Assembly (NCBI GenBank): GCA_903927345.1
Contig: CAIYMO010000056.1
Location: 1 to 39,768 of the forward strand
DNA: 39,768 nucleotides
Source: an uncultured Armatimonadota bacterium
GTDB taxonomy: Bacteria > Armatimonadota > Fimbriimonadia > Fimbriimonadales > Fimbriimonadaceae
Direction: 5' to 3'
Shown: piece after piece, positions 1 to 39,768 of the stretch
Layout of the letters: every line of letters begins with the position of its first letter
Position numbering within the stretch: position 1 is the first letter of the stretch
Translations under genes and position numbers: made by a program
The notes under the pieces: generated by a model
What the model was told of the DNA's origin: nothing
The model's database searches: none
The model's input: the letters and a program-made list of their open reading frames with translations, nothing else

Positions 1-1916
1 CTAAGTCTGATATAGGCGGGCAACTTCCGGAGGTCATCTATCATCAAAGCAACGTCTGCGGTTTCGAGCGCGGAGTCGGTTCCTGCTGCTCCCATAGCGA
101 AGCCCACCGTCGCCCGTGCGAGTGCGGGTGCGTCATTCACCCCGTCACCAACCATGCCAACGCTTCCATGACTTTCAAGGAGTTGCTCTATGACTTTCAA
201 TTTGTCTTCTGGCAGCAGCTCTGCCTGAACGTCGTCAATTCCGGCTTGCGAACCTATGGCCTTGGCGGTTGAAGCATTGTCTCCCGTGAGCATCGCCACC
301 TTGACGCCAAGTTTATGCAACTCTTGAATGGCATCAACACTTTCAGATCGCAGAGTATCTGCAACTCCAAAGATGGCAAGTGCCTCTTTCGTGTTGGCGA
401 GGACAACCGTGGTTTTTCCCTCAGCTTGCAATCGATCAAGCTCGGAGTGAACATGGTCGCAACATGCTCCTCGCTCCTCGATGAGTCGGTGGTTGCCGAC
501 CATGTAGGAAACGCCTTCGATGGTTCCCGCGACTCCTCGGCCCGTAATAGATTCAAACCCGATGACTTCCAGTAGCTCTCCTTTCCATTGATCTTCAATA
601 GCTCTTGCGACCGGATGTCCGCTGAGGTGATCCAGGCTTGCAGCTAGTTGAAGCGCTTTCTCCCTGTCATAATCGTGCATCGCTATCACGTCGGTGACCA
701 CAGGCTTGCCGTGTGTGAGGGTTCCGGTTTTATCGAGCGCGATCATTCTGAGATTCCGGCCGGATTCCAAATGAACTCCACCCTTGATCAGAATCCCTTG
801 CTTAGCAGCTGCGGCAAGACCGCTCACTACGGTTACCGGGGTCGAAATAACCAGAGCGCACGGACATGCGATCACGAGCATGACTAGGGCCTTGTAAAGC
901 CAGGGCCAGAACGGTTGCCCAAATGCAAGCGGGACGATTGCCACAAGAATGGCAAAGGTCACGACTCCCGGTGTGTAGAACCGGGCGAAGTTATCGACAA
1001 ACCGCTGGGTTGGGGCGCGAGTTCCTTGGGCTTCTTGAACTGTCTTGATGATCCTATCGAGCGTCGTGTTCCCACGCTTTCCAGTCACCGCGAATTCCAA
1101 GATGCCTTGTTCGTTGATTGTCCCAGCAAACAATTGGTCTCCGACTACCTTGTCGACAGGAATACTTTCACCTGTTATCGGAGCCTGATTGACTGCGCTC
1201 TGTCCCAGCACGACGTCTCCGTCAAGAGGGATGCGCTCACCTGGTTTGACTCTGACGCGCTGACCGAGAGCAACTGATCCTGCTTCGACCTCGATCCATT
1301 GGTTAGAAGCATCTTGCACCCAAGCCTTTTCGGGGGCAAGTTCCATCAAAGCTCTGACCGCGTTACGAGCGCGGTCAAGGGAAAACGACTCAATTTGCTC
1401 GGCTATCGCAAACAAAACCGTTACCATAGCCGCCTCCGGCCAGGAACCGATGATCACTGCCCCAACGATGGCAAGACACATCAGAAAGTTGATGTTAAGC
1501 GTAAAAGTCTTAACCGCTACAATTCCTTTCGGGAAAGTCTTCTTACCACCTAGAACCATAGCAGTGATCGCTAGGCCAATGACCGGCCAAGATTTCTCTT
1601 GACCCGTCAACCAGCCAACCAGTTCACTCGCAAGAGCCAAGGCAAGTGCAACACCAAGGATGAGATTTTCCCTCTTGGAAGCACCAGAAGCATCCGGTTC
1701 ACATCCAACCTCGCAGTCAGCGGCAGGCTTCATTCCAACTTCGGTGAGCGCCTTGACAAGAGGTCGATCATCCGAGAACACATGATCGACCGTGAGAATT
1801 CGGTTCATCAAGTCGAATTCAATATTGTTCACCTCCGGAACCTTTCCAAGTCGGTTCCGAATGATCCCTTCCTCGGTCGGGCAATCCATTGCGTCGATGC
1901 GGAATTTGCTCTGCAT
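1..1916 (-). CDS. zntA: Zn2+/Cd2+/Pb2+ P-type ATPase (3' end cut by window edge)
   Basis: P1B-type ATPase that exports soft divalent cations from the cytoplasm. The first 638 residues are visible and roughly the last 60, including the final membrane helices, lie beyond the window. The N-terminal metal-binding domain has MDCPTEE (Cys12), the DCxxEE form typical of Zn/Cd pumps rather than the CxxC of copper pumps. The membrane metal site CPC is at residues 351-353, the phosphorylation site DKTGTLT begins at Asp395, and TGDN and GDGVNDAP hinge motifs follow. The ATG overlaps the czcA stop by one base (TAATG), so it is the last gene of the czc operon and translationally coupled. A near-identical copy sits at the right end of the window. 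Zn/Cd/Pb specificity is inferred from the motifs. Confidence 0.93.
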   Translation of the reverse strand, partial: MQSKFRIDAMDCPTEEGIIRNRLGKVPEVNNIEFDLMNRILTVDHVFSDDRPLVKALTEVGMKPAADCEVGCEPDASGASKRENLILGVALALALASELVGWLTGQEKSWPVIGLAITAMVLGGKKTFPKGIVAVKTFTLNINFLMCLAIVGAVIIGSWPEAAMVTVLFAIAEQIESFSLDRARNAVRALMELAPEKAWVQDASNQWIEVEAGSVALGQRVRVKPGERIPLDGDVVLGQSAVNQAPITGESIPVDKVVGDQLFAGTINEQGILEFAVTGKRGNTTLDRIIKTVQEAQGTRAPTQRFVDNFARFYTPGVVTFAILVAIVPLAFGQPFWPWLYKALVMLVIACPCALVISTPVTVVSGLAAAAKQGILIKGGVHLESGRNLRMIALDKTGTLTHGKPVVTDVIAMHDYDREKALQLAASLDHLSGHPVARAIEDQWKGELLEVIGFESITGRGVAGTIEGVSYMVGNHRLIEERGACCDHVHSELDRLQAEGKTTVVLANTKEALAIFGVADTLRSESVDAIQELHKLGVKVAMLTGDNASTAKAIGSQAGIDDVQAELLPEDKLKVIEQLLESHGSVGMVGDGVNDAPALARATVGFAMGAAGTDSALETADVALMIDDLRKLPAYIRL

Positions 1917-4900
1917 TACAGCTCCTCTGGGACGACATTGTCCTTCTCAAACCAACTATAGAGAGCTGGTAGTACGAGTAGGGTGAGGACCGTCGCCGAA
2001 ACAATTCCACCGATAACAACCGTAGCGAGTGGCTTTTGAACCTCTGCCCCAAGTCCAGTGTTGAGCGCCATTGGGACAAATCCAAGAGCCGCCACAAGTG
2101 CGGTCATCAGAACGGGTCGCAGCCTCTGCGTTGCACCTTCTCTGACTGCCTCAGCGACAAGTTTGCCTTCCGATCGTAGCCGGTTGATCGCTGAAACCAT
2201 TACAACACCATTGAGCACCGCAACACCAGACAGAGCGATAAAGCCCACTCCAGCCGTGATACTGAATGGCAAACTTCGCATCGCGAGGGCAAGTATTCCT
2301 CCCGTTACGGCAAGCGGAACCCCGGTGAAGATCAGTACTGCTTGCTTGAGCGATCCGAATGTCGTGAAGAGCAGGATGAAGATGAGACCCAAAGCGACGG
2401 GCACCACAAGAGTCAACCTTGCCGATGCTTGCTGGAGGTTCTCAAATTGACCACCCCAAGTGATATAGTAGCCCTCCTTGAGCTTCACTTTTTCCTTGAT
2501 CGCCTTCTGAGCCGATGCAACAAAACTTCCAAGGTCTGTACCTCTGACGTTGAGCTGAACGACCACCCGTCGCTTACCCATTTCTCTTGAAATTTGAGCA
2601 GGAGCAGGTACATTGTCAATATGCGCGACGGAGCTAAGAGGTACAGCTCCTCCGTTCGGAGTCTCGATCAGAAGGTTCTTGATGGCCTCAGTGTCATTTC
2701 GAACCTCGTCGGGAAGTGTGACGGTCAGGGCAAACCTTCGGTCACCTTCGACGATCTGTCCGATTGCCTCTCCTCCGAGTGCGATCTTCACCACTTCTTG
2801 GATGTCACTAACGTTGATTCCTAGTCTGGAAATGGCGTCCCGGTCGATGTCCATTTGCAGAACGGGCACTTCATCGACCTGCTCGACCTCGATGTCTTTC
2901 GCTCCAGGCAAAGTTCGCATTACAGCCGCAATTGCGTCAGCTTGCGTCTTCAGTTCGGCAAGATCCTCGCCGAAAACCTTGATCCCGACGTCCGCTTTGA
3001 CGCCAGCGACCAGTTCTGAGAACCTCATCTGGATCGGCTGGGTGTAGGTGTAGCCCTGCCCTGGAACTTCATTTGCTTTGGCCTGAATTTGTTCAAACAG
3101 CTTTTCCTTGGTCATTCCGGGCCGCCATTGCGACTTGGGTTTGAACATGACAAATCCGTCCGTAAGACTCAGGGGCATTGGGTCAGTGGCAACGTCCGGG
3201 GTGCCACTTCTTGAGAACATCGTTGCCACTTCAGGAATCTCTAGCATCTTCCGCTCGACCTGCATAACAAGTCGCTCAGTTTCTTTGGCATCCACTGTCC
3301 GAAGCCGTATTGGTTGGACGATGACCGACCCTTCATCGAGCTGAGGGATAAATTCCGCCCCCAGCCCTTTGAAAACAAGTCCCGAAATGGCCAGCAGTCC
3401 AACTGCTCCACCCACGATCACCGCCCTGCGTTTCAGCGCAAAATTCAGCGCGGGTTTATAGATCCGGCTGAAGAGGTTCATCACTGGGTTATTGCCTTCT
3501 TTGGTGTCTCCAGAGAGAAACATGCTAGCCAGAACTGGAACCATCGTGAGCGTCAAAGCAAGTGCTCCGATAAGGGCGAACACCACGGTGTAGGCCATCG
3601 GCTTGAACATCTTGCCTTCTGTTCCTTCAAGGGCAAGGATCGGAAGGTAGACAACCGTGATGATTGCAACCGCAAAGGCGGTTGGCTTGGCTACTTCACG
3701 GCAAGACTCCCAAACGTTGTGCCTGACTTCATGCCGATCTAGCGTTGAGCCTTTATGCTCTCTCGCTTCGGCAAGTCGCCTCACCGCGTTCTCAATCATG
3801 ACGACCGCTCCATCGACGATGAGTCCAAAGTCAATCGCCCCAAGGCTCATGAGATTGCCAGATATTCCGAACCGATTCATCCCGATGATCGCACAAATCA
3901 TCGAAAGAGGAATCGCGAGAGCAACAATGAGGGCGCCCCGCACATTCCCAAGAAGTAGGACCAAAACAACGACGACCAGCGCCGCCCCTTCAAGCAAACT
4001 CTTCTCGACCGTGCTGAGAACGCCATCAACAAGTTCGGCTCGGTTATAGACCGTCTCAACCTTGATGTCGGGAGGAACTTGTCCTTTGATCTCTTGGAGT
4101 TTGGCGTGGATGGCGTTTGCCACGGTTTGACCATTCGCACCTTTGAGCATCATAACGACCACGATGAGAGACGGCTTGCCATCCCGGGTGCTTATTCCCG
4201 TCAGCACTGGTGTACCGAGTCTAACGGTAGCGACATCCTTCACGAGAACAGGAATACCATCCTCGGTTTTCAGCACGATTTTGCCGATGTCTTCTGCACT
4301 GGTTGCCATTCCAACGCTGCGGATCAGGACACGCTCGCCGTTTTGCTCTATGAGTCCACCACCAGCGTTCTCATTGTTCTTTTGAAGTGCGGTGACGACC
4401 TCGTCAACCGCAAGTCCCCTTGCAAGCAAGGCTCTTGGATTCACCACAACTTGATATTGCTTCTCGCTTCCGTCCATTGAGTTGACTTCGGCAACTCCCG
4501 GAACGGATTTAAGCTGAGGAGCGATCACCCAGTCTTGGAAAGCTCTGAGTTCCATCATGGACCGCGATGAAGAGTCCACGTCGTACATGTAGACTTCGCC
4601 CAGACCAGTTGTCACCGGTCCCAGAACAGGTGCTGATACGCCGCTTGGCAAACTTGCTTTTGCGTTGTTAAGCCGCTCAGTGACTAGGCTCCTGGCAAAA
4701 TAGGTGTCAACGTCGTCGCGAAATGTGACGGTCACAATAGAGAGTCCGTACTGGGTGAGACTTCGCACCTCGTTTGTGCCCGGAATGCCACCCATCGCGG
4801 TTTCGATAGGAAAGGTGACAAGCCGTTCGATCTCTTCCGGACTCATTCCCCCGGTCTCTGTGAAGACTTGAACTTGGTTGGTTGTAATATCGGGCACGGC

Positions 4901-5011
4901 GTCAAGGTTGAGTTGCTTCCAAGAGACAACTCCAAACGCAACCACGAATACGAGACTAAGCAGGACAAGAAACCTCTGTGTGAGGCTAAAGTGCAATATT
5001 TTTTCTAACAT
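1916..5011 (-). CDS. czcA: CzcA-type heavy-metal RND efflux pump
   Basis: Inner-membrane proton/cation antiporter of the HME-RND family, the energised part of a tripartite pump spanning to the outer membrane. Its 1031 residues are a normal length. The fourth membrane helix carries DFGLIVDGAVVMIEN with Asp394, Asp400 and Glu407, matching in spacing the proton-relay residues of CzcA. The Cu/Ag pump CusA lacks the DFG...DGAV form, so divalent Zn/Co/Cd is the better guess. The start codon overlaps the czcB stop (TGATG) and the stop overlaps the ATPase start, giving a tightly coupled operon czcC-czcB-czcA-ATPase. Confidence 0.94.
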   Translation of the reverse strand: MLEKILHFSLTQRFLVLLSLVFVVAFGVVSWKQLNLDAVPDITTNQVQVFTETGGMSPEEIERLVTFPIETAMGGIPGTNEVRSLTQYGLSIVTVTFRDDVDTYFARSLVTERLNNAKASLPSGVSAPVLGPVTTGLGEVYMYDVDSSSRSMMELRAFQDWVIAPQLKSVPGVAEVNSMDGSEKQYQVVVNPRALLARGLAVDEVVTALQKNNENAGGGLIEQNGERVLIRSVGMATSAEDIGKIVLKTEDGIPVLVKDVATVRLGTPVLTGISTRDGKPSLIVVVMMLKGANGQTVANAIHAKLQEIKGQVPPDIKVETVYNRAELVDGVLSTVEKSLLEGAALVVVVLVLLLGNVRGALIVALAIPLSMICAIIGMNRFGISGNLMSLGAIDFGLIVDGAVVMIENAVRRLAEAREHKGSTLDRHEVRHNVWESCREVAKPTAFAVAIITVVYLPILALEGTEGKMFKPMAYTVVFALIGALALTLTMVPVLASMFLSGDTKEGNNPVMNLFSRIYKPALNFALKRRAVIVGGAVGLLAISGLVFKGLGAEFIPQLDEGSVIVQPIRLRTVDAKETERLVMQVERKMLEIPEVATMFSRSGTPDVATDPMPLSLTDGFVMFKPKSQWRPGMTKEKLFEQIQAKANEVPGQGYTYTQPIQMRFSELVAGVKADVGIKVFGEDLAELKTQADAIAAVMRTLPGAKDIEVEQVDEVPVLQMDIDRDAISRLGINVSDIQEVVKIALGGEAIGQIVEGDRRFALTVTLPDEVRNDTEAIKNLLIETPNGGAVPLSSVAHIDNVPAPAQISREMGKRRVVVQLNVRGTDLGSFVASAQKAIKEKVKLKEGYYITWGGQFENLQQASARLTLVVPVALGLIFILLFTTFGSLKQAVLIFTGVPLAVTGGILALAMRSLPFSITAGVGFIALSGVAVLNGVVMVSAINRLRSEGKLVAEAVREGATQRLRPVLMTALVAALGFVPMALNTGLGAEVQKPLATVVIGGIVSATVLTLLVLPALYSWFEKDNVVPEEL

Positions 5012-6549
5012 CAGTCTGAGTGCCCCTGTAGCTCGCCCTTCTTTTGCTCACTGGTCAGAACAAATGATCCTTTTGAAGCGACCTGTTCCTTTACCTTGAG
5101 ACCAGATAGGATGGCCACTAACTGACCTGCCCTTGATCCAAGCGTGACTTCTCTCTTTTCAAATCCATCGCCCGCTTTCACGAAAACAAATGACTTCCGA
5201 TCCTCGGTGAGGATCGAAGTTTTCGGAACGACCAACGATTCACGAGATGCTCCGATACCTAGGTTCACCATTGCAAACATATCCGGTTTAAGCCTTCCGG
5301 CCGCTCCCGTAATGAGACACTGAGTTGGAATCGAACGAGTTTTCGGATCGACCCTAGATCCAACAACCTGAACGACTCCGTCGAATGTTTGTCCTGGTAG
5401 CGATGCAACTGTGACTTGGACAAGTGAACCTTTGCGCACTTTGGCCGAGTCTTGTTCTGGGACATTGGCGGTTACCCAAACCGATTGAAGATTCTCGACT
5501 TCAAGAATCACTTGTGTTCGGTCCACCGCCTGACCACGTGTAATGTCGAGGTGACTGATTGTTCCAGAGATTGGAGCTACAAGGGCGACCCGACCAACTG
5601 ATCCGGCACCGCTTCCGCTATTGGATCGGTAGACAGACTGAGCATTTGTAATCGATCTATTAGCACTTGCAAGGGCTGACTCAGCTGCCTTAACTCGAAT
5701 TCGAGCACGATCCAGTTCTAGCTGGCTCGAACGAACCTCAGCTTCGGAGGTTTGAAGCTCCTTGGCATTGAGAAGCCCACGACTTGAGATATTCTTCTCT
5801 CGGTCGTAGGTCGCTTTGGCGTTTTCAACTTTTGCTTTGCTGCGATCAAATCGGATTTGATCCTGTATAAGCTCAAGTCTTGCCGCTTCAAGTTCCGACT
5901 TTGAAACGATGCCATCGCGGAACAGATTCTCTAGTCTTCGCAATTGTTCAGCGTGACTAGCCTGCTCCTTTTGAGCACTGAGTAACTCACTCTGAGCATC
6001 GTTGAGGTCGTTCTGCGCTTGTTGAATTGGGGCTTGGCTGAACGCTCCTGCTTTGGCAAGTTCTCGTTGCCTCGTCAAATTCGTCTTTGCCGCACTCAGC
6101 TTGGCAATTGACAATTCAACCTCAGACTTTGATTGCCTCAAGTCAGATCCAGCCGCATCGCGCATTTTCGTTGCCTCAGCGACGCTCGACCACGCTTGAG
6201 CTAGCTCTGGAGACTCTAGGATCGCGAGGGTTTGTCCCTGACGGACTGAGTCACCCAGTTGAACCGAAATCGCGGTCACTCGTCCAGCGACCGGAGGAGT
6301 GACTACCGCACGACCTTTACTAGTGCTAACCACCGTTCCAGGGACTTGCAATGAACTTTGCACTTGTTGCAACCCAACGGTGTAGAGTTCGATGCCCGCA
6401 AGCTCTTCCGCCTCGGCCGAGAGCTTTACTTGGCCCTCGACGTGGCCAGCTTCCTCGGCACCGTGTTCGTCCTTTGCCGCTTCGGTGGCGGGCTTCCCGC
6501 AACCGATGAGTAATGAGCAGATGACGATTGGAATTAGAAGTCTTTTCAT
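5011..6549 (-). CDS. czcB: CzcB-type periplasmic adaptor lipoprotein
   Basis: Membrane-fusion protein linking the RND pump to the outer-membrane channel. The N-terminus is a lipoprotein signal with the lipobox LLIGC (Cys17). A biotinyl-lipoyl-like half (about residues 74-115, with AGRVTAISVQLGDSVRQG) leads into a long coiled-coil hairpin (about 120-300, rich in Q, E, A, L). The second lipoyl half (VAPISGTISHLDITRGQAV) and beta-barrel domains follow. At 512 residues it is on the long side because of the extended hairpin. A His/Glu-rich stretch (KDEHGAEEAGHVEGQ) after the lipobox may bind metal. The start overlaps the czcC stop by four bases (ATGA). Confidence 0.92.
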   Translation of the reverse strand: MKRLLIPIVICSLLIGCGKPATEAAKDEHGAEEAGHVEGQVKLSAEAEELAGIELYTVGLQQVQSSLQVPGTVVSTSKGRAVVTPPVAGRVTAISVQLGDSVRQGQTLAILESPELAQAWSSVAEATKMRDAAGSDLRQSKSEVELSIAKLSAAKTNLTRQRELAKAGAFSQAPIQQAQNDLNDAQSELLSAQKEQASHAEQLRRLENLFRDGIVSKSELEAARLELIQDQIRFDRSKAKVENAKATYDREKNISSRGLLNAKELQTSEAEVRSSQLELDRARIRVKAAESALASANRSITNAQSVYRSNSGSGAGSVGRVALVAPISGTISHLDITRGQAVDRTQVILEVENLQSVWVTANVPEQDSAKVRKGSLVQVTVASLPGQTFDGVVQVVGSRVDPKTRSIPTQCLITGAAGRLKPDMFAMVNLGIGASRESLVVPKTSILTEDRKSFVFVKAGDGFEKREVTLGSRAGQLVAILSGLKVKEQVASKGSFVLTSEQKKGELQGHSD

Positions 6550-7742
6550 TTGAGCACCTCGGCAAGAAATCCGGATGCCCGGTACTGAGCGATCACAGCA
6601 AGTGAGAGTTGTTGTCTTGCTTCCACCAACTCTTGTTCAACTTCGCGAAGTGCCCTCGTCGATTCGAGCACGTCGATCTGGGTGCCAAATCCTTCGGAAT
6701 AGCCCTTCTGAGACTTGGCAACTAAATCACGAGCAGATACGAGAATCGCTTCGTAACGAGCGATGCGGCTCTGCCGTGCTTCAAGAGCTATCTGGGCGGC
6801 TTTGACTTCTGCTCTTGCCCTACCTGTCGCATCCTCCAAAAGCTTGCGTGCCGATTCGGCGCGTTTTTTTGCCGCGCTCGATTCATTCCTAGCTTTGCCG
6901 TGATCAAACAAGGCCCAACTGAGTTGGAGTCGTCCGGCGAAGTAGCCTGGGGCATTACTCCAAGGTGATCTTACGATCTGGGCACTCAGTTCGGGCCGAT
7001 TTGAGACTCTTGCGACTCCAGCGTCCGCTTCGGCAATCTGAACTTGAGATCTCAAAACGAGTAGGTCAGGTCTACCGTCAATAGCCGGGTTAACAAGCGG
7101 CTCAATTTTTGCGTCTGCTTCTAGAGCAATGCTGGATGTTTCTGTTCCAAGTAAGCCGGAAAGCTTTTCGAGCGAAGCGTTAAGATCGGCGCTGGTCAGT
7201 TCTGCCGACTGCTTGGCTCTTTCAAACTCAATCGAAGCCCTCGTGACCTGCGTTTCTGCAACCTTGCCTTCATCGAACCTTCGCTGTGTCGCTATGAGCA
7301 ACCCTTCGGAAATTTTGAGCAGTTCGGCTGCAACTTCTTTCTGGTGCTGGTTGGCGACCGACTCGGCATACGCCGTGAGTACATCGTTTTGTAAGTCTGT
7401 CGCAAGTAAGACGTATTCGGCTAAAGAAAACTGAATTCCGGCTTCGCCAAGTCGTTGACCTGCCCTTCTCCTGCCAAAGAAATCAAGCGGTTGCGAGAGT
7501 TGAAGGTCTTGGTCGTTGGAACCGAGTTCACTTCGGCTCGACGCCCCGATAAGGAAGGTGGTTGGCGCATACGCGCCCAGGGCCCTAGATGCGCTTCGGG
7601 CTTGCTCGACTCCAAGTTTTGCTGACTTGAGGGCTGGGCGATTCTGTGCGGCGATTTTGAGCGCGTCTGTAGCGCTGAGGGGCGTTTGTGCGTGGCAAAA
7701 TGATGTTGCCACGATAAGGGGAATTATTAATGATGTCTTCAA
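6546..7742 (-). CDS. czcC: CzcC/TolC-family outer-membrane efflux channel
   Basis: Outer-membrane exit duct of the pump. It has a signal peptide (MKTSLIIPLIVATSFCHAQ) followed by two outer-membrane-efflux repeats rich in long helices (about 30-200 and 210-390). I chose the TTG at 7742 because GGAG lies six bases upstream and the signal peptide starts cleanly. An in-frame TTG at 7754 would add four residues without a ribosome site. The length is 398 residues, usual for CzcC. It is the first pump gene, about 50 bases after the Cys-rich gene, and its ATGA overlaps czcB. Confidence 0.9.
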   Translation of the reverse strand: MKTSLIIPLIVATSFCHAQTPLSATDALKIAAQNRPALKSAKLGVEQARSASRALGAYAPTTFLIGASSRSELGSNDQDLQLSQPLDFFGRRRAGQRLGEAGIQFSLAEYVLLATDLQNDVLTAYAESVANQHQKEVAAELLKISEGLLIATQRRFDEGKVAETQVTRASIEFERAKQSAELTSADLNASLEKLSGLLGTETSSIALEADAKIEPLVNPAIDGRPDLLVLRSQVQIAEADAGVARVSNRPELSAQIVRSPWSNAPGYFAGRLQLSWALFDHGKARNESSAAKKRAESARKLLEDATGRARAEVKAAQIALEARQSRIARYEAILVSARDLVAKSQKGYSEGFGTQIDVLESTRALREVEQELVEARQQLSLAVIAQYRASGFLAEVLK

Positions 7743-7793
7743 TGGGTGCTCCAAGAGGGCCTTGTTAGGGCTGGAGCAGGATTGAGAGCTAAG

Positions 7794-8237
7794 CTAGGCG
7801 ATCACGAACTGCGTCCAGCGGACGGCAACGGGTTCATCGCTAAAAGGCGGGGCACGGGAAGACTTCTGACTTGGAGGCCCCGTGATCGGAGCCGAAGCTA
7901 TGTGAATCGGCTTTGGTCCGACAAGCACTCCGCAGGGAATCAAAATCTCCAGCTTTGGTGGAAGGCAAGCCACAATATCGAGTGCGGCCCATCCAGGAGC
8001 TAAAGTCGGAGACTCGGTGGATTTGTCCTCACACGCGGCAAGAACACAGCAGTCATGGCAGTCGCCATGCAGGGCTTGCAAACTGGGTGTACGATCTTTC
8101 AGATCACCGCAGAACTTCTCATCAAGCTCTGGACAAGCAAAGCATGTCTGTCCATTGGGCAACTGATATGACCCCTCGCACAGGTGAACCTGTCCGAGCA
8201 TCAAGAGAGATATGAGGAGCAGTTGGAACCACCTCAA
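7794..8237 (-). CDS. Cys-rich exported protein heading the czc operon
   Basis: I do not recognise a named family. From the TTG at 8237 it is 147 residues with a signal peptide (MRWFQLLLISLLMLGQVHL). Cysteine pairs follow (CFAC, then CHDCC and AACED), and the tail is proline-rich, ending near GPPSQKSSRAPP. The tail and general plan resemble the Cys/His-rich protein at 26755-27261 that heads the copper operon, so a periplasmic metal-binding or sensing role is likely. Longer starts (ATG 8324, GTG 8330) exist but would run through the probable promoter and give no signal peptide at the N-terminus. The TTG choice is therefore an inference. Confidence 0.6.
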   Translation of the reverse strand: MRWFQLLLISLLMLGQVHLCEGSYQLPNGQTCFACPELDEKFCGDLKDRTPSLQALHGDCHDCCVLAACEDKSTESPTLAPGWAALDIVACLPPKLEILIPCGVLVGPKPIHIASAPITGPPSQKSSRAPPFSDEPVAVRWTQFVIA

Positions 8238-8259
8238 GGTTCCTAGTCTACCTTCAGAC

Positions 8260-8281
8260 GTGATACCCGGCTTAGTATCAC
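8260..8281. promoter_or_regulatory. Inverted repeat between divergent genes (candidate operator)
   Basis: GTGATAC and GTATCAC form perfect 7-bp arms separated by eight bases, midway between the minus-strand Cys-rich/czc operon and the plus-strand gene at 8323. On the minus strand one arm overlaps TGTGATACT, which looks like an extended -10 box. It may be the operator controlling czc expression, but no dedicated regulator gene lies next to it. Confidence 0.4.
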
Positions 8282-8322
8282 AATTGAGTTGCTTTATAAC
8301 TAAACCTATGTTCTGATGAGCC

Positions 8323-8634
8323 ATGAGCACAGCAATCGAAGTTCGACAAACACGTCTACGCCTCTACATCACCTCAAAAGCCTCTCAGGTCATGGAGGAT
8401 CGGAAAGAAAATCCGAGAACGTCTCGGGCCATCATTCGGGCAATGGAGTTCACGAATGGAGTCACTTTTCAAAATCCCAGAACGCTCATGATCGAGAACT
8501 GCCCGCTCGGAGTTCATATCGATCCCGGTCGCGGCCTGATCGTCGTCGTCTCAAAATTCCAAGGCTTTCCTGCGATTCCTGATGAGCTTGTTGAAGCTCT
8601 TCTACCATTTACAACTGAGGTCGCCGTAGCCTGA
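8323..8634 (+). CDS. Unknown small protein, copy A
   Basis: A 103-residue protein of unrecognised family. Its C-terminal half (from PRTLMIENCPLGVHIDP to TTEVAVA) is almost identical to the protein at 10870-11160, while the N-terminal half is only loosely alike. The pattern VEALLPF/TTEV with conserved VVSKFQGFPAIPDEL suggests a small folded alpha/beta protein with no signal or membrane segment. It converges on the chimeric merA gene with a single base between the two stops, exactly as copy B does with the intact conjugation gene. This indicates that the pair was copied as a unit. Confidence 0.65.
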   Translation: MSTAIEVRQTRLRLYITSKASQVMEDRKENPRTSRAIIRAMEFTNGVTFQNPRTLMIENCPLGVHIDPGRGLIVVVSKFQGFPAIPDELVEALLPFTTEVAVA

Positions 8635-9069
8635 TTCATTCGCCGGAAGGCAACCCGTCACTCGGTGTTGATCCCGATGTTGTATTTGGCGGCGTTGGCG
8701 GCTTCTGGGCTTCATAGTGTTGCCAAAGAGGGGATCGCAAGAGCCTTGTCGTGCTTTCTCGATGCCAGTTCGTATCGGTGTCACTGTAGCGAGTCCATGT
8801 ATCTTGGTCTTTCCAAACCGCTACGTATTGATTCTTGCTTTTCTCAATGAGACCCGTCGATCCGTAGCTGAAAGGCGAAAACTGGGCTGAGTAGGTCACC
8901 GTGGCCGTGGCGCTCTTAGGGCCAGTCTGTTCGACAGAATCAATCGTAGCCGTCACAGTCAAGTCCCTTACGTTTGCGCAAAGCTTGGTGAGACGCCCTT
9001 GAATTTCGGAGCGGTCAATACTCCCTCCAGACTCGAATGTGACCCGGTATCCGCTCGGAAAGTTGGTGT
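8476..9069. repeat. 594-bp duplicated block, copy A (direct repeat of 11002-11595)
   Basis: Contains the 3' half of small gene A and the 3' end of the conjugation gene now fused to merA. It has the same length as the copy at 11002-11595 and reads about 85-90% identical by eye, with no net insertion or deletion. The left edge is gradual, falling where the two small proteins start to resemble each other. The right edge is abrupt, after GTTGGTGT on the plus strand, where merA sequence begins. Confidence 0.85.
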
Positions 9070-9349
9070 GCATGAACGAGCTCGTCTTTTGCGCAATAAG
9101 CGCTTTGAAATCAAGCACGATTTCGCATGGCGTGAGCCCCGGATATCGGGGATTTTTGGCGTCGTGGATGAGCTTTGCCGCTTCAATTAGATTCTTGGAG
9201 GGAAGACATCCCCGGTTGACGCAGGTTCCGCCAACGGTGCGCTGTTCTGTCATGACGGAAGTCTTGCCCAGCTCCTGCGCTCGAAGCGCGGCGGCAAAGG
9301 CCGTAGACCCGGAGCCAAGGATAACAAGGTCGAAGTGATTTTTGGTCAT
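8636..9349 (-). pseudogene. merA: merA fragment fused to a conjugation-protein C-terminus
   Basis: Residues 1-94 are the start of mercuric reductase or a close flavoprotein-disulfide reductase. They include the FAD-binding [13 protein letters not shown] and the redox pair in [12 protein letters not shown] (Cys43, Cys48). From about residue 95 ([15 protein letters not shown]) to the end at 237, the protein is instead the last 143 residues of the membrane protein encoded at 11162-12400, read in frame. MerA is normally 460-560 residues, so the NADPH, interface and C-terminal Hg-binding parts are lost and Hg(II) reduction cannot be expected. The reading frame is open across the join and a good ribosome site (AGGAAC) precedes the ATG, so a chimeric protein may be made. 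Confidence 0.88.
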
Positions 9350-9378
9350 GGGGTGTTCCTGTTGAGTGTGAATATCGT

Positions 9379-9702
9379 TTAGGGAGCTAGCCCGGCATGT
9401 GTTCGAATCGCCCGGCGGAGCATGTCCTCTGGAGGCAGGCCGTGGACACCCTTCTCGGTTCGGTAAACGCGGCAGGAGTAGGAAAAAGCTTCTTCCACAA
9501 GACGGCTCTCCTCAATGTCAATCCCATTGACCTGGATGGACGGCGAGCCTAAAAATTTGTGCCGTTCTGCGGTTTCGGTGTCCGGCACGTCTACTAAGCG
9601 GACCTCTGCTTCCGGGAACTCCGTGGCCACGACTTGTCGGGCGAGCGCAAAGGCACCCTCCCCGTTCGGACAGCCGTCAAAGACGAGCACTTCAACGAGC
9701 AT
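9379..9702 (-). CDS. DF-family thioredoxin-like protein of the mer operon
   Basis: A 107-residue protein beginning [18 protein letters not shown]. This is the signature of the small 'DF family (seleno)proteins' often found beside merB or merA, in which the FDGCPN cysteine is sometimes selenocysteine. The rest fits a thioredoxin-like fold ([16 protein letters not shown]). The ATG at 9702 is preferred over the in-frame ATG at 9723 because AGAGGAG lies just upstream. The start overlaps the merTP stop. Its role is unknown; thiol handling of organomercury or mercury is an inference from context. Confidence 0.75.
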
Positions 9703-10279
9703 GACCGTTCTCCTCTGTAGCATCGAACCCTGCGCTCTTCACGGCGTCGAGGAGATGCTGTGTGTCGTGAAAGCTTGCGTTCACGACTACGGTGGCGCTC
9801 TTCTTGTCGACATCGACAGAAGCGGACTTCACACCAGAGGTCTTGGCCAGTGCCTCGCGTATCGGACCTGCGCATGCGGCGCAATCAATGCCCGGAACAT
9901 GAAGAACCACGGTCCTTTCGTTCGTGCTGGCGGCGCTTGCTACCTGGGGCGTCTGCCCGAGGGCAGCAAGGTTTGGATATGCGGCGGCGGCGACCGAAAG
10001 CGCCGCAATGACCCACATAACCCCGATATTTAGCTTGCGCTTCTTGAGAGCTTCCGGCGTCTGGCAACATTCCTCGCGCGACTTCCTATAAGCGAAATAG
10101 AACCCACCGGCCAAGAACACCGCAGTAAGGATGAGAAGGTAGGGACGAAACGGCGCGATGCGACTTGATATTCCAAGAGAACCTGCGGCTCCTGCTCCGA
10201 GAAGTGCCGGTATCCAGCAACAAGCCGAGGCAAACACTGCCACCAAAATTCCGCTGACGTAGCTAAGAATTGTCTTCAT
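9692..10279 (-). CDS. merT: MerT-MerP fusion, mercuric ion transporter
   Basis: Inner-membrane Hg(II) importer with the periplasmic-type binding domain fused behind it (MerTP). Helix 1 holds the MerT cysteine pair (SACCW, Cys20-Cys21), a second pair (EECC, Cys71-72) lies in the cytoplasmic loop, and a third helix spans about 85-105. A heavy-metal-associated domain with GIDCAAC (Cys133, Cys136) follows, and the total is 195 residues. The ATG at 10279 overlaps the regulator stop (ATGA) and has GGAG seven bases upstream. With merA broken next door, import without reduction would raise sensitivity rather than resistance unless a reductase exists elsewhere. Confidence 0.88.
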   Translation of the reverse strand: MKTILSYVSGILVAVFASACCWIPALLGAGAAGSLGISSRIAPFRPYLLILTAVFLAGGFYFAYRKSREECCQTPEALKKRKLNIGVMWVIAALSVAAAAYPNLAALGQTPQVASAASTNERTVVLHVPGIDCAACAGPIREALAKTSGVKSASVDVDKKSATVVVNASFHDTQHLLDAVKSAGFDATEENGHAR

Positions 10280-10647
10280 GATGTTGCTCCTACAAGTTGA
10301 GGCTCCATGTCCGATAAGACTAGATTGCGTGCACGGGCGTCCAGAACGCTGTAGACCACGAACTTGCCTTGGCGCTCGGCGTTTATCACGCCGGCATCCC
10401 CGAGCGTGCGAAGGTGGTGCATGACGGCGGGTGACGACATCGCGAGAAGGGCCGCAAGTTCGCAGACGCACAGCGGCTCAAAGCAAAGCGCCTGAACAAT
10501 CTTGACTCGGACCGGATGTCCTAAGGAAGCAAGAACACTTGCGAGCCTTTCGTGCGTTGAATTCGGCGAAAGACGCTCGCGAACGCGTTCGACCCTCAAG
10601 AGGTCGTTATTGTAAGTCGAACACTTGATTCTATCTACGGAGCTCAT
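10276..10647 (-). CDS. ArsR/SmtB-family metal-responsive repressor
   Basis: A 123-residue winged-helix repressor. It contains LGHPVRVKIVQAL, then a metal-site motif PLCVCELA (Cys60, Cys62) in the helix used by ArsR and CadC-like sensors, then the recognition helix MSSPAVMHHLRTLGDAG and the wing QGKFVVYSV. Cys9 or Cys55 could complete a three-thiolate site. It is the first gene of the mer operon and translationally coupled to merTP, so it probably releases DNA on binding Hg(II). ArsR-type control of mer genes is known outside the MerR paradigm. An operator-like dyad overlaps its promoter. Confidence 0.87.
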   Translation of the reverse strand: MSSVDRIKCSTYNNDLLRVERVRERLSPNSTHERLASVLASLGHPVRVKIVQALCFEPLCVCELAALLAMSSPAVMHHLRTLGDAGVINAERQGKFVVYSVLDARARNLVLSDMEPQLVGATS

Positions 10648-10659
10648 CTTCTTAATTAA

Positions 10660-10675
10660 ACGATTCCTTAATCGT
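10660..10675. promoter_or_regulatory. ArsR-type operator of the mer operon
   Basis: Perfect dyad ACGATT-CCTT-AATCGT, 13 bases upstream of the regulator ATG. It covers the predicted -10 box, the expected place for autorepression. Confidence 0.6.
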
Positions 10676-10699
10676 AATGGTTCCCGATTCTGATGTCAA
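10671..10699 (-). promoter_or_regulatory. Sigma-70-like promoter of the mer operon
   Basis: On the minus strand TTGACA (10699-10694) is followed after exactly 17 bases by TACGAT (10676-10671). It reads toward the ArsR gene and overlaps the operator dyad. Confidence 0.65.
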
Positions 10700-10744
10700 G
10701 AGACTCTCTCGCTGTTAGAAATCCGGCGTCTCGGCACCGGCATT

Positions 10745-10765
10745 CGTGCAACAGGGTGTTGCACG
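10745..10765. promoter_or_regulatory. Perfect hairpin/inverted repeat
   Basis: CGTGCAAC and GTTGCACG form 8-bp arms around AGGGT in the space between the divergent mer operon and the plus-strand gene at 10870. It could be an operator for the small gene or a transcript hairpin. No T-run follows on either side. Confidence 0.45.
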
Positions 10766-10869
10766 TTTACATTCGCAACCCCAAGAGCTAGGATTCGAGA
10801 ATCATTGAAGCAATCCCGTGGTTGCTCGGATAAGCGGATGAGCCCCAACCATTAGAGGAGGACAGTCCC

Positions 10870-11160
10870 ATGAAGAAAAGGCTAAAACTGGTCGTCACCA
10901 AGAACGCGATGGCCGTCATTTCCGACCCTGCGAAAGGCGATGCGACCAAGCGAGCCGTCGAACGCGCGATGGGATTCACGGAGGGTGTCGAATTCGAGAC
11001 TCCACGAACTCTCATGATTGAGAACTGCCCCCTCGGCGTTCACATCGACCCAAGTCGCGGCCCGGTCGTCATCGTCTCAAAATTTCAAGGCTTTCCTGCG
11101 ATTCCAGACGAGCTTATTGAAGCTCTCCTGCCTTTCACAACTGAGGTCGCGATAGCCTGA
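10870..11160 (+). CDS. Unknown small protein, copy B
   Basis: A 96-residue protein, paralogous to the one at 8323-8634 and not a family I recognise. It has a strong ribosome site (AGAGGAGG, nine bases before ATG). The N-terminus is basic (MKKRLKLVVTK), and the C-terminal half (PRTLMIENCPLGVHIDP onward) is nearly the same as copy A. It converges on the conjugation gene at 11162-12400 with one base between stops. The preserved reading frame in both copies, despite many silent and some replacement differences, indicates a functional protein. A role in transfer or copy control is only a guess from position. Confidence 0.7.
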   Translation: MKKRLKLVVTKNAMAVISDPAKGDATKRAVERAMGFTEGVEFETPRTLMIENCPLGVHIDPSRGPVVIVSKFQGFPAIPDELIEALLPFTTEVAIA

Positions 11161-11595
11161 TTTATTCTCCAGACGGCAAACCGTCACTCGGTGTCGTCCC
11201 AGAGCTTGAGCTTGGCGGGGTTGGCGGCTTCTGGGCTTCGTAGTGTTGCCAAAGAGGGGATCGCACGAGCCTTGTGGTGCTTTCCCGATGCCAGTTCGTA
11301 TCGGTGTCGCTGAAGCGAGTCCACGTATCCTGGTCTTTCCAGACTGCCACATATTGATTCTTGCTCTTCTCGATGAGGCCATTCGATCCGTAGCTGAATG
11401 GTGAAAACTGGGCTGAGTAGGTCACGGTGACCGTCGCGCTCTTGGGCCCAGTCTGTTCGACCGAATCAATCGTAGCCGTCACAGTCAAATCTTTTACGTT
11501 CGCGTAAAGCTTGGTAAGCCGACCTTGAATTTCAGAGCGGTCAATACTCCCTCCAGACTCGAACGTGACCCGGTATCCGCTCGGAAAGTTGGTGT
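11002..11595. repeat. 594-bp duplicated block, copy B (parent of 8476-9069)
   Basis: Covers the 3' half of small gene B and the last 143 or so codons of the membrane protein at 11162-12400. It is the intact context of the block that truncates merA. Equal length and scattered substitutions suggest the two copies come from related plasmid backbones rather than a very recent duplication. Confidence 0.85.
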
Positions 11596-12400
11596 ATGAG
11601 AGGTAGCCACTTTGGATCTCGCTGGCAATCGTCGTGTAAGGGGCCGCAAGAGTCTCTTTGCTTGGTCGCTTGTCGTCGAAGGCTATGTCACCCTCGTCCA
11701 TCTTCCAACTAAGTGACGCCTCACCTTCTTGCTGAATCAAAGCTCCTGTCTGGCGTTTCCATTCTCTCGACTTAATCTTCCACCCGCCTGAGTTCACAAG
11801 TCGATATTCGTTTTCAATGATTCGCTCGAAAATCAGATTGCCGTCTTGGTCTGTCCCACCGACGTTGCTGTACCAATTCTTAATTCCTGAGTTCCACCGG
11901 ACAAGCTCCGCGACCGTGGCACTAACTTCGTCGCCCGTCACTTGAGCGATATTCATCACCTTCAGTTTTTGAATGCTCTGTGTTTGATCGAAAAATTCTG
12001 TTGGGCTTGAAGAGGATTTGCCGTTCATGTCCCTGGAAGTGAATCCCGATGTCGTGAGATTCGTCGGGAATGAACCACCGTTCCAACCCGTTCGGTACTC
12101 CTCCATGACCTCTGCAACCTTCTCTTGGAGGCTCTTTTCTTGAGCTGCCGTCATTTCGGATGGCTTGTTTTTTTCGGCTGGTGGGATCGGCTTTTGATAG
12201 AAGTCTTGAGGGGTTCCGGTGATCAGAAGATAGGTTCCTCCAAGCAAGGCAACGGCAAGAGAAGCAACTGAAACGATCACGGACACGAACATCTTGACGC
12301 CCGAAAAGAAGGCACTCTCATCATGGACGTGCTTCTTGAGGTCGAACCGCTCTCGGGTTTCGACCTTTATCGGATTGGCGTTAAGGTTCGGCTCGCTCAT
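11162..12400 (-). CDS. Membrane-anchored VirB8/TcpC-like conjugation protein
   Basis: A 412-residue protein with a cytoplasmic N-terminus, one membrane helix (about 36-60) and an extracytoplasmic part. That part looks like two NTF2-like domains (about 90-230 and 265-390). The second has the typical pattern [18 protein letters not shown] ... [12 protein letters not shown] ... WHREST. Two NTF2-like domains behind one helix is the plan of TcpC/VirB8-type channel assembly proteins, so I infer a transfer role. The tail is Pro/Ser-rich. Its start overlaps the preceding gene by four bases. Its C-terminal third is duplicated in the merA chimera. Confidence 0.55.
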   Translation of the reverse strand: MSEPNLNANPIKVETRERFDLKKHVHDESAFFSGVKMFVSVIVSVASLAVALLGGTYLLITGTPQDFYQKPIPPAEKNKPSEMTAAQEKSLQEKVAEVMEEYRTGWNGGSFPTNLTTSGFTSRDMNGKSSSSPTEFFDQTQSIQKLKVMNIAQVTGDEVSATVAELVRWNSGIKNWYSNVGGTDQDGNLIFERIIENEYRLVNSGGWKIKSREWKRQTGALIQQEGEASLSWKMDEGDIAFDDKRPSKETLAAPYTTIASEIQSGYLSYTNFPSGYRVTFESGGSIDRSEIQGRLTKLYANVKDLTVTATIDSVEQTGPKSATVTVTYSAQFSPFSYGSNGLIEKSKNQYVAVWKDQDTWTRFSDTDTNWHRESTTRLVRSPLWQHYEAQKPPTPPSSSSGTTPSDGLPSGE

Positions 12401-13017
12401 CGCTGGTGCTTTTGCTTTTGGCTCTCCTGTTCCTGAGATTGTCGAGTTGCTTCATCAGCGGCTCGCCCGGACTGTTGCTCACGGGCCGCCTGGCGTAGCT
12501 CTTCGGATTGTTCGGTTTTCGAAAGGCTCGCCTCACGGAATTCCTGATTCTGGCGTTCAGCGTCCCACTTACTGGAGTGGAGGTGGCCTTGCTCAACCTT
12601 TGCCCCAAGGCTTTGTTCGAGATCGGAGTGCTCACTCTGCTTTGCGTTCTTCCATTGCCATTCGCTGGCCTGGCTCTCGATGCGGTTCGGTTCCTGAGAG
12701 ACATTCTGAGTCATCGTGGTCTTGGCTTCCCACTGATCGAATCGGGTCGCTCCATCTTGTCCTTTATCCTGTCGCTCGGCGTAGAGTTGAACACTCTCGG
12801 GCCGATTCTTGGAATCCACCTCGATGTTGTTGCGAACCACCTCGTCACCAAACTTTGAAGCGAACTGAGAAACGTGAGGGCCTTGGTTTTCCGGGTGCTC
12901 TGAAAGAACGTATTGGCGACCGTTGGTCTGCATATAGAAAAGTGATTCCTGACCGTTCTCGTGCTCGAAGATAACTTCGTGCTTTGACCAGCGTTCTTCT
13001 TGGTCGCTCGTTCTCAT
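12397..13017 (-). CDS. Hydrophilic protein of the mobilization operon, unknown function
   Basis: A 206-residue protein with no signal, membrane segment or family I recognise. The first 100 residues look folded (EVIFEHENGQESLFYMQTNGRQYVLSEHP...), and the rest is Gln/Glu/Arg-rich and probably coiled-coil or disordered (SKTEQSEELRQAAREQQSG). It is coupled by four-base overlaps both to the coupling-protein gene upstream and to the VirB8/TcpC-like gene downstream, so a transfer role is likely. Confidence 0.6.
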   Translation of the reverse strand: MRTSDQEERWSKHEVIFEHENGQESLFYMQTNGRQYVLSEHPENQGPHVSQFASKFGDEVVRNNIEVDSKNRPESVQLYAERQDKGQDGATRFDQWEAKTTMTQNVSQEPNRIESQASEWQWKNAKQSEHSDLEQSLGAKVEQGHLHSSKWDAERQNQEFREASLSKTEQSEELRQAAREQQSGRAADEATRQSQEQESQKQKHQR

Positions 13018-15158
13018 GGTTTCTGTCTCGCTTTGAATCGTCTGTAGGGCTTAACCGCTTCTTCCGTTTCCTCTGGACTGGCAAGTGTTGGCTCGGCAAT
13101 CATGGCAACAGGATCTGCAACCGGAGTCGCGCTTGGAGGGGCGGCTTGAGCTGGGGCGGGCGTGGGAGTAGTCGCTGGAGGATTTGACGGCGGTGTTGCA
13201 GGGGCTTGTGCTTGTGGCTGATCGGGATTTTGTGGCGTTGGCGTAACAAGCTTTCGCCTAACGGCCAAATCTTCGTCCCAACCTTTGAGCCACTGGGCAT
13301 AGGGATCATCCCAAGGCTTGAAGTCCTCGATAGCGGCTCCGCTGATGAGGGCAGCAGTTGCGCCATCCTGCTTTGGAAAGAGCCAATTGCCGGGGTAAGT
13401 GTGACGGTATGCGCCAATTCCAGGGACCAAGTAGTAGCCCGTCAAACCGGATTCTTGGCTCGTCACCGGAATCGTGAAGAACTGGGATTCCATGACCGAC
13501 TGCCGTTTGATGTAGTGCTCCGTCTCAGTTATCGAGTGACTCTTTGAACCTTGAGACGTTCCAAACCCCGTTGGGGTGGATGTTCCTCTCTGTTCGCTTC
13601 TTCGTGTCTCGATAGCCTCGTAGTCTCCAAAGAGCTTCGATGCCCATTCTGCCGTCTTCGGACTTTCGAGTCTGAGGATCGATTTGCAGTTGCACTGGCT
13701 GGTGATGACTCCGGCCATGTTCTCGCCGTAAACCTCTTTGATGCTGTCGAAGTCCTGGAATCCCAGAACGACGCAGACGCCCTTTGAGCGACCTTTCGTC
13801 AAAAGGCTGGTCAACCCTTCAAGCTTGCCCGCGTCTCCAATCTCATCGAGGAACATCCAGTTCCGTCTCAACCCTGCTCGGTCTTCGGGAAGGTCTAGGA
13901 GAAGTTCAGAAACGCGCTTGAAAATGACCTGGTTGATTCGGTCAATTGCGGCCCTTGCCCGCTCATTGTTTCCGAGAATGAGAACGCAGTTGCTTGAGCC
14001 ACGGTTCTGAACCCAGTCGGTGAGAGAAATCTTTCTGCCCGCATCCTGAGCCTTGTCCCACATGGCCGCAACTGCCTCGTAAGGAGTGAGCTTGGTCGCC
14101 ACGGTAGACATGACCTCATCCAGCGTCTCGCGGTTGTGATAGAAGCGGTCAACGATATGCTGAGTCTCGGGGCACTGCTCAAGAATGCGCTTGAGCCTAT
14201 CGACCGTGTACATCGACTTGATGAGGTCGCTGAATCTCCAATCTGCGTTCGACCGGATAAAGGAAAGCATGACTCCGTACAAAAGGAGCTGGGCAGAATC
14301 GACAAAGAAGGGCTGTGAGGCGTTTTTATCGGAAGGTATGAGAGTGACGGCGGCCTGGAGCGCGGCGGTCGGCTCGGTGATGTCTTTGGCGATATCCCAA
14401 GCAAGGCACCGCTCATCAAAAGGATTCAGCGTGAAGACTTTGCCCGGAATTCCCATGCTCGGAATTTGCGAGGCGATGTCCTGCTTCGCGTCGTAAATCA
14501 GCGCCCGGTGGTCTGCTCCGGTTCCGATATCTTTGAGAACTTCGCGCATTAGAAGTTGGATCGTGACGGTCTTTCCGCTTCCGGTCGTGCCAACCACCAT
14601 GAAGTGCGAAGTGGCGAACTTGGAAGGAATCCTCAAGCCTCCCCAAGTGATGCCCGGATCATTCTTATCCAGAACGAATTCGCTGGCCTTGCTAGCCGCG
14701 AGATCCACTGGCTGGGCGCGACCGCGAACAAGCTTGTTGACGACGTTGGGAATCGGCTGGTTAAAGCTGAACCACCAGGCGATTGCGGCAAAGATCAGGG
14801 CGGCGGTTCCTGCGCTGCTGTTGTCGGCTTTCAGATAGACCGCGATTGCGAATACCACGATGGAAGCCGCAATCGGGATCAGACTCTTGAGAATGCCTTT
14901 CGCGAGATATTCAACGAACCGAGAAAATAGGAGCGAGGTTCGCGGATTGGCTTTGTCGATCTGTGCGTAGAACAGGAGCGCGTATAGTGCGGTTACGATT
15001 CCCGCGACGATTGGCCCTTTGCGGAAGACTGCGTTGACTAGTTCGAAGACGCCGAATCCCAGGACAACAAGACAAAGCGGAATCATCTTCCGCTGAAAGT
15101 CCGTCGAAACCATCGAACGGACGACTCGCCTTATTTCGACAGTCGCCGTATCCGCCAT
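13014..15158 (-). CDS. Type IV coupling protein (TraD/TrwB family)
   Basis: ATPase that brings the relaxase-DNA complex to a secretion channel. The 714 residues include four hydrophobic N-terminal segments (about 26-46, 51-66, 92-110, 118-133). Walker A GTTGSGKT is at 190-197, YDAKQD follows, and Walker B WMFLDEI is at 434-440. The C-terminal tail (about 620-700) is very Pro/Ala/Thr-rich, as in some coupling proteins that contact partners. It starts nine bases after the relaxase stop. The low-complexity tail looks real because the reading frame continues to PYRRFKARQKP. Confidence 0.9.
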   Translation of the reverse strand: MADTATVEIRRVVRSMVSTDFQRKMIPLCLVVLGFGVFELVNAVFRKGPIVAGIVTALYALLFYAQIDKANPRTSLLFSRFVEYLAKGILKSLIPIAASIVVFAIAVYLKADNSSAGTAALIFAAIAWWFSFNQPIPNVVNKLVRGRAQPVDLAASKASEFVLDKNDPGITWGGLRIPSKFATSHFMVVGTTGSGKTVTIQLLMREVLKDIGTGADHRALIYDAKQDIASQIPSMGIPGKVFTLNPFDERCLAWDIAKDITEPTAALQAAVTLIPSDKNASQPFFVDSAQLLLYGVMLSFIRSNADWRFSDLIKSMYTVDRLKRILEQCPETQHIVDRFYHNRETLDEVMSTVATKLTPYEAVAAMWDKAQDAGRKISLTDWVQNRGSSNCVLILGNNERARAAIDRINQVIFKRVSELLLDLPEDRAGLRRNWMFLDEIGDAGKLEGLTSLLTKGRSKGVCVVLGFQDFDSIKEVYGENMAGVITSQCNCKSILRLESPKTAEWASKLFGDYEAIETRRSEQRGTSTPTGFGTSQGSKSHSITETEHYIKRQSVMESQFFTIPVTSQESGLTGYYLVPGIGAYRHTYPGNWLFPKQDGATAALISGAAIEDFKPWDDPYAQWLKGWDEDLAVRRKLVTPTPQNPDQPQAQAPATPPSNPPATTPTPAPAQAAPPSATPVADPVAMIAEPTLASPEETEEAVKPYRRFKARQKP

Positions 15159-15167
15159 TAAGAGATT

Positions 15168-17642
15168 CTACCGGCGGCGGCGTTCATGTTTCTGCCCCTC
15201 ATCTTGTGTTTGTTGATTTCGTAACTCTTCTTGATTTCGCAAAATGGTGTGAGCCATGTCCTTTTGTCTCGACCTTTCCATCTCTCTAGCAAGCCGTCCA
15301 ATCTCGTCACCTGCTTCCAGCTTGGTCAAGTAGAAGGTCGTTACCTCCCTCGCTCTGGATGCCTGAACGTAGGATAGTTCTCGATCTTGCATCGAACCAC
15401 CTGCAAGAACATAGGCTCGGGTCGTCGTTGCTCCTTGGGCCTTGTGCGTAGTCGAAGCGTATCCCAGGGCAATGTCGGTCATTGCATCAGACTCAAAGCT
15501 GACCTTTTCTCCGGAGTCAAGTCGAACAGTGACTCGTCCACTCTTGAGGTCAAAGGAATCAACCACGCCTCGTTCACCGTTCATGACTCCCATTGCCCCG
15601 TGATTTCGGGTGAACATCACTCGGTCGCCTTTGTAAAACTGGTCTGATCCAATCGGAATCGCTTCGCCCCGGATCTCACCTGCATCCTTCCGGATTTCCT
15701 GCGCCATGCGATTGAGCCTCCCTACTTCGGTTCGTGATCCTGCGAGAATCAACGTCTCGGCCATCGGCTTCTTGTCGGTATGCCAGTCTTTGATGAGGGT
15801 TCTCATGGCGTCCTCTCGCACGTCTTCGACCTTGACCAATCCCCGCTCAATGAATGCGTCCAGAGCTTCTTGTGCTCTGCCTTCGGCAATATCTTTCACG
15901 GCTCGTCTCGCCCAAGCATCGTTTTGCCGCCGAATGTCTTGAAGCTCGGCATGACCATATCGCTCCCCAAGTTCCATGAACGGGGCACCGGGGCCAATCG
16001 GTTGAAGTTGCTTTTCGTCCCCAACGAGCACGAGCTTGGCTCCTACTTTCTCGCAATACAGGGCAAGTTTTTGGAGTGCTGGCGTGGCAACCATTCCGGC
16101 TTCATCAACGATCATAATGCTCTTTTTGCCAAGCTTGCTTCGGCCCTTTTCCATGTCCATCAGAACCTTGGCGATTGTCTTGGATTCAATGTCTGCGCCG
16201 TCACCAAGTTCAGAAGCGGCCCTCGCGGAAAGCGCGGCTCCTTCAACCGTGAAGCCCTCGTCCTGCCAAATCTTCCGTGCGACATCGAGCATCCTCGTCT
16301 TTCCCGTCCCTGCCATTCCCGAGACGACAGCAAGTGCGCCGGACTTCTCCGTGATATGCCAAATCGCTTTCATCTGCTCTTCACTCAAGGTCGGATTCTT
16401 AGCAAGAGCACCGACTACCAATTCTTGAGAAACGGTGTGACTGTGATCTTCGGATAGCTTCTCCGCACTACCGAGAAGACTTGCTTCCATTGCCAGCATT
16501 TCCCGCGTTGTGAACCTGTATTCGCCATAGTAGCGGCCTAGTCGGATGATTTCCGGGCTGTGAGCCAAGTGGTCACGCGCTCCTGCAAGAAGTTCGTCCA
16601 CTAGCAGTCCGGATGCTTGGGCTTCCTCGGCCATCGCCCGTATGAAGTCGCGCTCGGTGAAGTGCGCCTGTGAAGATGTCAGTCGAAAAGTCGCAAGTGC
16701 GGCGGCCTGGTCAATCTCATCCTCGATGTTGCGAGTGATTCTCACCGCTCCCATCAGCCTGTCGGCTTCTAAAGTTGACCAACCTGCTTCTTGCCCGTCC
16801 TTTTGCCAATCACCGAATAGCAGCATCCGGGAGATAGCTTCTTTGGTATCCCTCGTCTCGATGGCCGCAACTGCCGCGCCCTCCGCTGTCCGAATTCCCC
16901 TTCGGTCAAGCTCTTCTTCGATTGCCGCCCTTCTCTTGCTGAACTCATTGATCAGCTCCTCCGGAACTCCGGAGATCTCAAACCATGTCCGGAACTTCTC
17001 AACGGGAATTCCCAGCTCACGTTCTAGCCTTCCGGCCAGCTCAAGGCGGTAGAGTGCCCCCGCCGCCATTTTCGCTTCAAAGAGTGAAAGTGAGCTTACG
17101 GTTCCCGTGGTGCCGTCCTCTCGAACCCCGATATTCATCACAAGCGCGTGGGTATGCAATTGCGGATCGAGTGCCCTGGAAGTCGAATGCTCAAAGCAAG
17201 CTATGACCAGGCCCGTTCGGTCAAATTCTGACCCTCCCTTCCCGCGCCTGGTCTTGGCGGCTGTGTCTTGAAGATAACCAAGAGCTGACTTGACCGCTTC
17301 AAAGTGTGCCCGCTGTATTTTCTGGCGGTTGTCGTCACTGAGCTGCGACCAAAGAACAGAAACTGATTTCGGTGCTGAGAAGGTCAAATCCCAACCGGGC
17401 CGATGTTCGGCTTTTCCCTCGTGCTTCTGGAGCTGCACAAGTGCTCGCGATCCATCTGGAGAGAGACCGTCGAAAAGATTGTAGAGCTGGTCTGACTCGA
17501 CCTCACCGAGTAGCCCCAGTTTTTCCGCGCCTTCGCCAAACCAAATCCCTTGTGGCTCTCCGCCCTCAAGGTAATAGTCTTCACGGGCAAGCCCAAGGTA
17601 GTAGCTGGCTTGACCACCAGACATTGCACTCATACTCAGCAT
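15168..17642 (-). CDS. MobF (TrwC/TraI-type) relaxase-helicase
   Basis: Nicks the origin of transfer and unwinds the plasmid for conjugation. The relaxase domain begins MLSMSAMSGGQASYYL with paired tyrosines (14-15 and 23-24). The metal-binding histidines are in FEHSTSR (His152) and LHTHALVMN (His163, His165). The helicase half has Walker A GMAGTGKT (442-449), Walker B IMIVDEAG and the C-terminal TTHKAQGATTTRAYV and YVQASRAR motifs. I use the ATG at 17642, which gives the canonical MobF start. A TTG at 17648 overlapping the upstream stop is the alternative. At 824 residues it is shorter than TraI and near TrwC size. Confidence 0.93.
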   Translation of the reverse strand: MLSMSAMSGGQASYYLGLAREDYYLEGGEPQGIWFGEGAEKLGLLGEVESDQLYNLFDGLSPDGSRALVQLQKHEGKAEHRPGWDLTFSAPKSVSVLWSQLSDDNRQKIQRAHFEAVKSALGYLQDTAAKTRRGKGGSEFDRTGLVIACFEHSTSRALDPQLHTHALVMNIGVREDGTTGTVSSLSLFEAKMAAGALYRLELAGRLERELGIPVEKFRTWFEISGVPEELINEFSKRRAAIEEELDRRGIRTAEGAAVAAIETRDTKEAISRMLLFGDWQKDGQEAGWSTLEADRLMGAVRITRNIEDEIDQAAALATFRLTSSQAHFTERDFIRAMAEEAQASGLLVDELLAGARDHLAHSPEIIRLGRYYGEYRFTTREMLAMEASLLGSAEKLSEDHSHTVSQELVVGALAKNPTLSEEQMKAIWHITEKSGALAVVSGMAGTGKTRMLDVARKIWQDEGFTVEGAALSARAASELGDGADIESKTIAKVLMDMEKGRSKLGKKSIMIVDEAGMVATPALQKLALYCEKVGAKLVLVGDEKQLQPIGPGAPFMELGERYGHAELQDIRRQNDAWARRAVKDIAEGRAQEALDAFIERGLVKVEDVREDAMRTLIKDWHTDKKPMAETLILAGSRTEVGRLNRMAQEIRKDAGEIRGEAIPIGSDQFYKGDRVMFTRNHGAMGVMNGERGVVDSFDLKSGRVTVRLDSGEKVSFESDAMTDIALGYASTTHKAQGATTTRAYVLAGGSMQDRELSYVQASRAREVTTFYLTKLEAGDEIGRLAREMERSRQKDMAHTILRNQEELRNQQTQDEGQKHERRRR

Positions 17643-17644
17643 GG

Positions 17645-18121
17645 TCAAATCCCTCCCGTAATTTTCTTGACGATTTCAGTGGCCTCGGCCTCGGTTGCAT
17701 CGAGCTTGCTCACAAGAACCAGAAAGAACATATCGGCAAGAGATTTTCTTAGCGCGGTCAATTCATCTGCGGTGCCGCTTTGGGTTTGCCCTTCAAGACT
17801 TCTGATAACAAGCCGCCGGGCATATTCAGACGGACTCATTCCGCTCTGCTTCCCTATCTCAGTGAGCTTCTTGACGTAGAACGGATCGAGCCGAAACCCG
17901 ATTGCATCTTGCGGCTTGGGGGTGTTCGGACGTCCGAACACTTCGGACGGTCGCGAAGATTCGAGTTCCTTTTTGAGGGCCGCTAACTCCTTCTTGTCGT
18001 ACACGACGACTGGCCTGGTTTTCTTCCTGGCTCGTCCTTTGGTGAGCTTTCCGGCTGTCGCGAATCGCTCTAATGTTCTCGTGCTTACCCCAAGATATTC
18101 CGCCGCTTCCTTCTTCTCCAT
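17645..18121 (-). CDS. HTH + ribbon-helix-helix accessory protein of the relaxosome
   Basis: A 158-residue DNA-binding protein with two parts. Residues 1-45 are a MerR/excisionase-like HTH (MEKKEAAEYLGVSTRTLERF). A ribbon-helix-helix-like segment follows (GFRLDPFYVKKLTEIGKQSGMSPSEYARRLVIRSL, about 74-110), then a helical tail. Position just before the relaxase and the RHH part suggest an oriT-binding accessory protein like TrwA/MobC. The linker (Val61-Thr67, VFGRPNT) is encoded by a copy of the 20-bp palindrome, so part of the protein sequence is dictated by a DNA site. Confidence 0.72.
   Translation of the reverse strand: MEKKEAAEYLGVSTRTLERFATAGKLTKGRARKKTRPVVVYDKKELAALKKELESSRPSEVFGRPNTPKPQDAIGFRLDPFYVKKLTEIGKQSGMSPSEYARRLVIRSLEGQTQSGTADELTALRKSLADMFFLVLVSKLDATEAEATEIVKKITGGI
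17922..17941. promoter_or_regulatory. parS-like palindrome, copy 1 (inside accessory gene)
   Basis: Perfect 20-bp palindrome GTGTTCGGACGTCCGAACAC, read by the gene as VFGRPNT. The core GTTCGGACGTCCGAAC is shared with five other sites. Confidence 0.65.
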
Positions 18122-18220
18122 GACTCTTTAGATGCTACCGAATCGCGACAAGTTGCCATGTCGTTCATCCAAAGGTGAGTCAGGTGTGATTGTGCTGAGT
18201 GCGGGGATTGTAGTGCTCAG
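18122..18220. other. Intergenic region with inverted repeats; candidate oriT
   Basis: About 100 bases between the accessory gene and parB. It holds TGACTC/GAGTCA, the hairpin CGACA-8-TGTCG (18146-18163), and GCTGAG-16-CTCAGC (18194-18221), the last overlapping the parB stop and possibly a terminator. Origins of transfer usually sit upstream of the accessory-relaxase operon, as this does. I see no sequence that I can match to a known MobF nic site. Confidence 0.35.
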
Positions 18221-19030
18221 CTAGGACGAGGATGCGAGGCTGGCGAGGGCCTCAGTGAGAGCGTCGCGGATGCTGTCTTGAGAGTGCTCGGCAGAGTGGA
18301 AGCGGATAGTGATGGTGGCGTCTGGGAGCTTGATAGAAGTGGAACTGGAGGGCGGTGAGTCGTGGTCGGTGGAGCGGGGTTGGCGGAGAGTCTTGACGGT
18401 GAGCTGGCCGTGGAGGGCTTGGGTGAGGAGCTGACGCTGGGTGTCAGGGTCTTCTTCTTTAGCTATCTCAAGGAGCACGGATCTGGTCAAGCGTTCGGAC
18501 GTCCGAACGCTCTCCATCATGTCTTCGGGCAGAGTAAGAATCCTGAGCGTCTCGTTGATACTCGCTGGAGACTTTCCGAGTCTCGCCGCAAGTTGCCTTT
18601 GAGAAAGGCTGAATTCCACGATGAGCCGCTGATAGGCGTGAGCCTCTTCAACCGGATTTAATTCTTTCCGGTGGATGTTCTCAATGATTTGGATTTCAAG
18701 TTTTCGGTGCTCTTCGACAGTTCGCACAACGCAGGGAATCGTTTTGAGTCCCGCTGCTTTTGCCGCCGTGTATCGACGCTCACCCGCGATCAGACGGTAG
18801 CGATCTTCCGCCACAACCGAGACAATGCACGGCTGAATAATGCCGTGCTCAAGGATGGACGCTTTAAGGTCTTCAATATCCCCTACATCCTTTCGCGGCT
18901 GGTCGGGGTCTGGTTCCACCTGCTCAATCGGAAGCATCGCAAGGCGGGCAACGTCGGACGCTAGAGGGTTAAAGGTGAGTCCAACCTCACCTTGTCCAAT
19001 GGATTCAAATTTCTTCTTTAGGCTGGCCAT
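18221..19030 (-). CDS. parB: ParB, centromere-binding partition protein
   Basis: A 269-residue ParB. The N-terminal CTPase/nuclease-fold domain has DPDQPRK and AGERRYTAAK (about 84-92) and QIIENIHRKELNPVEEA. A central HTH follows (LSQRQLAARLGKSPASINETLRIL), then a C-terminal dimerisation tail. It binds centromere sites and loads ParA. The gene overlaps the end of parA by 13 bases. Codons for about residues 174-180 (SVRTSER) are formed by a copy of the repeated palindrome immediately after the HTH, so parB may carry one of its own binding sites. Confidence 0.93.
   Translation of the reverse strand: MASLKKKFESIGQGEVGLTFNPLASDVARLAMLPIEQVEPDPDQPRKDVGDIEDLKASILEHGIIQPCIVSVVAEDRYRLIAGERRYTAAKAAGLKTIPCVVRTVEEHRKLEIQIIENIHRKELNPVEEAHAYQRLIVEFSLSQRQLAARLGKSPASINETLRILTLPEDMMESVRTSERLTRSVLLEIAKEEDPDTQRQLLTQALHGQLTVKTLRQPRSTDHDSPPSSSTSIKLPDATITIRFHSAEHSQDSIRDALTEALASLASSS
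18491..18510. promoter_or_regulatory. parS-like palindrome, copy 2 (inside parB)
   Basis: GCGTTCGGACGTCCGAACGC, a perfect 20-bp palindrome with the shared 16-bp core; flanking bases differ from copy 1 yet remain self-complementary. Read as SVRTSER in ParB. Confidence 0.65.
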
Positions 19031-19797
19031 TTTTCAAGAACCTCCTTCACTAGAGAACGATATGCCTGAGATCCCCGATTCGATGTCTTTGAAAGCACGA
19101 TAGGAATGAGTGGCTCGTCCGATTCGCCTTCCATCTGGCTTCGCTCAATCGCTTCGGTGCGAGGGATACGGGTTTCAAGTATTCGGTCTTTGATTGGATC
19201 AAGGATTCTCACCGCCTGGGCCTGGCGCTCCTCCCCGTGCCCCGTCACCATAGTCAACAGAATTCTCCAGTCGTAGGGGTCGCCATTTTTGATACTTTCC
19301 AAAGTTGAGAGAAGGTCTGAGAGGCCCTTGAGTGCGTGGCCCGCAAGTTGAGTAGGAATGAGAATCTTGTCCGCGCAAACGAGCGCATTGACCGAAAGAA
19401 CATCGAGCGTCGGCTGGCAATCAATGATGATGTAGTCGAAGCCCTCGACTTTCGCGATCACCTTCTTGAGGACGGACTCCCTGAATGTCCTCGAATCCAT
19501 CAGCCTCGCGGTTCGCGCTAGCCGGATGTCGCTCGGGGCTAATTTCAGATTCTCTTCGCTCGTGTCAAGCAGAATGTCCGCAAGCGGCAAATTCTCCTCT
19601 CCAAGAACCTCTGAAATCGTCGGAAGCTCTGTTTCGTCAATATCCACCCCAAGGCCATAAGTCGCATGGGCTTGAGGGTCAAGGTCGATCAAGAGCACTT
19701 TGTGGCCTTGGCGGGCAAGCCCTGCCGCGAGATTCACGGCTGTCGTCGTCTTGCCCGTTCCTCCCTTTTGGTTAATGATCGCAATGGTTCTGCTCAT
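19018..19797 (-). CDS. parA: ParA, partition ATPase
   Basis: A 259-residue Walker-type ATPase with the deviant Walker A KGGTGKTT (about 11-18), LIDLDPQAHATYGLG and YIIIDCQPTLDVLSVNAL (Walker B region). It is a short ParA without an N-terminal HTH, so autorepression probably falls to ParB or to the RHH protein at the head of the operon. The start overlaps the rep stop by four bases and the end overlaps parB, giving the order RHH-rep-parA-parB in one transcript. Confidence 0.95.
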   Translation of the reverse strand: MSRTIAIINQKGGTGKTTTAVNLAAGLARQGHKVLLIDLDPQAHATYGLGVDIDETELPTISEVLGEENLPLADILLDTSEENLKLAPSDIRLARTARLMDSRTFRESVLKKVIAKVEGFDYIIIDCQPTLDVLSVNALVCADKILIPTQLAGHALKGLSDLLSTLESIKNGDPYDWRILLTMVTGHGEERQAQAVRILDPIKDRILETRIPRTEAIERSQMEGESDEPLIPIVLSKTSNRGSQAYRSLVKEVLEKWPA

Positions 19798-21695
19798 AGG
19801 CTCTTGTCCTTTTCAAATCTAAACGGTGCCGGATTGTGCAACTCGTCCCATTTCCAGAAATCGAGCACCTCCACTTTCTTTTCATCCCTCAAAAACTCTG
19901 CAAACATCTTCGCTTTCTCTGCGGGGTCTTCAAGTCGTGTTTTCATCTGCTCGACGAATTTTGGACTCATGTCTTTCATTCTCGCGAGCCGAACTCGGTT
20001 CTTCTCCTCGAAGGTTTCCACAAGCTCTGGGTGCTCCACTGCGAAGGTTGTGAGTAGTGAAGACTCATACTGATTGAACGCTTCCGTGAACTGATCTTGG
20101 TGAGCCTTCCGGGCGTCCTCGACTGCTTGTCTCCGGGCCTTGCGCTCATCTTCTTCGAGTTTGGCAAAGAACCCGTCACCAAACCCGCGAACCGCTAACG
20201 AAAGGCTTCGGATTGCGCTCTTTTCCTGATTCTGATTTCTCCGGACAAATCCGCCAAATGCTCGACCAAGGGCAGCGGGATCGAGATCTCTGCCAAGAAC
20301 TCTGGCGATTGCATCCAAGAATTTTTCGGCTTGGTCGCTTTCCTGGCGACTCGGCAAAACGGTTGGGTCGCCTTCTCGTCCGGCAAGGGCGGCGTAAAAG
20401 CATCCGACGAATTCAACCGCTTTGCAGGTCTGTTCGGACGTCCGAACACTTTCAGGAATCGGCCAATTTTCCTCGATTGCTTTTCTGAGCATCCCGAGTT
20501 TATTGCGGCTAATCTTCCTCAATGGCAAAGAGCCGATCTGTTCTTCGATTCTCTCTAACGGATACTTGCTTGCTAGGGATCGAGCCGCTTCCTCATCGAA
20601 CCCCTCCTCAACCAACATCCGGTATGAACGAAGTTCACTTGACCCCGCAGCAACAGCATCCGAAACAACCACCTGCTGTTGTTGTTTAGAAAAGTTGTTT
20701 ATAGATGTTGTTTTAATATCGGTTCGATTTTGGAACCCTTCCTGGTTCGATTTCGGAACCGTTCCCGGTGCGAATTTGGAACTGTTGTCCGGTTCGATTT
20801 CGGAACTGATTCCCCGGTTCGATTTTGGAACCGTCTCTGATTTCCCGGTTCGATTTCGGAACCGATCACCCGGTTCGATTTTGGAACCGTTGGTCATTTT
20901 AGGTTCAATTCGAGGTCTTTCTTGGGATTGCTCAAGCCACTTGATGCCATAGGTCGCGGCCTGGCTGTCGGCCCCTGCGTTTGGGTCAAAGAATCCTTCG
21001 GAAACCTTACAAACGTGATTCTTGTCAAGTGCTTCTCGTATCGCAATGCTCATGGTGGATCGCGATGCAATGCCCGCTCTTCGCATGATCTCGGTGAATG
21101 ACATTTCGACCTGCTGGCGTCTGAATCCAAACTTGGTCTGGAAGCCAATGGTGTGCCGAATAATCACGCCAACTACCTTGACTAGTGCAAGCGGTTCGTT
21201 CGGAATGGTGAAGTCGAAGAAGTCGTTCGGGATGTGGGTCAGATTGCCGTTTCCAGCAAAGAATCCATCGAAATTCTCACGGTCGGTGATGTAGTCCTCG
21301 CGCTCATCCCAGCGAAGGGAATACAGGGCGCTGAATCCTTCCTCTCCCGCCCTGTGGGGTTGACCAAAACGCAAGCAATTGATGAAGCGATTTTCCACGG
21401 CTTCCTCGATTGCCTCTTTGATCCGGCCACGTCCGATCCCTGCCTTCTCGATCAGTTCTCGATAGGTGACGGTGGCTTCTGGGTTTTGTGGATTGCCATG
21501 CTCGTCGCTCCAGCCAAGGGTCTTTCGAATCAGATAGGCAACCAGTCGAAGGCAACCTCGGGACGCACGGGGAAGCACTACGTCGAAAAATTGGTTCGGC
21601 GTATAAGTTGTGCTCGACGTTGGCGGCGCGTAGCCCTGGAAGGCTTGCGCTGCTGTCGGTGCTCCAATATGGTCGTTGGCTTCGCTCTGATTCAA
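19794..21695 (-). CDS. Plasmid replication initiator with internal iterons
   Basis: A 633-residue protein that I infer to be Rep. Residues 33-130 and 152-255 are an internal duplication of a winged-helix-like module. Compare NQFFDVVLP ... LRLVAYLIRKTLGW with NDFFDFTIP ... VKVVGVIIRHTIGF, and VTYRELIEKAGIGRG with MSFTEIMRRAGIASR. Such tandem winged helices are the plan of many iteron-binding initiators. Residues 260-325 are a linker encoded by frame-cycling DNA repeats. Residues 355-415 (EEQIGSLPLRKISRNKLGMLRKAIEENWPIP) match a segment common in phage/plasmid replication proteins. Residues 416-421 come from the repeated palindrome. The rest is helical. The gene begins one base after the RHH gene stop. 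Confidence 0.75.
   Translation of the reverse strand: MNQSEANDHIGAPTAAQAFQGYAPPTSSTTYTPNQFFDVVLPRASRGCLRLVAYLIRKTLGWSDEHGNPQNPEATVTYRELIEKAGIGRGRIKEAIEEAVENRFINCLRFGQPHRAGEEGFSALYSLRWDEREDYITDRENFDGFFAGNGNLTHIPNDFFDFTIPNEPLALVKVVGVIIRHTIGFQTKFGFRRQQVEMSFTEIMRRAGIASRSTMSIAIREALDKNHVCKVSEGFFDPNAGADSQAATYGIKWLEQSQERPRIEPKMTNGSKIEPGDRFRNRTGKSETVPKSNRGISSEIEPDNSSKFAPGTVPKSNQEGFQNRTDIKTTSINNFSKQQQQVVVSDAVAAGSSELRSYRMLVEEGFDEEAARSLASKYPLERIEEQIGSLPLRKISRNKLGMLRKAIEENWPIPESVRTSEQTCKAVEFVGCFYAALAGREGDPTVLPSRQESDQAEKFLDAIARVLGRDLDPAALGRAFGGFVRRNQNQEKSAIRSLSLAVRGFGDGFFAKLEEDERKARRQAVEDARKAHQDQFTEAFNQYESSLLTTFAVEHPELVETFEEKNRVRLARMKDMSPKFVEQMKTRLEDPAEKAKMFAEFLRDEKKVEVLDFWKWDELHNPAPFRFEKDKSL
20431..20448. 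promoter_or_regulatory. parS-like palindrome, copy 3 (inside rep)
   Basis: TGTTCGGACGTCCGAACA, perfect 18-bp palindrome; read as SVRTSEQ in Rep, the same frame as in ParB. Confidence 0.65.
20721..20918. repeat. Iteron-like repeats inside rep (candidate origin)
   Basis: Seven copies of a 17-bp unit, GGTTCGATTTYGGAACC on the plus strand (Y = C or T), start at 20721, 20744, 20767, 20791, 20816, 20847 and 20872. A decayed eighth starts at 20902. The copy at 20767 is degenerate (GGTGCGAATTTGGAACT) and the one at 20791 ends in T. Each intact unit has 5-bp inverted arms GGTTC/GAACC. Spacings are 23, 23, 24, 25, 31, 25 and 30 bases, so units fall in all three codon frames and encode unrelated peptides (SKIEPG, FRNRTG, VPKSNRG). 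Conservation is therefore of DNA, as for Rep-binding iterons. Confidence 0.8.
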
Positions 21696-21696
21696 A

Positions 21697-21912
21697 TCAA
21701 CTCGTCATTTGTGATATCTGTTTAGATGCTAGGGAACTGATGTCGATTCCAGAACTTGCGGCGTGGTCTTTGACCATCCGGTTGATGAGCCAACTTCGTG
21801 ACCGTTCTTCGCGGTCGCGCAACAATTCGAGATACTCTAAGACTCCTGGTTCAAACGTGACTCCCGCTGGCGTCACGGTTCTTCCGGTGGTCGGTTTTCT
21901 TCCTCGGGCCAT
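21697..21912 (-). CDS. Ribbon-helix-helix regulator heading the rep operon
   Basis: A 71-residue protein starting MARGRKPTTGRTVTPAGVTF. The ATG at 21912 has AGAGGA five bases upstream, and an earlier in-frame start at 21945 would add 11 residues without a ribosome site. A beta strand (TVTPAGVTFEP) and two helices (YLELLRDREERS; SWLINRMVKDHAA) fit the CopG-type RHH fold. It is the first gene before rep, so copy-number or operon control is likely by analogy with CopG. Confidence 0.7.
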   Translation of the reverse strand: MARGRKPTTGRTVTPAGVTFEPGVLEYLELLRDREERSRSWLINRMVKDHAASSGIDISSLASKQISQMTS

Positions 21913-21951
21913 GTTTATCCTCTGGGTGATCAGTCGCAATCTCATCAGGAG

Positions 21952-21980
21952 ATTTCAACCCGATTGATTTCCGCTGTCAA
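21952..21980 (-). promoter_or_regulatory. Promoter of the RHH-rep-parA-parB operon
   Basis: On the minus strand TTGACA (21980-21975) precedes TGAAAT (21957-21952) by 17 bases, about 40 bases upstream of the RHH gene start. Confidence 0.6.
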
Positions 21981-21994
21981 CCCAATAAATGAAG

Positions 21995-22010
21995 ACGGGG
22001 CACCCCCCGT
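21995..22010. promoter_or_regulatory. Small GC hairpin upstream of the rep promoter
   Basis: ACGGGG-CACC-CCCCGT forms 6-bp arms, 15 bases upstream of the -35 box. It is a possible operator for the RHH protein, or a structural element. Confidence 0.35.
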
Positions 22011-22039
22011 AAAAGCATCGGGAATCTTTGGGTAGGGAA

Positions 22040-22059
22040 GTGTTCGGACGTCCGAACAC
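22040..22059. promoter_or_regulatory. parS-like palindrome, copy 4 (intergenic)
   Basis: GTGTTCGGACGTCCGAACAC, identical to copy 1, between the divergent rep operon and the toxin-antitoxin pair. It is the only perfect copy outside a gene. Confidence 0.7.
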
Positions 22060-22103
22060 GCGGTTTTTGAATCCACCGCTTCTTTGGCTCATCCAATAGA
22101 GTT

Positions 22104-22310
22104 ATGAGAAGAAGACGACAATACCAACCAATTCCATCCCCTTTGCTCGGTCAGCAATTTCAACCTGAGCAAGCGGGTAAAGCGATCATCGAGATACTTC
22201 GCGAGATTCACCAAGACCATTTTGAACTTGACTCTCACTATGTCGAGAGAATCATCAAGAGTGCGATCAAGCAGAGTCGGTTGGAGCGAGAGAAGGGAGG
22301 TGCGGAATGA
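22104..22310 (+). CDS. Putative antitoxin of the PIN pair
   Basis: A 68-residue basic protein (MRRRRQYQPIPSPLLGQQF, then a helical segment AGKAIIEILREIHQDHFELDSHYVERIIKSAIKQS). No named domain recognised. It sits directly before a PIN-domain gene with an ATGA overlap, the usual order of antitoxin before toxin. Confidence 0.65.
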   Translation: MRRRRQYQPIPSPLLGQQFQPEQAGKAIIEILREIHQDHFELDSHYVERIIKSAIKQSRLEREKGGAE

Positions 22311-22807
22311 GAATGTCGGTCTTTGATTGCAACGTCTTCGTGCAAGCGGTGGCGTTTCCTGGAGCTGCTTATCAGTGCTTTGCCCACGTCTTGAAAGGGC
22401 CGGATCGTCTACTCACGAGCAAATACGTGCTCGATGAGGCGCGGTACGTTCTCTCGATGCCTTGGCTCCAAGCCAAGCTCCCCGGAATCACGCCAAAGCG
22501 AGTTGAAGCCCTGTTCCATCATCTTCACCGGGCGGCGATATACGTTGAACGAGTCCCCAAGGTGTTCGATTTTCCGCCTGATCCGGACGATGCGCCATAT
22601 TTGGATCTCGCCATTCACACGGCGGCCTTTGCGCTTGTCACCAGGGACAAAGAGATTTTGAAATTGCGCGAACCGAACTACGAACTCGGTCGGTTGCTGC
22701 GTCAACGACATTCAGCCCTTCACCTTGCGATTCCGGAGGAATTTCTCGATCTGGCTCATGTGAAGCCATCCTTGAATGAGATCCTCACCCGTCGTCGAAG
22801 CGGGTAG
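22307..22807 (+). CDS. PIN-domain protein, putative toxin
   Basis: A 166-residue PIN-fold ribonuclease-like protein. The acidic active-site positions are visible as FDCNVF at the N-terminus, DEARYVL in the middle, and PDPDDAPYLDLA then VTRDKEIL near the end. Such proteins of the COG1569 type act as putative toxins in two-gene addiction modules. The toxin role is inferred from family and from the coupled small gene. An internal ATG at 22313 is an alternative start. Confidence 0.78.
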   Translation: MRMSVFDCNVFVQAVAFPGAAYQCFAHVLKGPDRLLTSKYVLDEARYVLSMPWLQAKLPGITPKRVEALFHHLHRAAIYVERVPKVFDFPPDPDDAPYLDLAIHTAAFALVTRDKEILKLREPNYELGRLLRQRHSALHLAIPEEFLDLAHVKPSLNEILTRRRSG

Positions 22808-22811
22808 CGAA

Positions 22812-22836
22812 AGGAAAGGCCCGAAGGCCCGTTCCT
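22812..22836. terminator. Hairpin between convergent genes
   Basis: AGGAA-A-GGCC-CGAA-GGCC-CG-TTCCT folds as a nearly complete stem with a tetraloop just after the PIN gene. It overlaps the stop of the convergent gene at 22835 and may end transcripts from both sides, though there is no long T-run. Confidence 0.5.
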
Positions 22837-23113
22837 AGTATTCGCTTGGGAGAAGAACCGTCGTTGAAGCGCGGTCTGCCTCGGTGATGATCCAGAACTT
22901 CGTGCCCACTTCGTCGTGATACACGGAGAAGATTCGAGAACCGTCTCCTAACGCGATATCGTTCGCCTCGCGGTCGTCTTTGCAACAATCTCCCCAGTCG
23001 CCTCGTGCATGACGCCGCAACGAGCGGAGAACATCTTCTGGGAGAAGCGTGTCTCTTGCTCCTGGGGTGATTAGGGTTTGTCCGAGTGAGAACTTGGTGC
23101 TTTCGATTTTCAT
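22835..23113 (-). CDS. Conserved small plasmid protein
   Basis: A 92-residue protein of a family often annotated only as 'plasmid-related protein'. Recognisable features are GQTLITPGARDTL, the core HARGDWGDCCKDDREANDIAL, GSRIFSVY and a terminal FWIITEADRASTTVLLPSEY. Function is unknown. It is commonly found on mobile elements near antirestriction genes such as ardC, as here. Ribosome site AAGGAGG lies upstream of the ATG. Confidence 0.8.
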   Translation of the reverse strand: MKIESTKFSLGQTLITPGARDTLLPEDVLRSLRRHARGDWGDCCKDDREANDIALGDGSRIFSVYHDEVGTKFWIITEADRASTTVLLPSEY

Positions 23114-23327
23114 AAATGCCTCCTTGAAAAGGTTTGTGTTTCTTCAACCCTAATCGTGAGAAACCAGAACCTTGCTTCAAGCGAAGGCATGATCTGGGCA
23201 AGAAAATTATCGTCAAACAGACGCTCGGGGCATGACAGCTCGGCTGGCGGGACGTGAGCTTGTTGACGGCATTAAGCCTCTGGGAATGAAAATCGGAAAG
23301 GGAAAGTTGGGCCAAACGGCAAACCGA

Positions 23328-24131
23328 TTACTCGACAATCGCTTCCAAGATGAGCGACGCGGCTTTTCGCACGGCGTCAAGGGATTGGGTGAGCTGCGCC
23401 TTGTCTCCGCGATAGAGCTGGATGTAGTCGGAGCTAGCGGTTCCGGCATCGAGGCCGATGGCTTGGGCGACTACAAAGGCTACGGCTTCAGCTTCAAGCT
23501 CCCGGCTTGTCTTAGTGGAGCCTTTCCTTTCATCGCCCTGATGCAGGATCTCGTGCGCAAGTTCGTGAACTAAAGTGGTGAATTCCTGTGAAGGGTCAAG
23601 CCCTTCTTTGAGCGCGATCTTTCCACCCCTAGAAACACCTAACGCACCTCCGAGTTGGTCGCTGTACTCAAGCTCGATGGAAAGTTGCCTGACCAGGCCC
23701 TTCAATCTCTCGGAGTAGTCGCCCGGATCTCCGGTGACTTTGGCGAACTCTGGCAGAGGTTCGCCGTCGGTTTGGGTTACGTCAAAGACATAGACCACGC
23801 GGAATCTGATCGATTTTTCTTCATCCTTTTCAGCTTCATTTTTGGGTGATTCTGACTCTTGGTTTTTGAAGGTCATTGGCGCGAGAATCGCGATCCCCTT
23901 CTCTCCTGCCTTGACGTATCGGCCGAATGACTTCCAAGTGTTGAACCCTGCTACGTGGGTTGCATCAGGTTTTTGAGCCATGATCAGAAGCACATTTCCC
24001 AGGCTGTAGCGGTGGAATTTCGCCATTGTCGAAAGGAACTCGGTGAGCTGTTCGCTGTGTCCGGAATCGAGATTTTCGGCTAACTGATCGATGTGCTTTT
24101 CGATGATGTCTTTTGCTTGTTCGGTCTTCAC
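23328..24131 (-). CDS. ardC: ArdC-like antirestriction protein
   Basis: A 267-residue protein with the ArdC plan. An N-terminal ssDNA-binding domain (about 1-95, with FHRYSLGNVLLIMAQKPDATHVAGF and GEKGIAILAP) is followed by a zincin-type metallopeptidase domain with HELAHEILH and the downstream ELEAEAVAFVVAQAIG glutamate motif. ArdC proteins protect incoming plasmid DNA from host restriction during conjugation. It is somewhat shorter than plasmid pSa ArdC. The ATG is preceded by a GGAG-type ribosome site. Confidence 0.87.
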   Translation of the reverse strand: MKTEQAKDIIEKHIDQLAENLDSGHSEQLTEFLSTMAKFHRYSLGNVLLIMAQKPDATHVAGFNTWKSFGRYVKAGEKGIAILAPMTFKNQESESPKNEAEKDEEKSIRFRVVYVFDVTQTDGEPLPEFAKVTGDPGDYSERLKGLVRQLSIELEYSDQLGGALGVSRGGKIALKEGLDPSQEFTTLVHELAHEILHQGDERKGSTKTSRELEAEAVAFVVAQAIGLDAGTASSDYIQLYRGDKAQLTQSLDAVRKAASLILEAIVE

Positions 24132-24198
24132 GGTGGCTCCTTCAAAGATAGATTTCTCACCTATCGGAGCTAATCAGCGATCTGGTTCAGGGAATTGC

Positions 24199-24214
24199 GT
24201 TTGGACGTCCGAAC
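24199..24214. promoter_or_regulatory. parS-like palindrome, copy 5 (one mismatch)
   Basis: GTTTGGACGTCCGAAC in the space between the divergent ardC and radC-like genes; one base differs from the shared core. The remainder of this 229-base gap shows no other clear element. Confidence 0.5.
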
Positions 24215-24360
24215 ACTCTTTCTCCAGGATTTTCCATAGGCGTCGGGCCTGAGCAGCGCTTCAACTACGCAAGTCGAAGGCGGTTCCTGTGGGAAATTCT
24301 GGAGATCCTAAGTCACCTCGCGCAAAGCGATTCCATATCCCCAAAGAAGGGAGAAATCGC

Positions 24361-24855
24361 ATGCGGAGACAACAAGCAGCTCGGATTCAAGAACCCAATG
24401 TAGAGTTGAGCGATCTGATGCCTCCAGTTTTTCGTGTTCAACTCGTTAGGGAAGCGGGCGTCAAGAGAACTGGAATATCTGACGCTCATGACGCTGTGGC
24501 CCTCTTGCGGCGGTATTTGGAACATGAAGACAGGGAACACTTCGTCACGCTCATGCTCGACGTGAAGAATCAGGTGATCGGGATTCACACCGTGAGCATC
24601 GGGAACCTCAACAGTGCGATTGTCTCGCCTCGTGAGGTTTTCAAGGCCGCAATTCTCGCGAATGCTGCTTCGATCATCCTCGGCCACAACCACCCTTCCG
24701 GCGATACAACACCCTCACCCGAAGACATCCAAGTCACTGAAGTCCTTCACCATGCGGGGACGCTTCTCCATATCGACGTGCTCGACCATGTGATTATCGG
24801 TGAAGAGGGCGCGTTCTGTTCCCTCCGTCGTGATGGCAAGATGCCACGCGATTAA
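24361..24855 (+). CDS. radC: RadC-like JAB/MPN-domain protein
   Basis: A 164-residue protein with the RadC JAB metal-binding motif HNHPSGDTTPSPED and the upstream VTLMLDVKNQVIGIHTVSIGNLNSAIVSPREVF. It lacks the N-terminal HhH region of chromosomal RadC, as plasmid copies usually do. Despite the name, a DNA-repair function is unproven. The ATG at 24361 is chosen because AAGGGAG precedes it; an upstream start at 24289 would add 24 residues. Its stop overlaps the convergent AbiEii stop. Confidence 0.85.
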   Translation: MRRQQAARIQEPNVELSDLMPPVFRVQLVREAGVKRTGISDAHDAVALLRRYLEHEDREHFVTLMLDVKNQVIGIHTVSIGNLNSAIVSPREVFKAAILANAASIILGHNHPSGDTTPSPEDIQVTEVLHHAGTLLHIDVLDHVIIGEEGAFCSLRRDGKMPRD

Positions 24856-25823
24856 ATGTTGATTCTGAGCGACGGTCGTATTCCCTCGAAGTCTCTGAGG
24901 ATGTCTCCAAAGCTGGGATACTCGGCGTAGCAAAGCGATTCGGCTTCGCGAACGTATGCCGCTTCAAGCATCACTTTGAGTTCAGTATCGGGGAATAGTG
25001 CGGAACTCTCAGAAAGATTCATGCCCTCTGGGAGGAGCTTGACCTGGCCTGGGTAGAACTTCGCCGTCAACTCTCGGTATTGGCCACAAATCGTCCCATA
25101 CTCTTCAGATTTGAGCATCGCCCTGGTCTGCGGCTCTGTGAGTAGCATCGCCAAATCGTAGTAGTGCCGCGCATCCCTGCCGAGTTCCTTGCCCTGCTTC
25201 TTGGCTCGTTCGACCCTCGAATGAAGGGTGAAGAGCTTCTCGACAAAGGTTCTCCGGAAGTGCAGAAGCCTCATTTCAAACGACTCCCGATCTTCGGTGC
25301 CGGAATCCACGTTTTGGGAATCGAGCATTTCTCCAAGCAGAGACTTGAGACCCCTCGATTCAGTTGGCTGGTCTGCGCTTTGAATCCCTGCTTCTAGGAG
25401 CACGACGGGCCGGATGCCTCCAAGCGTCTCGACTTGATTCTTGTAGACAAACTCCTCTGTCCATGAGGAAGATCCTTTCGTCTCTTGTCTTCCCAACCGC
25501 TCGATAAAGCCGGGGAACGATGCAACCAGATCCGCGATCTGCTCGAATCGGGCTAAGGTTTCCTCGTCGGTTTCGGCTGGTTCAACATAAAGGTCGATGT
25601 CTTCTGAGAATCGGTTGATGAGCTTCCAACCTTTTGAAAGACTCGTTCCGCCCTTAAAGATGACGACCTGGCCAAAATCTCTTGCGATGAGCCGCAGTGC
25701 CTCGGTGACGAAGTAGTCTTTCTCCACAATTCCAGGATTGCCAATTCCGTTTTCGTCACCCGTGGCGTTGATGAGGTCGGCAAAGTCCGGACGCTCGAAT
25801 AGGTAGCTCACTTGGCTTGCCAC
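24852..25823 (-). CDS. abiEii: AbiEii-type nucleotidyltransferase toxin
   Basis: A 323-residue toxin of a type IV toxin-antitoxin/abortive infection pair. The nucleotidyltransferase motif is clear: FKGGTSLSKG followed by INRFSEDIDLYV, with the preceding NPGIVEKDYFVTEAL typical of the family. Such enzymes modify tRNA or related targets and stop growth on phage infection. It follows abiEi with a 16-base overlap. On plasmids the pair also gives stability. Confidence 0.9.
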   Translation of the reverse strand: MASQVSYLFERPDFADLINATGDENGIGNPGIVEKDYFVTEALRLIARDFGQVVIFKGGTSLSKGWKLINRFSEDIDLYVEPAETDEETLARFEQIADLVASFPGFIERLGRQETKGSSSWTEEFVYKNQVETLGGIRPVVLLEAGIQSADQPTESRGLKSLLGEMLDSQNVDSGTEDRESFEMRLLHFRRTFVEKLFTLHSRVERAKKQGKELGRDARHYYDLAMLLTEPQTRAMLKSEEYGTICGQYRELTAKFYPGQVKLLPEGMNLSESSALFPDTELKVMLEAAYVREAESLCYAEYPSFGDILRDFEGIRPSLRINI

Positions 25824-26545
25824 TCCTGTGCGTTCGGAAGTTCAGAGAACAAACCGAAATCGAACTTTGTGAGTGGATTCAAAGAAGCCTTGAGAGGCTC
25901 CCAGAGGCCCCCTGGCAGTTCGGCATAAGCGAACATGGCTCCAAGCATGGCCCGAACGCGCGGAGGCTCTTCAAGGGCAACTTCGCGAAGTTCTCTCAAC
26001 CGATCCATCTGGAGCTGGTCTTTAAGCAAGTGTCTGAGCCGACGATAGCTTTCCATTGCGCTGGTCTCGGCGGACTTCCCTCGTTCCCTGATGAATTCGA
26101 GGAGTGCCCCTTCTAGCGTTGGGAGTGGATGCGGTCTTGAACCACGTCGAAGTCTCAATCGAGCAACCCCTGTGTTCTTTGGCTTGTTGCTCGTAAACGC
26201 GACGAGCTGCGGTCTTGCGGGCAATTGAGTGCTGAGTCCCAAAAGGTTCGCCGCCGAAGCTCCGGTCGGCCTGGTCTTGCCTTCAAGCGTCTTCATCGCG
26301 ATAGCCATGTCAGACGGTCTACTCTTCCCAAGGAGGGTGTCTTTGGGCGCGTAATACAGGCCCTTTCCCACTCGGGTGAGAATCCCTTGCTTGGCGAGTC
26401 TTGCGAGTGCCTTGGTTGCGGCGGCGGGTGTCGTCCCCTTGAGATCCTCGGCTCTGAGCAAAGAATTGGAGGACAACTTGGCCTGGCGCAATGCGAGTTC
26501 GGTCGCGGTGCGCTTTGGTGGCTCCTTTGTTTTCTGCTTGCTCAT
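25808..26545 (-). CDS. abiEi: AbiEi-type antitoxin/transcriptional regulator
   Basis: A 245-residue partner of the AbiEii toxin. The N-terminal winged helix (LLRAEDLKGTTPAAATKALARLAKQGILTRVGKGLYYAP) binds the operon promoter in this family and the C-terminal domain neutralises the toxin. It contains TRPTGASAANLLGLSTQLPARPQLVAFTSN, typical of the AbiEi/DUF6088 group. First gene of the pair. Confidence 0.85.
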   Translation of the reverse strand: MSKQKTKEPPKRTATELALRQAKLSSNSLLRAEDLKGTTPAAATKALARLAKQGILTRVGKGLYYAPKDTLLGKSRPSDMAIAMKTLEGKTRPTGASAANLLGLSTQLPARPQLVAFTSNKPKNTGVARLRLRRGSRPHPLPTLEGALLEFIRERGKSAETSAMESYRRLRHLLKDQLQMDRLRELREVALEEPPRVRAMLGAMFAYAELPGGLWEPLKASLNPLTKFDFGLFSELPNAQEWQAK

Positions 26546-26658
26546 AGGTCTATTATGCCATTATCGGTTCAATCTGTCCCGCTAATAAGCACAATAAACT
26601 AGACGTTCGAAACGGCTCCTTGTTCAGTGTCAGCTCCAAGAACCGATTCCGAGGGGGT

Positions 26659-26674
26659 GCTCGGACGTCCGAAC
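26659..26674. promoter_or_regulatory. parS-like palindrome, copy 6 (one mismatch)
   Basis: GCTCGGACGTCCGAAC between abiEi and the copper operon; one base off the shared core. It marks the right limit of the palindrome cluster. Confidence 0.5.
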
Positions 26675-26754
26675 ATTTCGTTCTTGAGCCGGGTAAACAG
26701 CTCAAACGCTCAACTTCACGGAACGATTTCATGGAATAATCAGTTTGGGTAGGT

Positions 26755-27261
26755 ATGCGAGGAAGAAAAGCGTGGCTAAATATGCTGGCTCTTTTCGCGT
26801 TCGTGCTGGCACAAGTGCCTGCGAGCGTGTTTGCCTCGCTATGCGCACCGGTCAAGTGCGAGATGCCTTGCTGTCAAGGCAAGCAAGCGGCTCAGCCAGC
26901 TCACCACGAGCATTCTGAGGAGTCCACAGACTCTTCGATGGGTCACTGCGACTCCAAAGAGATGGCGCATCCTTGCGCTGATGAGAAACCCGCTAAGTCC
27001 ATTACTTCAAAGTCTTCGGATGGTTGCGGTTGCGAAATCAGATCGGGTTCCAATCCTGAGCTTCCAACGGTCGCGCTTGCAAGTAGCCCGTCACCGGCGT
27101 CAAGCCAAGTCGATGTTGCTCTTACCACCATACCAGTAGTCGTCGCGGCCCTCGTCTTCATTGATGTCCAACCGGGCATCGTCGGAGCTGACTCAGGTCC
27201 TCCGACTTCGCGGCCGTATTGTGTCTGGCAGGGCCGCGCTCCTCCTGTGTTCCTTGCGTAA
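26755..27261 (+). CDS. Cys/His-rich exported protein heading the copper operon
   Basis: A 168-residue protein, family not recognised. Signal peptide (LNMLALFAFVLAQVPASVFA) followed by CAPVKCEMPCCQG, a His-rich patch (PAHHEHSEES), MGHCDSKEMAHPC and DGCGCE, then a second hydrophobic stretch (about 118-140). The tail has GPPTSRPYCVWQGRAPP. The plan resembles the Cys-rich protein that heads the czc operon. Probably a periplasmic or membrane copper binder, inferred from residues and position. Confidence 0.65.
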   Translation: MRGRKAWLNMLALFAFVLAQVPASVFASLCAPVKCEMPCCQGKQAAQPAHHEHSEESTDSSMGHCDSKEMAHPCADEKPAKSITSKSSDGCGCEIRSGSNPELPTVALASSPSPASSQVDVALTTIPVVVAALVFIDVQPGIVGADSGPPTSRPYCVWQGRAPPVFLA

Positions 27262-27263
27262 GC

Positions 27264-27293
27264 ACCCGCTAGCTTAATTGGGCTAGGCGGGGT
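27264..27293 (+). promoter_or_regulatory. Stem-loop after the first copper gene
   Basis: ACCCGCTAGC pairs with GCTAGGCGGGGT around TTAATTGG with one bulged base. No T-run follows, so it may be an attenuator or mRNA-processing hairpin separating the first gene from the rest. Confidence 0.4.
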
Positions 27294-27339
27294 TCTGCCG
27301 TCTCGACGCAAGTCCTCTCCCTAAACACACAGGAAATCA

Positions 27340-29094
27340 ATGCTTAACATCATCGCCTTTGCGGCGGTGGCACTCAGCCAGGCACCTTCACTTTCGTGCC
27401 CGGTAATGGGTGGCCCCGTTGCTACAAATTCAAAGACAGTCGAATACGCCGGAAGTAAGTACAGCTTCTGCTGCCCGAGCTGTGACATCTCGTTCGCCAA
27501 GTCACCGGCTAAGTACGTCGCCTTACAATCGAAGGCCGGGAACACAAGTGGAGTCTTCCTCTATGACCCGGTGAGTCACAACCGCCTTGACCTCGATAAG
27601 GCGAAGGCGTTCAAAGACTTCGCTGGGACCCGTTACCCTTTCGAATCGCAGGAAGACCTTGCCAAATTTGAGAAGGCACCCCGCAAGTTCGCTTCGCTTC
27701 CTGAGCGAGAAGCTCTTTACTGCCCCGTCAGCAAAGAGAAGGTGTCGAGCTACTCGAAAGCTAGCGATTACGCTGACCATGATGGAATCCGCTTCTATTT
27801 CTGCTGCCCTGGATGTAGCGGTAAGTTCCTCAAGGATCCCGAGAAGTATCTCGCTGGAGCAAACAAACAGCCCCATCAATTTCGTGGCCGCCTCGGAAAT
27901 CCGGATGCGAAATTCAAACTCGCGCTCGTCAAGGAGTTCATAAAAGCACCCTCCGTCATCGGGTTGGACGAAAATTCCAAGTCCGCACCTCAAAGCGACT
28001 CAGCTTCGGTTACCAAGGTCAAGTTCGACAAATATGAAGCAGAGCTTAGGGTGCCAGAAGAAGGGCTGTTCGCCGGTGAGGAAATCGACGTTGAATTCCG
28101 GGTTGTGGACACGACCCAGAAGGACGCCATTGAGCAAGGCTTCAAAGGAGTCGGGGCTATTGAGACCACCGCGGTCATGACGATGCCGAGCATGCTTGGT
28201 ATGCCCGAAGCTCGGCCCAAAGTTCACCGAGAAGGCGTTCCTGGCGAATACGGAATCGAGCTTTACTTCCCTCACGGCGGCGATTTCAAGATTGACCTCG
28301 CACTCGATATTCCGGGGGTTGGAGTCAAGAACATCAGCTTCAAGGTGGATGTGAAAGACGAGCGAGCTTCCAAAGTAGCAAAGGTTCAGCCATACCGGCT
28401 CGAAGTTGTGGACTGGCCGAAGATGGTCATGGCGGGCGAGCCTACCGAACTCAAGATGCGCGTCGTGGACACAAAAACGGGCATCGCGCAAACCACCTTT
28501 GATGAAGCGCACACCAAGTTCTTCCACCTCATGATCGCAAGTAAGGACCTCAACTGGTTCGTTCATGAGCATCCTGAAATGAGCGCGGATGGCACCTGGA
28601 GCATCAAGCAGACTTTTCCAGCCGGTGGTCAGTATTGGGTTTATGGCGACGTCGCGCCTTCGGGAAAGGGTTCGAGAGTTCTAATCTCTAAAGTGTCGGT
28701 GATGGGAGCCAAGCCGACATGGGATACAGCACTGCGGCTTTCTCGCACCGCGACTGACGGGGGCTTGAAGGGCGAACTCTCTACGCTTGAGCCGATTCAG
28801 ATTGGCCGAAGGGCAACCATTCAAGTCAAGCTCTTTGACGTTGGGTCTGGCCAGCCCGCTGGGGACACCGTGAAATGGCTGGGCGCGGCGGGGCACATGA
28901 TGATTTTCCATCAAGATGGCCAGACCGTAGTTCATAGCCACCCGGCTGAAGATGAAGAGAACAATGCGCTCGTGAAACAGGGTGTCGTCCGTTTCTCAGG
29001 ACGGTTCCCAAAGCCGGGCATCTATAAGGTCTACGGTCAGTTCGATTGGCATGGCGCGGTACGAACCCTCGGGTTCGCTGTCGAGGTCAAGTGA
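27340..29094 (+). CDS. Exported YHS-YtkA multidomain copper protein
   Basis: A 584-residue periplasmic protein. After a short signal it has a YHS domain (20-60; CPVMGGP, FCCPSC), a second YHS-like unit without cysteines (73-118; YDPVS, GTRYPFESQEDLAKF) and a third complete one (127-171; CPVSKEK, FCCPGCSGKF). YtkA/FixH-like beta domains follow. The latter contain histidine-rich signatures FFHLMIASKDLNWFVHEHPEM and LGAAGHMMIFHQDGQTVVHSHP. All point to binding of copper or another soft metal outside the cytoplasm. It shares one base with the next gene (TGATG). Confidence 0.82.
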   Translation: MLNIIAFAAVALSQAPSLSCPVMGGPVATNSKTVEYAGSKYSFCCPSCDISFAKSPAKYVALQSKAGNTSGVFLYDPVSHNRLDLDKAKAFKDFAGTRYPFESQEDLAKFEKAPRKFASLPEREALYCPVSKEKVSSYSKASDYADHDGIRFYFCCPGCSGKFLKDPEKYLAGANKQPHQFRGRLGNPDAKFKLALVKEFIKAPSVIGLDENSKSAPQSDSASVTKVKFDKYEAELRVPEEGLFAGEEIDVEFRVVDTTQKDAIEQGFKGVGAIETTAVMTMPSMLGMPEARPKVHREGVPGEYGIELYFPHGGDFKIDLALDIPGVGVKNISFKVDVKDERASKVAKVQPYRLEVVDWPKMVMAGEPTELKMRVVDTKTGIAQTTFDEAHTKFFHLMIASKDLNWFVHEHPEMSADGTWSIKQTFPAGGQYWVYGDVAPSGKGSRVLISKVSVMGAKPTWDTALRLSRTATDGGLKGELSTLEPIQIGRRATIQVKLFDVGSGQPAGDTVKWLGAAGHMMIFHQDGQTVVHSHPAEDEENNALVKQGVVRFSGRFPKPGIYKVYGQFDWHGAVRTLGFAVEVK

Positions 29095-29249
29095 TGGCAA
29101 CCCTCGGAACCGTGCTCCTCGTCGGTGCTGGAGTTGGTGTCTATGTCTGGCTCATTTTGCGCCGCCTTGGTGTCGGTATGCCGGGGGGAAAGCCTGACTG
29201 CGGCTGCGGCTCTGGAAAGTCCTGCGCATCAAAGAAGATTAAGCAATGA
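29094..29249 (+). CDS. Small membrane protein with Cys-rich tail
   Basis: A 51-residue protein. One membrane helix (LGTVLLVGAGVGVYVWLIL) is followed by a short tail DCGCGSGKSCASKKIKQ. It resembles FeoB-associated Cys-rich membrane proteins in layout. Overlapping starts and stops with both neighbours (TGATG, ATGA) support translation. Confidence 0.68.
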   Translation: MATLGTVLLVGAGVGVYVWLILRRLGVGMPGGKPDCGCGSGKSCASKKIKQ

Positions 29250-30058
29250 AAGCCATCTTCCTTGTCCTGATTGGAATGGCCATGGCTACCGCCATGGCCA
29301 CGCCAGAGCAGATGGAAGCCTTCCATTCAGCGCTCAAGCTTAGGGATACGTCGCGGCTATTCAAAGCTGAGTGCATGACGTGTCACACCACACCTCCCGA
29401 GCACAACCCGTTTGGGAAGGACGTGAGGGCATCTCTAAAAGCAATTGGAAAGAACCTCATCACACTGCAACTTATCCAGTCCTTGGACTCAAAGGACTCG
29501 GACGGCGACGGCTGGCCCAACGGGGAGGAGATCAAGAAAGATTTCCTCCCCGGCGATCCAAAGAGCCATCCAGCGGGAATGCCGCCGAAGGCAACGAGCC
29601 ACGAAGGGATGATGGGTGCGAACATGAACAATCCCTCGGGAACGCAGAAGAGCCTTCTCAATCAGTTTGTGCCTAAGCACTCGTTCCACCCTCTGATCAT
29701 TCATTTCCCAATCGCCCTATTCCTCTTTGGAGCGGCCTTGGAGGTCTTCGGGTGGCGGCGCAAAGATGCGACTATGCGAAAGGCAGGTTGGTGGGCGCTT
29801 CTCTTTGGCACGTTGAGCACTGCCGTTGCTTTGCCGACCGGGCTTGCCGTCTTCCTGCGAAGCGGTTTCCTGTGGCAAGGCACCGCCCTCATCCACTTCA
29901 TTCTTGCGATCAGTGCAACCCTGCTCATGACCGCAACCGTGCTTTGGCGGCGCAAGGGTGCGCACGAAACCAAAGCCTATTTCGCTCTCCTGTTGATGGC
30001 AGCTGCACTGGTCGGTGCCGCCGGGCACTTCGGGGCACAACTCGTCTACGGATCCTAA
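29246..30058 (+). CDS. Cytochrome c-like domain fused to a DUF2231 membrane domain
   Basis: A 270-residue protein. A signal peptide is followed by a single CxxCH heme motif (Cys43-Met-Thr-Cys46-His47), then DSKDSDGDGWPNGEE, which resembles an EF-hand-like calcium loop. A Met-rich linker (GMMGANMNNPSG) leads to four membrane helices of DUF2231 type beginning HPLIIHFPIALFLFGAALEV. Heme-carrying DUF2231 proteins suggest electron transfer at the membrane. Its place in a copper operon hints at redox chemistry on copper, which is inference. Confidence 0.78.
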   Translation: MKAIFLVLIGMAMATAMATPEQMEAFHSALKLRDTSRLFKAECMTCHTTPPEHNPFGKDVRASLKAIGKNLITLQLIQSLDSKDSDGDGWPNGEEIKKDFLPGDPKSHPAGMPPKATSHEGMMGANMNNPSGTQKSLLNQFVPKHSFHPLIIHFPIALFLFGAALEVFGWRRKDATMRKAGWWALLFGTLSTAVALPTGLAVFLRSGFLWQGTALIHFILAISATLLMTATVLWRRKGAHETKAYFALLLMAAALVGAAGHFGAQLVYGS

Positions 30059-30071
30059 TCGGTGAACTCAT

Positions 30072-30581
30072 ATGACATTCAAACCAATCGACTCACTCGT
30101 TTTTCTCGCCCTTATTGGGGCAGCCCTAATCGGATGCGCCAAGAATGACCAAACTGCCGTCTCCCCCGCCGACTCGACACGCTCTGTCACCACAAGTGTG
30201 GCGGGCTACGAAGAAGCCGCCAAGGTCTGGGACAAGGTCCTCGCCTGCAAAGCGACGTTCGATGACGTCGTGAAGGACAAGAACTGGAAATCGATCCATG
30301 AGGCCGGGTTCGCGATACGCGATGAGTTGCTTCTATTGCCCGATGCGTCTAAGCCTTTGGGAGATCATCTCGCCAAGGTGAAGGATCAGGTCAAACAAGT
30401 TGGATCTCTCGCGGAGCAACTTGACGAAGCGGGTGACGCTGGCAACGGCCCGAAAGTCGAAGCTCTCGCCAAAGAAATGACCGAGACCCTGAACGGTATT
30501 GCCGCTCATTTCCCCGCAGGCGCACTCCCCAAGGAAGCCACTGGCAAGGCGAACCTGCCCGCCGGCGACCACGATCACTAA
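30072..30581 (+). CDS. Helical lipoprotein of unknown function
   Basis: A 169-residue protein. Lipobox IGC (residue 22 region) after a hydrophobic signal, then mostly helical and charged (EEAAKVWDKVLACKATFDDVVKD; LAKVKDQVKQVGSLAEQL), ending GDHDH. No family recognised. The His/Asp end may bind metal. Confidence 0.68.
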   Translation: MTFKPIDSLVFLALIGAALIGCAKNDQTAVSPADSTRSVTTSVAGYEEAAKVWDKVLACKATFDDVVKDKNWKSIHEAGFAIRDELLLLPDASKPLGDHLAKVKDQVKQVGSLAEQLDEAGDAGNGPKVEALAKEMTETLNGIAAHFPAGALPKEATGKANLPAGDHDH

Positions 30582-30594
30582 GGAACCAACAACC

Positions 30595-31017
30595 ATGAAA
30601 ACACAAACACTCATCCTCGGCGCGCTCGCTCTGGCAGCCGCCGTCTTCGCCAGTCCGCTTCAAAAGGAAAGCGGCCAGTCCTGCTGCGGATCCATGATGG
30701 CCATGCAGTCCGGCCATGATATGGACAAGCCCGCCGCCGCTAAACTCGTCAAGGGCGTCCAGAAGGCGACCATCACCATCGACAACGGGATGTACATACC
30801 CGCAACGATCTCGGTGCTGAAGGGCAAGCCCGTTGAGCTCACCTTCAAAGCGGGCAAAAACCCCGGCTGCGGCAGCACGGTCGTCTTCAAGTCGCTAAAG
30901 ATCTCCAAAGAGGTCGGCAGCAAACCCGTCGTGATCAAGTTCACGCCGAAGGAAGCAGGCACGATTGCCTTCACTTGCGGCATGGGCATGTTCGACGGCA
31001 AGGTGGTGGTGAAGTGA
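30595..31017 (+). CDS. Exported cupredoxin-like protein
   Basis: A 140-residue protein starting at ATG 30595 with a signal peptide. SCCGSMMAMQSGHDMD provides a Cys/Met/His-rich patch. A cupredoxin-type beta domain follows (KATITIDNGMYIPATISVLKGKPVELTFKAGKNPGCGS, then KEAGTIAFTCGMGMFDGKVVV). The FTCGMGMFDG ending is typical of single-domain cupredoxins linked to copper ATPases. Its stop overlaps the next start (GTGA). Confidence 0.82.
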   Translation: MKTQTLILGALALAAAVFASPLQKESGQSCCGSMMAMQSGHDMDKPAAAKLVKGVQKATITIDNGMYIPATISVLKGKPVELTFKAGKNPGCGSTVVFKSLKISKEVGSKPVVIKFTPKEAGTIAFTCGMGMFDGKVVVK

Positions 31018-31562
31018 AGGCGCTGATTATTGCCGGTTTGGCCGCGAGCCTGATCGGTGTGACGGTGATGGGCTGCGGTGGAAGCGGCGCGGGCATTGGC
31101 GCAGGTGCGAACGCCTATACAGTTCCCTTCATCCCGAAGAACGATGTGCAATACATCGACGCAATGGTGCCGCACCACCTGATGGCGATCGACATGGCGC
31201 AGATGGTTCTCGACCGTGGGGCCAGCGTCCAGATCAAGGCCATCGCGCAGGCCATCAAGGATGCCCAGGGACCAGAAATCGCAGCGATGAAGGCCGTTCG
31301 AAAGACCCTCACAGGAAGTGACGTGATCCCCGCCGCGCCAATGGACCCCTACCTCGACAAGATGATGATGGACATGGGCGCGATGTCGGGCAACGAGCTC
31401 GACATGATGTTCCTGAAGTCCATGATCGGGCACCACAGCGAAGCGATTTCCATCGCCGAACGTGGCCTCGACAACCTTGCTCGGTCAGACATGAAGGCGA
31501 ACGCTGAGGCCGTCATCTCCGACCAAGCCCGCGAAATCGGAGAAATGCAGGCGCTGCGCTAG
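31014..31562 (+). CDS. DUF305 lipoprotein
   Basis: A 182-residue protein from the GTG at 31014. The frame continues upstream but GTG overlaps the cupredoxin stop and gives a lipoprotein signal with lipobox VMGC. Two ferritin-like helical repeats carry the DUF305 signature MVPHHLMAIDMAQMVLDRG and IGHHSEAISIAERGL, with Met-rich MDPYLDKMMMDMGAMSG between them. DUF305 proteins occur in copper and silver resistance loci, and a periplasmic copper-binding role is inferred. Confidence 0.85.
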   Translation: MKALIIAGLAASLIGVTVMGCGGSGAGIGAGANAYTVPFIPKNDVQYIDAMVPHHLMAIDMAQMVLDRGASVQIKAIAQAIKDAQGPEIAAMKAVRKTLTGSDVIPAAPMDPYLDKMMMDMGAMSGNELDMMFLKSMIGHHSEAISIAERGLDNLARSDMKANAEAVISDQAREIGEMQALR

Positions 31563-31591
31563 CACCAGTTCGATATACGCAAAGAAAGCAC

Positions 31592-31897
31592 ATGAAACAC
31601 GACAAAATGATCGAATCTTGCGAGGCTTGCGCTTCGCACTGCCAAACCTGCGCCGACGCCTGTCGCGACCTACCCGAAATGGGTGAGTGCGTTGCGATTT
31701 GCGAAGAGTGCCGAGACGAATGTGACCGCTGCGTTGCAGAAATGCGAAATGGCTCGATGCTTCTCTGCGCGACTTGTGCCGATGTGTGCAAGACGTGTGC
31801 CGCAGAGTGCGAGCGCCATCCCGACAATCCTCTCTGCGTCGCCTGCGCCGAAGCTTGCCGCGAGTGTGCAAAAGCGCTCTCGCGGGCGACGGGTTAG
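31592..31897 (+). CDS. Csp-like four-helix-bundle copper storage protein
   Basis: A 101-residue protein with 19 cysteines spaced CxxC and CxxxC along four helices, for example SCEACASHCQTCADAC and CATCADVCKTCAAEC. This is the plan of cysteine-lined Csp bundles that hold many Cu(I) ions. There is no signal peptide, so it resembles the cytosolic Csp3 group. It would buffer cytoplasmic copper beside CopZ and CopA. Confidence 0.87.
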   Translation: MKHDKMIESCEACASHCQTCADACRDLPEMGECVAICEECRDECDRCVAEMRNGSMLLCATCADVCKTCAAECERHPDNPLCVACAEACRECAKALSRATG

Positions 31898-31928
31898 GCC
31901 CAAAGCCATTTCACTAACATGGCGGGCC

Positions 31929-31956
31929 CTTCACATTTGTTGAACAACGTGTGAAG
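31929..31956 (+). promoter_or_regulatory. Hairpin before the NosL-like gene
   Basis: CTTCACA and TGTGAAG are perfect arms around 14 bases, flanked by a possible outer GGCGG/CCGCC stem. It is a candidate internal terminator, attenuator or operator, and there is no T-run. Confidence 0.4.
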
Positions 31957-31984
31957 CGGCTCGCCGCCAGAACTAAGGAAACCA

Positions 31985-32473
31985 ATGAAAAACATCCTCC
32001 AAACCCTCTCGAAGTCCCTCGCCCTTCTTGCCGTTCTCGGCACGGTCGGCATGTCCAGCATGGCAATGGCCCACGAAGGCGATTGCCCCTATTGCAAGCT
32101 CAAACTCGTTCAAAACACCAAGGAGATGGACAATGAAGTCGTCCTCAAGGTCGGGAACAAGCGCATCGAGTATCGTTGCCTGTACTGCGTCATCAAGGAC
32201 CAGAAGCGATACAAGGGTGACCTGATCGTCTTCGCGCCGAGCGAGAAGAAGGGCGAGCCCATCATTCTCAAGCGCACCGATGGCAAGTGGACAGCGCCCG
32301 AAGGCACCGTGTTCTTGAATTCGTTCAAAAAGCACGCCGACTGTTCAGCTCTATCTCGCGCGTTCAGCTCAAAAGCGGCGTTCGACAAGTACGCATCTTC
32401 GAACGGCCACACCGGCATGAAGGCAATGACATGGGCTGAGTTTGCCGATGCAGTTGCTAAGCCCGCGAATTGA
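31985..32473 (+). CDS. Exported five-cysteine NosL-like protein
   Basis: A 162-residue protein. A signal peptide ends at MAMAHEG. The mature part has CPYC (34, 37), RCLYC (65, 68) and a single Cys120 in HADCSALSRAFSSKAAFDKY. The same series of motifs makes up the C-terminal domain of the next protein. It resembles NosL-type Cu(I) lipoproteins in the early CxxC, but I am not certain of the family. A periplasmic copper-chaperone role is inferred. Confidence 0.65.
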   Translation: MKNILQTLSKSLALLAVLGTVGMSSMAMAHEGDCPYCKLKLVQNTKEMDNEVVLKVGNKRIEYRCLYCVIKDQKRYKGDLIVFAPSEKKGEPIILKRTDGKWTAPEGTVFLNSFKKHADCSALSRAFSSKAAFDKYASSNGHTGMKAMTWAEFADAVAKPAN

Positions 32474-32481
32474 CTCTCTCA

Positions 32482-32509
32482 CGTCCCGAGCATTGATTTG
32501 CTCGGGACG
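32482..32509 (+). terminator. Strong 10-bp stem-loop between the two five-cysteine genes
   Basis: CGTCCCGAGC and GCTCGGGACG are perfect arms around ATTGATTT, nine bases after the upstream stop. It has terminator shape but lacks a T-run. It may stabilise or attenuate the long transcript. Confidence 0.55.
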
Positions 32510-32550
32510 ACACTCCCCAAGACAACGAATCACAAGGAACAACAAGAATC

Positions 32551-34119
32551 ATGAAAACTCTGACCATGCTTGGTCTAGCTCTTCTAACCACCACCGTATT
32601 CGCACAGGAGATGCCGGGTATGGGCATGGGCGGGATGAAGAAGCAGACTCAGCTCCCCAAAATGCCAGCAGATATGCCTCGGTGGATTGAATCCCCTGGC
32701 GCAGACGAGCTGTTTTATAAAGCTGCGCCGTACAACTGGTCCATCAACCGCATTCCTAAGTTCGCGAGAGACATGTACGCGACCGGGGTCGGACACGCGA
32801 TGGCCTATGAGGCACTCGTGCGAGGCGAAGTGTCGACGCTCGAAACCAGGACATTCGACACGATCAACTGGGTGTTAAACAATGCGCCAAGGATTCCCGT
32901 CGATGAAGGCGCGATTTCTCCGACCTTCATGCGCCGATACGGCTACTTAGAGAAGGTTTTTGATTGGGCGCACACCCTGCATTTCCAAACCATTGACACT
33001 TTTACGTACCCAGGTATGACCGACGAACAAAAAGAGGCGGAAATCGAGCGGCTATGGGCGTTTTACAGCGCACAGCCCTATGCGATCACGGGTCTTCCCA
33101 TGAACATGGACTACTTGGATGGCTTTTCATACTCTGGGAAGTTCCGCACGGATTATCCAAAGGTCAACGGACTCTTCTGGGGTTATCACTGGTTACAGAC
33201 AGTCAACTACGACATGCTGTACCGGGTTCCATTCAAGGATCAAGCACCACAATACGAGATTATTGGCGCTCGCTATCATGAAACCGAACTCTACAAGACT
33301 GACCGCGATTTTATGCCGATGACGGCGGAGATGAGCCCGCGCTTCGCTAAACGATTTCCCCAGATCGCGAACGCCTTCGATAACTTGCACATGCTTCACG
33401 ACAACGTGAACGACATCTTGTCTCAGCCGGATTTGACCGAAGCGCAAAAGCAAGAGCAAGTCAAAATTGCGATCTATCGGGTTTTGGCTTCGACCCACAA
33501 GGGCGAAACGCCTGGAGAAGCCGAAGGTAAAGAGAATACCCTTCACGACCATCGTCATCCGCCGAGCATGCCTGGCATGGGCTGGATGAAAGGAAGCGAG
33601 GACGACACTATGTACATGTCCGGCATGGGCTGGATGGATATGGGCGCCTGCTCCCATTGCTCAATCCCGATGCCCGAGGGTAACCCTTGGGGCGCGACGG
33701 TCTCCGCCGAAGGGTGGACAATGAAGGTGCGATGCCTGATGTGCGCCCGAGATATGGCTGGGGAGACCCCGGGCCGAGCAATAATCCGCGCCGCCACGGA
33801 AGACCCCAATCGACTGTTGGTGCTCATCTCCGATGATGAGGGCATTTTGACAAGCAATATCAAGGACGTCGTGTTTCTGGAGAAGTTTGGCGAGCATCCC
33901 GAGTGCTCGGGTTGGTCTCGCGCTTTCACGTCCCGCGCCGCCTTCGATAAGTACGTTGCTGAGAACCCTGAGTTCAAGGACATGAAGCCTCTTAGCCTTG
34001 AGGAGTGGAGCAAGCTCAATCACGGGACGCCTGACACTTACCGCAAGATCGACATGCCAAACCCGTACAAACCGGGTGGCGGAACCCCGCCGCCGACATC
34101 GAAGGGAGGCCGGTCATGA
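32551..34119 (+). CDS. Exported His/Met-rich protein with C-terminal five-cysteine domain
   Basis: A 522-residue protein. The signal peptide ends FAQE, followed by a Met/Gly patch MPGMGMGGM. Residues 45-320 are a helical, aromatic domain that I do not recognise, with histidine pairs such as FDWAHTLHFQTIDT and FDNLHMLHDNVNDIL. A Met/His-rich linker (about 330-365; HDHRHPPSMPGMGW) leads to the five-cysteine domain (367-488; CSHC, RCLMC, ECSGWSRAFTSRAAFDKY) shared with the preceding protein. The tail is Pro/Gly-rich. Metal binding is strongly suggested by composition, but any enzymatic role is unknown. Confidence 0.7.
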   Translation: MKTLTMLGLALLTTTVFAQEMPGMGMGGMKKQTQLPKMPADMPRWIESPGADELFYKAAPYNWSINRIPKFARDMYATGVGHAMAYEALVRGEVSTLETRTFDTINWVLNNAPRIPVDEGAISPTFMRRYGYLEKVFDWAHTLHFQTIDTFTYPGMTDEQKEAEIERLWAFYSAQPYAITGLPMNMDYLDGFSYSGKFRTDYPKVNGLFWGYHWLQTVNYDMLYRVPFKDQAPQYEIIGARYHETELYKTDRDFMPMTAEMSPRFAKRFPQIANAFDNLHMLHDNVNDILSQPDLTEAQKQEQVKIAIYRVLASTHKGETPGEAEGKENTLHDHRHPPSMPGMGWMKGSEDDTMYMSGMGWMDMGACSHCSIPMPEGNPWGATVSAEGWTMKVRCLMCARDMAGETPGRAIIRAATEDPNRLLVLISDDEGILTSNIKDVVFLEKFGEHPECSGWSRAFTSRAAFDKYVAENPEFKDMKPLSLEEWSKLNHGTPDTYRKIDMPNPYKPGGGTPPPTSKGGRS

Positions 34120-34889
34120 AGTATCGCTTTGCCACGATTGCAATCGTGACGGCGCTTGTCGGTAGTGCTATGGCTCAGAGCGACCACAACAATGTCGACA
34201 AGGAGCGTCCGCTGAGGTTCGACGATGCCTATTCCATCGCCTACCGTTCGCTGGAACTCCAGAATGGGTTCCGCCTGGACACATTCAACCGGGCGCGACC
34301 GCTTTACAACTTTCGATCGGAACTGCAATATGGGTTTGCCAAGAACAAGGACATCTCCCTCGGCTTGGAGTCCTCCTATAATGCGGCGGACGGTAAGACT
34401 CGTTTGAATGTGGCCGAGTTCAGCTACTTCGAAGGTCTTAGAAGAGAGATTGGGAATGCACCCGCACTCGGCTACCGCGTTGATGTCGGCCTGCCGGTAG
34501 ATGGAACTCGGCGCGGGTCGGAAACTCGCTTGCGGGGTATTTTGACCAAGAGCTTACACCAGTACGACAAGATTCACCTCAACTTCGACGTGAACTATTC
34601 ATCGGCTCCAAATATCGGAGAGCGCTCGACGACACTCGGAGCAATCCTTGGTTACTCGTCGCCGGTCGGCTACCCTCGGCATTTCAACACCACGATGCTC
34701 GCTGAGTTCGGAGTAGAACAAAGCAAGCTCGATGCGGGCGGAGTGAACGGCTGGGTGGGCATCGGAATGCGCAAGCAGGTCTCGACCACGGCGGTCATTG
34801 ACTTTGGCCTTCAGTCAGATGTCTTTTCTGCAAAGGGAAACTCTCGGTCTCCGGTGCGACTGACGTTTGGCTACTCCTTCAACTTCTAA
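34116..34889 (+). CDS. Outer-membrane beta-barrel protein
   Basis: A 257-residue protein. It has a signal peptide (ending SAMAQ), then alternating amphipathic strands (ISLGLESSYNAADGKTRLNVAEFSYF; YDKIHLNFDVNYSS) and a C-terminal GYSFNF ending in Phe, typical of outer-membrane barrels. CopB-like or transporter-type barrels often accompany copper operons, but no metal motif is seen here. The start overlaps the upstream stop (ATGA). Confidence 0.72.
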   Translation: MKYRFATIAIVTALVGSAMAQSDHNNVDKERPLRFDDAYSIAYRSLELQNGFRLDTFNRARPLYNFRSELQYGFAKNKDISLGLESSYNAADGKTRLNVAEFSYFEGLRREIGNAPALGYRVDVGLPVDGTRRGSETRLRGILTKSLHQYDKIHLNFDVNYSSAPNIGERSTTLGAILGYSSPVGYPRHFNTTMLAEFGVEQSKLDAGGVNGWVGIGMRKQVSTTAVIDFGLQSDVFSAKGNSRSPVRLTFGYSFNF

Positions 34890-34908
34890 TGACCGGGATG
34901 GAATAGAA

Positions 34909-35112
34909 ATGAAAATGACCTTAGCTATCACTGGTATGACCTGCGACAACTGCGTAAAGCACGTGACGAACGCTCTTTCATCGGTAGAAGGGGTGAGAAG
35001 TGTCAAAGTTGACCTTGCAAGTGGCTTAGGAGAGATTGAGGGGGACGCACCAGTCGCCTCCCTCATCGCTGCCATCGAGGACGAGGGCTATCAAGCCCGG
35101 ACAGTCGAATGA
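34909..35112 (+). CDS. copZ: CopZ-like copper chaperone
   Basis: A 67-residue single heavy-metal-associated domain: [21 protein letters not shown] with the Cu(I) pair in GMTCDNC, then [14 protein letters not shown]. Delivers Cu(I) to CopA, whose start overlaps its stop (ATGA). The ATG at 34909 yields the normal length. Confidence 0.9.
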
Positions 35113-37331
35113 AGATGAATGCTCCGCCTTCTTCTTCTGAGAAAGAGACCTTGCTCGATATCAAAGGGATGACGTGCGCTTCTTGTGTCAACAGGGTTGA
35201 GAAGGCTCTCGCCAAGACTCCCGGCGTTCAATCGGTCAACGTCAACTTCGCGACTCACCAGGCCATGGTTAAGCATGGCCACGAGGTTGACGCAACACAA
35301 CTTATGAAAGCGGTTGATGGGGCTGGATACGTCGCAAAACCGGTCGTTGACGACGTTCATTCGCACCACACGCCAAGTGAGCATGCCGAACATATTCGGA
35401 TGGAGTCCGAATCTGAGCTGGTCAGGGTTAGGAACAATCTCTGGCTCTCGACTATCCTCACCATTCCGCTTGTCGCCATTTCGATGGCTTGGCACGTTAG
35501 GCCAGAATGGGCAAATTGGTTGCTCTTTGCCCTGGCTACTCCCGTCACTTTTTTGTGCGGTCGCCAATTCTTTCTGGTCGCTTACAAAGCAATTCGGCAT
35601 GGTTCCACCACGATGGATACCCTTGTCGCGATGGGAGCGGCGGCGGCGTGGGGCTACTCAACCTATTCGCTCCTGGCCAACCACACTCATATGCAGAGTG
35701 AGCATATTTATTTCGAGACGGGTGCGGTCATAGTGACTCTAATCTTGCTCGGACGATATTTGGAGTCCAAGGCGAAAAGCCACATGTCGGACTCTATCCG
35801 TAAGCTCATGGACTTGTCTCCAAAGGTCGCGACGCGCATTGACGAGGGCGGTGCTGAGAGGCAAGTCGCACTTTCGGAGCTAAGGGTTGGTGACCTGATT
35901 CGGGTTCGGCCCGGTGAGCGCATTGCCGTTGATGGTGTTCTGACCGAAGGAGAATCATTTGTCGATGAGTCGATGATTACCGGGGAACCACTTCCGGTCA
36001 GCAAGAAGCAAAGTGACCAACTTACGGGCGGGACGGTCAATCAAAGTGGCTCGTTCGTCTTTCGCGCGGAAAAGGTCGGGTCCGACACAATGCTTGCCCA
36101 CATTGCGAAGATGGTTCAGAGGGCACAAGGCTCAAAAGCTCCGATGCAGGGCCTTGCCGATAAGGTGTCAAGCATCTTTGTTCCCGTGGTAATCCTACTT
36201 GCGCTGACAACAGTGGCCGCTTACGTTGCGCTAGGGCATGGGGTGGACTCTGGGGTTCTCGCGGCCGTCGCTGTCCTGGTCATCGCCTGTCCATGCGCCT
36301 TGGGCCTCGCCACTCCTACGGCCTTAATGGTTGGAACTGGACGCGGCGCGGAACTGGGCATCCTGGTCAAAGATGGAGAAGCTCTCGAACGGGCTGGGGG
36401 AGTGAAGACCATTCTGCTCGACAAAACGGGCACCCTCACCGAAGGAAAGCCGAAACTCACCGATGCAAAAGTCTTCGGGGCATGGACTGAAAGTGAAGCT
36501 GTTGGATTTGCGGCTGCTCTCGAATCTCAAAGTGAACACCCCGTTGGACGCGCCGTGGTTGCGTCAGCGAAAGAACGTGGAATCGCCGTCCTTGCTACGA
36601 CTGGATTCGAATCAGTTAGTGGTAAAGGAGTTTCGGGTTCGGTTGGCGGACTATACGGGATGGTTGGTCGGCGCTCTTGGCTACTGGAAAAGGGAATCGT
36701 TCTTGCGAAGCAGATTGAAGAATCGACAACGGGCCTTGAAGCCGACGGCAAGACCGTCTTCCTTGTGTTGCGTGGAACTGACATGGCCGTTCTGGCGGTC
36801 TCCGACACCCTTGGAGAACATAGCCGAGAAGCGGTGGAGCAACTCAAAGCACTCGGGATAGTCACCGTTATGGTGACTGGAGACAACAAAAAGGCGGCTG
36901 ATTCGGTTGCAAAGCAAGTTGGAATCGAGCACGTCGAGGCACAGGTTCTTCCCGCTGACAAGGCTGGCTTTGTCGAGAAGTACCAGGTCAACGGAGCGAC
37001 GGCCATGGTCGGAGACGGAATAAATGATGCCCCTGCCTTGGCTCAAGCAGACCTTGGCATTGCTATGGGTACGGGAACGGATGTAGCGATTGAAACGGCG
37101 GGCGTCACTCTGCTAAGAGCCGACTTACGAGGGGTTCCACAAGCGGTGCGGCTTGCTCGGGCAACTCTTGCGACGATTCGGTGGAACCTCTTCTGGGCGT
37201 TCATCTACAACATCGTAATGATTCCACTGGCTGCACTCGGAATGCTGAGTCCAATGCTTGCCGCCGGCGCGATGGCGTTCTCAAGTGTCTCAGTGGTTCT
37301 CAACTCGCTTCGATTGAAACGCTTTGTTTGA
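35109..37331 (+). CDS. copA: CopA, Cu+-exporting P-type ATPase
   Basis: A 740-residue P1B-1 ATPase. One N-terminal domain with GMTCASC (Cys23, Cys26), membrane CPC at 394-396 within [24 protein letters not shown] from Asp438, [10 protein letters not shown] and [17 protein letters not shown] His-rich stretch ([14 protein letters not shown]) links the metal domain to the first helix. Exports Cu(I) from cytoplasm to periplasm, where the cupredoxin, DUF305 and YHS proteins could take it up. Last gene of the copper operon. Confidence 0.95.
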
Positions 37332-37352
37332 GCAAGCTCACTGGGTGATTCA

Positions 37353-38336
37353 TTAAAATCGGATGCGTTCGATGTCATCGAGCGTCGCTCGGTGGTTGCG
37401 ACGGTCATAGAGCTTGGTCGTCCGGCTGTCTGCGTGACCCGCAATCCACTGCGCCATTTCCAGGGTTCCACCGTTCTCAAGGTAGTTCGTGATTCCCGTC
37501 GCCCTGAAGCTGTGGCAGGAGAATCGTCCCTGAAGTTCAGCGTCGCGCACTCTGCGCTGAATCATTTGGTAGGCGTCCGTTCGGTTGATGGGCTTGTCAG
37601 AGAGCTTCCCAGTTCTCCCGATGGCACTCCTGAACAGGAGACTGTTTGGCTGATTCTCAATTCCGGCCGCTTTTATGTAGGCGTCGAGGTACTCCTCAAG
37701 TGTGTGGTGGCAAGGAATCTCCCTCTCCTTTCCTCCCTTCTCATTGAGCCGGATGACCGTTCGTCGACCAATGGCCATGACGTCTTTAACGCGAAGCGAA
37801 ACAACCGCTTCTACTCGGGCAAATGTAAACGCCATGACTCCGATAAGTGCCCGGTCTCGGAGTCCAACAATCGAGTGGGCGTCGAAGCTCTCGAAGAGCT
37901 GGTGCATTTCCTCTGGCGTGAACGCTGGGGTCTTTCCTTCCGAACGTGAGAACCTCGGCGTCTTCACTTCTCGCACCGGGTTACGGTCAAGGACGCCTTT
38001 CTCAACAAACCAAGAGAAGAGCATCCGCAATGCTGAGAAGTGCCGCTTGATGCTCGGGTTGGAAAGATCGCGCGAAACCTCTTCTCGGTAGGCGGCAAGG
38101 TGGATGCTCGTGATTCCCTCAAGACGAAAGCTCCGCTCATCGCACCACTGGGCAAACCTGGCCACGTCGCGCATGTAGGCGGCGCGGGTGTTGGCGTTCG
38201 GAATCGTGACGGCGAAGAATTCGAGGAAAGCCCTCTGTGCCTCTGTAGGCGCGTTTGCAAAAAGAGCGGGCATGAGATGACCCCCCGAAACTGGGGTGTT
38301 CGTCTTCGCAGGTAGTAGAAGTGTGTCGCCGTCCAT
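37353..38336 (-). CDS. Tyrosine recombinase (Xer-like)
   Basis: A 327-residue site-specific recombinase. An N-terminal SAM-like core-binding domain (30-125) is followed by the catalytic domain with Arg174 (FTFARVEAVVSL), Lys200/203 (NEKGGKEREIP), His275-x-x-Arg278 (CHSFRATGITNYLENGG), His301 (GHADSRTTKLYDRR) and nucleophile Tyr310. All catalytic residues are present. The ATG at 38336 is chosen for its ribosome site GAAGGA. A dif-like site lies 35 bases upstream, so a role in multimer resolution or module exchange is likely. Confidence 0.9.
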   Translation of the reverse strand: MDGDTLLLPAKTNTPVSGGHLMPALFANAPTEAQRAFLEFFAVTIPNANTRAAYMRDVARFAQWCDERSFRLEGITSIHLAAYREEVSRDLSNPSIKRHFSALRMLFSWFVEKGVLDRNPVREVKTPRFSRSEGKTPAFTPEEMHQLFESFDAHSIVGLRDRALIGVMAFTFARVEAVVSLRVKDVMAIGRRTVIRLNEKGGKEREIPCHHTLEEYLDAYIKAAGIENQPNSLLFRSAIGRTGKLSDKPINRTDAYQMIQRRVRDAELQGRFSCHSFRATGITNYLENGGTLEMAQWIAGHADSRTTKLYDRRNHRATLDDIERIRF

Positions 38337-38347
38337 GGTCTTTCCTT

Positions 38348-38359
38348 CAGACGAGTCTG
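38348..38359. promoter_or_regulatory. Short inverted repeat before the recombinase
   Basis: CAGAC-GA-GTCTG, between the dif-like site and the recombinase ribosome site; possible accessory or regulatory site. Confidence 0.35.
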
Positions 38360-38370
38360 GCACACAAGAA

Positions 38371-38398
38371 GCCTCACATAAAAGGGGTTATGTGTGGC
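38371..38398. other. dif-like XerCD recombination site (11-6-11)
   Basis: Left arm GCCTCACATAA, centre AAGGGG, right arm TTATGTGTGGC. The arms are inverted repeats with one mismatch. The geometry (11-6-11) and the inner CATAA...TTATG match the E. coli dif site. It lies directly upstream of the Xer-like gene. No second copy is seen in the window. Confidence 0.65.
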
Positions 38399-38420
38399 TC
38401 TATCCTCTCCTTGGTCGAGA

Positions 38421-38795
38421 CTATTTGCGCCTGAGAAACCAGGTCGTGAAAGCAGCTATGGCCAGAAGCCAGACGGAGACAATGATCATCAGCCCAAACG
38501 TGCTCCGTGGCTGGTCGGCGACGGACTCTGCGCGCTTTCGGGCGCGATTCATCACATCGTCAGGCACGAGGCGTGCTGCCAGCATAATGCCAAGGGGAAC
38601 AATGATGAGATCGTCGAGGTATCCGAGAACTGGAATGAAATCCGGTATGAGGTCGATGGGGCTGAGGGCGTAAGCTGCAACGAACCCTGCGACAAGCTTG
38701 GCCATCAGAGGAGCCTCGGGGTCACGAGCCGCAAAGTATAATGCCACGACTTCGCGTTTCAAGTCCCGAATGCGGTTCTTTACTTGTTCAAACAT
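38421..38795 (-). CDS. DUF1232 (YkvA-like) membrane protein
   Basis: A 124-residue protein with the DUF1232 core AYALSPIDLIPDFIPVLGYLDDLIIVPLGIMLAARLVP and a final membrane helix (MIIVSVWLLAIAAFTTWFL). Function is unknown; members often sit beside heavy-metal transport genes. The ATG overlaps the upstream stop (TGATG). Confidence 0.85.
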   Translation of the reverse strand: MFEQVKNRIRDLKREVVALYFAARDPEAPLMAKLVAGFVAAYALSPIDLIPDFIPVLGYLDDLIIVPLGIMLAARLVPDDVMNRARKRAESVADQPRSTFGLMIIVSVWLLAIAAFTTWFLRRK

Positions 38796-38992
38796 CAGAC
38801 TGGGAAACTACCCTTTCGACGCGACCGAAGCGAGCGATATGCCCGGCACACTGCCACGAATGTTGCGAGCACGAGAAGGATGCCCGCGAAGACTTCAATG
38901 CGCTCGCATTTGACTAGATCAAAGACACCAGCGAGGGGGACTTCGCGGTCGTCTGAGGGAGCGCGGTCTGAGTTAGTTCCATAAGAGCACAA
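38795..38992 (-). CDS. Small membrane protein, start uncertain and possibly frameshifted
   Basis: A 65-residue frame from a TTG at 38992, with one membrane helix (IEVFAGILLVLATFVAVCRAYRSL) and a basic end. It is coupled to the DUF1232 gene (TGATG). A better start, ATG 39029 with AGGAATC upstream, encodes MTQIKTLGYSLLLVLLWN and then stops at 38973 in a neighbouring frame. A one-base shift would join that signal-like peptide to this frame (SLLL-CSYGTNSDRAP). Either an indel has broken a small lipoprotein, or the two are separate. Confidence 0.4.
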   Translation of the reverse strand: MCSYGTNSDRAPSDDREVPLAGVFDLVKCERIEVFAGILLVLATFVAVCRAYRSLRSRRKGSFPV

Positions 38993-39061
38993 GCAACAAT
39001 GAGTAGCCGAGTGTTTTAATTTGAGTCATTTTGATTCCTGTTCGAGAGAATTAGGTCAGTG

Positions 39062-39768
39062 TCATGCAGTTCGAAGAATGCGAAGCCCATTGCCGACAAC
39101 GAGAAGGCTTCCCCCCATGTCGGCAAAGACAGCCATCCAAAGGGTCGCGTGACCGGTTAGGGCAAGGGCAAAGAAAACGACCTTGATCCCGATTGCCATC
39201 GCGATGTTCTGCGTCAGGATAGCTGCGGTTTTTTTGCTCAGCTTGATGTAGGCGGGTAGCTTCCGGAGGTCGTCTTTCATAAGAGCAACGTCAGCAGTTT
39301 CTAGCGCGGTGTCGGTTCCGGCGGCTCCCATTGCAAAGCCCACCGTAGCTCTGGCTAGAGCTGGTGCATCGTTCACTCCGTCACCAACCATCCCAACACT
39401 GCGGTATGTTTCTAGGAGCTGTTCGATGACTTTCAATTTGTCTTCAGGGAGTAGCTCCGCTTGAACATCATCAATACCTACCTGCGAAGCGATGGCCTTG
39501 GCAGTCGAAGCATTGTCACCCGTGAGCATCGACACTTTGACTCCTAGAGCGTGGAGTTCCTGAATCGCTTCAACACTTTCGGAGCGCAACGTGTCTGCAA
39601 CCCCAAAGATGGCGAGTGCCTCTTTCGCGTTGGCGAGCACGACCGTGGTTTTTCCTTCCGCTTGTAATCGATCAAGCTCGGAGTGAACATGGTCGCAACA
39701 TGCTCCTCGCTCCTCGATGAGTCGGTGGTTGCCGACCATGTAGGAAACGCCTTCGATGGTTCCCGCGA
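39062..39768 (-). CDS. zntA: Second Zn2+/Cd2+/Pb2+ P-type ATPase (5' part beyond window)
   Basis: The visible last ~235 residues comprise the end of the nucleotide-binding region (GTIEGVSYMVGNHRLIEERGACCDHVHSE), the hinge (TGDN, GDGVNDAPALARATVGFAMG) and the final two helices ending RILRTA. It is about 90% identical in protein to the ATPase at the left edge. The last 103 bases (39666-39768) match 430-532 exactly. The N-terminal metal domain, CPC and phosphorylation site lie outside the window. Confidence 0.92.
   Translation of the reverse strand, partial: AGTIEGVSYMVGNHRLIEERGACCDHVHSELDRLQAEGKTTVVLANAKEALAIFGVADTLRSESVEAIQELHALGVKVSMLTGDNASTAKAIASQVGIDDVQAELLPEDKLKVIEQLLETYRSVGMVGDGVNDAPALARATVGFAMGAAGTDTALETADVALMKDDLRKLPAYIKLSKKTAAILTQNIAMAIGIKVVFFALALTGHATLWMAVFADMGGSLLVVGNGLRILRTA
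39666..39768. repeat. 103-bp exact repeat of 430-532
   Basis: The right end of the window is identical to bases 430-532 in the same orientation. Similarity continues to the left at a lower level through the ATPase genes. Confidence 0.9.

Follow-up and report, generated by a model that had tools for sequence, protein, structure and literature searches.

A 28-bp dif-like sequence and the tyrosine recombinase gene beside it probably constitute a self-contained module for multimer resolution, operated by a single recombinase, on a plasmid of an Armatimonadota bacterium. This function was read from the anatomy of the locus and from comparison with its relatives, from which we infer binding, cleavage, dimer resolution and cointegrate formation. 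Within the literature searched, the recombinases and sites would make up a newly defined family, ordinary in kind; a non-exhaustive search of the open-access literature returned no published description of the motif.

A symmetric site upstream of a plasmid recombinase gene

The window (the whole stretch of DNA that was analysed, 39,768 nt) is the entire contig C56 of a 3.1-Mb Armatimonadota genome. It encodes ParA, ParB, a TrwC relaxase and a TrwB coupling protein, along with copper/heavy-metal efflux genes. Judging by the partition, relaxase and coupling genes, it is plasmid DNA, and the plasmid bears ParAB, is mobilizable and is probably low-copy. The features relevant here are the following (all on the minus strand, except for the backbone, which has no strand).

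10966–24854: plasmid backbone common to the window and plasmid contig G151:C13, about 90–92%
13014–15158: TrwB/TraD type IV coupling protein
15168–17648: TrwC/MOBF relaxase-helicase
18221–19030: ParB, partition
19018–19797: ParA, partition
37353–38336: XerD-like tyrosine recombinase, 327 aa (336 aa from GTG 38363), from Pfam, NCBIfam and XerD alignment
38371–38398: putative dif-like recombination site, 28 bp, from sequence, relatives and breakpoints
38371–38381: gene-proximal arm, 11 bp, from sequence and pairwise comparison
38382–38387: asymmetric centre of 6 bp, CCCCTT, where strands are presumably exchanged, by analogy with dif/loxP geometry
38388–38398: gene-distal outer arm, 11 bp, at whose outer edge the homology of related plasmids stops in pairwise comparison
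38421–38795: DUF1232 protein, first gene past the site, in DNA absent from related plasmids

The window contig itself is unclosed. Both of its ends (8–532 and 39244–39768) carry P-type ATPase segments that are 85% identical to each other, so that a repeat or paralogous metal pumps probably cut the contig short. Among its relatives, contig G092:C7 has a 55-bp terminal overlap that makes it circular, and G151:C13 (22.5 kb) aligns across its contig ends to the window backbone, making it circular or circularly permuted. The backbone also contains a direct duplication of about 595 bp (8477–9069 and 11002–11595, 88% identical), both copies of which are matched by G151:C13.

The site reads GCCTCACATAA-AAGGGG-TTATGTGTGGC, or GCCACACATAA-CCCCTT-TTATGTGAGGC in the orientation of the recombinase gene, exactly the 11-6-11 geometry with inner CATAA...TTATG that had been described in the original prediction. 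Its arms mirror each other at 10/11 positions, an unusual symmetry that the prediction had also pointed out and that fits one recombinase working alone. No second copy with up to 3 mismatches occurs within the window (0 expected), and an invertible switch was rejected because a second, inverted copy is absent from it. Across the 3.1-Mb genome, CATAA-N6-TTATG occurs just 3 times, with long symmetric arms only at 38371–38398. A role as the host's own chromosomal dif was likewise rejected, since the sequence is too rare: its core was found in 12/291 genomes of the phylum and the extended site in 8/85 genomes of the family. Searching the genus with three dif-like patterns turned up no conserved candidate for the host dif.

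The recombinase open reading frame spans 37353–38363 on the minus strand. Its probable start is the ATG at 38336, with an AAGGA ribosome-binding site just upstream and an MDGDT sequence conserved in relatives; from this codon, the predicted spacing of 35 bases to the site holds. An in-frame GTG further upstream, at 38363, is a possible alternative. The protein has a Phage_integrase catalytic domain and an N-terminal SAM-like domain (Pfam), and its complete catalytic set, R-K-H-R-H-Y, aligns with that of Escherichia coli XerD (1a0p). The best NCBIfam model was XerD, at 140 bits against a curated cutoff of 330, while the XerC model scored 120 bits against 335, so the protein was rejected as an equivalog of either. 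The host genome encodes two separate, chromosomal XerC/D-like proteins of ordinary type, which makes the plasmid enzyme an additional one. Its nearest relatives were found in Armatimonadota records.

Pairing of site and recombinase, and co-variation of the arms

Recombinases 93–100% identical to one another are encoded on four contigs, the window included, each with the site at the same place, as is also the case for a contig with an 88–89%-identical recombinase fragment. Homologs at E <= 1e-30 were detected in 21/291 Armatimonadota genomes, most of which carry an ATAA-N6-TTAT palindrome upstream, with several homologs lacking a strict site. A tblastn search yielded 2562 plasmid records with relatives, many of them distant (about 25–30% identity). 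We sampled 25 of these plasmids, mostly among the closer ones, covering several phyla at 26–52% identity. A palindrome of at least 9/11 with an ATAA-N6-TTAT core was present upstream of the recombinase gene in 20 of the 25, compared to 0/2500 shuffled loci of about 5 kb each, and its outer arms differed between plasmids. It always lay upstream, between 31 bp and 1.7 kb before the start codon. Relatives at 33–34% identity also carry the palindrome, with a different centre, AATATR. The site is thus regularly found upstream of homologous recombinases, in agreement with its proposed assignment to the adjacent gene.

The strict site was missing from the remaining 5/25 plasmids. One of these, Sphingobium plasmid pCHQ1 (L038, 1622–1651), has the arms with a centre of 8 bp (TGTCCTTT) instead of 6, and its recombinase is near-identical to that of S. 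bisphenolicum pBAR2. Exactly one site with a family centre was found in 10 of the 12 plasmids that were searched whole. The Abditibacteriota plasmid pIAD-21 (L029, AP024153.1) has three, at 19486, 23572 and 55148, and three recombinase-like places.

At the DNA level, the window locus had no close relatives on PLSDB plasmids, and a 30-bp query with the window site against 72,556 plasmid records yielded two incomplete matches, including one in a recombinase-bearing Pseudolysobacter plasmid. In viral contigs, no relatives of the recombinase were found at the protein level, and the 16-bp core matched at background frequency (61 matches, versus 90 with a permuted centre). Only the fully symmetric viral matches were predictive, lying beside a recombinase in 2 of 2 cases.

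The arms were compared over 31 distinct sites, in which ATAA/TTAT is invariant and seven outer positions vary. They vary as mirror images of each other, as expected if one protein binds both arms. Double changes filled 76 cells, against 26 +/- 4 in shuffles, and arm co-variation reached 0.535 against 0.165, a value matched by 0 of 500 shuffles. Arm complementarity was 91.5%, against 70% in shuffles and 22–50% in slid registers; this percentage is favoured by the preselection of the set for symmetry of at least 6/11, which does not as such favour co-variation at the variable columns. The asymmetric centre is almost constant: YGTCCT in most proteobacterial plasmids and CYCCTT in the clade of the window. 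Centre types cluster on the recombinase tree (11 changes versus 18.9 shuffled), although near-copies and a small number of long branches make this test weaker.

End of homology at the site, and copies without a recombinase

Seven pairs were compared among the window, G151:C13, G092:C7, G092:C6 and G074:C8. In all seven, the gene side is 84–89% identical from the site onward, while the outer side shows background identity right from its first bases and no similarity over 1370 bp. A one-sided pattern was also seen for two copies in genome G095 (L074, 9906; L075, 9946), which share 1646 bp at 96% on one side only; no related recombinase was detected in that genome. In the L075 copy, the common stretch is a truncated BNR-repeat-like gene, on a contig that also carries a phage-type integrase. 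Because the breakpoints coincide in every pair, and given the one-sided homology in G095, we favour exchange at the site, although selection on gene and site alone could preserve both while the flanks change. The site thus separates the recombinase module from accessory DNA and also behaves like an exchange point.

The original prediction had offered a pdif-type module boundary as an alternative, at which host XerC/XerD would shuffle metal-resistance modules. The boundary part of this idea agrees with the end of homology at the outer edge of the site, and the 11-6-11 geometry, the CATAA/TTATG inner motif of dif and the two XerC/D-like genes of the host all speak in its favour. However, pdif modules in Acinetobacter lie between two sites of opposite orientation, and the window and its related plasmids each have a single site, with no pair around a module. 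Moreover, the arms are symmetric and co-vary, which is not the XerC/XerD type, and a linked recombinase is present in every close relative. A boundary of the pdif type is therefore improbable.

Six copies of the site were found in genomes without the recombinase (G093, G095, G096 and G144, all of Fimbriimonadaceae type), some on large contigs, in unrelated surroundings. Dimer resolution by itself does not explain them. They could be chromosomal attachment sites, at which the recombinase would insert and excise an integrative plasmid, as might be read from their presence in four genomes and from the G095 pair with its homology on one side only. Yet most genomes of the genus have no chromosomal copy, the relatives exist as free circular plasmids, several of which carry par genes, the recombinase has no arm-binding domain, and no integrated plasmid was found between two sites. 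We consider such attachment unlikely.

In G093, a 194-bp direct repeat begins at one of these solo sites. Beside a solo site, genes for a tyrosine recombinase, a DDE (TniA-like) transposase and an AAA ATPase follow one another on contig G093:C153 (L072, 9921–13339). They may form a site-hunting transposon, with the DDE and AAA families judged by eye. Transposon ends were rejected as a general cause of the solo sites, because different genes surround the individual sites. In G047, sites with one mismatch are weakly symmetric and probably due to chance.

Least probable is that the palindrome is solely an autoregulatory operator of the recombinase operon: it does sit in the promoter region, and in many relatives the gene before the recombinase is a small one of CopG/DUF2513 type, but the 6-bp spacing is strict, the asymmetric centre is conserved, some sites lie 1.3–1.7 kb from the gene beyond other genes, and the breakpoints fall at the site. 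Dual use as operator and crossover site is possible.

Two further arrangements were observed. Plasmid-like contigs G092:C6 and G092:C7, from one genome, have closely related recombinases and near-identical sites and might cross-recombine. G074:C22 (L069, L090, L091) is a circular 27-kb plasmid with backbone genes in common with the window. At about 11.7–13.7 kb, its recombinase is not that of the window, and a perfect site of its own, ACCCGACATAA-AGCACA-TTATGTCGGGT, lies immediately before the gene. A degenerate copy of the window site was seen about 940 bp away, perhaps left by a module swap.

Proposed mechanism and comparison with known systems

The original prediction had also proposed multimer resolution, and this reading is supported by the conserved site, its co-varying arms, its single copy, the plasmid functions and the circular relatives. 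In the resolution module, two recombinase protomers would occupy the mirror-image 11-bp arms; these are alike, on this view, because one protein binds both, whereas dif is bound by XerC and XerD. In a plasmid dimer, two occupied sites would synapse, and strand exchange over the asymmetric 6-bp centre, which would set the direction, would return monomers. The same reaction between different plasmids with a common centre would yield cointegrates. Cointegrates, combined with homologous recombination elsewhere, would account for the switch in sequence that related plasmids show precisely at this point.

We put forward only tentatively, as a possibility on the doubtful side, that besides resolving dimers within a plasmid the site serves as a docking point that plasmids have in common. 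With a centre that hardly varies between plasmids from distant hosts, and with almost identical sites on two plasmid contigs of genome G092, the recombinase would in that case fuse different plasmids. Chromosomal copies could then capture adjacent genes, and accessory cargo, metal resistance included, would turn over at the site. The large, nondescript group of plasmid proteins annotated as “tyrosine-type recombinase/integrase”, which is spread widely across taxa, gains a predicted cognate site and a probable function that can be tested. In addition, the co-varying arms are a source of naturally matched recombinase/site pairs with which specificity could be studied, and the breakpoints open plasmid fusion and the turnover of cargo to testing in a phylum about which little is known.

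The module is comparable to ResD/rfsF, Cre/loxP and IncA/C RecHS, and several known systems resemble it in part. Acinetobacter pdif sites share the inner CATAA-N6-TTATG and the behaviour as module edges, but are present in many copies, are paired around modules and use the host XerC/D (PMC13141974, PMC9947245). XerS/difSL and XerH/difH also pair a single recombinase with a dif-like site to which it is genetically linked; these are chromosomal, however, their arms are less symmetric, and the difSL centre is 11 bp (PMC5357621). The window recombinase shows weak similarity to XerH (E 2e-5). ResD/rfsF of F and Cre/loxP of P1, cited in PMC5587640, are plasmid-encoded single tyrosine recombinases that resolve dimers at an inverted-repeat site with a short asymmetric spacer. 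Their sequences are not close, their spacer and arm lengths are unlike those of the window site, and no Cre chain was among the PDB matches to the window recombinase. The RecHS site of IncA/C plasmids has 14-bp arms, and its cognate recombinase is not named in PMC5587640. It is a tested plasmid site at which cointegrates are both formed and resolved by a plasmid-encoded recombinase, with a resistance island beside it (PMC5587640).
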